A stretch of 64,000 nt of DNA, taken from contig PLUL01000064.1 of NCBI GenBank assembly GCA_003164895.1, forward strand, positions 1 through 64,000, given 5' to 3'. The notes beneath the pieces were generated by a model. It ran no database searches. It saw only the letters and a list, made by a program, of their open reading frames with translations, and was not told the DNA's origin. Position numbers and translations under genes: made by a program. Shown piece by piece: positions 1 through 64,000 of the stretch; position 1 is the stretch's first letter, and each line of letters opens with the position of its first letter. Source of the stretch: Bacteroidota bacterium (GTDB lineage Bacteria; Bacteroidota; Bacteroidia; Palsa-948).

Positions 1-475
1 GGGATGTCGTAGAAAATACTTCATCCCCTGTTTTATTTTTATCCGCTTCCTCCCCCAATACCTTATATTTAGCTATGAGATTATAAGGTGCTACTAAATT
101 CATCTGCACTTTTTTATCCCTTAAAATGCGGTTCGTTCCGATTTTTTCAAATAGCGATTTTTCACAGCAAAAATCTTTTGAAAAAGCGAGTTTTCCGGCA
201 AGCTCTGCCGATTCTATCCAGTTTTTCATGGGTTCGAGCCGAAACTTATTGTTTTGCCCAAAGTCAGATTTTTTTTGATTTAGTTCTGTTTTCGGCTTGA
301 TAAGTTCTTCTTTCTTTTTCAGATAAGAATCTTTATCAATCGTTTCTTCCAAGAAAGCATTTACGAGTTTGTCCAATTTTTCTTCCGTGTCTTTTAGTTT
401 TACTTCAACACTTTGGGCAAAAGCAATTAAGTTTTGTTGATCTTCTCTTTCCCATATTTCTACTTGGGCAAGCAT
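1..475 (-). pseudogene. C-terminal fragment of a large serine recombinase, runs off the window edge
   Basis: An open frame on the minus strand runs from an ATG at 475 to the window edge, about 158 codons without a stop. It reads like the region after the zinc-ribbon of large serine recombinases (resolvase/invertase superfamily): a charged coiled coil with a segment resembling KLDKLVNAFLEETIDKDSY, followed by a WIESAELAGKLA-like helix and an FLEKIG-like stretch. The N-terminal catalytic resolvase domain is missing. An in-frame TGA lies four codons upstream of the ATG, and no recombinase-like coding is visible in 476-693, so the gene is cut at its 5' end. It is probably a remnant of an excised or decayed mobile element. 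The family assignment is by pattern recognition; the missing 3' end lies outside the window. Confidence 0.6.
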
Positions 476-693
476 CTTAGATGCTCATCCGTCAGGCAGA
501 GCAAATGTTTGAAACACGCCCATAAAAAATGTCATTAACGATAAATTAAAATGTTATTTTTCTCGGTTTGAAAACTACACAAAACGCATAAATGTTTATG
601 AGCTGCATCATATATTTTCAATTTTTTTTATGAGCAACATCATACCCTATAACAATTATTATGTGAAACTTTAGTTGGTTGATTTACAGATAT

Positions 694-3600
694 ATGTTTC
701 ACGATTACAATTTTATTTCTAAATATTTTTATCAGATATTTTTATTTTTTATTTTTTTATTTTTTTATTCCGAAAGTAAATCACAATGCACTGCAGTTAT
801 CGGCTCAAATATTTCTCCAATAAAAGGATGTGAAATTCTTACAGTTCAGTTTAACGATTTAAGCACTGGACCAGTTCAAAGTCGCACATGGAATTTTGGC
901 GATGGTACTCCAATGTCCGGAGCTACAAATCCTTCACACAGTTATATTTCTGGAGTGATTGGAGACACTTCTTATATTGTAACATTAACCATTCAATGTG
1001 TATCTGGTCCACCCAGTACCATAACGGATACTGTAAAAGTTTATAAAAAGCCGAAGGTCTTGTTTACGGCTAACAAAACAACTGTTTGCTCGTTATCAGA
1101 TTCTATTTGTTTTACGAATAATTCAAGTATTGGTACAGGATATACTTACGCATGGAATTTTGGTGATGGATTTTTTTCTAGTAACTTTTCGCCATGCCAC
1201 ATTTATGCAACTCCTTCTGTATATTCTGTGCAGCTAACTGTAACAAATGATAAGGGGTGCATTAATTCAACGACTATTAATAATTTTTCTGTTATTGCTT
1301 CCCCAAATCCAAGTTTTACTCTTACACCTACATTTGGCTGTATTCCTCAATATGTAACTATTTTTAATACAACCGATACAAGTTCGGGAATCTCACACTG
1401 GAGTTGGGATTTTGGCGATGGCAGTTCTTTGGTTACTGTGAAGCAACCAGTAGGTCATACTTATACTACTTCAGGAACTTATTTTATCAAATTAACGGCA
1501 ACAAATTCGCTTGGCTGTTCAAACAGCACTATAAATGCAATAGTTGTCAGAACTACTCCTACCGCTGTTTTTACAGCAACAACACCAATTTGTTTGAATG
1601 ACAGTTCGCAGGTTACATTCATAGGAGCAGCAAGTAGTATTGCCAATTTCGGTTGGAATTTTTCCACCGGTATTGGTGTCCCTGGTACAGGAAAAGGTCC
1701 TCACAAAATTAATTGGAACACAGCCGGAATTCACACCGTTTCATTAACTGTTACCGATAGCGGTTGCCCTGCTTATTACAGCGTTCCTGTTTTGGTAAAT
1801 CCTGCCGCATTAATAAATTTAACAGTTTCTCCAAACGATACTGTTTGTCAAAACCAACAATTAACATTTACTGCCACTCCGGGAAATTATCTTAGCTACA
1901 AATTTTATGTAAATAATATTCTTGTTCAAAGTTCATTAAACAACATATATCAAACTTCATCATTGGCTGATGGCGATCAGGTAAAAGTTTTTGTAATAAA
2001 TCTGGCAGGTTGTTCTAATACAAGTAATGTTATTACCATTCACATAAAGTCGGTTCCTACGGTAATGCTCAGCAGTTCTAATCCAACCATCTGCACAGTT
2101 GGTTCAATTACTTTTAGCGCACTTCCTGCCGGACTAAGTAACTATATATTTTTTGACGGAAGTTTTAATCTGCAATCAGGTACAAGTAATACTTACACAT
2201 ATAATAATCCTCCCAACGGTCATATTATTTCTGTGGTTGCAACAAATACTGTAGGATGTTCAAGTGTTCTTAGTAATACCATTGACATTACTGTGATTCC
2301 ACACATACTTCCTCCAGTGGTTAACTGCGGAACTACAACATCAAACTCTGTTCAATTTATTTGGGGTGCTGTTAATGGTGCTGTCTCTTATCAAGTGAGT
2401 GTTAATGGAGGTGCATATTCTGCTCCAAGTAGCGGTTCATCGGGGCTGACACATTTGATAAGCGGATTAAATCCGAGTGACATCGAAAAAATTATTGTTA
2501 AGGCAATTGGGTCTGCTCCGTGTTCTGATACTGTATATTCTGTATTAACCACTTGTGTTGCCACACCCACGACTTGCAATGCTGTTACTTATTCTTATAC
2601 TCCAACTTATAATGTTTGTAAGGGAACAAATTTAATTCTTGCTGTAACAAATATTAGCGCAACCAACTATGGTATTTCATGGAATGGAGGTGCAACTACT
2701 ACAGCTACTTCTCTTCCACTAACAGCAACCGGAAATGTTACTGTTACGATAAGCGTTATTGATTCCTCGCAACTTGCATGTCCGCCAACAAAAGGAATAA
2801 TAACAATATATGTTGATTCGATTCCACATGTTACGCTTAGCAGTAGTATTCCGCAGGATAGTATTTGCGCAGGAAGCAGTATTATTTTTACTGCATCGCC
2901 ATCCAATTTAACCAATTATGCTTTTTATAATGGTTCTGTTTTATTGCAATCGGGAGTGAATAATACTTTTACAACAAATTCATTGCTTGCAGGAAACTCT
3001 ATTTCTGTAATTGGTACAGATGTTGGATGCGGGGATACTTCTAATTCAATTGGTGTTACAATTGTTCAGCCCATTCTTCCTACTCAGGTGGTTTGTGATG
3101 TAACAACAAATAATAGTGTTCAGTTTATTTGGAATAACGTAAATGGCGCGACAGGATATTTGGTTAGCGTTAATAATGGTGGTATTTTTATAACGCCCAG
3201 CAGCGGAAATTTAGGATTAACCCATTTGGTAACAGGTTTAAGCCCGGGTGATGCAGTAACTATTTTAGTGAAGGCATTGGGAAATAGTTTATGCGGCAAC
3301 AGCGCAATTTCTAATCCGGTAACTTGTAATGCCACACTTTGTGCAGAGATTAATTACACAATTAATAATCCGAATATTACTTTGTGTAAAGGAGATACAG
3401 CTACTCTTTCAATTAGTAATATTACCATATCACCTAATTCTGTATCATGGAATGGTGGTCCGCCAACTACCGCAACCACCTATACTTTTGTTCCAATTGC
3501 TGATACACTGATAAGAGTGCAGGTTTCAAATCCAAACCAACCATTATGCGAACCTGCGATAAAATATTTTAACATTCATGTTCTTGATAAGCCGATGAAT

Positions 3601-5880
3601 GTTCATGTTACCAGTTCATCGGCAAACGATACTATTTGCAATGGCTCGCTTCTTACATTTACGGCATCAGCATCACCGGCAGGAAATTTTAATTATACTT
3701 TTTATAATGGTACAACCGTTTTGCAAAACACAAATAATACTATTTATCAAACAACTAATTGGGTGAATGGCAACATCCTTACTGTTGTTGCAGATAATCA
3801 AAGTTGTGTAAGCGCTCCGAGTAATCCAATAACTACTGCGGTTATTAATCCATTGAACATTCCGCAGGTAAATTGCGGCACAACAAATTCTGATTCTGTT
3901 TATTTTGTTTGGAATAATATTTCAGACGCTACTGGATACGAGATAAGCGTTAATGGAGGTGCATACCAATCTCCAACTTCAGGAGTTTTAGGGCTGTTTG
4001 ATTTAGTTTCGGGATTAACTCCGGGGCATCCTGTTACCTTATCTGTCATTGCATTAGGAAAGCTTCCTTGCGGAAACAGCATTGCATCAGCAACTCATAC
4101 CTGCTATGCAAATAATTGCAGTGCGGTAACATATTCAGTTACTAATCTATATCCAACAGCATGTCAAGGCGACACAGTTACACTTTCAATTTCAAACATA
4201 AATATTTCCAATCCTTCAATTTCCTGGAATGGAAATCCACCTGCGACAAATACTACTTACACATTAGTTGCTGCAAGGAATGCTACTGTTTCTGTTTCTG
4301 TAACTAACCTTTCCCAGCCATCTTGTGTTCCTACTTCTAATAATTTTATTATCACTGTAAATCCTGCGCCGGTAGTTACGCTTTCTTCAAATGTTACAAA
4401 CGATAGTATTTGTTCAGGCACATCGTTAATTATTACAGCTTCTCATACTGGAATTTCAAATTTTAATTATACTTTTTATAATGGAGCAACGATTTTTCAA
4501 AACTCACACAACCCGCAATTAACTATTCCAACTGTTTCTGCGGGAACATATTCCATTTCTGTTTTATCCGATTATTTGGGCTGCACATACAAAACACCTT
4601 CATTAAATTATACGGTTGTGCCGCCGCCAAATGTTGTTCTTTCTTCCAATCCGAATAAGGATACGGTTTGCTTTGGCGATACGGTAATTATTACCGCAAA
4701 TCCGGCTGGATATGCGCAATATGATTTTTATAACGGATCAGTATTGTTGCAAAGTTCATCATCAAATATATATTTGGGTTTAAACTTTCTTCAGGATTCA
4801 ACCTATACGATTTCTGTTATTGCAAAAAATTATTTAGGATGTATTGGTTCTGCCTCATTGGTGAAAACATTTTTTATTTTGCATCAATCAAATGTTTCAT
4901 TGCTGAGTCAGCCCGTTTCAGGAAATATTTGCAACAACGATTCAATTATTCTAACAACTTCTCCTTCTTACTATTTGCATTATTCGTTTTATAATAATTC
5001 TTCCCTCATTCAATCTTCGGCAAATAGCTCCTGTACAATTACTTCAATTATAAATCCACTTTCATTTCAAGTGGTGGCAACTGATCAGCTCGGATGCAAA
5101 ACGCAAGCGAGTTCTACTTTGAATTTTAATTCGCAGCCAACGCCAAATCCATTTCTCACTGCTACTGATTCCGGAATTTGCAAAGGCAGTATTACTACGC
5201 TTACGGCAAACATTTCAGGAAATTATCCCAACTCAACTTATTTATGGAGCAATGGAGTCTCTACGCAAACCACGGTTGTATCGCCCACAATAAACACTAC
5301 TTATTATTTTACTTCAACTTTTAACGGATGCACCAGTACGAAAGATTCAATTCTTGTTTTGGTGGATATTATTTTTCCGATTGCCAATGCAGGAAATGCA
5401 CAGACAATTTGCACAGGAGACAGCATTCAACTAAACGGAAGCGGTGGTTTACATTTTTTGTGGAGTCCTTCAGCAAGTATTCACAATAACACAATAAATA
5501 ATCCGTATGCATTTCCGGATTCAACAATTCTGTATCAGTTAATTGTTACAAATTCTTATTGCAAGGATACTGCAACTGTAAAAATATTTATTGACCGATG
5601 TCTTTCCGCAATTGTCAAACCAATTCCTCAAATTATTACGCCCAATGGAGATAACAGCAATGATGCATGGATTGTTCCTGATGTAGATTATTTTACTGAG
5701 AATCATCTGACGATTTACAATAGATGGAACAATCTTGTTTTTGAGGAAAGCCCATACTTGAATGATTGGAAAGGCGTGAATACGAAAGGAGAAAATCTTC
5801 CTGACGGAGTTTATTATTATGTGCTGGATTTAAAAAACGGAAAGAAACCATACATAGGATTTATTGTCATCAACAGATAG
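694..5880 (+). CDS. Giant secreted PKD/Ig-like/Fn3-like adhesin with type B T9SS sorting domain
   Basis: A surface or secreted protein of about 1728 residues. After a hydrophobic signal peptide come three clear PKD domains (WNFGDG-type motifs near residues 67, 155 and 250) and a degenerate fourth. The rest is a long array of Cys-containing Ig-like domains alternating with Fn3-like domains. A unit of about 258 residues repeats three times, starting at nucleotides of about 2311, 3085 and 3861. The last 85 to 90 residues (ITPNGDNSNDAW, then IYNRWNNLVFE, then LPDGVYYYVLDL) form the gliding-motility-associated (CHU_C/type B) domain that targets proteins to the type IX secretion system. A TTG at 679 is in frame, but I prefer the ATG at 694 because it directly precedes the signal peptide. 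PorP/SprF and PorE-like genes follow immediately, the usual company of type B substrates. The ligand is unknown. Confidence 0.93.
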   Translation: MFHDYNFISKYFYQIFLFFIFLFFYSESKSQCTAVIGSNISPIKGCEILTVQFNDLSTGPVQSRTWNFGDGTPMSGATNPSHSYISGVIGDTSYIVTLTIQCVSGPPSTITDTVKVYKKPKVLFTANKTTVCSLSDSICFTNNSSIGTGYTYAWNFGDGFFSSNFSPCHIYATPSVYSVQLTVTNDKGCINSTTINNFSVIASPNPSFTLTPTFGCIPQYVTIFNTTDTSSGISHWSWDFGDGSSLVTVKQPVGHTYTTSGTYFIKLTATNSLGCSNSTINAIVVRTTPTAVFTATTPICLNDSSQVTFIGAASSIANFGWNFSTGIGVPGTGKGPHKINWNTAGIHTVSLTVTDSGCPAYYSVPVLVNPAALINLTVSPNDTVCQNQQLTFTATPGNYLSYKFYVNNILVQSSLNNIYQTSSLADGDQVKVFVINLAGCSNTSNVITIHIKSVPTVMLSSSNPTICTVGSITFSALPAGLSNYIFFDGSFNLQSGTSNTYTYNNPPNGHIISVVATNTVGCSSVLSNTIDITVIPHILPPVVNCGTTTSNSVQFIWGAVNGAVSYQVSVNGGAYSAPSSGSSGLTHLISGLNPSDIEKIIVKAIGSAPCSDTVYSVLTTCVATPTTCNAVTYSYTPTYNVCKGTNLILAVTNISATNYGISWNGGATTTATSLPLTATGNVTVTISVIDSSQLACPPTKGIITIYVDSIPHVTLSSSIPQDSICAGSSIIFTASPSNLTNYAFYNGSVLLQSGVNNTFTTNSLLAGNSISVIGTDVGCGDTSNSIGVTIVQPILPTQVVCDVTTNNSVQFIWNNVNGATGYLVSVNNGGIFITPSSGNLGLTHLVTGLSPGDAVTILVKALGNSLCGNSAISNPVTCNATLCAEINYTINNPNITLCKGDTATLSISNITISPNSVSWNGGPPTTATTYTFVPIADTLIRVQVSNPNQPLCEPAIKYFNIHVLDKPMNVHVTSSSANDTICNGSLLTFTASASPAGNFNYTFYNGTTVLQNTNNTIYQTTNWVNGNILTVVADNQSCVSAPSNPITTAVINPLNIPQVNCGTTNSDSVYFVWNNISDATGYEISVNGGAYQSPTSGVLGLFDLVSGLTPGHPVTLSVIALGKLPCGNSIASATHTCYANNCSAVTYSVTNLYPTACQGDTVTLSISNINISNPSISWNGNPPATNTTYTLVAARNATVSVSVTNLSQPSCVPTSNNFIITVNPAPVVTLSSNVTNDSICSGTSLIITASHTGISNFNYTFYNGATIFQNSHNPQLTIPTVSAGTYSISVLSDYLGCTYKTPSLNYTVVPPPNVVLSSNPNKDTVCFGDTVIITANPAGYAQYDFYNGSVLLQSSSSNIYLGLNFLQDSTYTISVIAKNYLGCIGSASLVKTFFILHQSNVSLLSQPVSGNICNNDSIILTTSPSYYLHYSFYNNSSLIQSSANSSCTITSIINPLSFQVVATDQLGCKTQASSTLNFNSQPTPNPFLTATDSGICKGSITTLTANISGNYPNSTYLWSNGVSTQTTVVSPTINTTYYFTSTFNGCTSTKDSILVLVDIIFPIANAGNAQTICTGDSIQLNGSGGLHFLWSPSASIHNNTINNPYAFPDSTILYQLIVTNSYCKDTATVKIFIDRCLSAIVKPIPQIITPNGDNSNDAWIVPDVDYFTENHLTIYNRWNNLVFEESPYLNDWKGVNTKGENLPDGVYYYVLDLKNGKKPYIGFIVINR

Positions 5881-5886
5881 AATAAT

Positions 5887-6861
5887 ATGATAAAACAAAT
5901 CCATAATTTGAATCTAAGAAATGAAACAGTAAAGCGATTCTTCGCAATTGCTTTCTTTTTGTTTTTAGGATTTGTAAAAGTGTATTCGCAGCAGGATCCT
6001 ATGTACACAATTTATTTGTACGACAGAATTCAGATAAATCCTGCCTTTGCAGGAAGTTCAAACTGGGCGGTAGGAACAATAAAATATCGAAATCAGTTTT
6101 TAGGAATTCCCGGGCAGCCGCAAACAGAAGCGTTTTCATTTCACGCGCCACTTCAAAAACTTCATCTTGGATTGGGATTAAAAATAATGCATGAAAATAT
6201 TGCGGTGGTTTCAACAACAAACATTACCGGAATTTGTTCCTATCATTTGAATTTTGCATCCGGAAAACTTTCGTTTGGTCTTGAAGGCGGAATTTATAAT
6301 CAGGCAATTTCTTTTCCCGATTTAATCAGAACCGACCCGATTGACAATGCCATTCCTAATCAGCGAACAGCAGTAACGATTCCCGATGCTTCGTTCGGCA
6401 CTTATTACCGGAAGAAAGAATTTTATTTGGGTTTTTCGGTGATGCATCTTGTAAATAGCAAACTTGATTACACAAAATATCAGAGTGGAATGAATGCCAC
6501 TCTTTTCAAACATTATTATTTTCTTCTCGGAAAAGTTTTTGATTTGTCAGAATCGTTTGCTATCGAACCAAGCATGCTGATTAAATACGTTAATGCTGCA
6601 CCCACGCAGGAAGATTTTAATTTGAATTTCATTTTCAAGGGAAAAATTTCACTGGGAGTTTTTTATAGAACAAATGATGCGGTCGGAGGAATTTTTAGAG
6701 TAAATATTACAGAATCTTTAAAAATGGGTTATGCATACGATTTTGCAGTAGCAGGATTATCGGGTTATACTAACGGAACGCACGAAATTTTTATCAGCTA
6801 TGGAATAAAACTTCTTCCGCCTGCCGAAGAAAAAGAAATTCATCCAAGGTATTATTATTAA
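5887..6861 (+). CDS. PorP/SprF family type IX secretion membrane protein
   Basis: Outer-membrane beta-barrel of the PorP/SprF family, 324 residues. A signal peptide ends near VYSQQ. It is followed by the family's N-terminal signature QDPMYTIYLYDRIQINPAFAG and by alternating amphipathic strands to a C-terminal aromatic strand. In Flavobacterium johnsoniae SprF is needed for secretion of the type B substrate SprB, and such barrels usually sit directly downstream of a type B substrate gene. Here the gene starts 6 nt after the giant adhesin and overlaps the start of the PorE-like gene by one base, so the three probably form one transcription unit. The inferred role is tethering or export of the upstream adhesin. 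Confidence 0.93.
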   Translation: MIKQIHNLNLRNETVKRFFAIAFFLFLGFVKVYSQQDPMYTIYLYDRIQINPAFAGSSNWAVGTIKYRNQFLGIPGQPQTEAFSFHAPLQKLHLGLGLKIMHENIAVVSTTNITGICSYHLNFASGKLSFGLEGGIYNQAISFPDLIRTDPIDNAIPNQRTAVTIPDASFGTYYRKKEFYLGFSVMHLVNSKLDYTKYQSGMNATLFKHYYFLLGKVFDLSESFAIEPSMLIKYVNAAPTQEDFNLNFIFKGKISLGVFYRTNDAVGGIFRVNITESLKMGYAYDFAVAGLSGYTNGTHEIFISYGIKLLPPAEEKEIHPRYYY

Positions 6862-9338
6862 TGAAAAATGAAAGTAAACCATATGTCATTTTTTTTCAAA
6901 CTGTATTAACACTACTGATGCTGTATTCAGGAAACATAATCATTGCGCAAAAATACCTTGCAAAAGGAAATAAATATTTTGACCGAAATATGTTTCCTGA
7001 AGCAATTGCAAATTACAAACTGGAATTAGATAACGGAAAAGGAAAAAATAAAGACACCGCGTTGCTTCAGCTTGCAGAATGCTATCGGCTTACCGGTCAA
7101 TTTGAATTGGCGGAAGATGCGTATAAAAAAATTTCCAAGAAAAAAAAGAATGCTAAAAATATTTTGAATTATGCGTTGAGTTTAAAAGGAAGTTCAAAAT
7201 ATGCTGAAGCATCGGAGCAATTTAAAATATATGCAAAAATGAATCAAAGCGATCTGATGGGAAATGTTTACATCAACAGTTGTGATTCAGCGCAAAAGTG
7301 GCTGGACGAAAATATGGCAGAAGCAAAATATGAAGTGAAAAATATTGAACAGATAAATACTTCGGGCAGTGAATTTTCTCCTGCGTTTTACAAAGACGGA
7401 ATTGTTTTTTGTTCATCCAGAAAAGATTCCAAAAAAGCATTCATCAGTTTTAATGGCGGCGATGAAGTTATCTGCTTGGATTTGTATTACGAACCGTTGA
7501 ACTATCCGCCTGCAAATCTTCCGCCGCCCGAAAATTTGAGAGCACTGAATTCTCCTTTGCACGAAGGTCCGGCAGCTTTTACACGCGATGGCAAAGAAGT
7601 ATATTTTACACGAACGGTAAAAGGCAAACGCGAAAAAAATCAGAAAAAAGTTGTCAGCACATTGCAAATATTATATTCTAATAAAGATTCCGCAGGGAAA
7701 TGGAGCAAACCAAAAAGTGCTTTTAATTTTAATAGTTCTCAATATTCAGTTGCTCATCCCGGTTTGACAAAAAGTGGCAACCGTTTATATTTTATGTCGG
7801 ACATGCCGGGTGGATATGGAGGAACCGATATCTATTATGTAGAAAAAGAGGATGACGGTTCATGGGGAAAACCGATAAATCTTGGTCCCGAAGTAAATAC
7901 ATTCGGACATGAAATGTATCCGTTCATTGCGAGTGATAATACACTTTATTTTTCTTCGGATGTTCATCCGGGCATGGGCAAACTCGATATTTTTTCGGCT
8001 CGTTTTGACGGTGTGAAATGGACGAATATTACAAACCTTAAACCTCCCATCAATTCTATCGGTGATGATTTTTCTTTTATCATTTCAGATGATAACGAGA
8101 CAGGATTTTTCAGTTCTGACCGTTTTAATGGAAAAGGTGCTGAAGATATTTATGGATTCATTGATATGAAACCGATGACACTTTCTATCAACGGAGATTC
8201 TTTGGAATTTAAAGACCACTCTTTGTTAGATGGAATTACTTACAAACTCATCAATAATGAAACGAATGTCGAAGATGTGCTGGTATCACAAAATGGAAAA
8301 TATTCTTTTACAATTCCCGAAGAAAAAACGTTCATGCTCTCCTCAAGAAAGGAAGGATTTTCATATAACAAAGTTGAATTAACTGTCAAAAAGAATACTG
8401 AAAATGATTACTTGCGTGCTTACATCATTCCTAAACAGCGGGGAATTTCTGTGAACGGAATATTATTGGATGATACTAAAAGCAAAGATTCTGTTTCTGA
8501 GCAGAAGCGCCTTCCTTTAACAGGCATCACGGTTTCCCTGTTTGATTCAACAAAAACAATTTGCAGCAGCAAAACAAATAACAATGGTTTTTTTGCTTTG
8601 AGTAAAAAACTATTGCCCGGAAAAAAATATTTAGTTGTTGCCAAAAAGAAAATCAATGCCGTAAAACAAGAAACAAAAACGGTAACAGCTACTAAAGAAC
8701 CGGTAAAACAAATTGCACCTGACACAACAACTCTTATTAAAATTACCGGAACGGTGAAAAGCAGAAGAGGAATAATTCCAAATTCGACAATTTCCATTAA
8801 TGATACGCTTGGAAGAATAAAACAAATTACAAGCAATGAATATGGACAATATAATTTTCTCATTACAGCTTATCATAAATATTATTTCTCTATTTCTCAA
8901 AAAGGATATTTGCCAAAAGAAATTACCGTTGAAGTTGACAAGAAAAACAAACAAATTTTTCGTGACATTGAATTATCCGAAATAAAAGTTGATACGATTA
9001 TTAAATTGGATAATGTTTATTACGATTACAATAGCGCTGTCATACAAAATGGGTCGCTTCCTTCCTTGAGCAAATTGATTGATTTCATGGAAGCCAATCC
9101 CGATGTAAATATCGAACTAAGCGCACACACCGACAGCCGCGGAGATGATGCGTATAATTTAAAATTATCGCAAGCGCGAGCTCAAACGGTAAAAGATTAT
9201 TTAGTGGTTTCGGATATTGAACCATTCCGAATTATCGCAAAAGGATATGGAAAAACAAAACCCATTATAAAAAATGCGCAAACCGAAATCGAGTATCAAA
9301 AAAACAGAAGAACAGAATTTAAAATTCTAAAAAAATAA
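6861..9338 (+). CDS. PorE-like OmpA-family protein (TPR, PD40 propeller, carboxypeptidase-like regulatory domains, OmpA C-terminus)
   Basis: Periplasmic or outer-membrane-associated protein of 825 residues. In order: a signal peptide; TPR-like helices (about 30-150) with the pattern AIANYKLELDNGKGK; a WD40-like/PD40 beta-propeller (about 165-430) with repeated YFSSD/YFMSD strands; two or three carboxypeptidase regulatory-like Ig folds (about 440-700); and a C-terminal OmpA domain (about 710-825) whose HTDSRGDDAYNLKLSQARA motif binds peptidoglycan. This is the architecture of Porphyromonas PorE (PG1058), which links the T9SS to the cell wall, with extra regulatory-like domains here. The ATG overlaps the stop of the PorP/SprF gene (TAATG). 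A T9SS role is inferred from architecture and context; many paralogues exist in Bacteroidota. Confidence 0.88.
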   Translation: MKNESKPYVIFFQTVLTLLMLYSGNIIIAQKYLAKGNKYFDRNMFPEAIANYKLELDNGKGKNKDTALLQLAECYRLTGQFELAEDAYKKISKKKKNAKNILNYALSLKGSSKYAEASEQFKIYAKMNQSDLMGNVYINSCDSAQKWLDENMAEAKYEVKNIEQINTSGSEFSPAFYKDGIVFCSSRKDSKKAFISFNGGDEVICLDLYYEPLNYPPANLPPPENLRALNSPLHEGPAAFTRDGKEVYFTRTVKGKREKNQKKVVSTLQILYSNKDSAGKWSKPKSAFNFNSSQYSVAHPGLTKSGNRLYFMSDMPGGYGGTDIYYVEKEDDGSWGKPINLGPEVNTFGHEMYPFIASDNTLYFSSDVHPGMGKLDIFSARFDGVKWTNITNLKPPINSIGDDFSFIISDDNETGFFSSDRFNGKGAEDIYGFIDMKPMTLSINGDSLEFKDHSLLDGITYKLINNETNVEDVLVSQNGKYSFTIPEEKTFMLSSRKEGFSYNKVELTVKKNTENDYLRAYIIPKQRGISVNGILLDDTKSKDSVSEQKRLPLTGITVSLFDSTKTICSSKTNNNGFFALSKKLLPGKKYLVVAKKKINAVKQETKTVTATKEPVKQIAPDTTTLIKITGTVKSRRGIIPNSTISINDTLGRIKQITSNEYGQYNFLITAYHKYYFSISQKGYLPKEITVEVDKKNKQIFRDIELSEIKVDTIIKLDNVYYDYNSAVIQNGSLPSLSKLIDFMEANPDVNIELSAHTDSRGDDAYNLKLSQARAQTVKDYLVVSDIEPFRIIAKGYGKTKPIIKNAQTEIEYQKNRRTEFKILKK

Positions 9339-9343
9339 ATATT

Positions 9344-9799
9344 ATGAAAAAATCAATTAACGTAGTCATTTGTATTTTGATTTTCACTTTTCATTTTTCA
9401 CTTTTCACTTCCGCTTTCGCACAATGTACTTCGGATGCATTTTTAGATAAATGCGCCTCGTCATTGGGAGAATTCACTTTCATTAAATCTTTCAATATTA
9501 CTATAGACAAAAAAAGTTCTGACAGTAAATATGAATACTCCTACGTTTTCAGCAAAGGGTCAACTTATAAAATAATTATTTGCGATGAAAATATTAACGG
9601 CAACAAAATGATTGTAACTCTTTTCGATAGAAATCACAAACTGATTGCTACCAATTTTAATAAAGCAAGTAAAAAGTTTTATCCTTTATTCAGCTATCCA
9701 TGCTCAGCTACCGGAGTATATTATCTAGAAGTAACATTTGAAAATGGAAAAGAAGGTTGCGGAGTTAATATTTTAGGATTCAGCAAACAATTCAATTAA
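9344..9799 (+). CDS. Small secreted protein, paralogue of the protein at 51334-51804
   Basis: A 151-residue protein with a strong signal peptide ending in TSAFAQC. The mature part looks like a compact beta-sandwich and has no family I can name. It aligns with the product at 51334-51804: both have an aromatic strand, then YK(I/L)(I/V)(I/F)C, a (V/I)T(L/I)(F/Y)D strand, a TGxY(Y/F)(L/I)E strand and a late GC-V-ILG motif. It starts 6 nt after the PorE-like gene and precedes the sensory cluster. Its paralogue sits next to a paralogue of the lipoprotein at 22410-23315, which implies a functional link between the two families. It could be a periplasmic sensor or adaptor subunit. The function is unknown. 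Confidence 0.75.
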   Translation: MKKSINVVICILIFTFHFSLFTSAFAQCTSDAFLDKCASSLGEFTFIKSFNITIDKKSSDSKYEYSYVFSKGSTYKIIICDENINGNKMIVTLFDRNHKLIATNFNKASKKFYPLFSYPCSATGVYYLEVTFENGKEGCGVNILGFSKQFN

Positions 9800-9836
9800 T
9801 TATAGAATAATAAATAAAAACCAAAACTAAAATTAT

Positions 9837-12464
9837 ATGAAAAACTTCGACATCTGGGGCAAACTCTTTCGAGACATCTCCATTCGCAATAAATTTTACA
9901 CATCCTTTTTCTGGATTACATTTTTTCTTCTTGCTTCTTATGCAGGAGGTTTTTACTCCTTCAATTTGGGCAAAGGAGATGCGCGGAATATTGATGTTGC
10001 CGGAAGAACGCGCATGTTAAGTCAAAAATTATATGCACTATCTGTAATTTCATTGAACGAGGATGTTGCAATAAGCAATCCGGCTAAAACAGAACTTGCA
10101 GTTACTATTACAACACTCGATAATATTTACGACCTGTTTGAAACCGGTGGATCAATTAACAAAATTGAAAATTCTACCGATGTTATTAAACCGATGGAAG
10201 GTTTAGAAAACCAAAATAAATTAAAAGAAATACGATCTGTTTTTGAGGAACACAAACGGCTGTGCAATGTTATTATCAATGAACCCACTTATACCATTAA
10301 GACCACAATTCCAACTGATCCGGGTTTTGATTTATTTCAAACCGCACACGATAGCGTTAATACTGCAAAAGCAGCATCTCAAAAATTTATTAATCCCAAA
10401 GTAAAAAATGCGGTTAATAAATTACAGCAACTTGCAATAGAAGGAACATTATTAAAAAACAACCAGCAGCTTGTTTCTTTTTTTACCGATCTCGAAGCTC
10501 ATCATAGGACGATGAATCAAATTGAATTCATTATATTTTCAATCATAACTTGTATTGTAATACTTTTTAATTTTCTATTAATACAATTTTATGTTGTTAA
10601 TCCAATTAATAAAATTTCAAAAGCAGCCAGTCAAATTGCCGAAGGAAATATTAAAACAACTATTACTCATAATATAAAGGACGGACTTGGAAAAATAGTT
10701 AATTCCATTACCACGCTTGCAAGCAATTTGCGAAAAGCCGCTGAGTTTACAGTTAAAATTGGAGAAGGTCATTTTGATGCAAAATATGATGTGGTAGTAG
10801 CCGAAGGAACGGATGAAAAAGATAATCTTTCATCCGCTTTGCTCAATATGCGCGACCGGCTTAAGAATGTGGCGGATGAAGATAAAAAGCGCAACTGGGC
10901 TACCGAAGGGTTTGCCAAGTTTGGTGAAATTCTCCGAAGCAATTCGGATGATCTGAAAAAATTATCCGACGACATCATTTCCCATCTTGTAAAATATCTA
11001 AATGCAAACCAAGGAAGTTTATTTATTGTAAATGATTTTGATTCGAAAGATGTTCATCTCGAATTAACCGCTTGCTACGCATGGAACAGAAAAAAATTTC
11101 TGCAAAAGAAAATTGTGATGGGCGAAGGATTGGTCGGGCAAGTATGGCAGGAAGGCGAAAGTGTTTTTATGACCGATGTTCCCAATGATTATGTTCAAAT
11201 CACTTCCGGTCTTGGAGAAGCAAACCCCAACAGCATTCTTATTGCGCCTTTAAAAATAAATGACAAGATTTTCGGAATATTAGAAATAGCTTCTTTCAAA
11301 CCGTTTGAAAAATTTGAAAATGAATTTGTAGAAAAACTTGGAGAAAGCATTGCGTCCACCATTTCAGGTGTAAAAATAAATGCCAGAACCAAAAAACTTT
11401 TGGAAGAATCGCAGCAAATGACTGAAGAAATGAAAGCGCAGGAAGAAGAAATCCGTCAGAACATGGAAGAGATGCAGGCAACTCAGGAAGAAATGATACG
11501 TGCGCAAGATGAAATGAAAGCGATGAATACTATTACAGATAATGTTGCCATTGTTTCCAAAACCGACCTCAAAGGAAACATCACTTTTGTAAACGACGAG
11601 TTTTTAAAATGGTCAAAATATACACGCGAAGAGTTATTGGGGAAAAATCATCGTATTCTTAAATCTGGACAGCAACCCAATGAACTATTTGTTGAAATGT
11701 GGAAAACCATTAGCAGCGGAAAAGTATTTAGGGGAGAAATAAAAAACAAAGCAAAGGATGGCACCTATTATTGGGTGGATGCAGTAATTGCCCCTATTTT
11801 AGATAAGAACGGAAAAATCAGGGAATATGTTGCTCAGCGATTTGTGATTAATGAAAAAAAGAAGAAAGAAGAAGAAACGCAGCATATGCTGGAAGAAGTA
11901 AAAGCACAGGAAGAAGAATTGCGTCAGAACCTCGAAGAAATGCAGGCAACTCAGGAAGAAATGAACAGAGTGCAGGCAGAACTGCAAACACAAATGAACA
12001 TTGTAAATGCAACAGCATTGGTTTCAAAAACAGATTTGAAAGGAAATATCACTTATGCCAACGATGAATTTTGCCGTGTTGCCAAATACACACGCGAAGA
12101 ATTAATCGGCAAGAATCACAATATTGTTCGTCATCCCGATATGCCAAAAGCCGCATTTGAAGATTTATGGAAAACAATCAGCTTAGGAAAAGTTTGGCGT
12201 GGGCAAGTGAAAAATAAAGCCAAAGACGGTTCTCATTATTGGGTGGATGCAACCATTGCTCCGATTATCGGCACCAACGGAAAACCAAAAGAATACATGG
12301 CGGTGCGCTATTTAATAACCGAAGCCAAAGAACGCGAAGAAAAATTAAAAGAAAGAATAAGCAAATTTGAAAAACAGGCGGCACACGAAATGGAAATGGA
12401 AATGGAAATAGATGACTTGAAGAAAAAACTTGAATTAGAAAAAAAATCAAAAAGATTAAACTAA
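9837..12464 (+). CDS. Membrane sensor: PilJ-like/HAMP/GAF/Aer-type PAS-PAS, no output domain
   Basis: An 875-residue receptor. TM1 (about 17-44) and TM2 (about 231-252) flank a periplasmic helical region that starts with DVAGRTRMLSQKL, the PilJ/NarX-type four-helix sensor signature. HAMP (about 253-305) and a second HAMP-like segment lead to a GAF domain (about 359-514, GEGLVGQ motif), a coiled coil, PAS1 (about 570-670), a second coiled coil, and PAS2 (about 725-828). PAS2 contains HNIVRHPDMPKAAF and closely follows the FAD-binding PAS of the aerotaxis receptor Aer; PAS1 is a variant with HRILKSGQQP. No histidine kinase, GGDEF or MCP signalling domain is present. The coiled coils carry QATQEEM repeats like those in CheB-CheR-PAS proteins, which makes them candidate targets of the CheR/CheB pair downstream. 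Redox sensing is inferred. Confidence 0.85.
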   Translation: MKNFDIWGKLFRDISIRNKFYTSFFWITFFLLASYAGGFYSFNLGKGDARNIDVAGRTRMLSQKLYALSVISLNEDVAISNPAKTELAVTITTLDNIYDLFETGGSINKIENSTDVIKPMEGLENQNKLKEIRSVFEEHKRLCNVIINEPTYTIKTTIPTDPGFDLFQTAHDSVNTAKAASQKFINPKVKNAVNKLQQLAIEGTLLKNNQQLVSFFTDLEAHHRTMNQIEFIIFSIITCIVILFNFLLIQFYVVNPINKISKAASQIAEGNIKTTITHNIKDGLGKIVNSITTLASNLRKAAEFTVKIGEGHFDAKYDVVVAEGTDEKDNLSSALLNMRDRLKNVADEDKKRNWATEGFAKFGEILRSNSDDLKKLSDDIISHLVKYLNANQGSLFIVNDFDSKDVHLELTACYAWNRKKFLQKKIVMGEGLVGQVWQEGESVFMTDVPNDYVQITSGLGEANPNSILIAPLKINDKIFGILEIASFKPFEKFENEFVEKLGESIASTISGVKINARTKKLLEESQQMTEEMKAQEEEIRQNMEEMQATQEEMIRAQDEMKAMNTITDNVAIVSKTDLKGNITFVNDEFLKWSKYTREELLGKNHRILKSGQQPNELFVEMWKTISSGKVFRGEIKNKAKDGTYYWVDAVIAPILDKNGKIREYVAQRFVINEKKKKEEETQHMLEEVKAQEEELRQNLEEMQATQEEMNRVQAELQTQMNIVNATALVSKTDLKGNITYANDEFCRVAKYTREELIGKNHNIVRHPDMPKAAFEDLWKTISLGKVWRGQVKNKAKDGSHYWVDATIAPIIGTNGKPKEYMAVRYLITEAKEREEKLKERISKFEKQAAHEMEMEMEIDDLKKKLELEKKSKRLN

Positions 12465-12500
12465 AAAAATAATAATCACACAAATTAAATCTAAAAAATT

Positions 12501-12914
12501 ATGGCAGCACTTATTCAATGGGACAACGCAAAATACAGCGTAAAAATTAACAGCATAGATGAGCAGCACAAAAAATTAGTAGCACTCATTAATCAACTCT
12601 TTGAAGCAATGTCAAAAGGCGAAGCGCACGAGCAGCTTAGCGCAATTATTCAAGAGTTGATAAAATATACCGAAACTCACTTCGGAACGGAAGAAGCTTA
12701 CTTTAAAAAATTCGGTTATGACAATTCTGCCGAACATGAAAACGAACACAAAAAATTTGTGGAACAAATTAAAAAGTTTCAAAGCGATTTTGAAGTAGGC
12801 AGCGTAACCTTATCGAAAGACATAATATTCTTTTTAAAAGATTGGCTGATTAATCATATTTGCGGAACCGATCAGCATTACACCGATTTCTTGCTGAGCA
12901 AAGGAGTAAAATAA
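12501..12914 (+). CDS. Bacteriohemerythrin (non-heme di-iron oxygen-binding protein)
   Basis: A 137-residue single-domain hemerythrin of standard length. All expected iron ligands can be placed: H23 (DEQHKKL), H60 and E64 (THFGTEE), H79 and H83 (EHENEHKKF), H119 and D124 (NHICGTD). The N-terminal IQWDNAKYSVKINSIDEQH block is typical of the family. Bacteriohemerythrins bind O2 reversibly and serve in oxygen sensing, delivery or scavenging. The position, 37 nt after a receptor with an Aer-type PAS domain and just before a cytochrome b5-like gene and CheR, points to oxygen or redox signalling. It is cytoplasmic, with no signal peptide. Confidence 0.95.
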   Translation: MAALIQWDNAKYSVKINSIDEQHKKLVALINQLFEAMSKGEAHEQLSAIIQELIKYTETHFGTEEAYFKKFGYDNSAEHENEHKKFVEQIKKFQSDFEVGSVTLSKDIIFFLKDWLINHICGTDQHYTDFLLSKGVK

Positions 12915-12927
12915 TGGTTGACTTGAT

Positions 12928-13167
12928 TTGGAAAATAAAAAAGAATACACAAAAGAAGAGCTTGCTTTGCGAAACGGCAAAACAATGCCCGATGTTTGGG
13001 TTGCCTATAAAGGATTGATATATGATGTTACACGTTCTGAACTTTTTGAAGATGGCGAGCATTATTTTCATTCTTCGGGATGCGATTTGACAGAAGAAAT
13101 GGAAGGTGCGCCTCATTTGGATGATGTGATGGATGAATTTATTGTGGTTGGAAAATTAATTGAATAG
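12928..13167 (+). CDS. Cytochrome b5-like heme-binding domain protein
   Basis: A 79-residue stand-alone cytochrome b5-like domain, with YTKEELALRNGK at the N-terminus, VAYKGLIYDVT, then GEHYFHSSGCDLTEEM and APHLDDVM. H45 or H48 together with H63 are the candidate axial heme ligands. The start is TTG at 12928; the nearby ATG at 12914 is in another frame and gives only a short peptide, while TTG gives the complete domain. The gene follows the hemerythrin by 13 nt. Small bacterial b5-like proteins are poorly understood; here the domain could pass electrons or sense redox state or heme for the receptor upstream. The function is inferred from domain and context only. Confidence 0.85.
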   Translation: MENKKEYTKEELALRNGKTMPDVWVAYKGLIYDVTRSELFEDGEHYFHSSGCDLTEEMEGAPHLDDVMDEFIVVGKLIE

Positions 13168-13199
13168 TAACGAATAATAAACAACAAATGTCTATATAA

Positions 13200-14045
13200 A
13201 TGAGCGACAATTCTAATATAGAAACGAACGAAATCACAATCAATGAAATAAAACGATTGATTGCGTTTGTGAAAATGCAATACAAGTTTGATTTCGGCAA
13301 CTATGCGTTGTCTTCGTTCAAAAGAAGAATTGAGAGAATTCTTTCTTTAAATTCTTTTGCAACCATTGATGAATTGATTGTTAAACTTCAGAACGATTCC
13401 AAATTTTATGATGAGTTTCTCCGCGAAGTTACGGTTAACACCACCGAAATGTTCCGGTCGCCTTCGCTTTGGAGAAAACTCCGCGATGAAATTCTGCCGA
13501 TTCTTGCCAATTATCCTTCCATTCGTATTTGGAGTGCGGCATGTTCTTCCGGTGAAGAAGTTTACTCGCTTGCCATTGTTCTGAAAGAAGCCGGACTGCT
13601 TCACAAAGCAAAAATACTTGCTACGGATATTAATGATGTTGTTTTACAAAAAGGAAAAGATGGAACGTATTGGAACCGAAACATGGAAGTAAATGAAAAT
13701 AATTATCTGCGCTTTGAGGGGAAATATAAATTATCGGATTACTATTCAAAGAAAGATGACAATGTGGTTTTTGATAAAAGTTTAATTCAGGATGTTTCAT
13801 TCAAAACGTTTGATCTGGTTCAAAACGAACAGTATTCAAAGTTCGACCTTATTTTTTGCCGCAACGTGATGATATATTTTAATCCTGAATTGCAAAATAA
13901 AGTAGTTGATTTATTTGGCAGAAGTTTATTTATGAAAGGATTTTTTATTGTCGGAGAAAAAGAAACCATTGCTTTCTGCAAGAGCAGTGAACGATTTGAA
14001 ACATTCAGCGCGGAAGAAAGAATATATCAGAAAATAAAAGAATAA
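13200..14045 (+). CDS. cheR: CheR-type glutamate O-methyltransferase
   Basis: A 281-residue CheR. It has the N-terminal alpha-helical CheR_N domain (about 12-70), then the SAM-binding domain with VNTTEMFRSPSLWRKL, IWSAACSSGEEVYSLA (SAM loop), ILATDIN and the terminal motif FDLIFCRNVMIYF. CheR methylates glutamates of receptor coiled coils using SAM. No canonical methyl-accepting signalling domain is encoded in the window, so the substrate is probably an unusual coiled coil, plausibly that of the receptor at 9837-12464. The stop overlaps the cheB start (TAATG), which suggests translational coupling. Confidence 0.95.
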   Translation: MSDNSNIETNEITINEIKRLIAFVKMQYKFDFGNYALSSFKRRIERILSLNSFATIDELIVKLQNDSKFYDEFLREVTVNTTEMFRSPSLWRKLRDEILPILANYPSIRIWSAACSSGEEVYSLAIVLKEAGLLHKAKILATDINDVVLQKGKDGTYWNRNMEVNENNYLRFEGKYKLSDYYSKKDDNVVFDKSLIQDVSFKTFDLVQNEQYSKFDLIFCRNVMIYFNPELQNKVVDLFGRSLFMKGFFIVGEKETIAFCKSSERFETFSAEERIYQKIKE

Positions 14046-14608
14046 TGCTGACAGGATATAAAGCGATAGTGATTGGCGGGTCAGCGGGAAGTTTTCCGGT
14101 GGTAATGAAAATATTGAATAACATACCAAAGAATATAAATATGCCACTCATATTTTGTCTGCATCGGCTCAAACATGTTCGTCATGGCGTGGTGGAAGCG
14201 TTGGGTACAAGGTCGGTAATTCCGGTTGTTGAACCAAACGATAAAGACCCGGTGAAAAACGGAATTGCATATATAGCTCCGGCAAATTATCACATGATGG
14301 TGGAGCTAAACTGTACGTTTGCATTATCAACCGAAGACATGGTGAATTATTCCCGCCCCGCAATTGATTTAACTTTTGATACGGTATCGTATGCGTATCG
14401 GGAAAAACTTATTGCAATTATTTTATCTGGAGCAAACTCGGATGGAGCAAAAGGAATGAAGATTGCAAAAAGCAGAGGCGCGCTTACCCTCGTCCAGCAT
14501 CCGGATGAAGCAACCATAAAAACAATGCCCGAATCTGCTTTGAAAGCAACCAATGTTGATAAATTATTTACAAGCGATGAAATCGTAAAATTTTTGAAAA
14601 CCCTATAA
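14045..14608 (+). CDS. cheB: CheB methylesterase catalytic domain without receiver domain
   Basis: A 187-residue protein that is only the CheB methylesterase domain. The catalytic triad is visible: S13 in GGSAGS, H40 in IFCLHR and D133 in SGANSDGAKG. Classical CheB carries an N-terminal CheY-like receiver that is phosphorylated by CheA; it is absent here, which fits the lack of CheA, CheW and CheY in the cluster. Activity must be unregulated or controlled another way. It is coupled to cheR by a one-base overlap. Together the pair would set the methylation state, and hence adaptation, of a non-canonical receptor. Confidence 0.93.
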   Translation: MLTGYKAIVIGGSAGSFPVVMKILNNIPKNINMPLIFCLHRLKHVRHGVVEALGTRSVIPVVEPNDKDPVKNGIAYIAPANYHMMVELNCTFALSTEDMVNYSRPAIDLTFDTVSYAYREKLIAIILSGANSDGAKGMKIAKSRGALTLVQHPDEATIKTMPESALKATNVDKLFTSDEIVKFLKTL

Positions 14609-14612
14609 TAAA

Positions 14613-15227
14613 GTGAAAACTATTTTAATCATAAGCGCTGCAATAAATTTTATTCTCTTGTTTTTTCTTTTGAGAAGACGAAGAAAAATTTCCGTTGAAG
14701 CTGCTGCTGAAATTGAAAAAACAGATTTGAAAAAATCTGACGAGAAAAAAACAGATACCATTCAATCCAAAATAAATCAATTTAAACTTTTTGCTGACGG
14801 ATTAGCTGATGAAAAAAATAATTGCGAAAAACTTTTATCAAAAATTGCTTCCGAAGTTCAAGCAGTTCAGGGCGTGTTGTATTTATTGCATACTCACGAT
14901 GAGCGAACTTTTCTCCGTTTTCATTTCGGCTACGCGTTTTCTTGTCCTGAAAGTAAACCGATTGAATTTGAAATGGGTGAAGGATTAATCGGGCAGGTGG
15001 CAAAAGACAAAACTATTTTGAATCTTAATACGGTTTCGGAGGAACACGCTCCTGCAATTTCCGGACTGGGAAAAACAGTAGCGCAATATTTAATTATTTG
15101 TCCGCTTGTTAAAAATGAAATCTTAATTGGCGTGATGGAATTATCGGCATTTCATCCGTTTGAATCAGAATCAGAAAAATTTATTGAAGCTGCAACAAAA
15201 ATAATGTCAGAAAATTTGAAATCGTGA
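14613..15227 (+). CDS. Membrane-anchored GAF domain protein
   Basis: A 204-residue protein beginning at GTG, with one N-terminal transmembrane helix (about residues 3-17) followed by a basic stretch (LRRRRK), a charged linker and one GAF domain (about 50-204). The GAF domain contains GEGLIGQVAKDKTILNL and a terminal strand ILIGVMELSAFHPFE. It closely resembles the GAF domains in the receptor upstream and in the phosphatase downstream, which suggests duplication within the cluster. The ligand is unknown. Its TGA overlaps the GTG start of the phosphatase gene (GTGA), so the two are translationally coupled and may form one complex. Confidence 0.85.
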   Translation: MKTILIISAAINFILLFFLLRRRRKISVEAAAEIEKTDLKKSDEKKTDTIQSKINQFKLFADGLADEKNNCEKLLSKIASEVQAVQGVLYLLHTHDERTFLRFHFGYAFSCPESKPIEFEMGEGLIGQVAKDKTILNLNTVSEEHAPAISGLGKTVAQYLIICPLVKNEILIGVMELSAFHPFESESEKFIEAATKIMSENLKS

Positions 15228-17689
15228 AAATAAAAACAATCATATCGGCTCTTATCGGATTTATTTCAGGAATATTATTTCTGCTGGTAATATGGATTAT
15301 TTCAGCAAGAAATAATGGCGCAGAATTTTCTTTAGATTTTGTTATCGGTCTTCATCATTCATCGCGTTTATTTTGGTTTGCGATGGATGCTGTTCCCGTT
15401 TTCCTAACTTTTATATGTGGCGCGCTTGGATTTTATTACAACTATCGTCTTTCTTCCATTAATAAAAAAGTTGAAGAGCAAGCGGCAAGTATGAAAAAAG
15501 TTGGCGCGTTTGTTGAAAAAATCGGACAAGGTGATTTGAATTTTGAATATCAAAACGGACACGATAATATTGGCGCAGCGTTAATAAAAATGCGCGACAA
15601 TCTTCGCAAAACAGCTCAAGATGAGCACGACCGAAAATGGAAAATGGAAGGAACGACAGGATTGGGAGAAATTTTGCGCACCTATACCGATTTATCCGAG
15701 TTGGGTTATCACCTGATTGTATTTCTCATAAAAAAATGCAACGCAATTCAGGGAGCTTTTTATACGATTGAGGAAGATGATGACAAGCTGGCGCTCATCC
15801 GCATGAAAGCATGTTATGCTTATAACCGGAAAAAATATCTTGTCCGCGAATTTAAAATCGGAGAAGGATTAGTCGGACAATCGGCAATAGAGCGGGAATT
15901 TATTTACAGAACAGAAATACCCGATAATTATTTTTCCATCACATCGGGAATTTGGGGCGATAAAAAACCAAACAGTTTGTTAATTGTTCCCTGCATTTCA
16001 AACGATACACTTTATGGAGTGATTGAAATTGCGTCTTTAAATAAATTTAATAAACTGGAGATCGAATTTATAAAAGAAGTAAGCAAAGTTATCGGGCAAA
16101 CTATTTTTAATCTTGGTGTGAATGAACGGACGGCAAAACTTCTGGATGAAGTAAATAAAAGCCAGAAAAAACTGCACGCCCTGCTGGAGAATGCTTCTGA
16201 AATAATTTCTATTTACGATGAGAATGAAATTGTGCGCTATGAAAGTCCTTCGGCAAAACATATTTTGGGATATACACCGGAAGAAATGGTGGGCAACACT
16301 TCGTATCAACGCGTGCATCCAAAAGGAATTGAATCGGTAAGAGGAATGTTCGTAAAATTAAAGGAAGACCCACGCAATACGGTAACCATTCAGATAAGTT
16401 ATATCAAAAAAGATGGCAACAAAATTTGGCTCGAAGTAACTGGAAAAAATATGCTGCACGATGCGGCAATTCGCGGCATCATTGTAAATTCCAGAGACAT
16501 TACCGAAAAACGAAAGGCGGAAAAAGAGCAACGACTGCGAGGACAAATGCAATCGCTTTCCGAAAATAGTCCTGATTTGATTTTGCGCATCGGCATTGAC
16601 GAACAGATTTTTTACATAAATCCAACCGTTGAATCTCTTACAGGAAAAGGAACTGCGGAATATTTGCAAAAATCTTTTTCTTATGTGGATTTTCCAAATT
16701 CAATTATCGAAGAATGGAGAAAAGATATTGCCGCAATTATTAAGGAGAATAAAAAAATTACAAAAGAATTATCTTTTCCTACTATCAACGGCGATAAGAT
16801 GATGCAAATGAATATTATTCCCGAATACAATGAAACTAAACTTGAAACGCTTCTGATTGTTGCGCATGACATCACCGAGCAGAAGAAAAATGAGAATCGC
16901 ATCAACGAACAAAATAAAAAAATTACCGAGAGCATAAATTATGCTCAGCGAATTCAAAATTCAATTATTCCGACTGGAAACACGCTGAAACAATATTTGC
17001 CCGATTCATTTATTTTTTACAAACCAAAAGATGTGGTTAGTGGTGATTTCCCTTGGATGTTTGTCAAGGAAGATGAAATTTATGTTGCCGCTGTGGATTG
17101 CACCGGACACGGAGTTCCTGGCGCGCTGATGTCATTCATCGGTCATTTTAGTTTAAATCAGATTCTTACTTCTGAAAAATTACCGACCACAGGCACAACG
17201 CTCGATTTGTTGCATCAAAATGTTCAGCGAACTTTAAGGCAAGATACGGGCGACAGTAAATCGCGTGACGGAATGGATATTGCCCTGTGCCGAATTAATC
17301 TGAAGAAAAAAGAATTGCAATTCTCCGGAGCGCATCGTCCGCTTTATTATTTGAAAAAGGAAAATAATGAACTTGTGTTTAACGAAGTGAAAGCCGACCG
17401 TTATCCCATTGGCGGATTTCATTATAAGAATCGCGAGAAATTTACAAATCATATCATATCATTTAAAAAAGGAGAATCCATATTTTTCTTTACAGACGGA
17501 CTTCCTGACCAATTTGGCGGACCCGATGGAAAAACAAAATTCATGAGCGGAAGAGTTCAGGAATTTATTAAACAAAATTCTCAAGTATCAATGGAAGAAA
17601 TAGGTTTTCTCTTTCAACACGAATTTGAAGAATGGAAAGGAAGTCATAAACAAATGGATGATGTATTATTAATCGGAATAAGATTTTAA
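15224..17689 (+). CDS. GAF-PAS-PAS PP2C/SpoIIE phosphatase, SiaA-like
   Basis: An 821-residue membrane phosphatase. Two TM helices (about 8-27 and 45-68) lead to a HAMP-like linker (about 75-130), a GAF domain (about 145-300; GEGLVGQSAIERE), two PAS domains (about 314-432 and 440-555), a coiled coil with ITESINYAQRIQNSIIP, and a C-terminal PP2C/SpoIIE domain (about 572-821). Metal-binding PP2C motifs are present: DVVSGDF, DCTGHGVPGAL, DGMD, FTDGLPDQFGG and MDDV. In Pseudomonas aeruginosa the HAMP-PP2C protein SiaA dephosphorylates SiaC. The SiaB and SiaC genes directly follow here, so this enzyme is the likely SiaC phosphatase with a different sensory front end. The start is GTG, overlapping the previous stop. 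Confidence 0.9.
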   Translation: MKIKTIISALIGFISGILFLLVIWIISARNNGAEFSLDFVIGLHHSSRLFWFAMDAVPVFLTFICGALGFYYNYRLSSINKKVEEQAASMKKVGAFVEKIGQGDLNFEYQNGHDNIGAALIKMRDNLRKTAQDEHDRKWKMEGTTGLGEILRTYTDLSELGYHLIVFLIKKCNAIQGAFYTIEEDDDKLALIRMKACYAYNRKKYLVREFKIGEGLVGQSAIEREFIYRTEIPDNYFSITSGIWGDKKPNSLLIVPCISNDTLYGVIEIASLNKFNKLEIEFIKEVSKVIGQTIFNLGVNERTAKLLDEVNKSQKKLHALLENASEIISIYDENEIVRYESPSAKHILGYTPEEMVGNTSYQRVHPKGIESVRGMFVKLKEDPRNTVTIQISYIKKDGNKIWLEVTGKNMLHDAAIRGIIVNSRDITEKRKAEKEQRLRGQMQSLSENSPDLILRIGIDEQIFYINPTVESLTGKGTAEYLQKSFSYVDFPNSIIEEWRKDIAAIIKENKKITKELSFPTINGDKMMQMNIIPEYNETKLETLLIVAHDITEQKKNENRINEQNKKITESINYAQRIQNSIIPTGNTLKQYLPDSFIFYKPKDVVSGDFPWMFVKEDEIYVAAVDCTGHGVPGALMSFIGHFSLNQILTSEKLPTTGTTLDLLHQNVQRTLRQDTGDSKSRDGMDIALCRINLKKKELQFSGAHRPLYYLKKENNELVFNEVKADRYPIGGFHYKNREKFTNHIISFKKGESIFFFTDGLPDQFGGPDGKTKFMSGRVQEFIKQNSQVSMEEIGFLFQHEFEEWKGSHKQMDDVLLIGIRF

Positions 17690-17713
17690 TAAACCATACT
17701 AACAAAAATAACA

Positions 17714-18856
17714 ATGGAAGATAAAAGTAATAATTCACTAATGTATGTAACGCAGTTGCGTGAAAAAATGCAAAAACATAGATTCATGCTTGCTTACCGG
17801 GGATTTTTTTCTCAGGAAATTACAAAAGCGCTTCTTGCCGGCACAGAAAAAAAACTTTTGCTTGAAGGGGTTGATTCCACCATCAAGAAAAAAGTGTTCA
17901 ACGTGATGGTAGAATGTTTGCAAAATATCTGCAAGCACGAAGACGATTTGAGTTCTTCCTTGTTTATGATTGGAAAATTGCTTGATGATTATGTTTTGTA
18001 TAGCGGAAATATTATCATGCAAAACAAAAAACAATCGTTGAGGAATAAGCTGGAAGCCATCAACAGCATGAATCTCGACGACCTGAAAGAACTTTATAAA
18101 TCGCTCATCACATCAAATACATTATCGGAAGAAGGCGGCGCAGGTCTTGGCTTGATTGACATTGCAAAAAAATCGGGTAGCAAACTTGATTTCCATTTTG
18201 AAGACATGACGAATCAGGACGCGTATTTTTCATTACGCACCGTAATTAAATCTCATTTGGAAAGCGGCGGCGCATCTTCTCCGTTAGCCGAAAATGCAAA
18301 CGCTCCGATTTCGTATGTATATGAATTATATAAAACAATGGCGAGTAATAATATCATTCTTATTTACGAAGGAGATTTTACTCAGGAGATTACAAAAATT
18401 GTTCTTTCGATGACAGAAAGGAAATTTGATGCCGAAGGAATTGACGCAGCGTTAAAGAAAAAAGTTTTTAACGTGATGGTGGAAAGTTTACAAAATATCT
18501 GCAAGCACCAATACTCCGTTGAAAATTCTGATTATGTTCCTTCCATTTTTATGATTGGAAATAATAATAAGGAAGAATTTTCCATCATATCAGGCAATGT
18601 GATTCACAACAATGCCATTCCTCCTTTGCAGGAAAGAATTGACCAGATTAATACGCTTGATAAAGAAGGATTAAAACTTTTGTATAAACAAGTGCGCTTG
18701 GCTTCTACCATTTCTGAAGTTGGCGGAGCCGGACTTGGTTTTATTGACATGGCGCGAAAATCAGAAAACAAACTTTCATACAGCTTCGACAAAATCAATG
18801 ACCGCATTTCATTTTTCACATTAATGACGATGGTATCAATAAAAGCAACGGTATAG
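17714..18856 (+). CDS. SiaB-family protein kinase, tandem fusion of two SiaB domains (DUF6272)
   Basis: A 380-residue protein built from two copies of a domain of about 180 residues (about 8-183 and 200-380). Each copy has VFNVMVE(C/S)LQNICKH, an N-box-like helix (61-75 and 251-265), and a Gly-rich EEGGAGLGLIDIAKKSG or EVGGAGLGFIDMARKS segment, a G-box-like loop of an atypical HATPase fold. This matches SiaB, the kinase that phosphorylates SiaC. SiaB is normally one domain of about 180 residues; the fusion is unusual and would give an obligate pseudo-dimer. The gene lies between the PP2C phosphatase and SiaC. Both copies keep the putative ATP-binding motifs. Confidence 0.88.
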   Translation: MEDKSNNSLMYVTQLREKMQKHRFMLAYRGFFSQEITKALLAGTEKKLLLEGVDSTIKKKVFNVMVECLQNICKHEDDLSSSLFMIGKLLDDYVLYSGNIIMQNKKQSLRNKLEAINSMNLDDLKELYKSLITSNTLSEEGGAGLGLIDIAKKSGSKLDFHFEDMTNQDAYFSLRTVIKSHLESGGASSPLAENANAPISYVYELYKTMASNNIILIYEGDFTQEITKIVLSMTERKFDAEGIDAALKKKVFNVMVESLQNICKHQYSVENSDYVPSIFMIGNNNKEEFSIISGNVIHNNAIPPLQERIDQINTLDKEGLKLLYKQVRLASTISEVGGAGLGFIDMARKSENKLSYSFDKINDRISFFTLMTMVSIKATV

Positions 18857-18890
18857 AAATTAAAATATTAACTCTAAAAAATAAATAAAC

Positions 18891-19265
18891 ATGGAACCAT
18901 TAATTCTCAAAGGAACAGAAGACACTCCTTCAATAACATTGGATAACATTAACAAACAATATGAAATTTCTGGGCGTTCATTGCCCGAAGATGTAGTATT
19001 GTTTTATCAGCCGGTGCTCGACTGGTTGAATTTATATTCTGAAAAACCTGCGGAAGAAATGGTTTGGAAATTCAAATTGGAATATTTCAACACCGCATCT
19101 TCTAAAATCATTCTGGATATTCTGATGAAGTTGGAAGAAATTAATGAGAAAGGAACAAATGTGATTGTGCAATGGCATTACGACCAAAAAGATAATGATA
19201 TGATGGAAGCCGGAGAAGAATATAAAGATTTGGTAGGATTAACTTTTGAGATGGTTGGGTTTTAA
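18891..19265 (+). CDS. siaC: SiaC-family regulatory phosphoprotein (DUF1987)
   Basis: A 124-residue protein of the SiaC/DUF1987 family, with a fold similar to anti-sigma factor antagonists. It has the family's N-terminus (ILKGTEDTPSITLD), the SGRSLPEDVVLFY block and the YFNTASSKIILDIL helix. T68 in NTASS falls at the same position as the phosphorylated Thr68 of P. aeruginosa SiaC. There SiaB phosphorylates and SiaA dephosphorylates this residue, and the unphosphorylated form activates the diguanylate cyclase SiaD. No GGDEF protein is encoded in this window, so the partner must differ. The closest candidate is the ABC exporter immediately downstream. Confidence 0.93.
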   Translation: MEPLILKGTEDTPSITLDNINKQYEISGRSLPEDVVLFYQPVLDWLNLYSEKPAEEMVWKFKLEYFNTASSKIILDILMKLEEINEKGTNVIVQWHYDQKDNDMMEAGEEYKDLVGLTFEMVGF

Positions 19266-19293
19266 ATTTTCCCACCAATTGAATTTTTAATTT

Positions 19294-22200
19294 ATGAGTG
19301 AAGAAATTCTAAAAGCATTGATGGAACTCTTTGCCATTATCTCTAAACAAGATACCGGCAGCAATGCGCTTCATCGTGAATTTGTTTCCACATTTCTTAC
19401 CAGCCAATTAAGCAAAAATAAAGTAGAAGAATATTTATTGCTCTATGATGTTATTTTAAATAAACCGGATAAAAACGAACACAAAGAAGTTACTAAACTT
19501 ACTTCGGTAAAAGATTCAGTTAAAATTCTTGCGATTTGCAGAAAAATAAATAAAACGCTCACACAAAAACAAAAAATTGTTGTGTTAGTCAGATTGTATG
19601 AATTGGTAAAGTCGGACAATTCGCTTACCGCTCAACGCGCGCAAATTATTAATACCGTTTCAACTGTTTTTAGAATTGATATCCAAGAATCCAAATTAAT
19701 TGAGAGCTATGTTCTGGATGACAATCCAAATTCTTACGAGTCAAACAATGTTTTGCTGATTGATAATAAAAAAGAATCTGCTGCGATTAGCGAGAATGGC
19801 ATCAATCATTTTGTTGCCGATGGATTAGATGGTTTCATAAAAGTCATTCGGGTTGAAAGTGTAAATCTTTTCTTTTTAAAATACCTTGGAAGCGCTGAAC
19901 TTTTTCTAAACGGACTTCCTCTTTCAAAAAGTTCTATTTACATTTTACCGCACGGCAGCACATTGAGATTGCCGAGAGGAACTATTTATTACAGCGAAGT
20001 AGTTTCCATTTTTTTAAAAAATGTAAGCGAAACAGAATTGCTTTTCAACGCGCAAAATATTACTTATGTTTTTCCGAATGGAAAAGTTGCTCTCACCGAT
20101 ATTAACATTTGTGAAAAATCCGGCACACTCGTTGGCATCATGGGCGCAAGCGGCGCAGGCAAAAGCACTTTATTAAATGTACTTTCTGGATTGGAAATTC
20201 CTTCGCAAGGAAGCATCACGATAAACGATGAAGATATTTTTAAAGACAAAGAAAAATTAAAAGGCGTAATCGGTTACATAGCGCAGGACGACCTTTTGAT
20301 TGAAGAACTCACTGTTTTTCAAAATTTATATTACAATGCAAAATTGTGTTTCAAAAATAAAACGGAAGAAGAAATAAAAGAAAAGGTAACGCAAACACTT
20401 TCCAATCTGGGATTATTGGAAGCGAAAGATATTAAGGTGGGTTCGCCTCTCCACAAAACGATTAGTGGCGGACAAAGAAAGAGATTAAATATTTCCTTGG
20501 AACTTATTCGTGAACCATCGGTTCTTTTTGTGGATGAACCGACATCGGGATTGTCCTCAAGAGATTCTGAAAATGTAATGGACCTTTTAAAAGAATTAAC
20601 CCAAAAAGGAAAATTGATTTTTGTTGTTATTCATCAACCATCTTCCGATATTTTTAAAATGTTTGATAAAATTGTTTTGCTGGATGTTGGCGGATATCAG
20701 ATTTATTACGGCAATGCGATTGAATCCATTATGTATCTCAAAAAAGCGTCCAATCAAATTAACAGCGAGATTGGCGAGTGTGAAACGTGCGGAAATGTTA
20801 ACCCTGAAATGTTATTTAATATCATCGAAGCGAAAGAAGTGGATGAATACGGACATTACACGCTTGAACGGAAAATGTCGCCGCACAATTGGTATGAAAT
20901 GTTTAAAGCCAAATTCAAATTGGAAGTTGGCAAAGCGGGAAAAAACCTTCCGAAAAGTATTTTTAATATTCCGAATAGAATAAAACAATTTTCAATTTTT
21001 ATTACTCGCGATGTACTTTCTAAAATCAGTAACCGACAATATTTATTACTCAGTTTGCTTGAAGCTCCGTTGCTGGCTTTTATCCTTTCGTTTATCATTC
21101 GGTATAACGACACTAATGAAAAATCGCGTTATGTTTTTATGGATAATGAAAATATACCCGCTTATATTTTCATGTCCGTAATTGTTGTTTTGTTTTTAGG
21201 ATTAACAATCAGCGCAGAGGAAATCTACAAAGACAGAAAAATTTTGAAGAGAGAACGATTTCTAAATTTAAGTCGTCTCAGTTATTTATCTTCTAAAGTC
21301 ATTATTCTGATATTTATTTCAGCCATTCAGTCCGCTTTGTTTGTATTGATTGGCAATTATATTGTTGGAATAAAAGGAATGTTTTTTGCTTACTGGCTGA
21401 TGTTATTTTCCGTTTCGTGTTTTGCAAATATTTTAGGACTGAATATTTCATCCGCTTTCAATTCGGCAGTTACTATTTACATTTTAATACCGCTTCTTGT
21501 AATTCCGCAAATGATTTTAGGTGGCGCTATGTTTAGTTATGAAAAATTGAACAGAGCGGTTGGCGGCGGATATCAAGTTCCAAAAATAGCCAGCGCGATG
21601 ACTGCTCGATGGGCGTATGAAGGATTAATGGTAAATCAATATGTGAATAATAATTTTGACAATATATTTTTTACTAATGATAAAAAAATCAGCAGCGCTA
21701 ATTATAAATTAGCTTATTATCTTCCTGAATTACTTAACATACGAACTACAATTTCAGATAATTTGGATATAGTTAAAGTAAAAAACAAATATGTTTTCTT
21801 ATTAAATGAATTGGAGAAAGAAAAAAAGATTTCAGGCGTTGATTTTAAAATCAGCAATGATTCGATAAATCCTCTTGCCATTCGTAATAACTTAAATGAA
21901 ATTTATTTAGTAATTCAAAAGCTGAAAACTCATTATTCAGATATACTTAATAAATCAGATAACGAAAAAAGCAAGATGGTTGTTTCACTTACCGGAGATC
22001 CGATTTCCAGAAATAAATTTTATAGAATTAAGGAAGATTATTCAAACTCCTATCTCGCAGATATTGTTCACAATAACCAACTAGTAAGAAAATATATTGT
22101 TGAAAGAAACGGCATCAATCAAATCATTGATCCTGTTTTTCAGGACTCGAAAATCGGAATTGTTTCAATGAATGACCCTTTATTTATTGCCACTAAATAT

Positions 22201-22407
22201 TTATTTTACAAAAATATTCCTACTTTATTTTACAATATCATTATTATTTGGTTTATGTCTTTGGGCGGTTTTATACTGCTGTATTTTGATGTGCTGAAAA
22301 AAATAATTTCATTCAAGGGATTTAAAATGGCTTATCAGATGATAAATACGCTTGGAGTGGTTTCAAAAAAAATTACAACTACAAAACAACTGGACGAAAA
22401 CATTTAA
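19294..22407 (+). CDS. ABCG-type exporter half-transporter with N-terminal TerB/FHA-like region
   Basis: A 1037-residue fusion of ATPase and permease. Residues about 1-150 are helical and resemble TerB-like domains; about 155-245 contain a beta-rich, FHA-like segment (ELFLNGLPL, then ILPHGSTLRLP). The ATPase follows, with Walker A GASGAGKST near 283, signature ISGGQRKRLN, Walker B VLFVDEPTSGL and H-loop VIHQPSSD, all typical of the ABCG/White subfamily. The permease has about six TM segments (about 580-755, and one near 980) with a large extracytoplasmic loop between the last two. It starts 28 nt after siaC and ends 2 nt before the lipoprotein gene. Position and regulatory N-terminus suggest control by the SiaABC-like switch. 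The substrate is unknown. Confidence 0.88.
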   Translation: MSEEILKALMELFAIISKQDTGSNALHREFVSTFLTSQLSKNKVEEYLLLYDVILNKPDKNEHKEVTKLTSVKDSVKILAICRKINKTLTQKQKIVVLVRLYELVKSDNSLTAQRAQIINTVSTVFRIDIQESKLIESYVLDDNPNSYESNNVLLIDNKKESAAISENGINHFVADGLDGFIKVIRVESVNLFFLKYLGSAELFLNGLPLSKSSIYILPHGSTLRLPRGTIYYSEVVSIFLKNVSETELLFNAQNITYVFPNGKVALTDINICEKSGTLVGIMGASGAGKSTLLNVLSGLEIPSQGSITINDEDIFKDKEKLKGVIGYIAQDDLLIEELTVFQNLYYNAKLCFKNKTEEEIKEKVTQTLSNLGLLEAKDIKVGSPLHKTISGGQRKRLNISLELIREPSVLFVDEPTSGLSSRDSENVMDLLKELTQKGKLIFVVIHQPSSDIFKMFDKIVLLDVGGYQIYYGNAIESIMYLKKASNQINSEIGECETCGNVNPEMLFNIIEAKEVDEYGHYTLERKMSPHNWYEMFKAKFKLEVGKAGKNLPKSIFNIPNRIKQFSIFITRDVLSKISNRQYLLLSLLEAPLLAFILSFIIRYNDTNEKSRYVFMDNENIPAYIFMSVIVVLFLGLTISAEEIYKDRKILKRERFLNLSRLSYLSSKVIILIFISAIQSALFVLIGNYIVGIKGMFFAYWLMLFSVSCFANILGLNISSAFNSAVTIYILIPLLVIPQMILGGAMFSYEKLNRAVGGGYQVPKIASAMTARWAYEGLMVNQYVNNNFDNIFFTNDKKISSANYKLAYYLPELLNIRTTISDNLDIVKVKNKYVFLLNELEKEKKISGVDFKISNDSINPLAIRNNLNEIYLVIQKLKTHYSDILNKSDNEKSKMVVSLTGDPISRNKFYRIKEDYSNSYLADIVHNNQLVRKYIVERNGINQIIDPVFQDSKIGIVSMNDPLFIATKYLFYKNIPTLFYNIIIIWFMSLGGFILLYFDVLKKIISFKGFKMAYQMINTLGVVSKKITTTKQLDENI

Positions 22408-22409
22408 TT

Positions 22410-23315
22410 ATGAAAACACAAATAGTTAAACACGCTCTGTATTCTTTTTGTATTGCCGGAACATTTTTATCCTGCAATTCAAACGAAGACACTTTAAAAA
22501 TTGAACACGGAAAAGATTCTACAAAAACAGTTATTAATGTTTCGGAAAAAACTATTAATAACCTGATTCAATCTATTCCAAGTCCGATTGAAATGGCTTC
22601 AATTATAAAAGAATCGGGCGCGGAATACAATGAAAATATTCTTAACCCGTCAGAGAATTATAAAAAATACGGAACCAGCATGGATAAAGCCATCAATATT
22701 GGAATTTACAGTGCTGACCTCGGCTACATTAATATCTATGAAAAATCGCTTTCAAGTATTACCTATTTGCGTTCGATTAAAAATTTATCAAATGATATTC
22801 AGGTAGGACAATTTTTTGATTTTGAAACGCTGAATAAACTTGCATCCAACAATAAAAATATGGATTCATTGCTTTTCATCAGCACATCCTGTTTTAATAA
22901 AATGGATAAATACCTGCGTGAACACAAAAGAAATGAATTAAGTATTCTGATTATTACTGGAGCGTGGGTGGAAGGTTTGTATATTACTTCTGAAATCGCT
23001 AAGAGCAACAAAACTGATGCGCTGGTTGAAAATATTGGCGCACAAAAAATAAATATTGGAAACCTGATGGTGATTCTTGACCTTTATAAAGGCGACCCCT
23101 ACTTTAAAAAGCTGGGCGATTCATTCTCTAATTTGAAAAAAATTTATGATGGAATTACAATTACTTATGAATATAAAGAACCTGTTACAAAAGAAGTAAA
23201 CGGAGAATTAGTTATTGAGGATAACACTACAAGCAAAGTAGTTGTAACAGATGAACAACAAAAAACAATTCAGGAAGTAATAACAAAACTTAGAAAAGAA
23301 ATTATTTCATTATAA
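22410..23315 (+). CDS. Lipoprotein of unknown function, paralogue of the protein at 51819-52676
   Basis: A 301-residue protein with a signal peptide and a lipobox-like FLSCN near residue 22. The mature part is mostly helical. Conserved blocks shared with the product at 51819-52676 are SIPSPIEMA / SLPSPLVMA, the IGIYSADLGYI / LGVYSSDLAYV block, LSDD(L/I), IITGAWVEGLYI / IFTGAWVENMYI and a C-terminal (L/T)RKEI. I do not know a named family. It sits 2 nt after the ABC exporter and closes the cluster, so it may be a periplasmic or outer-membrane partner of the exporter. Both paralogous loci also encode a copy of the small secreted protein family seen at 9344-9799. Confidence 0.8.
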   Translation: MKTQIVKHALYSFCIAGTFLSCNSNEDTLKIEHGKDSTKTVINVSEKTINNLIQSIPSPIEMASIIKESGAEYNENILNPSENYKKYGTSMDKAINIGIYSADLGYINIYEKSLSSITYLRSIKNLSNDIQVGQFFDFETLNKLASNNKNMDSLLFISTSCFNKMDKYLREHKRNELSILIITGAWVEGLYITSEIAKSNKTDALVENIGAQKINIGNLMVILDLYKGDPYFKKLGDSFSNLKKIYDGITITYEYKEPVTKEVNGELVIEDNTTSKVVVTDEQQKTIQEVITKLRKEIISL

Positions 23316-23459
23316 TTTAATATTGTGATTATTTTAGCGCAATTAACATATTTGTTTTTGAGTGAAAATCAAAACTCTAATATGTTCCAAATTTCCCAAA
23401 TTGTTCTTGATTTTTTTGCACCCTAAAACCCAAGTTTATGTATAACAATGAATAATAAT

Positions 23460-23467
23460 TACCTTTG
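23460..23467 (+). promoter_or_regulatory. Candidate Bacteroidota -7 promoter element
   Basis: TACCTTTG matches the Bacteroidota sigma-ABfr -7 consensus TAnnTTTG, 35 nt before the AMP nucleosidase ATG. No clear -33 TTG is visible at the right distance. It lies in the 187-nt gap after the sensory cluster, which holds no other gene. Confidence 0.5.
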
Positions 23468-23502
23468 TATAAATATTTTTAAAGAATAGTTCTCGTTTTG
23501 TA

Positions 23503-24273
23503 ATGAAAAATAAAAAAGACATAGTAGATAATTGGCTTCCGCGCTACACAGGTACAAATCTTAACGAGTTTGGAAAATATATTTTGCTTGTTAACTTCAG
23601 CAATTATGTGGAACTGTTTGCCCAATGGCATAAAGTGAAAATAAATGGCTTGAATAAACCGATGCCTAATGCCACCGCCAATGGAATTACAATTATTAAT
23701 TTCGGAATGGGAAGTGCCAATTCAGCTACGGTGATGGATTTGCTAAGCGCGATTCAGCCGAAGGCGTGTTTGTTGCTTGGAAAGTGCGGAGGATTAAAAA
23801 AGAAAAATCAGTTAGGAGATTTAATTCTTCCAATCGCTGCGATACGCGGAGAAGGAACATCCAATGATTATTTTCCACCGGAAGTTCCTGCACTTCCTGC
23901 ATTCAGTTTGCAGAAAGCGGTTTCCACTACGATTAGAAATTATGCACTTGATTATTGGACAGGAACCGTTTATTCTACAAATAGAAGAGTATGGGAGCAT
24001 GATGCTGCTTTCAAAGCATATCTGAGAAGAATCCGTTGCATGGGAATTGACATGGAAACAGCTACTATTTTTATTACAGGATTTGCAAACAAAATCCCTG
24101 TTGGAGCATTGCTGCTGGTTTCGGATCAGCCAATGATTCCCGAAGGAGTGAAAACTGAAGAGAGCGATAAAAAAGTCACCCAAAATTTCTCATCCAATCA
24201 TCTTAAAATTGGAATTGACTCATTGAACGAACTCATCAACAAAGGATTGACAGTAAAACATCTGAAGTTTTAG
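23503..24273 (+). CDS. amn: AMP nucleosidase / nucleoside phosphorylase-fold hydrolase
   Basis: A 256-residue enzyme of the PNP/UDP phosphorylase superfamily, matching the Bacteroidota AMP nucleosidase type. INFGMGSANSATVMDLL and LLLGKCGGLKKKNQLGDLILP form the phosphate and base-binding core, and GIDMETATIFITGFANKIP is the C-terminal signature with the conserved Met-Glu that contacts ribose. The reaction is AMP to adenine plus ribose 5-phosphate. It is shorter than E. coli Amn, lacking the N-terminal regulatory domain, as usual for this phylum. It is convergent with the cdd-nupC-deoC operon, so the area is devoted to nucleoside salvage. Confidence 0.88.
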   Translation: MKNKKDIVDNWLPRYTGTNLNEFGKYILLVNFSNYVELFAQWHKVKINGLNKPMPNATANGITIINFGMGSANSATVMDLLSAIQPKACLLLGKCGGLKKKNQLGDLILPIAAIRGEGTSNDYFPPEVPALPAFSLQKAVSTTIRNYALDYWTGTVYSTNRRVWEHDAAFKAYLRRIRCMGIDMETATIFITGFANKIPVGALLLVSDQPMIPEGVKTEESDKKVTQNFSSNHLKIGIDSLNELINKGLTVKHLKF

Positions 24274-24289
24274 AATTAGTTGGTAAGTG

Positions 24290-24691
24290 CTATAACTTAA
24301 ACGCTTCAGGTAAGAGATCGGTAATTTTTTTGCATTCAATTTTTCCTCCGGTAGTTTTAAAAATCACCCCAGTTGTTTCCTGATTTGAAAATTCCGCTAT
24401 CACTTGTCTGCACGCACCGCAAGGAGGAATTGGTGAATCGTTTTCTATTGCAACAGCGATGAATTTGATTTTCATACTTGTTCCTTCTGCATTTACTGCG
24501 GCAGAAATTGCATTTCTTTCTGCGCAAGTTGTTAATCCGAAAGAAGCATTTTCGACATTACAACCAGTATAAGTATTTCCATTTTCAGTTATCACTACAG
24601 CACCAACATGCATTTTAGAATATGGAGCATGTGCTTTTTTACTTGCTTGTTTTGCTTTCGCAAATAAATCTTTGAAAGAATTGTTTTCCAT
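24290..24691 (-). CDS. cdd: Cytidine deaminase
   Basis: A 133-residue cytidine deaminase of the small homotetrameric class. Zinc ligands and the catalytic Glu are in CNVENASFGLTTCAERNAI (C and E of CAE) and in PPCGACRQVI (two Cys). It converts cytidine and deoxycytidine to uridine and deoxyuridine, feeding the pyrimidine-nucleoside phosphorylase at 30539-31864. It is the last gene of a five-gene minus-strand operon (deoC, two aldehyde dehydrogenase genes, nupC, cdd), 11 nt after nupC. Confidence 0.95.
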   Translation of the reverse strand: MENNSFKDLFAKAKQASKKAHAPYSKMHVGAVVITENGNTYTGCNVENASFGLTTCAERNAISAAVNAEGTSMKIKFIAVAIENDSPIPPCGACRQVIAEFSNQETTGVIFKTTGGKIECKKITDLLPEAFKL

Positions 24692-24702
24692 ATTCGATGT
24701 GT

Positions 24703-25950
24703 TTAAAATAAAATTCCTGCAATAGTTGCTGAAAGATAAGATGCAAGAGTTCCGCAGAGCAATGCTTTGAGCCCGAGTTTTGCCAGATCGGCTTTGCGCT
24801 CGGGAGCTAACTCACCAATTCCGCCAATTTGCATTCCCACGCTGCTGAAATTTGCAAATCCGCAAATGGCAAAACTCACGATCAACATTCCTTTTTCGCT
24901 GAAAATATTTTTGTAAGTACCTGTTAAATCTTTAAAAGCAACAAATTCATTCACCGTTAATTTTTCTCCAAGCAAAGTAGCCACACCATTCACATCTTGA
25001 TTAGGAACTCCCATTGCCCAAGCAAACGGATAAAATATTTTGCCGAAAACCCAATTGAGTGTAAGTTCAAAATCGAGGTGAAATAACATTCCGACTTTGA
25101 TCAACAGATAATTTATAAATGCGATCAACGCAATAAATCCGATCAGCATCGCAATTACATTGACAGAAATCTTCATTCCATCCCCCGCTCCATGTGTGAT
25201 CGCATCAATTACGTTGGTATAAGGAGTTTTCACTTCCAGCTTCACATTTCCCATGGTTTCGCTTGTTTCTGTTTCCGGGAAAATAATTTTCGAGATCACC
25301 AAGGCGCCAGGCGCTGCCATCAAACTCGCAGTCAACAAATATTCGGCTTTGGCGCCCATGTTCACGTAAACAATTAAAATTCCACCTGCAATGCAAGCCA
25401 AACTTCCACTCATGCTCGCCAGCAATTCGCTGTTGGTCATTCCTTTTAAATAAGGACGGATCATTACCTGCGCTTCCACTTGTCCGACAAATGCACTCGC
25501 CACATTGCTCAGCGCCTCTGCTCCACTCACACGCATGATAAAGTTCATTGCTTTGGCGATGATGCTCACTACACGCTGCATCACTCCGAAATGATAAAGT
25601 ATGGCAACTAACACGCAAACTAAAATAATCGTAGCGGTAATGCTGAACGCAAATACAAATCCGCTTTGAGCAAAGTTAGCAGAACCTCCGGCAAAATTAT
25701 CTGTCATGATTCCTCCCCAGACAAAACCTGCACCCTGGCGGGCAAAGTGTTCGAGCTTTTCCATTCCGTGTCCGAGGATCTGAAAGAAATGCGTAATGAA
25801 CGGGACTTTTAAAACACAGACTGCAATTACGAGTTGAAGTAACAATCCTGAACCAACCAAACGGTAATTGATACGTTTTCTATTATTAGAAAACAGAAAT
25901 GCAATGCCCAGAATGAGTGCAATGCCAATTAAGCCGGTAAATCTTTCCAC
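24703..25950 (-). CDS. nupC: Concentrative nucleoside transporter (NupC/CNT family)
   Basis: A 415-residue inner-membrane protein with about ten TM helices, starting at GTG. CNT family landmarks are ISGAEALSNVASAFVGQVEAQ-like residues in the middle (a VSGAEALSN block and the FVGQVEA loop) and CGFANFSSVGMQIGGIG near the C-terminus. It performs H+- or Na+-coupled uptake of nucleosides and supplies the catabolic enzymes in the same operon. It follows the truncated aldehyde dehydrogenase gene by 18 nt and is 11 nt from cdd. Confidence 0.95.
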   Translation of the reverse strand: MERFTGLIGIALILGIAFLFSNNRKRINYRLVGSGLLLQLVIAVCVLKVPFITHFFQILGHGMEKLEHFARQGAGFVWGGIMTDNFAGGSANFAQSGFVFAFSITATIILVCVLVAILYHFGVMQRVVSIIAKAMNFIMRVSGAEALSNVASAFVGQVEAQVMIRPYLKGMTNSELLASMSGSLACIAGGILIVYVNMGAKAEYLLTASLMAAPGALVISKIIFPETETSETMGNVKLEVKTPYTNVIDAITHGAGDGMKISVNVIAMLIGFIALIAFINYLLIKVGMLFHLDFELTLNWVFGKIFYPFAWAMGVPNQDVNGVATLLGEKLTVNEFVAFKDLTGTYKNIFSEKGMLIVSFAICGFANFSSVGMQIGGIGELAPERKADLAKLGLKALLCGTLASYLSATIAGILF

Positions 25951-25968
25951 GTTTGGTAAGGGGTTTAG

Positions 25969-26847
25969 TTAAATTCCTATTGGATGCCAGATGGTTTTTG
26001 TCTCTTGGAAATTCATTATTAAATATGGATCCATCATTTTATTTAGAGTTCCATTTTTATTCTGAACAACACGTTTCACATTCAGCGAAGCATTGATCTG
26101 AATGTCTTTTATTTCTTCTTTGCTGTCGCCACCGTAGAAAACAGAATTCACATCCATGTGATTTGAAAAATAGCTCACCAGCTCCTTTTTAGTTCCTGTG
26201 AGAATATTTACCACACCACCCGGAACATCCGATGAATTCAGCACTTCGCCAAAAGTAATAGCACAAAGCGGTTTTGTATACGAAGCCAATATCACGCAAG
26301 CGTTTCCGCCTACGATCACAGGAGCGATCATCGAAACAATACCAAGCAAAGAATTCTTTTCAGATGCAATGATGGAAACAACTCCTGATGGTTCAGGCAA
26401 AGAAAAATTAAAATAAGATGAAGCGACAGGATTTACGCTGCTGAAAACCTGCTGGTACTTGTCTGCCCAGCCTGAATAATAAATAAGAAGATCGATCGAA
26501 GCATTCACTTCTTGTTCCGCATCTTTCTTATTTGAACCTTGCAAAACAAGTTCATCCACGAACTGAAGTTTACGCGCTTCCAACATTTCTGCAATGCGAT
26601 AAAGTATTTGTCCGCGATTAAAGGCTGTGCGTTTGCTCCATTTGCCAAACGCAGCGCGTGCTTTCATGATCGCTTCCCTGAAATCTTTTCTCGATCCGTT
26701 GCAGATGTTTGCGATCTGAACTCCTTTTGAGTTTTTCAACGCGTAAAACCTTCCGGATTCAGTTCTTGGAAATTCTCCGCCTATGTAAAGCTTGTATGTT
26801 TTCAAGACTTTCAGGCGATCTTTTGTTGTATTTGTTTCTGCTGACAT
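25969..26847 (-). CDS. Truncated aldehyde dehydrogenase homologue lacking catalytic residues
   Basis: About 292 residues aligning with the N-terminal two thirds of an aldehyde dehydrogenase (KLYIGGEFPRTESGR, ARAAFGKWSKRTAFNRGQIL, a PEPSGVVSIIA block, VPGGVVNILTG). It ends before the region that would hold the catalytic Cys, and the usual LELGGK glutamate motif is absent. It is therefore probably non-catalytic. It directly follows a complete aldehyde dehydrogenase gene. Together they reproduce the layout of ALDH16, where a full domain is fused to a shorter second one, but here as two genes. I place the start at the ATG at 26847; an in-frame TTG lies at 26856. It is probably a structural or regulatory subunit. 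Confidence 0.8.
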   Translation of the reverse strand: MSAETNTTKDRLKVLKTYKLYIGGEFPRTESGRFYALKNSKGVQIANICNGSRKDFREAIMKARAAFGKWSKRTAFNRGQILYRIAEMLEARKLQFVDELVLQGSNKKDAEQEVNASIDLLIYYSGWADKYQQVFSSVNPVASSYFNFSLPEPSGVVSIIASEKNSLLGIVSMIAPVIVGGNACVILASYTKPLCAITFGEVLNSSDVPGGVVNILTGTKKELVSYFSNHMDVNSVFYGGDSKEEIKDIQINASLNVKRVVQNKNGTLNKMMDPYLIMNFQETKTIWHPIGI

Positions 26848-26858
26848 GTTTTTCAAAA

Positions 26859-28391
26859 TTAAAATTGTAAGTAAGGCATTAATCCGTGCAATCCGCCTTC
26901 GCGGCCGATTCCACTTTCTTTGTATCCGCCAAAGGGTGAAGTAGGATCGAACTTATTGAATGTGTTCGCCCAGATCACTCCGGCTTTTAATTCGCCCGAC
27001 ACTTTAAATATTTTAGAACCCTTGTCTGTCCAGATTCCGCCAGACAAACCATAAGGCGTGTTGTTTGCTTTCTCCACCACTTCCTGAACGGTTCTAAAAG
27101 TTTGTACCGTTAACACCGGACCAAATATTTCTTCCTGAACAATTCTGCTTGCCTGCGAAACATTCCAGAAAACTGTCGGCCTGAACCAATATCCTTTCGA
27201 TGGAACATCGCAAACAGGCTGATAACATTCTGCTCCTTCTTTCAATCCGATGGCATGATATTCTGAAATTTTATCGAGCTGCGCTTTTGAATTGATCGCG
27301 CCAATGTCGGTGTTCTTATCCAAAGGATTACCAACTACCAGCGTTGCAATTCTGTCTTTCAATTTGCGCATCACAATATCGAACACAGATTCCTGCACGA
27401 ACAGACGCGAACCGGCACAACAAACATGTCCCTGATTGAAAAATATTCCGTTCACGATTCCTTCCACTGCCTGATCCATAGATGCATCTTCAAAAACAAT
27501 GTTCGCTGCTTTACCGCCCAGTTCGAGCGTATATTTTTTATGAGTTCCGGCTAGAGATTTTTGGATCAACTTCCCGATATCTGTTGAACCTGTAAAAGCA
27601 ATTTTATCAACGCCCGGATGATTTACGATCAAGCTTCCGGTTTTTCCTGCACCCGTTACAATATTTACAACTCCCGGAGGAAGATCGGCTTCCTGAATGA
27701 TCTCCGCGAGTTTCAATGCAGTGAGAGAAGTTGTTTCAGCAGGTTTCAGAACCACGGTGTTTCCTGTGGCAAGTGCAGGAGCAATTTTCCAGGCAGCCAT
27801 CAACAAAGGAAAGTTCCAGGGAATGATTTGTCCGGCAACGCCTAGTGGTTTCGGATTTTTTCCGGGAACTGCATAGTTAAGTTTATCCGCCCATCCGGCA
27901 TAATAAAAGAAGTGCGCTGCTGCCAAGGGAATATCAATGTCGCGCGATTCACGAATTGGTTTTCCTCCATCCATTGTTTCTATCACCGCCAGTTCGCGCG
28001 CTTTTTCCTGGATGATGCGCGCAATGCGGAACATGTATTTCGCACGTTCGCTTGCAGATATCTTGGACCACTTGCCTTTGTAAGCATCGCGTGCCGCTTT
28101 CACCGCTTTGTTCACATCCGCTTCATCGGCTTCGGCAACCTCGACAATTTTTTCTTCGGTGGAAGGATTGATAGAATCAAAATATTTTGGTTTTGCCGGA
28201 GCAACAAATTTTCCGTTGATGAACAGATCGTATTTCTTTTTCAGTTGGATATGATCCGTGCTTTCGGGAGAAGCGGCATACTGCCAATCTGTTTTGAAAT
28301 TGATCTCCGCTTTTTGTTTCCCGTTTGATTTTTCAGATGAAGGAACTGCTTCTGCAAGATGTTCTTTATCCGATTCGTTGGATTTACTCAT
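26859..28391 (-). CDS. Aldehyde dehydrogenase, NAD-dependent
   Basis: A 510-residue full-length aldehyde dehydrogenase. Key motifs are QIIPWNFPLLMAAWKIAPAL, IAFTGSTDIGKLI (cofactor site), LELGGKAANIVFED (general-base Glu) and FNQGHVCCAGSRLFV (catalytic Cys). The N-terminus carries a charged extension of about 50 residues. In this operon the natural substrate is acetaldehyde released by DeoC from deoxyribose 5-phosphate, giving acetate; that is inferred from context. It starts 3 nt after deoC and is followed after 11 nt by the short homologue. Confidence 0.93.
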   Translation of the reverse strand: MSKSNESDKEHLAEAVPSSEKSNGKQKAEINFKTDWQYAASPESTDHIQLKKKYDLFINGKFVAPAKPKYFDSINPSTEEKIVEVAEADEADVNKAVKAARDAYKGKWSKISASERAKYMFRIARIIQEKARELAVIETMDGGKPIRESRDIDIPLAAAHFFYYAGWADKLNYAVPGKNPKPLGVAGQIIPWNFPLLMAAWKIAPALATGNTVVLKPAETTSLTALKLAEIIQEADLPPGVVNIVTGAGKTGSLIVNHPGVDKIAFTGSTDIGKLIQKSLAGTHKKYTLELGGKAANIVFEDASMDQAVEGIVNGIFFNQGHVCCAGSRLFVQESVFDIVMRKLKDRIATLVVGNPLDKNTDIGAINSKAQLDKISEYHAIGLKEGAECYQPVCDVPSKGYWFRPTVFWNVSQASRIVQEEIFGPVLTVQTFRTVQEVVEKANNTPYGLSGGIWTDKGSKIFKVSGELKAGVIWANTFNKFDPTSPFGGYKESGIGREGGLHGLMPYLQF

Positions 28392-28394
28392 TGT

Positions 28395-29288
28395 TTAGTC
28401 TATTGAAAAATAATCGAGTGATTGATAATGTCCGGTGACTTCTTTTTGCAATTGCATCAACAGATCGTTGGCAAGCGTGCTCGCGCCAAAGCGAAAGTAA
28501 TCAGGGTTGAGCCATGCTTCGCCCAAAATTTCTTTTACCATGACAAGATATTGCAGCGCTTCTTTTTCTTTTCTGATTCCGCCGGCAGGTTTCATGCCTA
28601 CCATTTTTCCTGTTGCGTAAAAATGATCGCGAATTGCTTCGAGCATTACAAGAGTAACAGGTAAGGTTGCCGCAGGTTCAATCTTTCCGGTGGATGTTTT
28701 AATGAAATCCGCTCCGGCGTGAATGGCGATGTCGCTGGCAAGACGAACATTCTCGTATGATTCCAGCTCTCCAGTTTCGAGAATAACTTTCAGATGAGCT
28801 TTTCCGCAGGCTTCTTTTATGATCGCGATTTCATCGTGAACGAAATTATAATCTCCCGATAAAAACTTTCCTCTTGAAATTACCATGTCGATTTCATCAG
28901 CTCCTTCATCCACGGCAAATTTTGTGTCTTCTATTTTTACTTTCAGTGGCGCGTTGCCCGAAGGAAACGCAGTGGACACCGAAGCAACTTTCACGCCCGA
29001 ACCTTTCAATGCGTTCTTGGCAGTTCGCACATGGTTGGGATACACACACACTGCAGCAACCGATGGCAGATCGTGCATCCAGTCGCAGGGCTTTATTGCT
29101 TTGGCGCAAATCTGTTTTACTTTATTGGGGCTGTCTTTACCTTCGAGCGTGGTGAGATCGAGCATGCTCAGGGCAAGTTTCATTGCCTGAACCTTGGATT
29201 GTTTTTTAATGCTGCGTGTTTTGAAACGCGCAACGCGTTCTTCAATTCCTACCTGATCGATTGATCTTTTTAGTAACTGGTAATTCAT
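28395..29288 (-). CDS. deoC: Deoxyribose-phosphate aldolase
   Basis: A 297-residue DeoC. AAVCVYPNHV and STAFPSGNAP are family motifs, EIDMVISRGKFLSGD contains a conserved active-site Asp, and ADFIKTSTGK carries the Schiff-base lysine; MKPAGGIR is the second conserved lysine loop. It splits 2-deoxyribose 5-phosphate into acetaldehyde and glyceraldehyde 3-phosphate. It is somewhat longer than E. coli DeoC because of an N-terminal helical extension. It is the first gene of the operon deoC, aldehyde dehydrogenase, short homologue, nupC, cdd. A promoter-like element and a structured leader lie upstream. Confidence 0.95.
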   Translation of the reverse strand: MNYQLLKRSIDQVGIEERVARFKTRSIKKQSKVQAMKLALSMLDLTTLEGKDSPNKVKQICAKAIKPCDWMHDLPSVAAVCVYPNHVRTAKNALKGSGVKVASVSTAFPSGNAPLKVKIEDTKFAVDEGADEIDMVISRGKFLSGDYNFVHDEIAIIKEACGKAHLKVILETGELESYENVRLASDIAIHAGADFIKTSTGKIEPAATLPVTLVMLEAIRDHFYATGKMVGMKPAGGIRKEKEALQYLVMVKEILGEAWLNPDYFRFGASTLANDLLMQLQKEVTGHYQSLDYFSID

Positions 29289-29353
29289 GCTGTTATGCTA
29301 AAACGAGACGATAAATATATAAGTAACTTATGACATCAACATTAAATACTTGT

Positions 29354-29426
29354 TGAAGCGGTTTCAGATAGTAAGCAGATCTTTTTGGGGAAGAAGACTG
29401 GTTACTCTTGTAGGATGGTCACTTCA
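29354..29426 (-). ncRNA. Candidate structured RNA element, copy 1 (deoC leader)
   Basis: Given on the + strand: an outer stem (54-58 with 422-426 of 29354-29426) encloses two conserved single-stranded blocks, GCGGTTTCAGA and CTTGTAGGATGGTC. Between them is an inner stem AGTAA-CAG / CTG-TTACT. The second copy at 35151-35204 has the same two blocks but completely different paired sequences. On the minus strand the element lies between a TAnnTTTG promoter (29462-29455) and deoC, so it would be in the deoC 5' leader. It could be a riboswitch or another cis-element. I do not recognise the family, and the orientation is inferred from the promoter. Confidence 0.5.
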
Positions 29427-29454
29427 GAAAACTAAAACCTTAATGAACGTTGCG

Positions 29455-29462
29455 CAAATATA
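29455..29462 (-). promoter_or_regulatory. Candidate -7 promoter element of the deoC operon
   Basis: CAAATATA on the + strand is TATATTTG on the minus strand, a match to the Bacteroidota consensus TAnnTTTG. Transcription would start near 29450 and give a leader of about 160 nt that contains the structured element at 29354-29426. Confidence 0.5.
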
Positions 29463-29514
29463 AGGGAAATAATTTTATTAATGTTGTTTAGAAAATAGAA
29501 AAGCGGAGAAGAAG

Positions 29515-29522
29515 TATATTTG
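29515..29522 (+). promoter_or_regulatory. Candidate -7 promoter element of the orphan PorP/SprF gene
   Basis: TATATTTG, a full match to TAnnTTTG, sits 23 nt before the ATG of the PorP/SprF gene at 29546. TTGTTT about 25 nt upstream may be the -33 element. The structured element at 29354-29426 is upstream of this promoter, so it is not part of this transcript. Confidence 0.5.
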
Positions 29523-29545
29523 TTAACTGTAATCAGTAGACAAAA

Positions 29546-30526
29546 ATGAAAAAATCTATTTTCAAATGGACAATCGTTTTCTTCTCGACAACATTTCTCT
29601 CATTGACCGCTTTTTCACAAGACGACCAATTTTATTCTGTTTTCACAACAAATAATAGATGGATAAATCCATCGAACACAGATTTTGCTGATAATTTTTT
29701 ATCAGCAAATCTCATCTCTAAATATCAAACAAATAATATTGGAGGAGATATGTATGCCGGTGTTTTTGACATTTCAATTAAAACAAAAAACAGTAAGAAT
29801 TGTTTTGGTTTTGTTTCTTGTTTAGATAAAACAAACTACTTACAAATAAATTCATTTTATTTTAACTGGAGTCATTCCATCATTTTTAATGCAAGCAAAC
29901 TTAATTTTGGCTTGGCTACTGGCATAGTCAAACAAACCTTTTATGGCAATGAACTTAATATGATATTACCTGGAGGTAATCTTCCTTCACGCTCATTTGG
30001 TTCTGCAACCTATGATATTGATTTTGGAATACAATATGAAAGAAAAGATTTATCATTTGGCATTTCAGCTAATCACTTACCTCAACCAGAATTTGCACCT
30101 AATTTAAGTTTACTTCATGCCAATTATACTTTTTACAGTGCTCTTAATAGAGCTTTCTATTTTCAAGCTCAATATAAAATTCCCATTAACGAGGTATTGT
30201 TTTTAAATGTATTAGGCTTGTTGCGCTTACAACAACCGCAGTATTTGATTTATGGGGGTTCTATTGCTATTCAACCAGCGTACACATATCGTTATGATTT
30301 TTATAGAAACAATTCATCAACAACATTGTTTACAATAGGAGGAGAAATAGTTGCTTCGAAAAGATATATAGGTGGTATTTCTTATAGAGGTTTCGATACT
30401 CAAATTAATCCAATTGGCTTGGAGTTTGGCTATTTAATTAAGACCACAAGTATACGAATTAATTATTTTTTACCAAATAGTATTAGAGGGAATGTAATCG
30501 AACTAAATTTTCGATTTATTATTTAA
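29546..30526 (+). CDS. PorP/SprF family type IX secretion membrane protein (orphan copy)
   Basis: A 326-residue outer-membrane beta-barrel with a signal peptide ending in TAFSQDDQ. QFYSVFTTNNRWINPSNTDF corresponds to the PorP/SprF N-terminal block, in which the usual NPAFAG is degenerate (NPSNTDF). Alternating strands run to a C-terminal FRFII. Unlike the copy at 5887-6861 it is not adjacent to a T9SS substrate on its strand; the nearest type B substrate is the minus-strand gene at 31994-34927. It interrupts the nucleoside-degradation genes, with its own promoter-like element. An export or anchoring role is inferred from family only. Confidence 0.85.
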   Translation: MKKSIFKWTIVFFSTTFLSLTAFSQDDQFYSVFTTNNRWINPSNTDFADNFLSANLISKYQTNNIGGDMYAGVFDISIKTKNSKNCFGFVSCLDKTNYLQINSFYFNWSHSIIFNASKLNFGLATGIVKQTFYGNELNMILPGGNLPSRSFGSATYDIDFGIQYERKDLSFGISANHLPQPEFAPNLSLLHANYTFYSALNRAFYFQAQYKIPINEVLFLNVLGLLRLQQPQYLIYGGSIAIQPAYTYRYDFYRNNSSTTLFTIGGEIVASKRYIGGISYRGFDTQINPIGLEFGYLIKTTSIRINYFLPNSIRGNVIELNFRFII

Positions 30527-30538
30527 TAAATGACTTTT

Positions 30539-31864
30539 TCAATAAGTAACCACTCCCGCTTTAGAAACCGTTCCGTAGATGAGCGGATTGATTTTGGGTT
30601 GGGTGGGCAGAATGGTATAGGCAGATAAAATAATTTCCTGCGCTCCTTTTAGTTTTTCGCTCTGGCTGGAATATATTTTTGCAAGGCTCTCTCCTTTTTT
30701 AATGTAGTCGCCCACTTTTTTATTGAGGTAAATGCCTGCACCAAAATCTATCTTGCTTTCTTTGGTTTCGCGCCCTGCACCAAGCACCACGCTTGCCAGC
30801 CCGATCTTGCGCGCACCAATGTTATGGATATAACCTTCCTGCGTGGAAAGCACTTCCATAGTATGTTTGGCTGCGGGAAGTTTAGTGGTGTCTTCAATTT
30901 GTTTCACATCTCCGCCCTGCGCCTGTATGAACTGTTTGAATTTTGCAAACGCTTCACCCGACTGAATTAATTTTTCGAGACAGGCAACGGCTTCGGTTTT
31001 ATTCTTAAACATGCCTGCCACCAGCAGCATGTGCGCGCTCACTTCCATGCAGAGGTCGTGCAGGTCTTTGGGTCCTTTGCCTTTGAGCGTTTCGATGGAC
31101 TCGATCACTTCGAGCGAATTGCCGATGGCATTTCCCAGCGGCTGGTTCATATCGGTGATGACGGCAATCGTTTCTCTTCCCATTCCTTCGCCTATCTCCA
31201 CCATCACTCTGCCGAGTTCGAACGCATCCTTGGGCGTGTTCATGAAAGCACCATCGCCCACTTTTACATCGAGTACAATTTTATCGGCACCCGAAGCAAT
31301 TTTCTTGCTCATGATGCTTCCTGCAATAAGAGAAATATTTTCTACAGTACAAGTCACATCGCGCAGCGCATATATTTTTTTATCGGCAGGTACCAGTTCT
31401 GCGGTTTGTCCGCCAATGGCAATACCAATTTCATTTACGTTCTTGAAGAATTGCTGTTCGGTCATCTCCACCGAAAATCCGGAAATGGATTCGAGCTTAT
31501 CGATCGTTCCACCTGTGTGACCCAAACCTCTGCCGGAAAGTTTTGCGATCTTGATTCCTGCTGCTGCCACCAGCGGACCCACGATGAGCGAAGTTTTGTC
31601 GCCCACTCCACCAGTGCTGTGCTTATCCACTTTTACGCCTTTGATCCCTGAAAGGTCAATTACATTTCCGGAATTGATCATGGCGCGTGTGAGCGCAATG
31701 GTTTCGTCTTTATCCAGTTTCTGAAAATAAATTGCCATGAGAAATGCTGCAAACTGGTAATCGGGAATGGTTCCGTTAGAAAAATTGGCGATGGCAAAAT
31801 CGATTTCTTCTTTGGAAAGTTTTCCGTCATTGCGTTTTTTCAGAATGATGTCGTTGATTCTCAT
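30539..31864 (-). CDS. deoA: Pyrimidine-nucleoside (thymidine) phosphorylase
   Basis: A 441-residue enzyme with the nucleoside phosphorylase family II signature: KVDKHSTGGVGDKTSLIVGP (phosphate site), KLSGRGLGHTGGTIDKLESI and KIASGADKIVLDVKVGDGAF. It performs phosphorolysis of thymidine, deoxyuridine and uridine to base and pentose 1-phosphate. The product needs a phosphopentomutase, not found in this window, before DeoC can act. It is separated from the deoC operon by the divergent PorP/SprF gene but functionally belongs with it. I cannot tell DeoA from the broader Pdp type by eye. Confidence 0.95.
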   Translation of the reverse strand: MRINDIILKKRNDGKLSKEEIDFAIANFSNGTIPDYQFAAFLMAIYFQKLDKDETIALTRAMINSGNVIDLSGIKGVKVDKHSTGGVGDKTSLIVGPLVAAAGIKIAKLSGRGLGHTGGTIDKLESISGFSVEMTEQQFFKNVNEIGIAIGGQTAELVPADKKIYALRDVTCTVENISLIAGSIMSKKIASGADKIVLDVKVGDGAFMNTPKDAFELGRVMVEIGEGMGRETIAVITDMNQPLGNAIGNSLEVIESIETLKGKGPKDLHDLCMEVSAHMLLVAGMFKNKTEAVACLEKLIQSGEAFAKFKQFIQAQGGDVKQIEDTTKLPAAKHTMEVLSTQEGYIHNIGARKIGLASVVLGAGRETKESKIDFGAGIYLNKKVGDYIKKGESLAKIYSSQSEKLKGAQEIILSAYTILPTQPKINPLIYGTVSKAGVVTY

Positions 31865-31993
31865 AGATTAATCAAGAGTAAGAGTTGCCGGTTTGAAATT
31901 CATTAAACCAATAGTGAGAAAACGGGTACGAATATATAGTTAAAACTTACTGGAGTAAAAATTATAAGGAAAAAATAAAAACCTCTTTAAAAA

Positions 31994-34927
31994 TTATTTA
32001 ACAACAGAAACGCGACCAACATAACTGTGTTTTTTTCCACTGTATTCGGTAATATATACTTTCCAAACATATACATCTTCCTGCACAACTTTTCCGCCAA
32101 GTCCTCTCTGAACTTTTCCATCCCATCCTTGAGTAATGTCGTTTGCCTGGAAAATTTTATTTCCCCATCGGTCAAATACATACAAATTAAAATCTTGAAT
32201 GCAGGTACCTTTTCCTAAAAAGAGTTCATTCAGTCCATCGTTGTTCGGTGTAAAAGCGTTTGGAATATAAAATGTGAATACACATTCATACGGCAAGCAT
32301 TTTGTGATGGAGTCTTTGCAAATGCCAATGGTATCAGATGCGATAAGTGTAATACAATAGGTTCCTGTGTCGGGATAAGTGTGAAATGGATTTTGTTGAG
32401 TGGAAAAGTTTCCATCTCCAAAATTCCAAGCCCAGATAGATGAACCGGAAGAGGTATTTATGAAATTCACAGATGCGTCAAGCCAGCTAATTACATCAGG
32501 TGTAACATTAAAGTTAGCATGAGGAGGAGGATTACTTTGGGGAACATTTACAGTTTGAATCTGATTACAGCCATTTGCATCGGTAACAATAACGGAATAA
32601 TTTCCTACGGGAAGATTATTCAACTGAGAGTTTGACTGAACGGGAGTTGTAAGCCACAAATATGTGTATGGTGCAGTGCCGCCAGCAGCATTCACAGATG
32701 CGGTTCCGTTTGCAAGTCCGCATGGAACCGGAGTAGCAGTAACAGATAAAGTTATAGGAGGAGGTTGTGATATGGTGGCAAGTTGTGTTTGCGAACATCC
32801 ATTTGCGTCGGTGATATTACATGTATAAGTTCCTGCGCTGAGTCCAGTTGCTGTTGCATTTGTCCCGCCTGGTGCAGACCAGATATAAGTATATGGAGAT
32901 GTGCCACCATTAGCACTCACTATAGCACTTCCATTTGCGCCTCCACTACAGGAAACAGTTGTAGTTGATAGCAAGCCAACCGTCATACTTGTAGTTGAAG
33001 CGACAATGGTAGTTCCTACATGTGTGCACCCATTCGCATCAGTTACGGTAACGGAATACGCTCCTGCACTCAAATTAGTAGCGACAGAATTTGTTCCACC
33101 AGAAGGAGTCCATAAATAAGTGTATGATGGTGTTCCACCGCTTGCTCCCACCGTTGCACTTCCGCCTCCATGGCAGTTTGCAGATGTAAAAGTTACGGTT
33201 GTGGTAATAGCTGACGGCTGCGTTATTACAATTGTTTCCGGTTGTGTACAACCACTTGCATCGCTTACAATGCAAGTATAAGTGCCTGGACTTAATCCGT
33301 TTGCAGTGGTATTATTTCCACCAGTTGGAGACCAACTATATGTAAGCGTCCCAGTTCCACCGCTTGCTGTAACAGTTGCCGTTCCATTGTTAGCTCCATT
33401 ACAAGTTATACTTGTTGTTAGGACAGAAGCTTGTGGTCCATTGGCATTAATCACATTTGCTGTTGCTGTTGCCGTGCATCCGCTAACATCGGTAATCAAT
33501 ACAGAATATGTTCCGGCAGATAATCCTGTTGCTGTTGTTGTTGTTTGAATAGGTAGTGTTGACCAAGAATATGAAAAAGTGCCGCTACCACCTGAAACTG
33601 AAACGGCTGTAGTGCCTGTACTGCTCGTGCAAGAAGAATTTGTACTATTTACCGTAGTAGTAATTGCTGCCGGCTGGGTAATACTAACTGTTTCAGTGAT
33701 AGGACAACTATTCAAAGTAGTAACAGTTACAGAATAATTTCCTGTGGAAAGATTTGTTGCGGTAGAAGTTGTTTGTCCGTTGCTCCATGCGTAAGTATAT
33801 GGAGGAACGCCTCCTGACATAGTAATTGTTGCATTTCCACCATTGCAACTAACGCTTCCTGTAGAAACAGTTCCGGAAATAACATTTACAACTTTTGTAA
33901 TTGTGTCAGGCGGATTACATGCTCCTCCCGAAGCAATGAGTGTTACAGTATAAGTTCCTGCTGCGCTGAAGGTATGCGATGGAGTTGTTGTTGCTGTTAT
34001 TGTATTGGAAGCGCCGGATGCAGGGTCGCCAAAATTCCAGGAATAAGTATTTGTTGGACAAGCCGGGGAAGTTGCTGTAAAATTAATTGTGTTTGGATTT
34101 ACACAGGTAGAATTTACTATTGCCGAGTTAGGAATACCATTTGAAACAGCAACCGAATCAAAAGCAAAGCCGTCAAAATTATTGCAGGCATATCCGCAGG
34201 AAAAAGTAATTCTAAAAAACACTTTGGGTTGCCCTGCTAAACCGGTTAAACAATGTTGAGCTACTAACCAATGTCCGGATCCGTTACAGCAATAACAAGT
34301 TACACCCACATGAGTAGGATCGTCAGCTGTATTTGCTGCCAGACGAACATTTCCTGCCCAACTATCTTTAGCTGTTGGGTCTGTTGCAGGAAACCAAATA
34401 GGTTTAGGGCCACCACCTGTTATGGTGCTTGCAGAATAACTTGATGTAGAATTTGTGTTATACCAATTTGCTGTATTACAATCATTCGGATCATTATAAG
34501 CGCCAATTGTTACCCAATTGGTTGTGTCAAATGAATATTGCAGCTTGGTGCCATCGTATTTCCATTCGCTTTCGTAAAATATTTTCAAAGCTATATGAGG
34601 ATACTTAAGATTGGTGAAATCATAACAAGGGCTTTGCACCCATGATTGTTCATTAAAATTGTAAAATGATCCGGTTAGAGTTCCAATACACCATGCTTTA
34701 GCGCCGCTGCCTGCGGAATTTATAATTGGATGAGCGGGTGCACCCCAAGCCCAATCATTACCGGGAGCAGGAAGAATAGGATAAAACTGATGGCTTTTCC
34801 AAACAGGACCAGATTCAAAATCTTCAACATGTGGAAATACATTAATGCATTGGGCATCTAATTTTGTTAGAGATAAAAAAGAAAATAGAATGAGACAAAA
34901 TTTGATATTATGAGAAAATAGTTTCAT
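31994..34927 (-). CDS. Secreted SprB-repeat/PKD protein with type B T9SS sorting domain
   Basis: A 977-residue surface protein. A signal peptide ends at LTKLDAQC. Residues about 25-270 are a jellyroll-like, MAM-type N-terminal module. A PKD domain (YSWNFGDPASG) follows, then about six SprB-type repeats, each with a pattern like GLSAGTYSVTVTDANGC and an aromatic YTYLWS strand. A second PKD domain (IWAWNFGDGNF) precedes the type B C-terminal domain (FTPNNDGLNELF, FDRWGNKIFQ, VYVWKVYITEYSGKKHSYVG). SprB repeats are named after the F. johnsoniae gliding adhesin. The transcript would start within the intergenic region 34928-35361. It is probably a cell-surface adhesin; the ligand is unknown. Confidence 0.92.
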   Translation of the reverse strand: MKLFSHNIKFCLILFSFLSLTKLDAQCINVFPHVEDFESGPVWKSHQFYPILPAPGNDWAWGAPAHPIINSAGSGAKAWCIGTLTGSFYNFNEQSWVQSPCYDFTNLKYPHIALKIFYESEWKYDGTKLQYSFDTTNWVTIGAYNDPNDCNTANWYNTNSTSSYSASTITGGGPKPIWFPATDPTAKDSWAGNVRLAANTADDPTHVGVTCYCCNGSGHWLVAQHCLTGLAGQPKVFFRITFSCGYACNNFDGFAFDSVAVSNGIPNSAIVNSTCVNPNTINFTATSPACPTNTYSWNFGDPASGASNTITATTTPSHTFSAAGTYTVTLIASGGACNPPDTITKVVNVISGTVSTGSVSCNGGNATITMSGGVPPYTYAWSNGQTTSTATNLSTGNYSVTVTTLNSCPITETVSITQPAAITTTVNSTNSSCTSSTGTTAVSVSGGSGTFSYSWSTLPIQTTTTATGLSAGTYSVLITDVSGCTATATANVINANGPQASVLTTSITCNGANNGTATVTASGGTGTLTYSWSPTGGNNTTANGLSPGTYTCIVSDASGCTQPETIVITQPSAITTTVTFTSANCHGGGSATVGASGGTPSYTYLWTPSGGTNSVATNLSAGAYSVTVTDANGCTHVGTTIVASTTSMTVGLLSTTTVSCSGGANGSAIVSANGGTSPYTYIWSAPGGTNATATGLSAGTYTCNITDANGCSQTQLATISQPPPITLSVTATPVPCGLANGTASVNAAGGTAPYTYLWLTTPVQSNSQLNNLPVGNYSVIVTDANGCNQIQTVNVPQSNPPPHANFNVTPDVISWLDASVNFINTSSGSSIWAWNFGDGNFSTQQNPFHTYPDTGTYCITLIASDTIGICKDSITKCLPYECVFTFYIPNAFTPNNDGLNELFLGKGTCIQDFNLYVFDRWGNKIFQANDITQGWDGKVQRGLGGKVVQEDVYVWKVYITEYSGKKHSYVGRVSVVK

Positions 34928-35361
34928 GTAAAAAAATGAACTTATGGGGGTTGTTTTGATAACTATATTTCATAGACGCAGAAAGTAAAAATGGTTGCCT
35001 TAGTTTTCATATATTTTAATTAACTCTAAAGGGAAAATCAGCACATCGAACATTCGTTTCTTCAACAACAAGTAAAATGAAAGCGATAATTGTTTGAGAA
35101 ATAAATTTCACCTTTTAAGTTTTTACATGCCGATAAAACAAAGCCTAACTTAAAGCGGTTTCAGAATATCCAATTTTTTGGATTCTTGTAGGGTGGTCGC
35201 TTTGAAGTACATCAGCAATTATAAGAATAATTACGCATAATATTGTTATCAAAACAATAATTGTTTGTCAAGTTTCTAATAAAAATGAAAAATATGATAG
35301 TATATATCAATTTTTATCAGGAATTCATTATAAAGAAATACGAAATAAGTATATTTATCTT
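34928..35361. other. Long intergenic region between divergent adhesin and cold-shock genes
   Basis: 434 bases with no convincing coding sequence. It holds the second copy of the structured element (35151-35204) and must contain the promoters of the adhesin gene (minus) and the cold-shock gene (plus). I found no strict TAnnTTTG match. A minus-strand TAGGCTTTG near 35136-35144 differs only by one extra spacer base. Confidence 0.6.
35151..35204 (-). ncRNA. Candidate structured RNA element, copy 2
   Basis: On the + strand: AAAGCG (35152-35157) pairs with CGCTTT (35198-35203); GCGGTTTCAGA and CTTGTAGGGTGGTC are the conserved blocks; ATCCAA pairs with TTGGAT around a TTTT loop. Against copy 1 the inner stem differs at almost every base yet stays paired, and one outer pair changes from G-C to A-T. 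It lies 224 nt upstream of the minus-strand adhesin gene and about 158 nt upstream of the plus-strand cold-shock gene. I assign the minus strand by analogy with copy 1; the orientation is not certain. Confidence 0.5.
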
Positions 35362-35553
35362 GTGAAAAAAGGAGTGGTCAAATTTTTCAACGAACAAAAC
35401 AAATTCGGTTTCATTACCTGCCATGAAGACGGGAAAGAATATTATGTTCATATAAAAGATTTGCTTACACCAATCAAAACCGGAGACGAAGTAAACTTTG
35501 AATTGGCTCCATCAAAACGAGGCGAGCAAGCAGTTAAAGTGAAAAAAATTTAG
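35362..35553 (+). CDS. Cold-shock domain protein (CspA-like)
   Basis: A 63-residue single cold-shock domain. The N-terminus is KKGVVKFFNEQNKFGFI with the RNP1-like KFGFI, and RNP2-like YYVHI follows. It binds single-stranded RNA or DNA and probably acts as an RNA chaperone. RNP1 is slightly divergent from the usual KGFGFI. The start codon is GTG, with no alternative ATG upstream. It ends convergent with the S1/P1 nuclease gene, sharing 4 bases. A leader with the structured element lies upstream, although that element is more likely on the other strand. Confidence 0.9.
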   Translation: MKKGVVKFFNEQNKFGFITCHEDGKEYYVHIKDLLTPIKTGDEVNFELAPSKRGEQAVKVKKI

Positions 35554-36548
35554 TATTCTTTTTCGCTTTCTACTCCGAATAATTTTCCTTTATTCCAAAG
35601 GTTGATTTCATTTTTCAACTGCTCGCTGTTACTTTTTGTCACTTCAGCCGCATCTAAATCATCCAGATTAGGTTTGCCTGCATTCACCCATGCCGTGTAC
35701 CAAAAGTTGGATGTAGCTATGATCGCATTGCGCATTTGTTTTTCAACCATACCGTGAAGCGCATCGTGATATGCCTTGGCGTATTCTGACGAATGGATTT
35801 GCTGATTAAATTTGGTTTTTACCGGAGTGCCGTTTGCGTCTGTTTTGTAAATTTTATCGGCAGGAAAGTTTTTGCTTAATTCTTTTTCAACCAATAAAAC
35901 AGTATCAACCAAGTGGTGAGTGTTTAAAATGATTCTCCAGGTTTCTTTATGAATGTCGTCAATAAATTTTGCTTCGGGAGTATGGTAGTTGTAATCTTTT
36001 CCGAATAGTTCAGGCAATTGCGATTCCCAAAAGGAATGAATACCTTTTTGATTTGTTAATTGCCCGTCGTGATTCACGGCCGTATGCAGCGGCATGTGCG
36101 CATCGCCAATATAATGACCCAAATCTGCTGCGAGAAATAAAATCTCGGTTTTGCGTTTTTCTTTAAATGCTTTTGTCAACTTGTCCATCATTTCCTCAAT
36201 ATACCAAGGGAGAATTCCATTTTGCTGAAGAAATTTTTCATCGTATTTTTTTTTTGCATCTGCCAAGGTTACAGGAAGTGAATCAGGGTTTCCAAAATTT
36301 TCGATGTCAATATAATGGCGTGGATTTTCGGCTTTGTCGTTCAGCGTATATTTTCGAAGGTCAGGTACAGTTGATTCCTGCGTGATGAAGTCAACATGAT
36401 TAAAAAAGAAAATCTGTAAAGGTTTCGGTAATGCTAAAACAGCAGCGCGGTTAATGTGTTCATGACCGAATGTTCCCCAGAAAATTAAAAACGGAGCAGA
36501 TGCAATAACTGCTAAAAGAAATAAATTTTGTTTCCAATTGTTTTTCAT
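35550..36548 (-). CDS. S1/P1-type nuclease / zinc-dependent phospholipase-C-fold hydrolase
   Basis: A 332-residue secreted enzyme. The signal peptide is MKNNWKQNLFLLAVIASAPF and the mature protein begins near FWGTFGHEHINRAA, where the N-terminal Trp and His are zinc ligands in this fold. Further ligands are in PRHYIDIE and the family signature ADLGHYIGDAHMPLHTAVNHDG, with a later HSFWES. S1/P1 nucleases degrade single-stranded nucleic acids and nucleotides; a link to the nucleoside salvage genes nearby is plausible. A longer in-frame start at 36662 exists, but it would translate a terminator hairpin and a tRNA-like repeat, so I start at 36548. Confidence 0.9.
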   Translation of the reverse strand: MKNNWKQNLFLLAVIASAPFLIFWGTFGHEHINRAAVLALPKPLQIFFFNHVDFITQESTVPDLRKYTLNDKAENPRHYIDIENFGNPDSLPVTLADAKKKYDEKFLQQNGILPWYIEEMMDKLTKAFKEKRKTEILFLAADLGHYIGDAHMPLHTAVNHDGQLTNQKGIHSFWESQLPELFGKDYNYHTPEAKFIDDIHKETWRIILNTHHLVDTVLLVEKELSKNFPADKIYKTDANGTPVKTKFNQQIHSSEYAKAYHDALHGMVEKQMRNAIIATSNFWYTAWVNAGKPNLDDLDAAEVTKSNSEQLKNEINLWNKGKLFGVESEKEY

Positions 36549-36616
36549 ATCTCTATTTTGATGATAATAATTCTTATCAAAGATATATAATGTGTAAATA
36601 CAGATCTGAAAAAAGA

Positions 36617-36642
36617 AAAGGTTACCCAAATTGGTAACCTTT
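36617..36642 (-). terminator. Rho-independent terminator
   Basis: A perfect 10-bp stem AAAGGTTACC / GGTAACCTTT with a 6-nt loop, followed on the minus strand by TCTTTTTTC. It lies directly downstream, on the minus strand, of the displaced tRNA 3' end at 36649-36662. It may be the original terminator of the initiator tRNA gene. Confidence 0.75.
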
Positions 36643-36648
36643 CTATTG

Positions 36649-36662
36649 AGTAGCGGGGACAA
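36649..36662 (-). repeat. Direct repeat of the initiator tRNA 3' end (candidate attL core)
   Basis: AGTAGCGGGGACAA is identical to 46684-46697, which covers the acceptor 3' strand and part of the T stem of the tRNA-fMet gene. Orientation is the same. No complete tRNA is present here: the sequence beyond the repeat does not form D or anticodon arms. This is the pattern left when an element integrates into a tRNA 3' end. Confidence 0.6.
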
Positions 36663-36789
36663 ACGGTTTTATGCTCTAGAAATGCCCTTTTAGCTCCGCT
36701 ACTTTTTACTATGTTTTTCCATTTTATGTACATTTTTATCAAAAAACGAAGATATTCAATTATCTACAACAGATTATTAGAGAGTGTTT

Positions 36790-36809
36790 TTTTACGGAGC
36801 ACTTTACGG
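36790..36809 (+). repeat. Arm-like repeat, left copy
   Basis: TTTTACGGAGC followed by ACTTTACGG; nearly identical to 46618-46636. Both copies lie just inside the 14-bp tRNA-end repeats, where tyrosine recombinase arm sites would be. The role is inferred. Confidence 0.4.
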
Positions 36810-36920
36810 CAGCCAATACGAATTTACGTTTTTACGTTAATCAATGTTAAAATAATACCACCATTTTCGTTTTGGCACACTGTTTGGATTACCATTATCA
36901 TGAACCAAAACCTAAATACT

Positions 36921-37211
36921 ATGAAAAAGATAATTGTCATCGCAACACTGGCAATAGTTTGCCAAGTTGCAACAGCAAACGCTCAGTGTCTGGGTCTCAG
37001 ATTCTTCGTTCCACACATTGGCATAAGCATAGGAGTACCTGCACCGGTGGCAGTGGTTCCGATGATACCTCCAGTTGGTTGCTATGCCTACGGTTATGCA
37101 AATCCATATTATAGCTACCCTCGTCCAGTAGGATACTATGGCGGATACAGAGGTGGATATTATAACAGAGGATACAGGGAACACGGAGGATATTACGGAC
37201 GAAGAAGGTAA
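36921..37211 (+). CDS. Small secreted Gly/Tyr-rich protein
   Basis: A 96-residue protein. The signal peptide MKKIIVIATLAIVCQVATANAQ is followed by a hydrophobic valine/proline segment and a C-terminal Gly-Tyr-Arg-rich tail with GYYGGYRGGYY-type repeats. The frame is open 70 codons further upstream, and an ATG at 36900 is also possible, but the signal peptide places the start at 36921. Similar short GY-rich proteins are common in Bacteroidota and are of unknown function. It is the first gene inside the putative island. Confidence 0.7.
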   Translation: MKKIIVIATLAIVCQVATANAQCLGLRFFVPHIGISIGVPAPVAVVPMIPPVGCYAYGYANPYYSYPRPVGYYGGYRGGYYNRGYREHGGYYGRRR

Positions 37212-37233
37212 AGACGTTTGGTTTTAGTCAATA

Positions 37234-37935
37234 TTATTTCTTTCTTATTTCATTAAGGAAATGATTGGCATCGTTGAAATCTGAAATCCATCTTTTGATT
37301 CTCTTTTTAATTTCCGGATCCATGTATTTATTATGATAGTATATGAATTTTGACATAGCGTGAGAATCTCTATACACATCTATATATTCTGACAGCTTAT
37401 ATTGCTCAAATTCTTCTTTGAGTTTTTTAATTTCATCTTTAACTACTTTGATGGGTGGATTTTTTGGCGGAATAGTATTTATATCTCTTGCATCCTCCGG
37501 AATGGAATAAGGCTTTCCTTCTTTATTACTTTTCGGAACAGATTCAATATATTTTTGAAACTTTAATTGATCTGCTTTGAGTTCAATATATCTGCTCAAA
37601 TTCACATTTCTCGCATTAATCTCTTTGCCAAGAGAAATTAAATCCTGTTTATTAAAGTAGAAGGTGTGACCCCTTCTAAAATATTTAGCAAATCCTAATT
37701 CATTTATTAAAAACTTACTAGGGCTATAAGGAGCACTTCTGATAATTTTGTGTACATCATTATCCTTGATCCATTCCCCTCTTTCTGTATTTAATTTTTG
37801 AAATTCATTGGCAACTTTATCCAAAGATGTTTTAGAAAATTGTCGTTTTGCAGATAGATCAGCTGTACCTATGATTCTTGCGATCGCTGATTTCAGCTCT
37901 TTTATTTCTGCAAGAATTTGTTCTCCTTGTTCCAT
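37234..37935 (-). CDS. Hypothetical protein, helical, cytoplasmic
   Basis: About 233 residues from the ATG at 37935 (MEQGEQILAEIKELKSAIA); a longer in-frame start exists at 37983. There is no signal peptide. The N-terminal third is a coiled coil, the middle resembles a small DNA-binding or winged-helix-like segment (VHKIIRSAPYSPSKFLINEL then YFRRGHTFYFNKQDLISLG), and the C-terminal third is a charged helix. I recognise no family. The charged composition fits a nucleic-acid-associated or mobile-element accessory protein, but that is a guess. It is convergent with the GY-rich protein gene, inside the putative island. Confidence 0.65.
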   Translation of the reverse strand: MEQGEQILAEIKELKSAIARIIGTADLSAKRQFSKTSLDKVANEFQKLNTERGEWIKDNDVHKIIRSAPYSPSKFLINELGFAKYFRRGHTFYFNKQDLISLGKEINARNVNLSRYIELKADQLKFQKYIESVPKSNKEGKPYSIPEDARDINTIPPKNPPIKVVKDEIKKLKEEFEQYKLSEYIDVYRDSHAMSKFIYYHNKYMDPEIKKRIKRWISDFNDANHFLNEIRKK

Positions 37936-38123
37936 GTTATTAATTTTTGATTGGTTTCTGCAAATTAAAATAAAATATTTCACCGTGTCATACTTTGACG
38001 CGGGTGAAACCGTACTTCTAAGAGGATATTAACAGAAACATTCCTTTTGTTAAGAATTCCTTGCAACCATTGATCCATGTTGCTCGTTTAAGCATTCAGT
38101 AAACGCACTAAAAAATAACCTTT

Positions 38124-38369
38124 ATGAATCGCAACGAATTCCTTCAATACAATGACACGCCATGCAAATTCAAACTGAAAGGAGGCAAAGAAGTTTTTGG
38201 TGTTGTTTGGGAAAACAGCTATGAAAACAGATTGATGCATTATTTCTCGACTGCAGCTGAAAGGATGCGCTATAAGATTGCAGAAAAAATTAATGATCGC
38301 ACTACTTGTGAAAAATTGAAAAATCCCGTTGAACTGGAAGAAATTATTCTTGCGGAACCGCTTTCTTAG
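38124..38369 (+). CDS. Small hypothetical protein
   Basis: An 81-residue protein, charged, without signal peptide or membrane segment. The N-terminus MNRNEFLQYNDTPCKFKLKGGKEVFGVVW looks like a short beta-barrel (SH3/Sm-like) fold that could bind RNA or another protein. No family is recognised. It is flanked by a 140-nt leader and convergent with the frameshifted DUF6569 gene, 2 nt from its end. Confidence 0.6.
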   Translation: MNRNEFLQYNDTPCKFKLKGGKEVFGVVWENSYENRLMHYFSTAAERMRYKIAEKINDRTTCEKLKNPVELEEIILAEPLS

Positions 38370-38371
38370 GA

Positions 38372-39345
38372 TTAAAAAGTCGCCATGTGTAGTTTCTTGT
38401 CTTTGCTTTTCAGCATAGTGCCATTCTGTTTTACTCTTTCGTCTTGCTTGCTTTCATCACTTAGGATATTATCAAGATAGCTTTGCACTTTTTTATAATC
38501 TGCTTTTGCCGGAGATCCGCTGGTCATAGCTTCTGTGGCATAGGCGTTTAGCAAACCATCAACATGTTCGTTTAACATAACCGGTGTTGCAAACATATCG
38601 CATCCAATAACCTTATCACCTGTTATGCAACAACACCAATTACTTTACTTTGTGATTTCAGTGCCATTTTAAAATAATCAGTGTATCCTTTTAATTCACT
38701 GTTATATTTTTTAGAAGTATCAAGAGCAGTATAAGTTCCTGATTCGGTTTTAGCAGCATTTTTTGTTGTTACGTTAGCTACGTTATCCCATACGCCCTGC
38801 TGACTTTTATTCACAACAGCTGTTTTTCGGATATCATTACTGCTGATTTTTGAATACCCATAAAATGTTTTACCTGCTTTTTCTGATTCGTTAGAATAAT
38901 TCCATCGTCCATGTTCCACGCAGAATACAGAAATGTCTTTCTTACCACTTTTGGGAGCAAGGATCATATCCTGTGCAAGCAGTCTGTCCTGCTGTCCTCC
39001 TTTCACAACTTCTCCCGCCATTATAAAAATTGTATCGTTAGAAGTATTCTCAATAAAGAGTGTATTTACTGTAGCACTTCCCGATTGTTGCCCAATGGTA
39101 TTGTTTACCGTTTCGGTGATGGACACTTTCTTTTGTTCCAATGCTTTCTGTAGTGATATATATTTTCCTAAGTCTTTATGCGCATTCATGAATGTTTCGT
39201 TTGCATAAATAGGAAAAAGGCGCAGGTTCTTATAAGTGAACTCAGTGGCTGTAGTTTCCCTGATGGTAAGATTTTTTGAATTGTACTGCGCGGATGCTCC
39301 TGATGCGATGCAGAAGCCAACAGCAATGAAGAATAGTTGTTTCAT
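38372..39345 (-). pseudogene. DUF6569 (ARPP-1) family secreted protein, frameshifted near the C-terminus
   Basis: A secreted protein with signal peptide MKQLFFIAVGFCIASGASAQ and the ARPP-1/DUF6569 core (IFIMAGEVVKGGQQDRLLAQD, then FCVEHGRWN). The first frame stops at 38623 after KVIGVVA. The expected continuation (TGDKVIGCDMFATP, then LLNAYATEAMTSG and YLDNILSDE) is in the next frame, ending at 38372. A single missing base around 38624-38628 (GCATAACA where GCAATAACA would keep frame) explains both halves. It is either a genuine pseudogene or an assembly error in an A/T-rich context. The start is taken at 39345, after the in-frame extension to 39399 was rejected. The function is unknown. Confidence 0.75.
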
Positions 39346-39534
39346 TTGGGTGTGTTTATAAATAGGAGATGCATTTGCAATAACCATTCCACAAAACAAT
39401 GGTGGAAATTAAATCGTGGAGAAAATAGGGGTTACAATAGAAGAAATAAATTTCTTTAACATTCTTTAACAATTGTTTTGCAACAGAAAAAAATCTCGTG
39501 CGTAAAAAAGTGAAAATGCAAAAACTTCAATCCA

Positions 39535-39930
39535 ATGAAAATTCAAATCACTTCCTTCATTTTAGCTATCTGCATCCTCCTCGAATCATGCAGTGCTTCC
39601 AACCACTTAGGAAAAACTTTTTTGCAGAAGCCCGATGCAAATTCAGCGGATGAACAAAAATGGTTCTCATACTATCAGGATCAGTTCGATGCGTATGGAG
39701 GACAAGCCGTTCCTCCTCAAGGAGCAATAATGCAATCTGAAGGTTATCCTCTTCCATCCGAAACGTATAATCAGGCAGCTATTGATGGCTACCAGCAGGC
39801 ACAGATGGATTGGTCTGTGAAAGTGAAGAAAGCAAGCAGAGGTACAATGTGGAGTTTATGCTTGGGTGTTACTGCTTTTTGTTTGGCACTGCCTCTAATA
39901 ATGATTTCATCTATGAGACATGTACAATAA
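39535..39930 (+). CDS. Small putative lipoprotein
   Basis: A 131-residue protein with a lipoprotein signal (ICILLESCSASN, lipobox LESC). A hydrophilic middle rich in Gln, Tyr and Pro follows, with DEQKWFSYYQDQFDAYGGQ, and then a C-terminal transmembrane segment (about 106-126). The combination of a lipid anchor and a terminal TM helix is unusual. No family is recognised. It is a monocistronic-looking gene within the putative island. Confidence 0.65.
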   Translation: MKIQITSFILAICILLESCSASNHLGKTFLQKPDANSADEQKWFSYYQDQFDAYGGQAVPPQGAIMQSEGYPLPSETYNQAAIDGYQQAQMDWSVKVKKASRGTMWSLCLGVTAFCLALPLIMISSMRHVQ

Positions 39931-40092
39931 AACTGTGGCAGTTGTGTACACAAAGAGAACCGCGTTTACTGGGCGAACGGATGTCGTTAAATACTCTGTT
40001 ATGATTTTTTAACATTAAATAATATTCATTTAACAGGTGTTGTGTCTTGTTTGTTGTACCATTACTGCATTAACAATTAAAAAACATTTACA

Positions 40093-40296
40093 ATGACAAA
40101 ACACAATCATCACAAAGAAGCAGCTCATCATCATGATAGAGCAGCTCACCACCACAAACAAGCACAGGCACACCACGAAAAAGGTGAACATGAAAAAGCA
40201 GCTCATCATGCACACATCGCGCACGGTCATCACGAACATGCGGAGCATCACAGCCACGAAGCTGCAAAGAAACATACCGAGCATCATGACAAATGA
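40093..40296 (+). CDS. Histidine-rich small protein, probable metal binder
   Basis: A 67-residue protein in which roughly a third of residues are histidine, arranged as HHH, HH and HxH clusters in a helical Ala/Glu/Lys background (AAHHHDRAAHHHKQAQAHH). No signal peptide. Composition resembles His-rich nickel or zinc storage proteins such as Hpn, without true homology being demonstrable. It is followed by a strong terminator at 40329-40357. The Cys/Met-rich membrane protein immediately downstream may be functionally linked. Translation is credible because the reading frame, start and terminator fit. Confidence 0.7.
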   Translation: MTKHNHHKEAAHHHDRAAHHHKQAQAHHEKGEHEKAAHHAHIAHGHHEHAEHHSHEAAKKHTEHHDK

Positions 40297-40328
40297 TTGA
40301 ATGTAATTTTTAAGTAATTACTGCAATG

Positions 40329-40357
40329 AAGCTCCCTCTGATTAACAGAGGGGGCTT
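40329..40357 (+). terminator. Rho-independent terminator after the His-rich gene
   Basis: AAGCTCCCTCTG pairs with CAGAGGGGGCTT (one G-U pair) around an ATTAA loop, followed by TCTTG. It is placed 33 nt after the stop of the His-rich gene. Confidence 0.8.
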
Positions 40358-40429
40358 TCTTGTTACAACAAACTAAATACCTATTGTGGAAATTCATTCA
40401 CAATAAAACACAACTAAAAATTAAATACC

Positions 40430-40894
40430 ATGAATTGTTCACCAGTTATTTGCATAGCCCTCTTGCTGCTTTCACTGACAGCAGGAATGTTTCTTCTTTA
40501 CAAAACACAAAAAGAAAACCTGCATACTTTTTTTAAAGTGGTTGCATGGTTTGTTATTGTTGCATCCTTTTGTTCCATGCTCTGCTGTGCCATGTGCTGT
40601 GCCATGCACTGCTGCATGATGAGAGAGCATTGTCGTCAGGCAGAACGCTGTGAAATGGGAATGGGAGAGAATGAAATGGGTCGAGGAATGATGATGGGAC
40701 ACGGAGGAATGGATAAGCGCATTATAATAATGAGAGGTGATGAGGACGAATGTGAAATGAGGGAAGGTAAAGAGTGCAGAGAGGAAAGAGAAGAATGTGA
40801 AGAAGGAAGGGGAAAAGAAAAATGCTGCGAAAAAGATTCTAAAAAATGTGAAATGAAAAAGGATTCCATTAAGGTTGTAGTTAAGAAAAAATAA
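40430..40894 (+). CDS. Cys/Met-rich membrane protein, putative metal handling
   Basis: A 154-residue protein. Two TM helices (about 6-24 and 36-58) are followed directly by a cluster of Cys and Met (SMLCCAMCCAMHCCMM), a Met/Gly-rich loop (GRGMMMGHGGM), and a long acidic/basic tail with repeated CEM, CE and CRE patterns. Many soft-metal ligands adjoining membrane helices suggest binding of Cu, Zn or similar ions; this is inference from composition. A terminator follows at 40918-40950. It pairs with the His-rich gene upstream. No named family is recognised. Confidence 0.65.
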   Translation: MNCSPVICIALLLLSLTAGMFLLYKTQKENLHTFFKVVAWFVIVASFCSMLCCAMCCAMHCCMMREHCRQAERCEMGMGENEMGRGMMMGHGGMDKRIIIMRGDEDECEMREGKECREEREECEEGRGKEKCCEKDSKKCEMKKDSIKVVVKKK

Positions 40895-40917
40895 TTTTGT
40901 TGTTTTGGCTTAGTGTA

Positions 40918-40950
40918 AAGGCGGGTTAGGAAACTAATCCGCTTTTTTTC
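40918..40950 (+). terminator. Rho-independent terminator
   Basis: GCGGGTTAG and CTAATCCGC form a 9-bp stem with a GAAA tetraloop and a run of seven T. It is 26 nt after the stop of the Cys/Met-rich gene. Confidence 0.85.
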
Positions 40951-41035
40951 ATGCCGGATATTAGGAGGGTCGTAGTAAGTGTGCTTTCTGCTGAATGTGA
41001 AATTTATTATATTTTTGATAATTGTATTGAAAATT

Positions 41036-41422
41036 ATGGAGGTCGCAGAAAAAATAGGAACAAAAACATCTACTATTTGGATTGATCAGGAGGGAATTCT
41101 GCGCCTACAAATAAAGGAGGATGCAGAAGTTAATTTACACGAAGCGCAATTATGTTTTGAAGCCTATAAAAAATTGGGATGCCAAAAAAACAAAGTATTG
41201 CAATTGATGGAAGGAGGTTCATTTTTTAGTTACGACAAAGTTGCATTGAAATATATTGCTAAACAAGGAGGTGATTTTTTTATAGCATCGGCAATGGTGC
41301 ATGATTCTTTGGCAATTAGAATACTTTTTAATTTCTTCAATAATTTTTTTAACCGCAATGTTCCATTCAAATTGTTTAGATCAAAAGAAAAAGCATTGGA
41401 GTGGCTCAGAACATATAAGTAA
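41036..41422 (+). CDS. SpoIIAA/STAS-like domain protein
   Basis: About 128 residues from the ATG at 41036 (MEVAEKIGTKTSTIWIDQEG); the frame is open to 40979, but that extension is hydrophobic and atypical. A beta-alpha fold is suggested by ILRLQIKEDAEVNLHEAQ, a central VLQLMEGGSFFSYDKVALKY and a C-terminal FRSKEKALEWLRTY. This C-terminal ALEWL pattern is typical of SpoIIAA-like/STAS proteins found widely in Bacteroidota. Its role is unknown. No partner kinase or phosphatase is adjacent, although the SiaABC cluster at 15-19 kb uses a related fold. Confidence 0.65.
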   Translation: MEVAEKIGTKTSTIWIDQEGILRLQIKEDAEVNLHEAQLCFEAYKKLGCQKNKVLQLMEGGSFFSYDKVALKYIAKQGGDFFIASAMVHDSLAIRILFNFFNNFFNRNVPFKLFRSKEKALEWLRTYK

Positions 41423-41475
41423 AGTAAAGCATCTCCGATACGGTTGGCTAAATAAACCTAGTAATAGTAGTAGCA

Positions 41476-42264
41476 TTATTTTTTTATCCAGTAACTTGTC
41501 AGTCCGAGTTGATATGGACTCCATTTTTTCCAACCTAACGGATATAACTTGAAATTATCTGCAAGAGTTTTGTTGCATTTCACATTTACATCCAGGTCTG
41601 TATTCGATCCTCCACCTCCCTCTAATTCGAAAATTTCATTTGGAAATGTTTTTTTCATTTCGCCTGTCAATTGTAACAGTAGTTTTGTTTCCTTGTCCAA
41701 GCAGTCTCCACTTCCTTTTGGACACGTGTAAACAAAACTGAATTCTCCTTCATATTTTGTCCAGTCCGGAGTGTAAGTCATTATTAGGTTTGTCTCACTA
41801 AGGATTTTTGTGCGTGCTGATCTTGCATCAGAAAATGAATAGAAATTGTCGTACTTAGTAAAAGGTTTTTTGAGTTTGCCTTTGAACATTCGTAATTTAT
41901 TTGAGTCAAAATAAAAATATCCTTTTTCAGTGGCGATTTCATTACAGTTAAGATTAATTCTAAAACTTTCTATTGCCAATCCGCCTTTGCATAAATAAAC
42001 AGCATAATGATAGCCGCAAGCATATTTTGGACTTGGAGTTTTAAAAATCCATTCCTTTTTAAAAGAATTTAAAACCGCAATATCATCAGTATAAAATTCT
42101 CCCAAAGAATCTGCAAGACCGTTAGGGTCAGTCTCGGCATCAGTAAGCGATCCCAATAATGTAAACCCGCCTTTGTCAAAATCGTAGTCTTTTAATAATT
42201 GTGTTTGTCCGAAGATAACAGTTGATAAAAGAAAGAATGCCAATATTAATTCTGCTTTCTTCAT
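41476..42264 (-). CDS. Hypothetical secreted protein
   Basis: About 262 residues from the ATG at 42264, where MKKAELILAFFLLSTVIFGQ is a clear signal peptide; the frame extends upstream to 42375 but overlaps the neighbouring gene. The mature part is a mixed alpha/beta protein with several Cys. No family is recognised. It is the last of three minus-strand secreted-protein genes (43494 to 41476) with short gaps that may be co-transcribed. It sits inside the putative island. Confidence 0.65.
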   Translation of the reverse strand: MKKAELILAFFLLSTVIFGQTQLLKDYDFDKGGFTLLGSLTDAETDPNGLADSLGEFYTDDIAVLNSFKKEWIFKTPSPKYACGYHYAVYLCKGGLAIESFRINLNCNEIATEKGYFYFDSNKLRMFKGKLKKPFTKYDNFYSFSDARSARTKILSETNLIMTYTPDWTKYEGEFSFVYTCPKGSGDCLDKETKLLLQLTGEMKKTFPNEIFELEGGGGSNTDLDVNVKCNKTLADNFKLYPLGWKKWSPYQLGLTSYWIKK

Positions 42265-42295
42265 GATGTTGCTGCTAACTTGTATATACTGTGTT

Positions 42296-42967
42296 TTATT
42301 TTTGCTGTTTAATAATAATGGTCTTATCACCACCAATTTGCAATTGCATATTATCATTGGCTCCTTCCATGCCAAAGTCCCATAAAATTTTCTTCACTGC
42401 CTGTTTATCTTTCTTTGTCAGTTTGTCTTCCGATAATATTTTGTATGTAAGTGTTGTTGCATGATTTCCTAGTGTAACAAGCATGCACCTTCCTTTTTCT
42501 ATGATTGTTTTTGAATTTATATTAATCGTTGTATCGAATTGTTTGTACGCTTTATTCTTGGGAATGAATTTTAAAGTATAATCTCCGTTGAGGGTACTAA
42601 TAAATTCTTTTTTGAGTCCGCAACCGTAATGATAAGATGATTTATTTATGGTGTCCACTGTGACTAAATTATTTTTTTTGACTAAAATGATGTCTGTGGG
42701 TAATGAGCAGACGTAACAGTTATAATTAGAATTTATAAAGTTGGAATTGTCAGAATGATATTTATTGGTACAGTTAATCAACATTGTTGTCCATCCACAG
42801 TCATGACCATCAATATCAAGATATCTAACTAAGGTGTCTTTAATAAGTGAAGAATTTGTTTCGGGAAAAGTGATTGAAATAATGTATTGTCTGTCCTGAT
42901 TAACAATAAAACTTGTCGTAACTATTAAAAACGTCAACGCAGATAAAATTGTAAGCAGCCTTTTCAT
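42296..42967 (-). CDS. Hypothetical secreted protein
   Basis: A 223-residue protein with an N-terminal signal or anchor segment (MKRLLTILSALTFLIVTTSFIV). It contains several Cys, including the NCYVC pair, and a helical C-terminal region of about 40 residues (SEDKLTKKDKQAVKKILWDF). No family is recognised. It is 5 nt after the gene at 42973-43494 and so probably co-transcribed with it. The low-complexity, AT-rich sequence is typical of variable secreted proteins in the phylum. Confidence 0.6.
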   Translation of the reverse strand: MKRLLTILSALTFLIVTTSFIVNQDRQYIISITFPETNSSLIKDTLVRYLDIDGHDCGWTTMLINCTNKYHSDNSNFINSNYNCYVCSLPTDIILVKKNNLVTVDTINKSSYHYGCGLKKEFISTLNGDYTLKFIPKNKAYKQFDTTININSKTIIEKGRCMLVTLGNHATTLTYKILSEDKLTKKDKQAVKKILWDFGMEGANDNMQLQIGGDKTIIIKQQK

Positions 42968-42972
42968 TTTCG

Positions 42973-43494
42973 TTATTCAGTTCCGTTGTAATTTTTGAAA
43001 CTAATTTTTCCGAAGTCCTTTGTTGTCTTAGTTGTCGTTGTCGTGCTATCATACCCGCCAGAGTTTGTTGGCGTATCCGATGTGCAGTACATTTCTTGTT
43101 TGTCCAGAAACCAATCATTGTCCTTTTTCGAATATTTAAAAATAATTGTCTTCTTGCAGTGTTCACCGCCACCGTGATAAAAATATTCAACTGTAAATGC
43201 GCCACTCTCCGACGTAATAGACTGAAATTGCTCGTCAATTATTTTATCATTTCTTGCAACTTGTTTTAGTGATTTGTCCTGCTGTCTGATGAGAATGAGT
43301 AATGGTCGTATTGACTCTGATGTGTCAGCAAGTAAAACTATTTTATCTTGAAGTTTGTCAGCATTAATGTCCGCTGAATATTCTGTCACAATGTGAAAAC
43401 CTTTAGGAATAAATTGATTTAAACTGTCTGTTGTAACTTGTTTTGGATTGAAAAATACCAAAGTAAAAAAAGAATATGTAAAGAGTCGGGTCAT
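42973..43494 (-). CDS. Hypothetical secreted protein
   Basis: A 173-residue protein beginning MTRLFTYSFFTLVFFNPKQ, a weak signal peptide. The body, with FHIVTEYSADINADKLQDKI and a following VLLADTSE, resembles FG-GAP-like or periplasmic domains in which a short Asp-rich loop (DINADKLQD) may bind calcium; this is a guess from pattern. A threonine-rich stretch (STTTTTKTTKD) is near the end. It is the first of a possible three-gene unit on the minus strand. Confidence 0.6.
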   Translation of the reverse strand: MTRLFTYSFFTLVFFNPKQVTTDSLNQFIPKGFHIVTEYSADINADKLQDKIVLLADTSESIRPLLILIRQQDKSLKQVARNDKIIDEQFQSITSESGAFTVEYFYHGGGEHCKKTIIFKYSKKDNDWFLDKQEMYCTSDTPTNSGGYDSTTTTTKTTKDFGKISFKNYNGTE

Positions 43495-43590
43495 TTTATT
43501 GTTAAACCTGAAGGCATTATATTGGCAGAACCGTTGTCCTAATAAACCAAAAAATTAGGAAAATAAATTACTGATGAGAATTTTCAGGTG

Positions 43591-43797
43591 TTAATTTCTA
43601 AGCTTATTTACAAACTCAACAATATCATAATGATTTCGATCGCCAATCAATGTTTCAAGAAATTGTATTTGTTGTGGTGATAAGACGATTTTATTTTTTG
43701 TTATCTGTTGTAAGACAAAATACTCCTCTCCAAAATAATTTTGAAGAACTTCGTAATCCGTTTGCTTTCCTATTTCTGTTATATCATTCCTTTCCAT
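43591..43797 (-). CDS. Small hypothetical protein
   Basis: About 68 residues from the ATG at 43797 (MERNDITEIGKQTDYEVLQN); an in-frame ATG at 43851 would add 18 residues. Charged and helical, without signal peptide. No family is recognised. The gene status is uncertain because of its length. Confidence 0.4.
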   Translation of the reverse strand: MERNDITEIGKQTDYEVLQNYFGEEYFVLQQITKNKIVLSPQQIQFLETLIGDRNHYDIVEFVNKLRN

Positions 43798-43919
43798 AAT
43801 CACTTTCCCTTCAATCCGGCTGTAAATGTATGTTGCTATTGATGCCTGCAAAATATTCTATCATCTTTTAGACGAACAGCTTATTATTATAGACCAATTT
43901 TGATTTTTCAATCAAACGT

Positions 43920-43956
43920 CAAAAGGCAATCCTCCCTTGAGAAGAATTACCTTTTG
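43920..43956 (-). terminator. Inverted repeat, probable terminator
   Basis: CAAAAGGCAAT and ATTACCTTTTG form an 11-base inverted repeat (one mismatch) around a 15-base loop, directly after the stop of the minus-strand gene at 43976. There is no long T run, so a processing or bidirectional role is possible. Confidence 0.45.
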
Positions 43957-43975
43957 ATGCGTATTTGGTGTTTGC

Positions 43976-44185
43976 TTACTTTTTTACAGCATCTGGCTTT
44001 TTGTTGTCAGCCTTTTTGGTTGTGTCCTTTGCATGCTTAGTTCCCTTTGCGTCTTTCTTACCATCTGCTTTGTTTTCGGTTGCAGGTTTTGCCTTAGAAC
44101 CATCTTGCTTTACAACTTTACCTGTTCCTGCAAAAGTTCCGAGTGCAATAAGGCACGCTGCTGATAACATGATTAACTTTTTCAT
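43976..44185 (-). CDS. Small secreted Lys/Ala-rich protein
   Basis: A 69-residue protein. Signal peptide MKKLIMLSAACLIALGTFAG, then a low-complexity Lys/Ala/Asp/Gly tail with KADGKKDAKGTKHAKDTTKK. Such short basic secreted proteins are frequent in Bacteroidota and uncharacterised. It is followed by the inverted repeat at 43920-43956. Confidence 0.6.
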   Translation of the reverse strand: MKKLIMLSAACLIALGTFAGTGKVVKQDGSKAKPATENKADGKKDAKGTKHAKDTTKKADNKKPDAVKK

Positions 44186-44394
44186 AGTGTGTTTTGTTTT
44201 AGTTTTTTTATTTTAAAGTTTCTTGAATAAGGTATTACAATTCCCGTGCCAAGAAGAAATAAGATATGAGAAATGATGAATATTTAATGCCACTTGAACT
44301 GTATTAATAATCCTCACATTTTTACCCTTAGTACCCTAATAAAGATTAAATTTTGTTACCAAACCGTGTTATATATAATAAGTAGGTTTAAATT

Positions 44395-44958
44395 ATGGGT
44401 TCCGGCAAGGCAAAACCTCATTCAAATATTGACCTTAATAGTAGTGTAGTAAAAACGCTTTACGAAACCTATGCTCAAAAACTATTCGCGTACACTTGTA
44501 AAAACTACGGTATTAACGAAGATGATGCGTGGACAATTGTATATAAAACCATTTACAAATTAGCTGAAGTAAACGATAAGTATGTTTTTGAAAACAAACA
44601 CAAACAAGCAGGTTTTGTTTTTAAAACGCATATAAATTTTTTGAGAAATTATTTCAGAGACAATAAATCTTTTGAGAGCATTAATTCCGAAGTAAAACTA
44701 AGTGAAGATGTTATTTCCACGAAAGAAGAATTGCCTGTAGAAGAAAGTATTCAGATAAAAATATTGAAAAATGAATTAGATAAATTGGAAGAATGGGAAC
44801 GGATATTACTACTAATGCGCGGACAAAATATGCCTTACGGAGAAATCTCAAAATACGTGGATAAACCAGAAAGACAATTGAAGGTGTACTATGCACGACT
44901 AAAAAAACAAATGACCGAAAAAATAAATGAACAATTAAATAACCTTAAAAATGTCTAA
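44395..44958 (+). CDS. ECF-type RNA polymerase sigma factor
   Basis: A 187-residue sigma-70 family protein. Region 2 lies at about 15-85 (VVKTLYETYAQKLFAYTCKNYGINEDDAW is a sigma2-like helix start) and region 4 at about 125-180 (LEEWERILLLMRGQNMPYGEISKYV as the helix-turn-helix, followed by VYYARLKKQM). It overlaps the next gene by 8 nt. That gene encodes a one-TM protein of anti-sigma layout, and a TonB-receptor remnant follows. ECF sigma, membrane anti-sigma and receptor is a common Bacteroidota arrangement for nutrient-responsive transcription. Confidence 0.85.
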   Translation: MGSGKAKPHSNIDLNSSVVKTLYETYAQKLFAYTCKNYGINEDDAWTIVYKTIYKLAEVNDKYVFENKHKQAGFVFKTHINFLRNYFRDNKSFESINSEVKLSEDVISTKEELPVEESIQIKILKNELDKLEEWERILLLMRGQNMPYGEISKYVDKPERQLKVYYARLKKQMTEKINEQLNNLKNV

Positions 44959-45577
44959 TTCTATAAAACATACGATTCAACCAGAAGGACTTGAACACCT
45001 GCTAAAAAAATATTTTCTTGAACTGGATTTTACTGTTCCTAAAAATGAGGTTATGATACAAGCTATTGGGCAGCATGTGATTCAGTCCAATGCTTATTCA
45101 CCAACACATAATTATTTTAAAAAACTATTTACTAAAGAATCTTTATTGATTGCATCATTTGTATTCCTTTCAATAGCCACTTGGGTGTATATCAATAATG
45201 AAAATATAAAAACAATAACTAAACGAGAAGATCAGCCTCCTGTCCCAGTTCAACCAAATTCAAACGGGCAAAACGATATTATCAAAGAAAATATTACTTC
45301 TCCGGTAAAGCATAACAAACCTCAACCTTCTCCCGCTAAACAAAGTGAATTACATGAATCCCAAGGAAGCAGTTTAATAAACAACCAACAACCGGATTCA
45401 ATTAAAGAAAATGAAATCTGTATTGATACAACTACAGTTTATAAAAGGGAGGACACTGTAAAAGTTCTTCCTTCGGGTACTAAAAAGGAAATTAAACACA
45501 ATATACAGAAGAAAAAAAATGAAAAAGCCAAATGGAGAGAGCATGAAGTTAAATATGATGCTGACCACTTTTATTAA
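44951..45577 (+). CDS. Single-pass membrane protein, putative anti-sigma factor
   Basis: A 208-residue protein with a cytoplasmic N-terminal helical part (about 1-64), one TM helix (about 66-83, LLIASFVFLSIATWVYI) and a hydrophilic, Pro/Gln/Lys-rich periplasmic part ending in DADHFY. This layout and the 8-nt overlap with the ECF sigma gene fit a membrane-bound anti-sigma factor. No zinc-binding HxxxCxxC motif is visible. The assignment is inferred from context rather than from a recognised domain. Confidence 0.7.
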   Translation: MSNSIKHTIQPEGLEHLLKKYFLELDFTVPKNEVMIQAIGQHVIQSNAYSPTHNYFKKLFTKESLLIASFVFLSIATWVYINNENIKTITKREDQPPVPVQPNSNGQNDIIKENITSPVKHNKPQPSPAKQSELHESQGSSLINNQQPDSIKENEICIDTTTVYKREDTVKVLPSGTKKEIKHNIQKKKNEKAKWREHEVKYDADHFY

Positions 45578-45583
45578 ACCATC

Positions 45584-45883
45584 GTGCGCAACAAAAAAAC
45601 CATATTGATTTTTATTGTTGCTTTATTTTTGCAATCATGTGTGGTACACTCTAGTTTTCCTTTTATTTGTTTTTTACAGAAGTGTCGACAAAGCAAATCA
45701 GAGGGAAGACATTTAACTTCCAGAATAAAAAGGAATCGAACCCCAAAACTTCATGGAACCATGATTGGCAATCCTGTCTTTGCAAAACGAAACCGGGCCA
45801 AACCAAAAATGGAAATAAAGCAGTTCCTTACAACCCCTCGTTTTTCAGGACAGTCAATAAGATTTAGAAAGTATCACCTATAA
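45584..45883 (+). CDS. Possible small lipoprotein, frame uncertain
   Basis: A GTG-started frame, 6 nt after the previous gene, encodes 99 residues with a convincing lipoprotein signal (TILIFIVALFLQSCVVHSS). The remainder is Arg/Lys-rich and looks like an off-frame translation, while a second frame from about 45667 to 45867 looks more protein-like (FNFQNKKESNPKTSWNHDW). A frameshift between 45630 and 45690 is therefore possible. I list the longer frame but with low confidence. Confidence 0.35.
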   Translation: MRNKKTILIFIVALFLQSCVVHSSFPFICFLQKCRQSKSEGRHLTSRIKRNRTPKLHGTMIGNPVFAKRNRAKPKMEIKQFLTTPRFSGQSIRFRKYHL

Positions 45884-45908
45884 AATAACATTTTGCATCT
45901 TTACTCTG

Positions 45909-46487
45909 ATGAATTATTACAAAAATTTAATCTTCTTTTTGTTCTTATTGGGTTCATCTGGATTATATGCCCAGATAACCGGACGCGTGATTGATAATTC
46001 AAAAAATCCAATTCCATTTTGTAACGTGCGGCTCACAAAATCTTCTGATACAACATTGGTTACAGGAGCCACTACCGATACATCCGGAAATTTTCAGCTT
46101 GAAATAAAAGACACGGGTAATTTTAGAATTGTAGTCGCTTATATTGGTTACAAAAAAAATTATTCTCAATCATTTTCTATTTCCAAAGGCACAACTCAAT
46201 ATAATGCGGTCAATATTATTTTAGAACCAGATGCTAAAGTACTGAAAGGGGTTCAAGTTATTGCCGAAAAACCTTTCATTGAGCATAAGGTTGACCGCAT
46301 GGTGTTTAATATTGAGAACAGTATAATTTCCTCCGGCAATAATGCGCTGGAAGTGCTAAAAAAACTTCCAGGAGTAACCGTTGATTATCTGGACGCGATT
46401 CAAGTCAGAGGAAAGCCCGGAGTGCTTATGGCAAAAGTAATGTATTATTTTATTTTTAGTAGACGATTTTTGGGCGCGGTTTTGTGA
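45909..46487 (+). pseudogene. N-terminal remnant of a TonB-dependent receptor-like protein
   Basis: 192 codons. The signal peptide MNYYKNLIFFLFLLGSSGLYAQ is followed by a carboxypeptidase-regulatory-like domain (ITGRVIDNSKNPIPFCNVRL to about residue 105) and the start of a plug domain (KGVQVIAEKPFIEHKVDRMV, then ALEVLKKLPGVTVDYLDAIQVRGKPGV). This is the outer-membrane-beta-barrel type of receptor, normally around 800 residues. Homology stops abruptly near nucleotide 46435, after which the frame enters unrelated sequence. The whole barrel is missing, so the gene is truncated next to the tRNA site. It lies downstream of an ECF sigma and a putative anti-sigma gene. Confidence 0.8.
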
Positions 46488-46617
46488 TTCTCGTAAGATT
46501 GTTAACTGAAGATGGCTGAGTGTGGTCGTAAATCTGATCCGCAACAATGAACACTTATCGGAATTAATTTTTTATTATAGTTCTGGAAGGGTTCTTAATA
46601 TTTCAGAGATATTTCTC

Positions 46618-46636
46618 TTTTACGGAGCTTTTACGG
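46618..46636 (+). repeat. Arm-like repeat, right copy
   Basis: TTTTACGGAGC then TTTTACGG; nearly identical to 36790-36809. It lies 48 nt inside the 14-bp tRNA-end repeat. The role as a recombinase arm site is inferred. Confidence 0.4.
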
Positions 46637-46646
46637 GACGAAACAA

Positions 46647-46676
46647 AAAACCCCCGTCTTCATTCGAAGACGAGGG
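46647..46676 (-). terminator. Rho-independent terminator of the initiator tRNA gene
   Basis: On the minus strand CCCTCGTCTTC pairs with GAAGACGGGGG (one G-U pair) around GAAT, followed by TTTTTTG. It sits about 9 nt after the tRNA 3' end. If the island hypothesis is right, this terminator came with the element. Confidence 0.85.
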
Positions 46677-46685
46677 TTCTGAAAG

Positions 46686-46757
<72 letters not shown>

Positions 46758-46893
46758 ATATTTTGAACCGCAAATATACGTTTTGTTTCCTTATCGTAAA
46801 AATAAAATATTTTCTTTAAAAACCAAACCGTATTTTGGTCCTATACAGCTGACATGACAACTTATATTGTTTTGTCTTTTAAGGTGAAAAAAA

Positions 46894-48294
46894 TTAATAT
46901 CCTAAGGTCTTCAGCATGGATTTAAACGTTTGTTCTTTGGCGAAAAGTTTTGTGGTGATCTCTCCGTTCTCATCGCGGTCTATCAATACATGCTTGGGCG
47001 CAGGAATCAGGCAGTGCTGGATTCCTCCGTAACCGGCAATGGATTCCTGGTAAGCTCCTGTGTGAAAAAATCCTATGTATAAAGGTCCGTCAGCGCCATG
47101 TCCAATCTTCGGAAGGAATACTTGTTCCGAGTGTGCTTCGGTATTGTAATAATCCAAACCATCACAGGTCATTCCTCCAAGATTCACGCGCTGGCTTTCT
47201 TTTTCCCAGTGATTCACCGCCAGCAAAATAAATTTCTGTCCGATCGCCCAGGTGTCCGGCAAAGTGGTGATGAACGATGAATCAATCATGTACCACAACT
47301 CTCGGTCGTTCTGCTGTTTCTGGTCGCAAACGGAATAAAGCGCGGCACCGCTTTCGCCCACCGAGAAGGAACCGAACTCTGTAAAAATATTCGGCTCTTT
47401 AATTTTATTCTGCTTGCAGAAAGTTTTTATCTGCGAAACAATTTCTTCGATGATGTATTCGTAATCGTATTCAAAACCCAATGATGTGCGGATGGGCAAA
47501 CCGCCACCTATGTTCAGCGAATCTAATTCAGGACAAATGCGTTTAAGTTCTGCGTACACGTTCAAACATTTTGCAAGTTCTGTCCAGTAGTAAATGGTAT
47601 CCTTAATTCCTGCACTCACAAAAAAGTGAAGCATCTTCAGTTCAAGATGTTTGTTGCCTTTAATTCTTTCCTTATAGAAAGGAACAATTTCTTTGTAGCG
47701 TATGCCAAGGCGTGAAGTGTAATAGTCGTAGGTCGGTTCTTCTTCGGATGCAATGCGGATTCCGAGCTTGCATTTTTTTCCTTTCACATAACGCTTGTAA
47801 TATTCCAGTTCGTTCTTATTATCAAGAATCGGAATCACATTTTTATAACCGCTGTTGATGAGTTCGACAATAAATTGCGGATAAGGTTTGCGCTTGTATC
47901 CGTTACAAATTACAAATGTGTCCTTGTCAATTTTTCCCTGCCTGTACAATTCTTTCACGATCGGAATATCGTAAGCAGAAGAAGTTTCAAGATGCGAACC
48001 GTTTTTAATTGCTTCATCCATCACGAAAGAAAAATGCGAGCTCTTGGTACAGTAACAATAAGTATAACTACCTTTGTAATCGGCTTTTGCCATAGCAACA
48101 TTAAAAAGTTTTTTAGCTTTTTGAATTTGCTGTCCGATCTTTGGAAGGTAAGTGATCTTGAGCGGAGTTCCATACTGCTTGATGATGTTCATCAGTGGAA
48201 CGTCATTGAAATGAAGTTCTCCATCAATCACGTTGAATCCTTCCTGCGGAAAGTGAAAAGTTTGCTGGATGAGGTCGCGGTACTTGTTCTTCAT
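46894..48294 (-). CDS. speA: Arginine decarboxylase (PLP-dependent, Bacteroidota type)
   Basis: A 466-residue fold-type III decarboxylase. YCYCTKSSHFSFV holds the PLP lysine, GSHLETSSAYDI and LNIGGGLPIRTS are phosphate and substrate loops, and GGMTCDGLDYYN carries the active-site Cys motif near the C-terminus. It is much shorter than E. coli SpeA but matches the short arginine decarboxylases of this phylum. It makes agmatine from arginine, leading to polyamines. It is divergent from arginase and argS, giving an arginine-centred gene set. A related diaminopimelate-type decarboxylase cannot be fully excluded by eye. Confidence 0.88.
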   Translation of the reverse strand: MKNKYRDLIQQTFHFPQEGFNVIDGELHFNDVPLMNIIKQYGTPLKITYLPKIGQQIQKAKKLFNVAMAKADYKGSYTYCYCTKSSHFSFVMDEAIKNGSHLETSSAYDIPIVKELYRQGKIDKDTFVICNGYKRKPYPQFIVELINSGYKNVIPILDNKNELEYYKRYVKGKKCKLGIRIASEEEPTYDYYTSRLGIRYKEIVPFYKERIKGNKHLELKMLHFFVSAGIKDTIYYWTELAKCLNVYAELKRICPELDSLNIGGGLPIRTSLGFEYDYEYIIEEIVSQIKTFCKQNKIKEPNIFTEFGSFSVGESGAALYSVCDQKQQNDRELWYMIDSSFITTLPDTWAIGQKFILLAVNHWEKESQRVNLGGMTCDGLDYYNTEAHSEQVFLPKIGHGADGPLYIGFFHTGAYQESIAGYGGIQHCLIPAPKHVLIDRDENGEITTKLFAKEQTFKSMLKTLGY

Positions 48295-48582
48295 ATATTG
48301 GGATTACACAGATTAGTAGAGATTACACCGATTACATGTTTTTGACGCATCAAGTGAATCGGTGCAATCGTTATTCTTATCGGAGTAATCATTTTTAGGA
48401 TATGCAAAGTTGATAAAATAATGACAAAGCAAGTAACTTACATGTGATTTTTTTTGACGAAGTAAGATACTTGGATTACACCGATAATGAAAAGTCTGAT
48501 TACACTGATTAATTTTACAGCGTAATCTTTCGAACAAGGAATCGGTGGAATCAATTTTAAATCAGTGTAATCATTTTATAAA
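48295..48582. repeat. Intergenic cluster of imperfect GATTACAC / GTGTAATC repeats
   Basis: The 288-nt gap between arginine decarboxylase and arginase holds several direct and inverted copies of GGATTACACxGATTA-like and ATCxGTGTAATC-like words (near 48300, 48324, 48355, 48472, 48500 and 48565). Foldback structures are possible. It resembles the low-complexity intergenic repeats seen in many Bacteroidota genomes. No gene is seen, and no strict promoter motif. Confidence 0.6.
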
Positions 48583-49536
48583 ATGAAAACAATTAAGATC
48601 ATAGAGGGAAAATCCGAGATCGGTGCCGGTACGCGCGGTGCGGGAATGGGTGCGGATGCCATTCGAATTGCAGCTTTGGATTTTGGAAGTTCGTTTTTCA
48701 GAAGACATGAATCGATTGAAGTGCCGAACGAAAATAAATTATTACTCGAACCGGTTTCAAATGATTTTGCAAAACGCATCAAAGGAGTTTATTCGTTCAG
48801 CGAACGACTTGCAAAACAAGTACAAATATTTTGCAAAGAGGAAGGAACTTTTCCCATAGTGCTTTCGGGCGATCACACTTCCGCTATCGGTGTGGCGTCG
48901 GGAATTAAAATGGCATTCCCCGAAAAAAAACTCGGCATCATCTGGATCGATGCGCATGCAGACATCCATTCGCCCTTCACAACTCCATCAGGCAACATGC
49001 ACGGAATGCCGATCGCGGCAATTCTTGGAGAAGACAATAAAGAACAACAGATCAATAAACCGGAAGAGGAAACAATACAGTATTGGGAGAAAATAAAAAA
49101 TCTCGGGAATGTTTTTCCGAAAGTGCATTATGAAGACATCGTGATGATTGGTGTTCGCGACTTGGAAAGACAGGAAGAATTTCTTCTGAAGAAACATAAT
49201 GTGAAACAGATTTCTGTTTCTGAAATAAGAAATCGCGGCGTGGAAAGAATTGCTGTGGAAACGCTGAGTGCGCTCGATACCTGCGATGTAATTTATATTT
49301 CATTTGATGTGGACAGCATGGATCCTGAGATTTCAAAAGGGACAGGAACTCCTGTGCCGGGAGGAATGACTGAAAAAGAAGCTGGCAGTTTGATTTATTA
49401 TTTGATGCGCAGCAGAAAAATTTGTTGCTTTGAAATTGTAGAAATAAATCCTACTCTTGATAAAGAAAATCTGATGGCAGAAAATGCATTTGAAATATTA
49501 TTGAAGGTGACGAACCAATTAATCAATGACTTTTAA
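48583..49536 (+). CDS. rocF: Arginase (ureohydrolase family)
   Basis: A 317-residue ureohydrolase. Manganese ligands are in SGDHTSAIG, WIDAHADIHSP and SFDVDSMDP. The SGNMHGMP segment matches arginases, where Asn, Ser and His contact the amino-acid end of arginine; agmatinases lack this pattern. EIVEINPTLD follows. It hydrolyses arginine to ornithine and urea. The gene is next to arginine decarboxylase and argS. Agmatinase remains an alternative because of the neighbouring decarboxylase, but the substrate loop favours arginase. Confidence 0.88.
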   Translation: MKTIKIIEGKSEIGAGTRGAGMGADAIRIAALDFGSSFFRRHESIEVPNENKLLLEPVSNDFAKRIKGVYSFSERLAKQVQIFCKEEGTFPIVLSGDHTSAIGVASGIKMAFPEKKLGIIWIDAHADIHSPFTTPSGNMHGMPIAAILGEDNKEQQINKPEEETIQYWEKIKNLGNVFPKVHYEDIVMIGVRDLERQEEFLLKKHNVKQISVSEIRNRGVERIAVETLSALDTCDVIYISFDVDSMDPEISKGTGTPVPGGMTEKEAGSLIYYLMRSRKICCFEIVEINPTLDKENLMAENAFEILLKVTNQLINDF

Positions 49537-49545
49537 GTGTCAATT

Positions 49546-51333
49546 ATGAGCGACAAGAAAATTGAAAACATACTGACAGAAAAAACTGTTGAGGCAATTA
49601 AAGCACTTTTTGAACAAACTGTTTCTCCAAATCAAATTACACTTCAGAAAACAAAAGTAGAATTTGAAGGTGATATTACACTGCTTGTTTTCCCTCTCAC
49701 GAAAGTTTCCAAAAAATCTCCTGAAGAAACTGCCAATGCGATTGGAAATTATCTGAAAAAAAATGTTGCGGAAGTAACGGGTTATAATGTTGTAAAAGGT
49801 TTTTTGAATCTTGTCATCGCTGATTCTTATTGGACAAATTATTTGATTAATTCGGAAGCAATAAGCGATAAGCCGGAAGCAAATGCCGAAACAGTGATGG
49901 TAGAATTCTCTTCTCCAAACACGAACAAACCGCTGCACTTAGGACACATCCGAAATAATTTGCTCGGAGCTTCTGTTTCCGATATTTTAAAAGCAGCGGG
50001 TAAAAAAGTGATTCGTGTTAACCTGGTGAACGACCGTGGAATTCATATTTGCAAATCAATGCTCGCATGGAAAAAATGGGGCAATGGCGAAAGTCCTGCA
50101 TCCAGTGGAATGAAAGGAGATCATTTGGTTGGAAAATATTATGTTGAGTTTGACAAGAGTTACAAATTACAGATTTCAGATTGTAAATTAAAAGGCATGG
50201 CGGAAGAGGAAGCTGAAAAGAAAGCTCCTCTCATGCTTGAAATCCAGGACATGCTCCGTAAATGGGAAGCAGGAGATAAAGAAACTATCGAGTTATGGAA
50301 AATGATGAACGGTTGGGTATATGATGGTTTCGCAGTTACTTACAAAACACTGGGCGTTGAATTTGAAAAAACTTATTATGAATCGCAAACCTATTTACTT
50401 GGAAAAGAAATTGTGGAGGAGGGATTGAGAAAAAATATTTTCAAAAAGAAAGATGATGATTCAGTTTGGATTGACTTAACAAAAGATGGATTGGACGAAA
50501 AACTTTTGTTACGTGGTGATGGCACTTCGGTTTATATCACACAGGATTTAGGAACCGCCATCAAACGTCAAGAGGAATTTAATTTTAATCGTCTGGTTTA
50601 TGTGGTTGGCAACGAACAGGAATATCATTTCAAAGTTTTATTTCTCATCCTAAAAAAACTCGGACACGAATGGGCGCAGAATCTTTTTCATCTTTCTTAC
50701 GGGATGGTGGATCTGCCTTCAGGAAAAATGAAATCGCGTGAAGGGACCGTGGTGGATGCTGATGATTTGATTGATGAAATGGTGAACACTGCGAGAGAAA
50801 CTACGAAAGCTCTTGGTAAGACCGATGGCATGAATGAAACGGAAGCGGAAAATCTTTATCACAACATCGGACTTGGCGCACTAAAATATTTTATTCTGAA
50901 AGTGGATCCCAAAAAGAGGATGCTCTTTGATCCGAAAGAATCCATTGACTTCAACGGGAATACCGGACCGTTCATTCAATATACATACGCTCGAATACAA
51001 TCTGTTTTAAGGAAAGGCAAAGAGCAAAGTATCAAGTATCAAGTATCAAGTATCAAGTATCAAATACAAAAAAAGGAAAAGAATGTAATCAAGCTAATCC
51101 ATGATTTTCCTGCTATAATAAAAGAAGCTGCCGATGCTTACAGTCCGGCATTTATTGCAAATTACGTTTACGAATTAGCAAAGGAATACAACCAGTTCTA
51201 TCATGAATTTCAAATTCTGAAAGCCGAAAAAGAAGAAGAGAAAAAATTTCGAATTATACTTTCAGCAAAAACTGCCGAAGTAATAAAAACTTCCTTGAAA
51301 CTTCTTGGAATAAATTCTCCGGAACGGATGTAA
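49546..51333 (+). CDS. argS: Arginyl-tRNA synthetase
   Basis: A 595-residue class I synthetase. The HIGH motif is in NKPLHLGHIRNNLLG, the KMSKS-equivalent is GKMKSREGTVV, and GNTGPFIQYTYARIQS begins the C-terminal anticodon-binding domain. It charges tRNA-Arg. I take the ATG at 49546; the in-frame GTG at 49537 is only 3 codons earlier. In the anticodon-binding domain a heptamer repeat (51027-51061) adds a peptide with IKYQVSSIKYQ, absent from typical ArgS. It follows arginase by 9 nt. Confidence 0.96.
   Translation: MSDKKIENILTEKTVEAIKALFEQTVSPNQITLQKTKVEFEGDITLLVFPLTKVSKKSPEETANAIGNYLKKNVAEVTGYNVVKGFLNLVIADSYWTNYLINSEAISDKPEANAETVMVEFSSPNTNKPLHLGHIRNNLLGASVSDILKAAGKKVIRVNLVNDRGIHICKSMLAWKKWGNGESPASSGMKGDHLVGKYYVEFDKSYKLQISDCKLKGMAEEEAEKKAPLMLEIQDMLRKWEAGDKETIELWKMMNGWVYDGFAVTYKTLGVEFEKTYYESQTYLLGKEIVEEGLRKNIFKKKDDDSVWIDLTKDGLDEKLLLRGDGTSVYITQDLGTAIKRQEEFNFNRLVYVVGNEQEYHFKVLFLILKKLGHEWAQNLFHLSYGMVDLPSGKMKSREGTVVDADDLIDEMVNTARETTKALGKTDGMNETEAENLYHNIGLGALKYFILKVDPKKRMLFDPKESIDFNGNTGPFIQYTYARIQSVLRKGKEQSIKYQVSSIKYQIQKKEKNVIKLIHDFPAIIKEAADAYSPAFIANYVYELAKEYNQFYHEFQILKAEKEEEKKFRIILSAKTAEVIKTSLKLLGINSPERM
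51027..51061 (+). repeat. Five tandem AAGTATC heptamers inside argS
   Basis: Five perfect copies of AAGTATC (35 nt) in the coding sequence of argS. Because 7 is not a multiple of 3, any copy-number change other than by three units would break the reading frame of this essential gene. Confidence 0.9.
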
Positions 51334-51804
51334 CTACTCTTTAATGCCAATCAGCACTACAAAACATCCTTTCTGATTAGGCGCAGTAGAAGCGGGAATT
51401 TCGTATTCAATGAAATAATTGCCGGTTCTTGTAGGATGAAAATTACAAACAAACTGATCCTTTTTTCCGCTTTCATCTATATACACAATAGTACTTTTTT
51501 TATTAGTCGGATTGCCGTCATATATTGTAATGCCGACATCTTGTGGTAATTCTGTTTTGCAAAAAACGAGTTTGTAATCTTCGCCTGAATAAACCGAAAA
51601 CTCAATAGATTCCTTTTTTGTTTTTGCTGCATATTGAATTTCTTTCACAGCATACGCATCGTATTGATAAGGTGATAGAGATGTCATATTTGCTTTTACA
51701 ATCGGTTTCACCTTACATTGTTGCGCAAAAAGTCCGGAAGTCAAAAGACATAAGCTGACTCCGAAAAATAATCCTTTGGGGGAAGTGAGAAATATTTTTT
51801 TCAT
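51334..51804 (-). CDS. Small secreted protein, paralogue of the protein at 9344-9799
   Basis: A 156-residue protein with a signal peptide ending in LLTSGLFAQQC. A predicted beta-sandwich with YKLVFC, VGITIYDGN, a TGNYFIEYEI strand and a KGCFVVLIGI C-terminus matches the protein at 9344-9799 block for block. It is 14 nt after the lipoprotein gene at 51819-52676, itself a paralogue of the lipoprotein that ends the sensory cluster. The two families therefore co-occur at two loci. No named family is recognised. Confidence 0.75.
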   Translation of the reverse strand: MKKIFLTSPKGLFFGVSLCLLTSGLFAQQCKVKPIVKANMTSLSPYQYDAYAVKEIQYAAKTKKESIEFSVYSGEDYKLVFCKTELPQDVGITIYDGNPTNKKSTIVYIDESGKKDQFVCNFHPTRTGNYFIEYEIPASTAPNQKGCFVVLIGIKE

Positions 51805-51818
51805 TCTTTTTACTTTTT

Positions 51819-52676
51819 TTATTTTACAATTTCTTTTCTAAGGTCGCGTGTTTTTTCGGTAATTGCTTTCAACTGTAATTCGTCCATTACAATTTTTTCA
51901 TCTTCGCCCTGAACGGTAAGCTTGTCAAACAAAGCTTTCAGTTCGCCCAATTTCAGATACACATCTTTAAACTCGCTGTCGTTTTGAAAATCGGTGATAA
52001 CATTCATCAATCTGTTCAGGATATTTTTTTGTTCTGCTATACGCGTTGCTATTTTTTCTTTGTTCGCTTCTTTGGTGAGTTGTGTGGCGATATACATATT
52101 TTCTACCCATGCGCCAGTAAAAATCAAAAGCGTTTGTTTTTCCTGATCATTATCTTGCATAAAAGCATCCATGCTGCATTTCAATTGAGCAACAATAAAC
52201 ATGAGCGAATCTTCTCTATCTAAATTATTTTTGAAACGGTTTAAAAAATTATCGGTGCTGAATAATGCTGACATTCCTAAATCATCAGAAAGTTTTTTTA
52301 CTGCATCAATGTATTTTGCTGCCGCTTGACTTTGCTTGTTGAGAATAACATACGCAAGATCCGAACTATAAACTCCAAGGTTTAGTGTTTTGCTTTGATT
52401 GGAAGAATATCTGGAAACATTGTCGGTGGAATTTGCAATTCCTTCTTCATACTTTAACCCTGTTTTCTTGAAAACCCGTGCCATTACAAGCGGCGAAGGA
52501 AGAGAACAAAAAAAAGTTTTTGCAGTAGAATTTGTATCCTTGGTTTTAGTTGCTTTTGTGGTATCTGCTACGGTAGTGGCATTGCTTTCATCCTCTTTGT
52601 TTGAACCGCAGGAAACCAAAGCAATAGCAAAAATTGCAACGATAAAATTTTTAAAATGGGAAAAAAAATTATTCAT
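51819..52676 (-). CDS. Lipoprotein of unknown function, paralogue of the protein at 22410-23315
   Basis: A 285-residue lipoprotein with signal MNNFFSHFKNFIVAIFAIALVSCG (lipobox LVSC). After a Thr/Lys-rich linker, a helical domain shares SLPSPLVMARVFKKTG, LNLGVYSSDLAYV, KLSDDLGMSALF and LIFTGAWVENMYIATQL with the cluster lipoprotein at 22410-23315. Function is unknown. It is the first gene of a two-gene unit with 51334-51804. The absence of Sia or Che genes here suggests that the pair is a self-contained module that can be used in more than one context. Confidence 0.8.
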   Translation of the reverse strand: MNNFFSHFKNFIVAIFAIALVSCGSNKEDESNATTVADTTKATKTKDTNSTAKTFFCSLPSPLVMARVFKKTGLKYEEGIANSTDNVSRYSSNQSKTLNLGVYSSDLAYVILNKQSQAAAKYIDAVKKLSDDLGMSALFSTDNFLNRFKNNLDREDSLMFIVAQLKCSMDAFMQDNDQEKQTLLIFTGAWVENMYIATQLTKEANKEKIATRIAEQKNILNRLMNVITDFQNDSEFKDVYLKLGELKALFDKLTVQGEDEKIVMDELQLKAITEKTRDLRKEIVK

Positions 52677-52827
52677 CTTATAAAATTGTTTACTTATTAA
52701 TTAGCAAAGGTACAGAAACATTTTAGACGGTGAAATCTATAATCCAAACTCCCAATTTCAAAATGGTTATATGTTTTATATTCCCGAATGTAGTGAATAT
52801 TTTATTTACCTAAGAACGTAATTCTAT

Positions 52828-52835
52828 TAAATTTG
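52828..52835 (+). promoter_or_regulatory. Candidate -7 promoter element very close to the fadD start
   Basis: TAAATTTG matches TAnnTTTG exactly and ends only 7 nt before the ATG at 52842. If used, transcription would start at or next to the start codon, giving a leaderless mRNA. Confidence 0.5.
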
Positions 52836-52841
52836 CTCCCC

Positions 52842-54605
52842 ATGAGATTGTTTGACATTTTATATCAATATCATCAGAAATTTCCTAAAGCAGATTGTCT
52901 TGCGAAAAAGGAAAACGGAAAATGGATTACCTATTCTACTCAGGATTTTGTTGACTATTCCGAAAACCTCGCCTATGGATTGCTCGCACTTGGAGTTCAG
53001 CGCGAAGATAAAATTGCAATCATCGCGAACAACCGCCCCGAATGGAATTTTGCCGATATGGGAATTCAAATGAGCGGATGCGTTGATGTTCCTATTTATC
53101 CGACAATTTCAGAGTACGATTTGAAATTTATTTTCAATGATGCACAGGTGAAATTTGTTTTTGTTTCGAGTGCAGAATTGTTTTTGAAGATAAAAAATAT
53201 TACTTCCGATGTTCCGAGCATCCAGGAAATTTATACGTTCAATAATGTTCCGAATGCAAAACATTTTACAGATTTGGTGGAACTCGGAAAAAAAAATCGT
53301 AACGAAGCGAAACTGCAATCCATTAAAGATTCGATTAAGGAAACCGATCTTGCTACTATACTTTATACTTCCGGAACCACCGGAACTCCAAAAGGAGTGA
53401 TGCTTTCGCACAAAAATCTTTTTTCAAATGTGTATGGCGTGCGCGAACTTCCTCCGGCAGGATATCAGGATAGATGTCTGAGTTTTCTACCGCTGAACCA
53501 TATTTACGAGCGGATGCTCAATTACACCTATATGTATTTGGGTATTTCAATTTATTATGCAGAAAGTTTGGATACCATTGCCGATAATCTTCGTGAAATA
53601 AAACCTCAGGTTTTTTCCTGTGTACCCAGATTATTGGAAAAAGTTTACGATAAAATTATTGCGAAAGGAGCTGAACTTACGGGTATTAAAAGAAAATTAT
53701 TTTTCTGGGCAGTTGCGTTGGGAGAGAAATTTGAAGGAGTTGGAAAAGGAAGCTGGTGGTATAATTTCCAATTAAGAATCGCCAACAAATTAATTTTCTC
53801 GAAATGGAGAGAAGCGCTTGGTGGAAATGTTCGAGCTGCGGTTTCGGGTGGAGCAGCATTGAATCCTCGTTTGGCACGGATTTTTTGGAGTGCGCAAATT
53901 CCAATTCTGGAAGGTTACGGATTGACAGAAACCTCTCCGGTAATTGCAGTAAACTATTTGAAATCCGGCTGCATGAAATTTGGAACGGTTGGTCCGGTAA
54001 TTGAAAATGTACAGGTGAAAATTGCGGAAGACGGAGAAATTCTTTGCAAAGGTCCGAATGTGATGCTCGGATATTATCAGAGATTGGAAGCAACCGCAGA
54101 AGTAATTGATAAAGATGGTTGGTTTCACACAGGTGATATAGGAATTATTGAAGACGGAAAGTTTTTAAAGATCACCGATCGCAAAAAAGAAATTTTCAAA
54201 ACTTCAGGCGGAAAATACATTGCGCCTCAGATGATCGAAAATAAATTGAAAGAAGTTTCGCTGATCGAACAAGCGATGATCATCGGTGAAAATCAAAAAT
54301 TTGCATCCGCACTTATCGTTCCTTCATTCGTCAAGATAAAAGAAATGTACGCCAAACAAGGGAAAACATTTAATAGTAATGAAGAAGCAATAAAGAACCC
54401 TGAAGTTATCAATATTATAAAGGAAGGAATTGACAAGGTGAACAAAACTCTTGCTCAATACGAATCTTTAAAAAAATTTGAACTCCTTCCGAGAGAATGG
54501 ACCGTAGATAAAGGAGAAATGACTCCGAAACTTTCATTGAAAAGAAAAGTAATTTTAGAAGCAAATAAAAATCTGGTAGAAAAAATATATAAAGACACAC
54601 TATGA
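52842..54605 (+). CDS. fadD: Long-chain fatty-acid--CoA ligase (AMP-forming)
   Basis: A 587-residue adenylate-forming enzyme. The AMP-binding signature is TILYTSGTTGTPKGVMLSH (about residues 170-190). LEGYGLTETSPVIAVNY, WFHTGDIGIIEDGKFLKITD (ATP-binding Asp) and KTSGGKYIAPQMIENKL are downstream family motifs. It activates long-chain fatty acids to acyl-CoA for the beta-oxidation enzymes that follow. I start at the ATG at 52842; a TTG at 52833 is in frame. Its stop overlaps the start of the next gene by 4 nt (ATGA), so the two are co-translated. Confidence 0.94.
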   Translation: MRLFDILYQYHQKFPKADCLAKKENGKWITYSTQDFVDYSENLAYGLLALGVQREDKIAIIANNRPEWNFADMGIQMSGCVDVPIYPTISEYDLKFIFNDAQVKFVFVSSAELFLKIKNITSDVPSIQEIYTFNNVPNAKHFTDLVELGKKNRNEAKLQSIKDSIKETDLATILYTSGTTGTPKGVMLSHKNLFSNVYGVRELPPAGYQDRCLSFLPLNHIYERMLNYTYMYLGISIYYAESLDTIADNLREIKPQVFSCVPRLLEKVYDKIIAKGAELTGIKRKLFFWAVALGEKFEGVGKGSWWYNFQLRIANKLIFSKWREALGGNVRAAVSGGAALNPRLARIFWSAQIPILEGYGLTETSPVIAVNYLKSGCMKFGTVGPVIENVQVKIAEDGEILCKGPNVMLGYYQRLEATAEVIDKDGWFHTGDIGIIEDGKFLKITDRKKEIFKTSGGKYIAPQMIENKLKEVSLIEQAMIIGENQKFASALIVPSFVKIKEMYAKQGKTFNSNEEAIKNPEVINIIKEGIDKVNKTLAQYESLKKFELLPREWTVDKGEMTPKLSLKRKVILEANKNLVEKIYKDTL

Positions 54606-56974
54606 AACGAACAATCAAAAAAGTAGCCGTACTCGGCTCAGGAGTTATGGGAAGTAGAATCGCTTGTCATTTTGCAAACATTGGAGTTGAAGTTCTGTTG
54701 CTGGATATTGTTCCGAAAGATGCACCAGCGGATAAAAAATCACGCAACAAGATTGTGAACGATGCGCTTGCATTTGCACTGAAGTCGAACCCTTCGCCTA
54801 TCTACAAAAAATCTTTTGCGAACAGAATTATCACCGGTAATTTTGAGGATGACATGAAAAATATTTCTTCCTGCGATTGGATCATTGAAGTGGTAGTAGA
54901 AAGACTGGATATTAAGAAATTGGTTTTTGATAACGTAGAAAAATTCCGTCAACCCGGATCACTCATCACTTCCAACACTTCAGGAATTCCAATTCATTTA
55001 ATGCTGGAAGGAAGAAGCGAAGATTTCCAAAAGAATTTCTGTGGCTCGCATTTCTTCAATCCACCGCGCTATTTAAAACTGCTGGAAATAATTCCCACTC
55101 CGAAAACTTCTCCTGAAGTAACAGATTTCTTGATGCATTACGGAGATTTGTACCTCGGAAAAACAACAGTTCTCTGCAAAGACACTCCGGCATTTATCGC
55201 AAATCGCGTAGGAGTTTTTGGAATCATGAGTTTGTTTCACCTTGTAGAAAAGATGGGATTGACCGTTGAAGAAGTAGATAAACTTACCGGTCCGGTTCTT
55301 GGCAGACCAAAATCTGCCACCTTCCGCACGTGCGATGTGGTTGGTTTGGATACGCTTGTTCATGTGGCAAATGGTCTTGCACAAGGAGTTCCGAACGATG
55401 AAGCTAAGGAATTTTTCAAACTTCCCTCGTATGTTGCGAAGATGAACGAGAACAAATGGTTTGGAGATAAAACCGGACAAGGATTTTATAAGAAAGTAAA
55501 ATCAAAAGAAGGAAAGTCGGAAATTCAGGCGATGGATTTGAAAACTTTGGAATACAAACCATCTCAGAAAGTAAAATTCGCAACGCTGGAACAAACCAAG
55601 CCGATTGACAATCTGAAAGACCGTTTGAAAGTAATGATCGCAGGAAAAGATAAAGCCGGAGATTTTTACCGCGCGTCTTTCTTCGGATTGTTCCAATATG
55701 TTTCCAACCGCATTCCTGAAATTTCGGATGAACTTTATAAAATTGACGATGCGATGAAAGCCGGTTTTGGATGGGAATTAGGTCCGTTTGAATATTGGGA
55801 TGCGTTGGGCGTGAAAGAAACAGTTGCCTACATGGAAAAAGCAGGCAACAAACCTGCGCAGTGGATTTATGATTTCATTTCATCCGGCAAGAATTCTTTT
55901 TATGCTGTTGAAAATAATTCTAAAAAATATTACGACATTCCTTCAAAATCATATAAAGCAATTCCGGGAACGGAAGAATATATTTCGCTTGAAATTATTC
56001 GTCCTACAAAAACTGTTTGGAAAAATTCAGGAGCAACCGTTACCGACATTGGCGATGGAATTTTAAATCTGGAATGGAACACCAAGATGAATTCCATTGG
56101 CGGAGAAGTTCTGGAAGGTGTGAACAAAGCAATTGAAATTGCGGAAAAAGATTTCCGTGGTTTGGTAATTTCAAATGAAGGAGCGAATTTTTCCGCCGGA
56201 GCAAACGTGGGAATGATTTTTATGCTCGCGGTGGAGCAGGAATGGGACGAACTTAATTTTGCCGTGAAAGCATTTCAGAATGCGATGATGCGCGTGCGTT
56301 ACTCATCAATTCCTGTGGTGGTGGCTCCACACAATCTTGCACTCGGCGGCGCCTGCGAAATGAGCATGCACTCCGATAAAGTGGTGGCACATGCCGAAAC
56401 ATATATGGGTCTGGTGGAATTTGGCGTTGGACTAATTCCTGGAGGTGGCGGCACAAAAGAATTTGCCGTGCGTCTTTCGGATGAATTACAGGATGGAGAT
56501 GTGGAGCTGAATAATTTCCGCGATAAATTTTTAACCATTGGTCAGGCAAAAGTTTCAACTTCTGCTCACGAAGCATTTGATTTGGGATATTTGAGAAAAG
56601 GAACGGATAGAGTGGTTACTTCGTATGCGCGTTTGCTGACAGAAGCAAAAGCAGAGTGTGTGAAACTTTCAGTAGGATACAGCCGACCTGTTCCAAGAAA
56701 AGATATTCGCGTGCTTGGAAAACAGGCACTTGGGCTTGCTTATCTCGGAGCAAACTCCATGCTCAGCGGAAATTATATTTCGGAACACGATGTAAAAATT
56801 TCTCAGAAGCTGGCGTATGTTTTGTGCGGTGGCGATTTGTCATCTCCAACCGTGGTGAGCGAACAATATTTATTGGATTTGGAAAGAGAAGCGTTCATGT
56901 CTCTCACCGGTGAGAAAAAAACACTGGAAAGAATTCAATCAATTATTACTGGCGGAAAGGTGTTGAGGAATTAA
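54602..56974 (+). CDS. 3-hydroxyacyl-CoA dehydrogenase / enoyl-CoA hydratase fusion (FadN-like)
   Basis: A 790-residue bifunctional beta-oxidation protein. Residues about 5-300 are the NAD-dependent dehydrogenase (VAVLGSGVMGSRIACHFA dinucleotide fold; GSHFFNPPRYLKLLEII with the catalytic His); a second dehydrogenase-like helical domain spans about 345-440. Residues about 480-700 are the crotonase fold, with NFSAGANVGMIF and PHNLALGGACEMSMHSD for the oxyanion hole. This domain order is that of Bacillus FadN, opposite to E. coli FadB. It is translationally coupled to fadD; the thiolase and acyl-CoA dehydrogenase genes lie about 2 kb downstream. Confidence 0.93.
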   Translation: MKRTIKKVAVLGSGVMGSRIACHFANIGVEVLLLDIVPKDAPADKKSRNKIVNDALAFALKSNPSPIYKKSFANRIITGNFEDDMKNISSCDWIIEVVVERLDIKKLVFDNVEKFRQPGSLITSNTSGIPIHLMLEGRSEDFQKNFCGSHFFNPPRYLKLLEIIPTPKTSPEVTDFLMHYGDLYLGKTTVLCKDTPAFIANRVGVFGIMSLFHLVEKMGLTVEEVDKLTGPVLGRPKSATFRTCDVVGLDTLVHVANGLAQGVPNDEAKEFFKLPSYVAKMNENKWFGDKTGQGFYKKVKSKEGKSEIQAMDLKTLEYKPSQKVKFATLEQTKPIDNLKDRLKVMIAGKDKAGDFYRASFFGLFQYVSNRIPEISDELYKIDDAMKAGFGWELGPFEYWDALGVKETVAYMEKAGNKPAQWIYDFISSGKNSFYAVENNSKKYYDIPSKSYKAIPGTEEYISLEIIRPTKTVWKNSGATVTDIGDGILNLEWNTKMNSIGGEVLEGVNKAIEIAEKDFRGLVISNEGANFSAGANVGMIFMLAVEQEWDELNFAVKAFQNAMMRVRYSSIPVVVAPHNLALGGACEMSMHSDKVVAHAETYMGLVEFGVGLIPGGGGTKEFAVRLSDELQDGDVELNNFRDKFLTIGQAKVSTSAHEAFDLGYLRKGTDRVVTSYARLLTEAKAECVKLSVGYSRPVPRKDIRVLGKQALGLAYLGANSMLSGNYISEHDVKISQKLAYVLCGGDLSSPTVVSEQYLLDLEREAFMSLTGEKKTLERIQSIITGGKVLRN

Positions 56975-57017
56975 ATCCTTTGGTGGAGATTGGATTTATA
57001 TAATTAAACAAACACTA

Positions 57018-57602
57018 ATGGCAGAATGTACAATATGTGGTGAATACACAAAGTATAACGGTGAGCTTTGTTTAAAATGTTATAAAGCAACCAATGGGGA
57101 ATTTGTTTCTGATAAAGAAGAAAAAGATAATTCTTGGGTATATAATCTTATTAAAGGAAGAATTGCTGAAACAATAATCGAAGAATTGTTTTTGAGTTTA
57201 GGTTTTCAGGTTTTCAAATATGGAATGGAAAATACGATTCCAGGCATAATGGAATTACTGAAAGGAATAAAGGGAGAAGTTGCTATGGAAATAAAACGAA
57301 TGCCAGATTTAGTTGTATATAAAGATAGCCGAGCACATTTTATAGAGGTAAAATTCAGAGCAAGCGAAACATTTAAGTTAAACGATATAGATAAAAAAGG
57401 CGATTATCCTTATGAGAATGCTTTAATCGTTATAGTTTCAAAAAAACATATCAAATGTATTTCATATAAAGAACTGCAATCAGGAAAAGAAATTGCGCCA
57501 ACATGTCATAATTATCTCGGAAGTAGAAAAGAATTTGAAACTGATAATCTTAAAATTATCGAGTATTGTAAATATGCGGTGAGATTTTTTGAGAATGTTT
57601 AA
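57018..57602 (+). CDS. Putative PD-(D/E)XK nuclease-fold protein with N-terminal zinc ribbon
   Basis: A 194-residue protein. An N-terminal zinc ribbon (C4, C7, C18, C21 in CTICGEYTKYNGELCLKC) is followed by a helix with KGRIAETIIEELFLSLGFQV and by a PD-(D/E)XK-like core: E51, PD at 96-97 (RMPDLVVY) and IEVK at 109-112. This matches the fold of many restriction and repair nucleases, but I cannot assign a subfamily. It stands alone between the fatty-acid genes, 43 nt after the FadN-like gene, with an AT-rich composition, and may have been acquired. It could be a repair, defence or RNA-processing enzyme. It could also be a non-catalytic member. Confidence 0.7.
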   Translation: MAECTICGEYTKYNGELCLKCYKATNGEFVSDKEEKDNSWVYNLIKGRIAETIIEELFLSLGFQVFKYGMENTIPGIMELLKGIKGEVAMEIKRMPDLVVYKDSRAHFIEVKFRASETFKLNDIDKKGDYPYENALIVIVSKKHIKCISYKELQSGKEIAPTCHNYLGSRKEFETDNLKIIEYCKYAVRFFENV

Positions 57603-57643
57603 TCGTCAACTACGATATAAATAAATTCTTCTTCCGATTTCCA

Positions 57644-58900
57644 CTAAGCTTTATTAAGCGTAATCACCGTTATCTCAGGCCAGATTCCAACTCTGCCGGG
57701 GAAACCAATAAAACCAATTCCGCGGTTCACATAGAGGTAGCGATTATTTTCTTCGTACAAACCTGCCCATCGTTTGTATTTTAATTGTGCAGGAGAAAAC
57801 CGCAAACCCGGAATCTCCACACCAAATTGTGCACCGTGTGTGTGTCCGGCAAGCGTGAGGTGTACATGCGTGCGATGGTTCATCACTTGTTCTTCCCAAT
57901 GTGTCGGGTCGTGCGAGAGAAGAATTTTAAAAGCACCATCGGTTGTTCCCTGCAAAGTTTTTTTAAAATCTCCGTATTGCGCAAAACCTTTTCCCCAGTT
58001 TTCCATTCCTAAAAGTTCGATGTGTTGTCCGTCCTTTTCAATTTTTGTATTCTCATTTTTCAATAATTTAAAATCCAATCGTTCGTGCATTTTAAAAAGT
58101 CGCTGCATATTTTCCTGCTTCGCATGTGCCGATGACCATTCCAAATAATCTCCATAATCGTGATTTCCAAGGATGGAATATTTTCCCATGCGCGCTTTCA
58201 GTTTGCTGAACACATCCGCCCAAGGTTCCATCTCTTCAGCTTTGTTGTTCACTAAATCTCCGGTGAAAAAAATAATATCTGAGTTTTGTTCGTTCACCAA
58301 TTTAACTGCGCGCTCCACCGCTTCTGCATCGTCAAAACTTCCCACATGCAAATCGGAAATCTGAGTGATGGTGAGTCCGTGAAAAGCATCCGGTAAATCT
58401 TTGAATGAAAGATTTGTTCGATGAATTTTGAAATTGTATTTCCCTTTTGTGATTCCGTATAAAATACTTACTGCCGGAATTAAAGCAGCGAATCCTGCCA
58501 TCCATCCGATGAATTGTCTTCTCGATTCAAAATACGGAACGTTTGAAAAATTTCCTGTCAGCTTAAAAATTCCGACTCCTCCTGCGCGAATCAGACGGTA
58601 AATATCTTCCATTCCGAAAAAAAACAGCAGCACAATTTTTGGAACATACAACAATATGAATAAACTCATCGTCCATTTCACCGCGGGAACAGCAGGACCT
58701 TCATCTTTGGAGAAAGAAAGCAACATGTATATTGTCATTAGGTAGAAAGCAATTGTGATTCCCCAATAGCAAAGCGATACGATGAAGCGGAGGCGGATGG
58801 AAGAAAAAGCGCTTTTTACACCTGAAAAAATATACAAGTCGAGCAAAAAAACGATAACTAATATAAGAGAAAACCGAGGAATAAGAGAGTGTGGAGTCAT
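57644..58900 (-). CDS. Membrane-anchored metallophosphoesterase
   Basis: A 418-residue protein. Four TM helices occupy about residues 5-150. The calcineurin-like domain follows (about 175-418), with ITQISDLHVGSFDD, IFFTGDLVNN, SILGNHDYGD, ILLSHDPTHW and LTLAGHTHGAQFG supplying the di-metal site. It is similar to YkuE-type phosphoesterases (UDP-diacylglucosamine or phosphonate-like substrates in some members), so the substrate is open. It is convergent with the nuclease gene and divergent from the thiolase gene. The active site is predicted on the outer face of the membrane. Confidence 0.92.
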   Translation of the reverse strand: MTPHSLIPRFSLILVIVFLLDLYIFSGVKSAFSSIRLRFIVSLCYWGITIAFYLMTIYMLLSFSKDEGPAVPAVKWTMSLFILLYVPKIVLLFFFGMEDIYRLIRAGGVGIFKLTGNFSNVPYFESRRQFIGWMAGFAALIPAVSILYGITKGKYNFKIHRTNLSFKDLPDAFHGLTITQISDLHVGSFDDAEAVERAVKLVNEQNSDIIFFTGDLVNNKAEEMEPWADVFSKLKARMGKYSILGNHDYGDYLEWSSAHAKQENMQRLFKMHERLDFKLLKNENTKIEKDGQHIELLGMENWGKGFAQYGDFKKTLQGTTDGAFKILLSHDPTHWEEQVMNHRTHVHLTLAGHTHGAQFGVEIPGLRFSPAQLKYKRWAGLYEENNRYLYVNRGIGFIGFPGRVGIWPEITVITLNKA

Positions 58901-59027
58901 AGTAACTTCTGCTAATGTAGTCGTTTAAGGATGAAAAATATTGTACAAGGTTAAAAATAATTCTGAATCTGTCTGATTTTTCACTTTAATTGTATCTCAA
59001 TTTCTCTATGTTAAATGAGATTTTTTT

Positions 59028-59035
59028 TAGCTTTG
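59028..59035 (+). promoter_or_regulatory. Candidate -7 promoter element of the thiolase gene
   Basis: TAGCTTTG, an exact TAnnTTTG match, 27 nt before the ATG at 59063. It lies after the longer possible start at 59015, which supports 59063 as the real start. Confidence 0.55.
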
Positions 59036-59062
59036 CGAAGAATATTTTCTCATATAAAAATT

Positions 59063-60241
59063 ATGAACGCATACATAGTAGCAGGATTTCGTTCCGCAGT
59101 TGGCAAAGCCACCAGAGGAGGATTTCGTTTCACACGCACCGATGATTTGGCTTCGGATGTCATCAAGCATTTGATGAAATCTGTTCCGAACGTGAACAAA
59201 GACCAAGTTGACGATTTGATAGTTGGCAACGCAATGCCCGAGGCGGAACAAGGTTTGAACATGTCAAGATTTATTTCGCTTCTTGCATTTGATACTGACA
59301 AAATTCCCGGAATGACGGTGAACCGTTACTGCGCATCGGGATTGGAATCAATTTCAATTGCCAGCGCAAAAATAAATGCCGGACTTGCCGAATGCATAAT
59401 TGCTGGCGGAGCAGAAAGCATGAGTTTGATTCCGATGGGCGGCTCGCGTATCGTTCCGAATTTTGAAGTGGCAAAAGTTCACCCTGATTATTACTGGGGA
59501 ATGGGTTTGACAGCTGAAGCGGTTGCGAAAGAATATAAAATTTCCCGCGAAGACCAAGATAAGTTTTCGCTGAATTCTCATCTGAAAGCGATTGCAGCAA
59601 TTAAAGCTGGAAAATTCAAAGATGAAATTGTTCCTGTGAAAGTTTCAGAAAATTATTTAGAGGAAAATGAAAAAAGGAAAACGCGTGAGTTCATTGTTGA
59701 TACCGATGAAGGTCCTCGCGCGGATACAACTATTGAAGCGCTTGCAAAACTAAAACCTGTGTTTGATGCGAAAGGAGTTGTAACGGCAGGAAATTCTTCA
59801 CAAACTTCGGATGGCGCATCTTTCGTGATGGTGGTGAGTGAAAAATTTATGAAAGAAAATAAATTGACACCGATCGCAAGAATGGTTTCGTATGCTGCAG
59901 CAGGAGTTCCTCCGCGCGTTATGGGAATTGGTCCAGTAGCTGCAATTCCAAAAGCATTAAAGATTGCTGGTTTGAAACAGGATCAAATTGATTTGGTAGA
60001 GTTGAATGAAGCGTTTGCTTCTCAGTCGCTGGCAGTGGTTCGTGAATTGAAATTGAATCCTGAAATCGTAAATGTAAATGGCGGAGCAATTGCACTCGGA
60101 CATCCGCTGGGCTGCACCGGAGCAAAACTTTCCGTTCAACTATTTAATGAACTTCGCAGGAGAAAAAAGAAATATGGAATTGTTTCCATGTGTGTGGGAA
60201 CAGGACAAGGAGCCGCAGGAGTTTTTGAACTAATGAATTAA
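59063..60241 (+). CDS. fadA: Acetyl-CoA acyltransferase (3-ketoacyl-CoA thiolase)
   Basis: A 392-residue thiolase starting MNAYIVAGFRSAVGKA. The acylation Cys is in TVNRYCASGLESI, the second active-site block is NEAFASQSL, and GGAIALGHPLGCTGAKL and SMCVGTGQGAAGVFE give the catalytic His and Cys. It cleaves 3-ketoacyl-CoA to acetyl-CoA and a shortened acyl-CoA in the last step of beta-oxidation. The ORF extends to 59015, but the promoter element at 59028 and the N-terminal family alignment favour 59063. It is 12 nt ahead of the acyl-CoA dehydrogenase gene. Confidence 0.95.
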   Translation: MNAYIVAGFRSAVGKATRGGFRFTRTDDLASDVIKHLMKSVPNVNKDQVDDLIVGNAMPEAEQGLNMSRFISLLAFDTDKIPGMTVNRYCASGLESISIASAKINAGLAECIIAGGAESMSLIPMGGSRIVPNFEVAKVHPDYYWGMGLTAEAVAKEYKISREDQDKFSLNSHLKAIAAIKAGKFKDEIVPVKVSENYLEENEKRKTREFIVDTDEGPRADTTIEALAKLKPVFDAKGVVTAGNSSQTSDGASFVMVVSEKFMKENKLTPIARMVSYAAAGVPPRVMGIGPVAAIPKALKIAGLKQDQIDLVELNEAFASQSLAVVRELKLNPEIVNVNGGAIALGHPLGCTGAKLSVQLFNELRRRKKKYGIVSMCVGTGQGAAGVFELMN

Positions 60242-60253
60242 AAAATATAAATT

Positions 60254-62050
60254 ATGGCAACCGAAACAAAACCAACAACAGCATTAAAAGGAGGAGAATT
60301 CCTCATCAAAGAAACAGAAGCACAATCAATTTTTATTCCTGAACAATGGAACGAAGAACAAAAAATGATTGCGCAATCATGTGCAGATTTTCTCACACAG
60401 GAAGTTTATCCTAACATCGAAAAAATTGATGCGCAGGAGCCGGGACTCATCGTAAAACTTCTGAACAAAGCAGCAGACCTTGGTTTGCTTGGGCTGAGTG
60501 TTCCTGAACAATACGGTGGCTTTGAAAAAGACTTTGTGACCGGAATGCTTGCTACTGAAGTTTTGGGTGCAGGATATTCTTTTGCCGTTGCTATTTCTGC
60601 TCACACTGGAATTGGAACGCTTCCAATTTTATATTATGGAAACGAAGCTCAGAAAAAGAAATACATTCCGAAACTTGCAAGTGGTGAATGGAAAGCGTGT
60701 TATTGTTTGACAGAACCAAGTGCGGGTTCAGATGCAAATTCCGGAAAAACAAAAGCAATTCTTTCTGCCGATGGAAAACATTATATCCTGAACGGACAAA
60801 AAATGTGGATAACGAACGGAGGATTTGCCGATGTATTCACTGTGTTTGCAAAAATTGATAATGATGAAAATCTTTCTGCTTTCATCGTGGAAAAAAGTTT
60901 TGGCGGAATCACATTGAATCCCGAAGAACACAAAATGGGAATCAAAGGAAGTTCAACTCGCCAGGTTTTCTTTAACGATTGCAAAGTTCCGGTTGAAAAT
61001 TTGTTGAGCGACAGACAAAACGGATTCAAGATAGCAGTTAATATTTTGAATTTAGGAAGAGTAAAACTTGGAGCTGCTGCTATTGGCGCGGCAAAACAAG
61101 TTGCTACAAAAGCGATTCAGTATGCTAATGAGAGAAATCAGTTTGGCAGACCTATTTCGAAATACGGAGCCATTCGTTATAAACTTGCTGAACAGGCAAT
61201 CAGAATTTACGCTGTTGAAGCGGCTGTGTATCGTGCATCGCAAAATATTGAAGATGCCATCATCGCGCTTGAAGCTGGCGGAATGGAAAAAGGAAAAGCA
61301 ATGCTGAAAGGCGTGGAGCAATTTGCACCTGAAGCAGCAATTCTGAAAGTTGCAGGAAGCGAAGCGTTAGATTATGTGGTGGATGAAGGTGTTCAGATTT
61401 ACGGAGGCATGGGTTATTCTGCCGATGCACCGATGGACCGCGCTTACCGCGATTCTCGCATCAATAGAATTTTTGAGGGGACAAATGAAATCAACAGAAT
61501 GCTGACTGTGGATATGATGCTCAAACGCGCAATGAAAGGCGAATTAGATTTGATGGGACCGGCAACAAAAATTGCAGGAGAACTGATGAGCATTCCTGAT
61601 TTAGGAGGAGAAGACACAACTTTGTTTTCAGCAGAGAAAAAATACCTGAAGAATTTTAAGAAAGCAGTTTTAATGGTAGCAGGAAGTGCAGCACAAAAAC
61701 TGATGATGGAATTATCGAAAGAACAGGAAGTGCTGATGAACATTGCCGATATGCTGATTGATTTATATGTATCTGAATCCGTTCAACTGAGGGTTGAGAA
61801 ATTGGTTTCGATGCACGGTGAAAAAAATTGTCAGGAGCAAATTGACATCATGCGCGTTTACTTAAATGATGCTGCTGACAGAATTCATAAAAATGGTAAA
61901 GAAGCAATTAACTCCTATTCATCAGGCGATGAGCAAAGAATGATGCTGATGGGCTTAAAACGTTTTACCAAGACAGAACCATTCAACGCGAAAGATGCAA
62001 GAAGAAGAGTAGCTGCAAAATTAATTTCGGAAAATAAATATTGCTATTAA
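60254..62050 (+). CDS. fadE: Acyl-CoA dehydrogenase
   Basis: A 598-residue FAD enzyme. CYCLTEPSAGSDANSGKTKA and KMWITNGGFADVFTVFAKI bind FAD and substrate, HKMGIKGSSTRQVFF is a conserved loop, and RINRIFEGTNEINRML supplies the catalytic-base region. The extra C-terminal domain of about 170 residues resembles very-long-chain acyl-CoA dehydrogenases of this phylum. It performs the first oxidative step of beta-oxidation. It is 12 nt after the thiolase gene, and its stop overlaps the convergent gene at 62047 by 4 nt. Confidence 0.93.
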   Translation: MATETKPTTALKGGEFLIKETEAQSIFIPEQWNEEQKMIAQSCADFLTQEVYPNIEKIDAQEPGLIVKLLNKAADLGLLGLSVPEQYGGFEKDFVTGMLATEVLGAGYSFAVAISAHTGIGTLPILYYGNEAQKKKYIPKLASGEWKACYCLTEPSAGSDANSGKTKAILSADGKHYILNGQKMWITNGGFADVFTVFAKIDNDENLSAFIVEKSFGGITLNPEEHKMGIKGSSTRQVFFNDCKVPVENLLSDRQNGFKIAVNILNLGRVKLGAAAIGAAKQVATKAIQYANERNQFGRPISKYGAIRYKLAEQAIRIYAVEAAVYRASQNIEDAIIALEAGGMEKGKAMLKGVEQFAPEAAILKVAGSEALDYVVDEGVQIYGGMGYSADAPMDRAYRDSRINRIFEGTNEINRMLTVDMMLKRAMKGELDLMGPATKIAGELMSIPDLGGEDTTLFSAEKKYLKNFKKAVLMVAGSAAQKLMMELSKEQEVLMNIADMLIDLYVSESVQLRVEKLVSMHGEKNCQEQIDIMRVYLNDAADRIHKNGKEAINSYSSGDEQRMMLMGLKRFTKTEPFNAKDARRRVAAKLISENKYCY

Positions 62051-62484
62051 GGATTTGTCGCGTCCGGCAACTCGTTAAAATTTTTCACTTTGAACGAAGC
62101 TGTTTTGTGTGATGACGATTTTCTGTCAATTTTTTTATAATAAACAATCACTCCTTTTGTAAGGTTTGATTGTTTTTTTCCAACATCTCGGCAAGTCGGA
62201 CATTTTTCCGGTTTTTTCAAATCCTGACTAAAACTAATTATGTAATATCCTTTGTCGTTTTTTATAGAAGTATATTCAATATTCAATTCATCTGCAATTC
62301 CTTTCACAGAATCAATCCTTATCTCGGTAGATTTTTTGGTTTTAAATTCAATAAAGTAATTCATGGTGATGCCACCCGTTTCTCCAATTTTTTTCTGGCA
62401 AGTTGAATTGATAATTTTTATTTGGCAGAAGGCAGAAGGCAGAAGGCAGAAGGCAAACAATGCAAAAAGAAAACTTTTTTTCAT
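62047..62484 (-). CDS. Small secreted protein with repeat-built signal peptide
   Basis: A 145-residue protein. The signal peptide MKKSFLFALFAFCLLPSAFCQ is largely encoded by four heptamer repeats (62424-62451), which read as FCLLPSAFC-like hydrophobic residues. The mature part is a single small domain with two Cys pairs (TCQKK; CPTCRDVGKK) and a conserved-looking YFIEFKTKKSTEIRIDSVKG. No family is recognised. It overlaps the convergent acyl-CoA dehydrogenase gene by 4 nt. Confidence 0.65.
   Translation of the reverse strand: MKKSFLFALFAFCLLPSAFCQIKIINSTCQKKIGETGGITMNYFIEFKTKKSTEIRIDSVKGIADELNIEYTSIKNDKGYYIISFSQDLKKPEKCPTCRDVGKKQSNLTKGVIVYYKKIDRKSSSHKTASFKVKNFNELPDATNP
62424..62451 (-). repeat. 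Four tandem GGCAGAA heptamers in a signal peptide
   Basis: Four perfect copies of GGCAGAA on the + strand within the signal-peptide coding region of the minus-strand gene. The number of repeats changes the reading frame unless it changes by three. Confidence 0.85.
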
Positions 62485-62557
62485 GGCACAATCTTTATCC
62501 GAAGATATGTTTTATTCGTAATATTGATTCCTGAAATTTCATCGCTTAAATAAATAT

Positions 62558-62905
62558 ATGTACGAACATCATAAAAAACCACTTGCCTCCAATCAAATTT
62601 TTTATCAGCGAGTTGTTGGAAATATTGTATGGTCGTTGATACTCATTTCGGCTTCATTGTTCATTGGAATTCTTGGCTATCACCTCACCGAAAATTTAGG
62701 ATGGTTGGATTCATTATTAAATGCTTCGATGATACTTGGAGGAATGGGTCCCGTAGATACTTTAAAAACATCTGGAGGAAAATTATTTGCATCGTTCTAT
62801 GCATTGTTTAGCGGAGTTGTATTTCTGATAACCATGTCGGTTGTACTTGCTCCGATTTTGCACCGGTTCCTTCATAAATTTCATTTAGACGAAAACGAAA
62901 AATAA
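62558..62905 (+). CDS. Small membrane protein, ion-channel-like
   Basis: A 115-residue protein with two TM helices (about 25-48 and 83-104) and a re-entrant segment between them (NASMILGGMGPVDTLKTSGG). The topology, with two helices and a pore-like hairpin, resembles two-TM potassium channels, but GGMGP is not the canonical TVGYG filter. The ion specificity is open. It is 11 nt before the methyltransferase gene. Confidence 0.65.
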   Translation: MYEHHKKPLASNQIFYQRVVGNIVWSLILISASLFIGILGYHLTENLGWLDSLLNASMILGGMGPVDTLKTSGGKLFASFYALFSGVVFLITMSVVLAPILHRFLHKFHLDENEK

Positions 62906-62916
62906 AATTTATTCCT

Positions 62917-63558
62917 ATGAATTTCCTCCCGCAGGAAATAGAAGATTATGCTCTGAAAAATTCAGATGCTGAATCGGATATTTTAAAAAAATTAAATCGC
63001 GAAACTCATCTGAAAATGACGATGCCACAAATGTTATCGGGTCATTTGCAAGGTTTGATGCTTCAGGTGTTCAGTAAAATGATTCGCCCGAAAAACATTC
63101 TTGAGATAGGAACTTTCACCGGATATTCTGCCATTTGTCTTGCTTCTGGATTGCAGGAAGGAGGCAAACTTCACACCATTGATGTGAACGAAGAATTTCA
63201 GGAAATGATTTTACAATATATTAAGGAAGCCGATTTAGAAAATAAAATTCGGCTTCATATTGGCGATGCTGTTAATATCTTACCTACCTTAAAAGAGGAG
63301 TTCGACCTTGTGTTTATTGATGCCGATAAGGAGAATTATAGCATCTATTACGACCTCGTATTCCCGAAAGTAAAACAAGGTGGATTCATCATAGCCGACA
63401 ATGTTCTTTGGAGCGGTAAAATCCTAAATTCCCCTATGAAAATGGACTTTGAGACCAAATCTATTTATGAATATAATCTCAAAATAAAGAACGATTCGAG
63501 AGTTGAAAATGTGCTTCTTCCCCTGAGAGACGGGCTTATGATTGCAAGAAAAAAATAA
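62917..63558 (+). CDS. Class I SAM-dependent O-methyltransferase
   Basis: A 213-residue enzyme of the catechol/caffeoyl-CoA O-methyltransferase type. SAM-binding motif LEIGTFTGYSAICLASGL, then HTIDVNEE, IGDAVNIL and the metal-binding block VFIDADKENYSIYYDLV followed by IIADNVLWSG. It transfers a methyl group to a hydroxyl of a small phenolic or other acceptor; the substrate is unknown. It is probably co-transcribed with the small membrane protein. A long palindrome begins within its stop codon region. Confidence 0.93.
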   Translation: MNFLPQEIEDYALKNSDAESDILKKLNRETHLKMTMPQMLSGHLQGLMLQVFSKMIRPKNILEIGTFTGYSAICLASGLQEGGKLHTIDVNEEFQEMILQYIKEADLENKIRLHIGDAVNILPTLKEEFDLVFIDADKENYSIYYDLVFPKVKQGGFIIADNVLWSGKILNSPMKMDFETKSIYEYNLKIKNDSRVENVLLPLRDGLMIARKK

Positions 63559-63601
63559 ATTTTCATAGGAGAATTTTAAAATTCTCCTATGAAAATTTAT
63601 T
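63554..63601. terminator. 48-nt perfect palindrome, probable terminator or foldback
   Basis: A perfect inverted repeat of 24 nt per arm without a loop (half-site core TTTTCATAGGAGAATTTT), starting over the stop codon of the methyltransferase gene. It lacks a T run after it but is AT-rich. Related words (CCTATGAAG, GCTATGAAG) recur at 63617 and 63650. Confidence 0.6.
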
Positions 63602-63694
63602 AACAATCGCATTTTCCCTATGAAGATGAACGAAAATGTCTTATTTTCGCTATGAAGTCAAATAAAATATTAAACATTTAAAACAAAACAAACA

Positions 63695-63985
63695 ATGGCA
63701 ACAGCAAAAAAAGCAGCTCCAAAAGCAAAAAGAAAACCAAACGCAGCATTCATGGCTCCGCTAACTCCAAGCGCTGCGCTCGCAGCAGTAACAGGAGCAA
63801 AAGCTCTTCCACGTACTGAAGTTGCAAAAAAACTTTGGGCGTATATCAAGAAGAACAAACTTCAAGATGCAAAGAACAGACGCAACATCAATGCTGACGA
63901 AACTCTTAAAGCAATTTTTGGCGGAAAGAAAACAGTTAGTATGTTTGAAATGACTGCTTTAGTTAGCAAACACCTTAAGAAATAA
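63695..63985 (+). CDS. SWIB/MDM2 domain protein
   Basis: A 96-residue protein. A basic Ala/Lys-rich N-terminal tail (KKAAPKAKRKP) precedes a SWIB domain (about 20-96), with LPRTEVAKKLWAYIKKNKLQ and a conserved GKKTVSMFEMTALVSKHL C-terminus. The basic tail and the SWIB fold suggest binding to DNA or nucleoid proteins. Stand-alone SWIB proteins are common in Bacteroidota and Chlamydiae; the exact role is unknown. The last 15 nt of the window hold nothing further. Confidence 0.92.
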   Translation: MATAKKAAPKAKRKPNAAFMAPLTPSAALAAVTGAKALPRTEVAKKLWAYIKKNKLQDAKNRRNINADETLKAIFGGKKTVSMFEMTALVSKHLKK

Positions 63986-64000
63986 TTTTCTTAAAGTTTA

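Follow-up and report, generated by a model that had tools for sequence, protein, structure and literature searches.

Which protein do a chemotaxis-type methyltransferase and methylesterase act on when they are encoded beside a SiaA/B/C-type phosphoswitch and an ABCG transporter, and what does that switch control? The question is raised by twelve genes at 9344-23315 of the window, the whole 64,000-nucleotide stretch of Bacteroidota DNA analyzed here. An earlier note had placed twelve often overlapping genes on one strand; all were found, on the + strand, with spacing that ranges from a 4-bp overlap to a 37-bp gap. "Often" is slightly strong, as true overlaps are limited to CheR/CheB (1 bp) and GAF/PP2C (4 bp). 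The domain and family calls of the note hold in Pfam and NCBIfam profile searches. The features are as follows.

9344..9799, + strand: PPC-like secreted protein, 151 aa, of the family accompanying ABCG and the lipoprotein
9837..12464, + strand: membrane receptor, PilJ-HAMP-GAF-coil-PAS-coil-PAS, without an MCP signalling domain (Pfam/NCBIfam)
11394..11519, + strand: methylation-type coiled coil 1 (...RQNMEEMQATQEEM...), match to EExxA(S/T), predicted methyl-accepting Glu545, codon 11469-11471
11862..11987, + strand: methylation-type coiled coil 2 (...RQNLEEMQATQEEM...), match to EExxA(S/T), predicted methyl-accepting Glu701, codon 11937-11939
12501..12914, + strand: bacteriohemerythrin, accessory, lineage-specific (NF033749, E 1e-43)
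12928..13167, + strand: cytochrome b5-like protein, 79 aa, TTG start, accessory (PF00173, E 8e-8)
13200..14045, + strand: CheR methyltransferase (PF01739, E 5e-42)
14045..14608, + strand: CheB methylesterase domain alone, without a receiver (PF01339, E 5e-44)
14613..15227, + strand: GAF protein, hydrophobic N-terminal stretch, likely a membrane helix (PF01590)
15224..17689, + strand: SiaA-like PP2C/SpoIIE phosphatase, GAF-PAS-PAS-SpoIIE, hydrophobic N-terminus (PF07228, E 1.5e-16)
17714..18856, + strand: double SiaB kinase, two DUF6272 lobes (PF19788 twice, E 5e-76; NF038262)
18891..19265, + strand: SiaC phosphoprotein, T68 codon 19092-19094 (PF09345, E 5e-39)
19294..22407, + strand: TerB - FHA-like - ABCG half-transporter, long loop ahead of the last membrane helix (profile matches, alignment, structure model)
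19294..19716, + strand: TerB domain of ABCG, residues 1-141 (PF05099; model pLDDT 88)
19741..20019, + strand: FHA-like beta domain of ABCG, about residues 150-242 (Foldseek)
20050..20703, + strand: ABC ATPase domain; Walker A, signature, Walker B and H-loop intact (PF00005; invariant columns)
22410..23315, + strand: lipoprotein with a helical fold, lipobox Cys22 invariant

The order CheR–CheB–GAF–PP2C (SiaA-like)–SiaB–SiaC–ABCG–lipoprotein–PPC is kept in Cytophagales, Bacteroidales, and others. Among 133 ABCG loci, 61 carry SiaB and SiaC in the same gene run as ABCG, 41 the full set (SiaB and SiaC plus CheR, CheB, and the phosphatase), and 101 a PPC-family homologue no more than eight genes from ABCG. 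This gene order is far beyond chance. Relatives do not scatter these genes, as had been predicted for unconnected ones, and the same order, sought in other Bacteroidota, was found there, in agreement with the single system proposed in the earlier note. Thus, Bacteroidota of several orders have a conserved operon of methylation enzymes, a SiaA/B/C-type switch, and an ABCG exporter.

The conserved and catalytic residues of both methylation enzymes were checked: those of CheR are kept in 49 aligned sequences, and S13, H40, and D133 of CheB are conserved in the alignment. No MCP signalling domain (MCPsignal) was detected in the window's own genome or in 13 of the 15 operon-family genomes, and no CheW domain in the own genome or in 12 of the 15. 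Because CheW is missing from these 12 genomes, the own genome included, CheA is absent as well, so the lack of CheW and CheA that had been reported for the cluster extends genome-wide. MCPs encoded elsewhere are ruled out as the CheR substrate, as the own genome has none. With 12 of 15 genomes devoid of CheW/CheA and 13 devoid of MCPs, CheR and CheB need another substrate.

The receptor at 9837-12464 contains a methylation-type coil that the earlier reader had missed. In CheR-bearing operons a near-invariant coil, QNxEExxATQEE, is found in the receptor or in the phosphatase itself, in agreement with the EExxA(S/T) consensus for MCP methylation (PMC1079850). The core EExxATQEE is identical in 38 of 38 strict-pattern copies and is flanked by an invariant E and Q; since the motif itself served in part to gather the copies, this invariance is somewhat circular, though both the A and the T could have been S. 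Bona fide MCPs of relatives contain AEEVSSSMEEM, with which the coil is in register. In the class sample of 247 genomes, CheR is present in 25/25 genomes with the coil compared with 85/247 overall (hypergeometric p 2e-13), and in 12/12 compared with 49/135 when counted by genus (p 2e-6), these genus counts being the sole correction for phylogeny. No MCP occurs in 22 of the 25 coil genomes. The coil shifts between receptor and phosphatase yet stays with CheR. Coil-bearing phosphatases without CheR in the locus occur in L093 and L115 (contig ends) and L123, with L079 a weaker case, and those of L081, L097, L104, and L142, likewise without CheR in the locus, have a degenerate coil. A motif shuffle test (44/44 versus 0.4) was set aside as circular, since its segments were chosen by the motif. 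Together, these data suggest that the EExxAT coil is a likely methylation substrate of CheR/CheB.

The catalytic C-terminus of the phosphatase matches the SiaA model NF038263 (E 2e-45, below the model's full-length cut-off), and its SGD, DxTGHG, DGMD, and DD motifs are conserved in 56 operon phosphatases. Both SiaB lobes have intact E..QN...H and GGxGLG motifs. PDB relatives are 6kko for SiaB and 6kko and 7e6g for SiaC. T68 is kept in 67 of 68 operon SiaCs, which share the signature YFNTASSK with A69 in 65/68, compared with 2/20 other SiaCs. These operon proteins cluster in the SiaC tree (6 changes versus 20.8 in shuffles), most forks of which are without resolution. We predict that the SiaA-like phosphatase and SiaB act on SiaC T68. 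The own genome has seven SiaC loci, and SiaCs therefore serve other jobs too. A search that was positive in 8 of 14 control genomes found a GGDEF protein in none of the 15 operon-family genomes, which excludes a SiaD-type output; the absence of SiaD noted earlier thus holds genome-wide, which rules out as effector any diguanylate cyclase, SiaD included, encoded outside the cluster. Our literature search found nothing on SiaC or SiaB in Bacteroidota.

The product of the gene that follows SiaC has the hallmarks of an ABCG half-transporter (NBD-TMD order, Walker and signature motifs, and an ABC2 membrane domain). Its TerB domain is matched by PF05099 in 67/67 ABCG members (best E 7e-12). The earlier reader missed the FHA-like domain that separates TerB from the ATPase; Foldseek ranks FHA domains at the top (probability up to 1.00, E 0.01 or worse), with Pfam FHA unmatched. 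Ser189 and Asn206, of interest for a possible phosphothreonine-binding pocket, are invariant in the ABCG alignment. We found nothing on TerB-FHA-ABC proteins in the literature search. In L027, L030, and L031, the gene directly upstream of ABCG encodes a protein that joins an ABCG-type N-terminal region (TerB plus FHA-like) to a SiaC domain, and these fusions argue that SiaC acts on ABCG. Together with the lack of GGDEF proteins, they give strong indirect support to the earlier proposal of ABCG as candidate SiaC output. SiaC is still directly upstream of ABCG in the reduced loci L112 and L132. The ABCG tree has two clades. SiaB and SiaC are in the run in 61 of 79 loci of the operon clade and in 0 of 53 of the second, which consists of lipoprotein-PPC-ABCG only; SiaC is therefore not obligatory for the transporter family. 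Second-clade ABCGs occasionally adjoin SiaC or SiaB-SiaC (L022, L024, L045, L053, and L061). We infer from these sequences that SiaC would bind the ABCG protein and that the latter exports rather than senses.

The lipoprotein has no Pfam match, and its fold has none among solved structures (Foldseek versus PDB, best E 0.3). The PPC-like protein has no significant Pfam match, and its name is a reading of the sequence. Its family usually lies downstream of ABCG and the lipoprotein in relatives; that 9344-9799 belongs to this family had gone unnoticed by the earlier reader. In the second clade, a gene that by eye resembles a Kdo transferase or desaturase often precedes the lipoprotein gene, a weak hint that the ABCG substrate may be envelope lipids.

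On the input side, the position of the GAF protein between CheB and PP2C is conserved among relatives. Bacteriohemerythrin is not found in most relatives' loci, and the cytochrome b5-like gene occurs in one other locus, L073. The redox input to which the earlier note had given a core part is thus ruled out as such, both proteins being absent in nearly all relatives; they appear to be accessories of particular lineages. For the receptor at 9837-12464, flavin or nitrate sensing is a prediction only.

That unrelated signalling and transport genes adjoin here by chance is vanishingly improbable and already refuted: dozens of genomes from several orders have the genes arranged alike. CheR and CheB could act on another target, with the EExxAT coil a generic signalling helix: Glu-rich coiled coils are common between GAF and PAS domains, and coil methylation is deduced from sequence. 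We nevertheless consider this fairly unlikely, as the invariant coil residues are exactly those of the MCP methylation consensus (PMC1079850), the coil is confined to CheR genomes in the class sample and keeps to CheR when it moves between receptor and phosphatase, and most coil genomes have no MCP.

The link from SiaC to the exporter can also be read in other ways. SiaABC may act on a different cytoplasmic target, with ABCG, the lipoprotein, and the PPC protein merely co-transcribed, as the SiaC paralogues without ABCG elsewhere in the genome and the clade in which the transport module stands alone would allow; the SiaC fusions to the ABCG N-terminus, the fact that SiaC still directly precedes ABCG where the locus is reduced, and the SiaC neighbours in both ABCG clades make this unlikely. 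Conversely, ABCG may be a sensor that reports its transport cycle or substrate load to SiaC through the TerB/FHA-like region, in the manner of flux-sensing ABC transporter systems. Sequence does not fix the direction of information flow, and the lipoprotein and PPC partners could bind an external signal, but the switch is already fed by the receptor, the GAF protein, and the GAF-PAS phosphatase, and SiaC is the output arm in SiaABCD (PMC8457831), so that we regard a sensing ABCG as quite improbable.

We therefore favor as likely a methyl-tuned SiaABC partner switch that gates an envelope exporter; the switch is probably tuned by the methylation enzymes and probably controls ABCG. The parts and their order, the active-site motifs, the SiaC fusion, the absence of MCP, CheA, CheW, and GGDEF, the consensus match of the coil, and its co-occurrence with CheR are computed results. 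In the proposed mechanism, the membrane GAF/PAS sensors (the receptor at 9837-12464 and the GAF-PAS-PAS phosphatase at 15224-17689) would integrate signals, and at each EExxAT site of the sensor coil the second Glu would be reversibly methylated by CheR and the receiver-less CheB. The gain of both sensor and phosphatase would thereby be readjusted, in the way of chemotaxis adaptation but with no MCP, CheA, or CheW involved. T68 phosphorylation would be set by the double SiaB kinase together with the SiaA-like phosphatase, and one state of SiaC (unphosphorylated, by analogy with SiaC-SiaD, from which the direction of the switch is taken) would dock on the TerB/FHA-like region and turn ABCG export on or off, with the lipoprotein and PPC protein as putative envelope partners. 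Neither link, from methylation enzymes to switch or from switch to ABCG exporter, was found described in the literature search.

We lean toward an adaptation class separate from chemotaxis, in which methylated EExxAT coils of PAS receptors or SiaA-type phosphatases provide memory for a SiaABC switch; an ABC exporter would take the place of a diguanylate cyclase or transcription factor as its effector. Receptor methylation has until now been linked to MCP-CheA arrays; if this reading is true, it also serves as a stand-alone memory for phosphatase-driven switches. SiaC proteins, widespread and mostly without a known effector, would then gain an output of a second kind, in which an envelope exporter is gated post-translationally, and the presence of orphan CheR/CheB genes in bacteria that have no chemotaxis genes would be explained. 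The reading singles out exact residues to examine (E545, E701, T68, and ABCG 1-250), and Fulvivirga, Persicobacter, and Flexithrix are among the Cytophagales that can be cultured.

The cluster shares with chemotaxis adaptation (E. coli Tsr/Tar) a methyltransferase, a methylesterase with its catalytic triad, and EExxA(S/T) sites in the coiled coil of a membrane sensor, but CheA, CheW, and any MCP signalling domain are missing from it, its CheB lacks a receiver, and the predicted substrate is a PAS receptor or PP2C phosphatase. Wsp-type chemosensory systems likewise join CheR/CheB-type adaptation to a non-flagellar output; Wsp includes an MCP, CheA, and a diguanylate cyclase, none of which is encoded here. 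The SiaABCD system of Pseudomonas aeruginosa (PMC7647112, PMC8457831) has the same gene order of PP2C phosphatase, SiaB kinase, and T68-phosphorylated SiaC, whereas here SiaD is missing, with no GGDEF protein in the 15 genomes of the operon family, an ABCG exporter gene follows SiaC, SiaB is doubled, CheR/CheB are added, and the sensors are of GAF/PAS type. Finally, Rv1747-PknF of Mycobacterium tuberculosis (PMC3908365, PMC5549992) is comparable at the output end, as an ABC exporter whose N-terminus carries FHA domains and whose controlling Ser/Thr kinase is the product of an adjacent gene; that system uses a Hanks kinase and canonical FHA domains, whereas the present cluster has SiaB/SiaC and, ahead of the ATPase, TerB followed by a predicted FHA-like domain of non-canonical type, matched at the level of fold.

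The operon at 9344-23315 comprises twelve genes on a single strand with intergenic gaps of -4 to +37 bp, and Pfam and NCBIfam matches bore out the protein families named in the earlier note.

Genes of the operon, all on one strand, with Pfam/NCBIfam assignments for all but the first and last
9344-9799, first gene: PPC member, a small secreted family found elsewhere with ABCG and LIPO genes
9837-12464: receptor, PilJ-HAMP-GAF-PAS-PAS
Bacteriohemerythrin
Cytochrome b5-like protein
CheR
CheB without receiver
GAF protein
15224-17689: phosphatase, GAF-PAS-PAS-SpoIIE, catalytic domain matching SiaA
17714-18856: double SiaB
18891-19265: SiaC
19294-22407: ABCG half-transporter
22410-23315: lipoprotein (LIPO)

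The phosphatase and each of the two SiaB lobes retain intact catalytic motifs, and residues are conserved in CheR across 49 aligned sequences and in CheB across 46. A type IX secretion trio (679-9338; PKD protein with CHU_C tail, PorP/SprF, OmpA-like) ends 5 bp upstream of the first gene and lies outside the conserved operon in relatives. Downstream, on the minus strand, the genes at 24290-29288 read as nucleoside salvage-like (cytidine deaminase, nucleoside transporter, aldehyde dehydrogenases, deoC) and are unrelated to the operon.

ABCG relatives occur in 180 of 345 genomes of the class; these genomes, together with 80 named loci from GTDB genomes, formed the neighborhood sample. As the earlier note had proposed searching, gene order was compared across relatives, and CheR-CheB-GAF-PP2C-SiaB-SiaC-ABCG-LIPO-PPC recurs in many Bacteroidota, including Marivirga, Cesiribacter, Persicobacter, Flexithrix, Splendidivirga, Saccharicrinis, Breznakibacter, and Salinivirgaceae. 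Some genomes deviate (e.g. Fulvivirga and Nafulsella), with CheR doubled or parts absent or lost at contig ends. SiaB and SiaC lie within the same gene run at 61 of 133 ABCG loci, and the full set does so at 41. These genes are not clustered by chance. In the tree, ABCG proteins fall into two clades, with SiaBC in the run in 61/79 versus 0/53 members, the latter forming LIPO-PPC-ABCG modules; the window genome has one copy per clade, the second (contig C27) with LIPO and PPC and without SiaBC. Upstream of second-clade modules stands a desaturase-like gene in the window's own genus (including L013, the C27 locus) or, in several others, a Kdo transferase-like gene (loci: L013, L047, L064, L109, L117, and L128), which points weakly to a role of the exporter in handling envelope lipids.

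The ABCG N-terminal region (model mean pLDDT 88) consists of TerB, matched in 67/67 aligned members, and an FHA-like domain. The top Foldseek ranks for the latter were all FHA domains, yet the E-values were no better than 0.01. At three loci (L027, L030, and L031), the gene that separates SiaC from ABCG codes for a protein with a match to the ABCG N terminus (first 230-250 residues; weak in L031, 23 bits) followed by a SiaC domain (last 120). Because the domain at the head of the transporter also occurs joined to SiaC in the adjacent protein, SiaC probably acts at the TerB/FHA-like region, for which this is the best evidence here. All but one of 68 operon SiaCs (67) retain Thr-68, which lies in a YFNTASSK signature mostly missing from SiaCs elsewhere. 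The window genome holds six further SiaC loci (C7, C12, C27, C46, C52, and C78; one a tandem double SiaC) but just two additional SiaB loci, which leaves several SiaCs without a neighboring SiaB. In ABCG, the linker between ATPase and membrane domains (residues 494-505) carries C-x-x-C-G-N-x-N-x-E, invariant in all ABCGs aligned and possibly a metal or redox site. LIPO is helical, with no known fold.

The known SiaC effector is the diguanylate cyclase SiaD (PMC8457831). GGDEF domains were found in 0/15 genomes carrying the operon's ABCG family and in 8/14 control genomes; SiaD therefore cannot be the output and was ruled out.

CheW domains are absent from 12 of these 15 genomes, the window genome included, indicating that those 12 have no CheA, and MCP signaling domains are absent from 13, again including the window genome. 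In the two MCP-bearing genomes (G219 and G250), a che cluster directly adjoins the operon. A candidate CheR substrate is an EExxAT methylation-type coiled coil behind a GAF domain ('...LRQNAEEMQATQEEL...'). The window receptor has two copies of this coil; in many Bacteroidales it lies in the upstream receptor, and in Cytophagales inside the phosphatase itself. True MCPs of relatives carry AEEVSSSMEEM in the same register. A profile search placed the coil in 25 of 247 class genomes, with CheR in 25/25 versus 85/247 overall (p = 2e-13 counted by genome and 2e-6 counted by genus, not fully corrected for phylogeny); MCPs are missing from 22 of the 25. In G219, a PilJ-HAMP-GAF receptor ending in the coil precedes operon-type CheR, CheB, and one more gene. 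Another genome encodes six methylation-type coil copies in a single 1548-aa frame (G151:C58:11314-13788).

The redox input named in the earlier note was not supported as a core part, as neither hemerythrin nor cytochrome b5 is a conserved operon component across relatives. A sister locus (L067) has a 139-aa gene, not identified by family search, at the hemerythrin position; a hemerythrin gene lies between CheW-like and CheR genes in the G219 che cluster adjoining the operon (L152:18005-18412); and L073 has a cytochrome b5 gene. Because NifL-type flavin PAS is the best-scoring match for the receptor PAS domains, redox sensing is plausible in the window's lineage.

Conserved order, fusion, motif identity, and co-occurrence together suggest a chain in which the sensors and SiaA-like phosphatase would receive signals and be reset through coil methylation by CheR/CheB, SiaA and SiaB would set the Thr-68 state of SiaC, and SiaC would control the exporter via its TerB/FHA-like region, with LIPO and PPC as putative envelope partners. 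The switch is of the SiaABC kind, and the operon is neither a SiaABCD system nor a chemotaxis system. The switch works most like SiaABCD and the adaptation most like chemoreceptor methylation; for the exporter the nearest parallel is Rv1747-PknF, in which a Ser/Thr kinase controls an ABC exporter that bears FHA domains (PMC3908365, PMC5549992).
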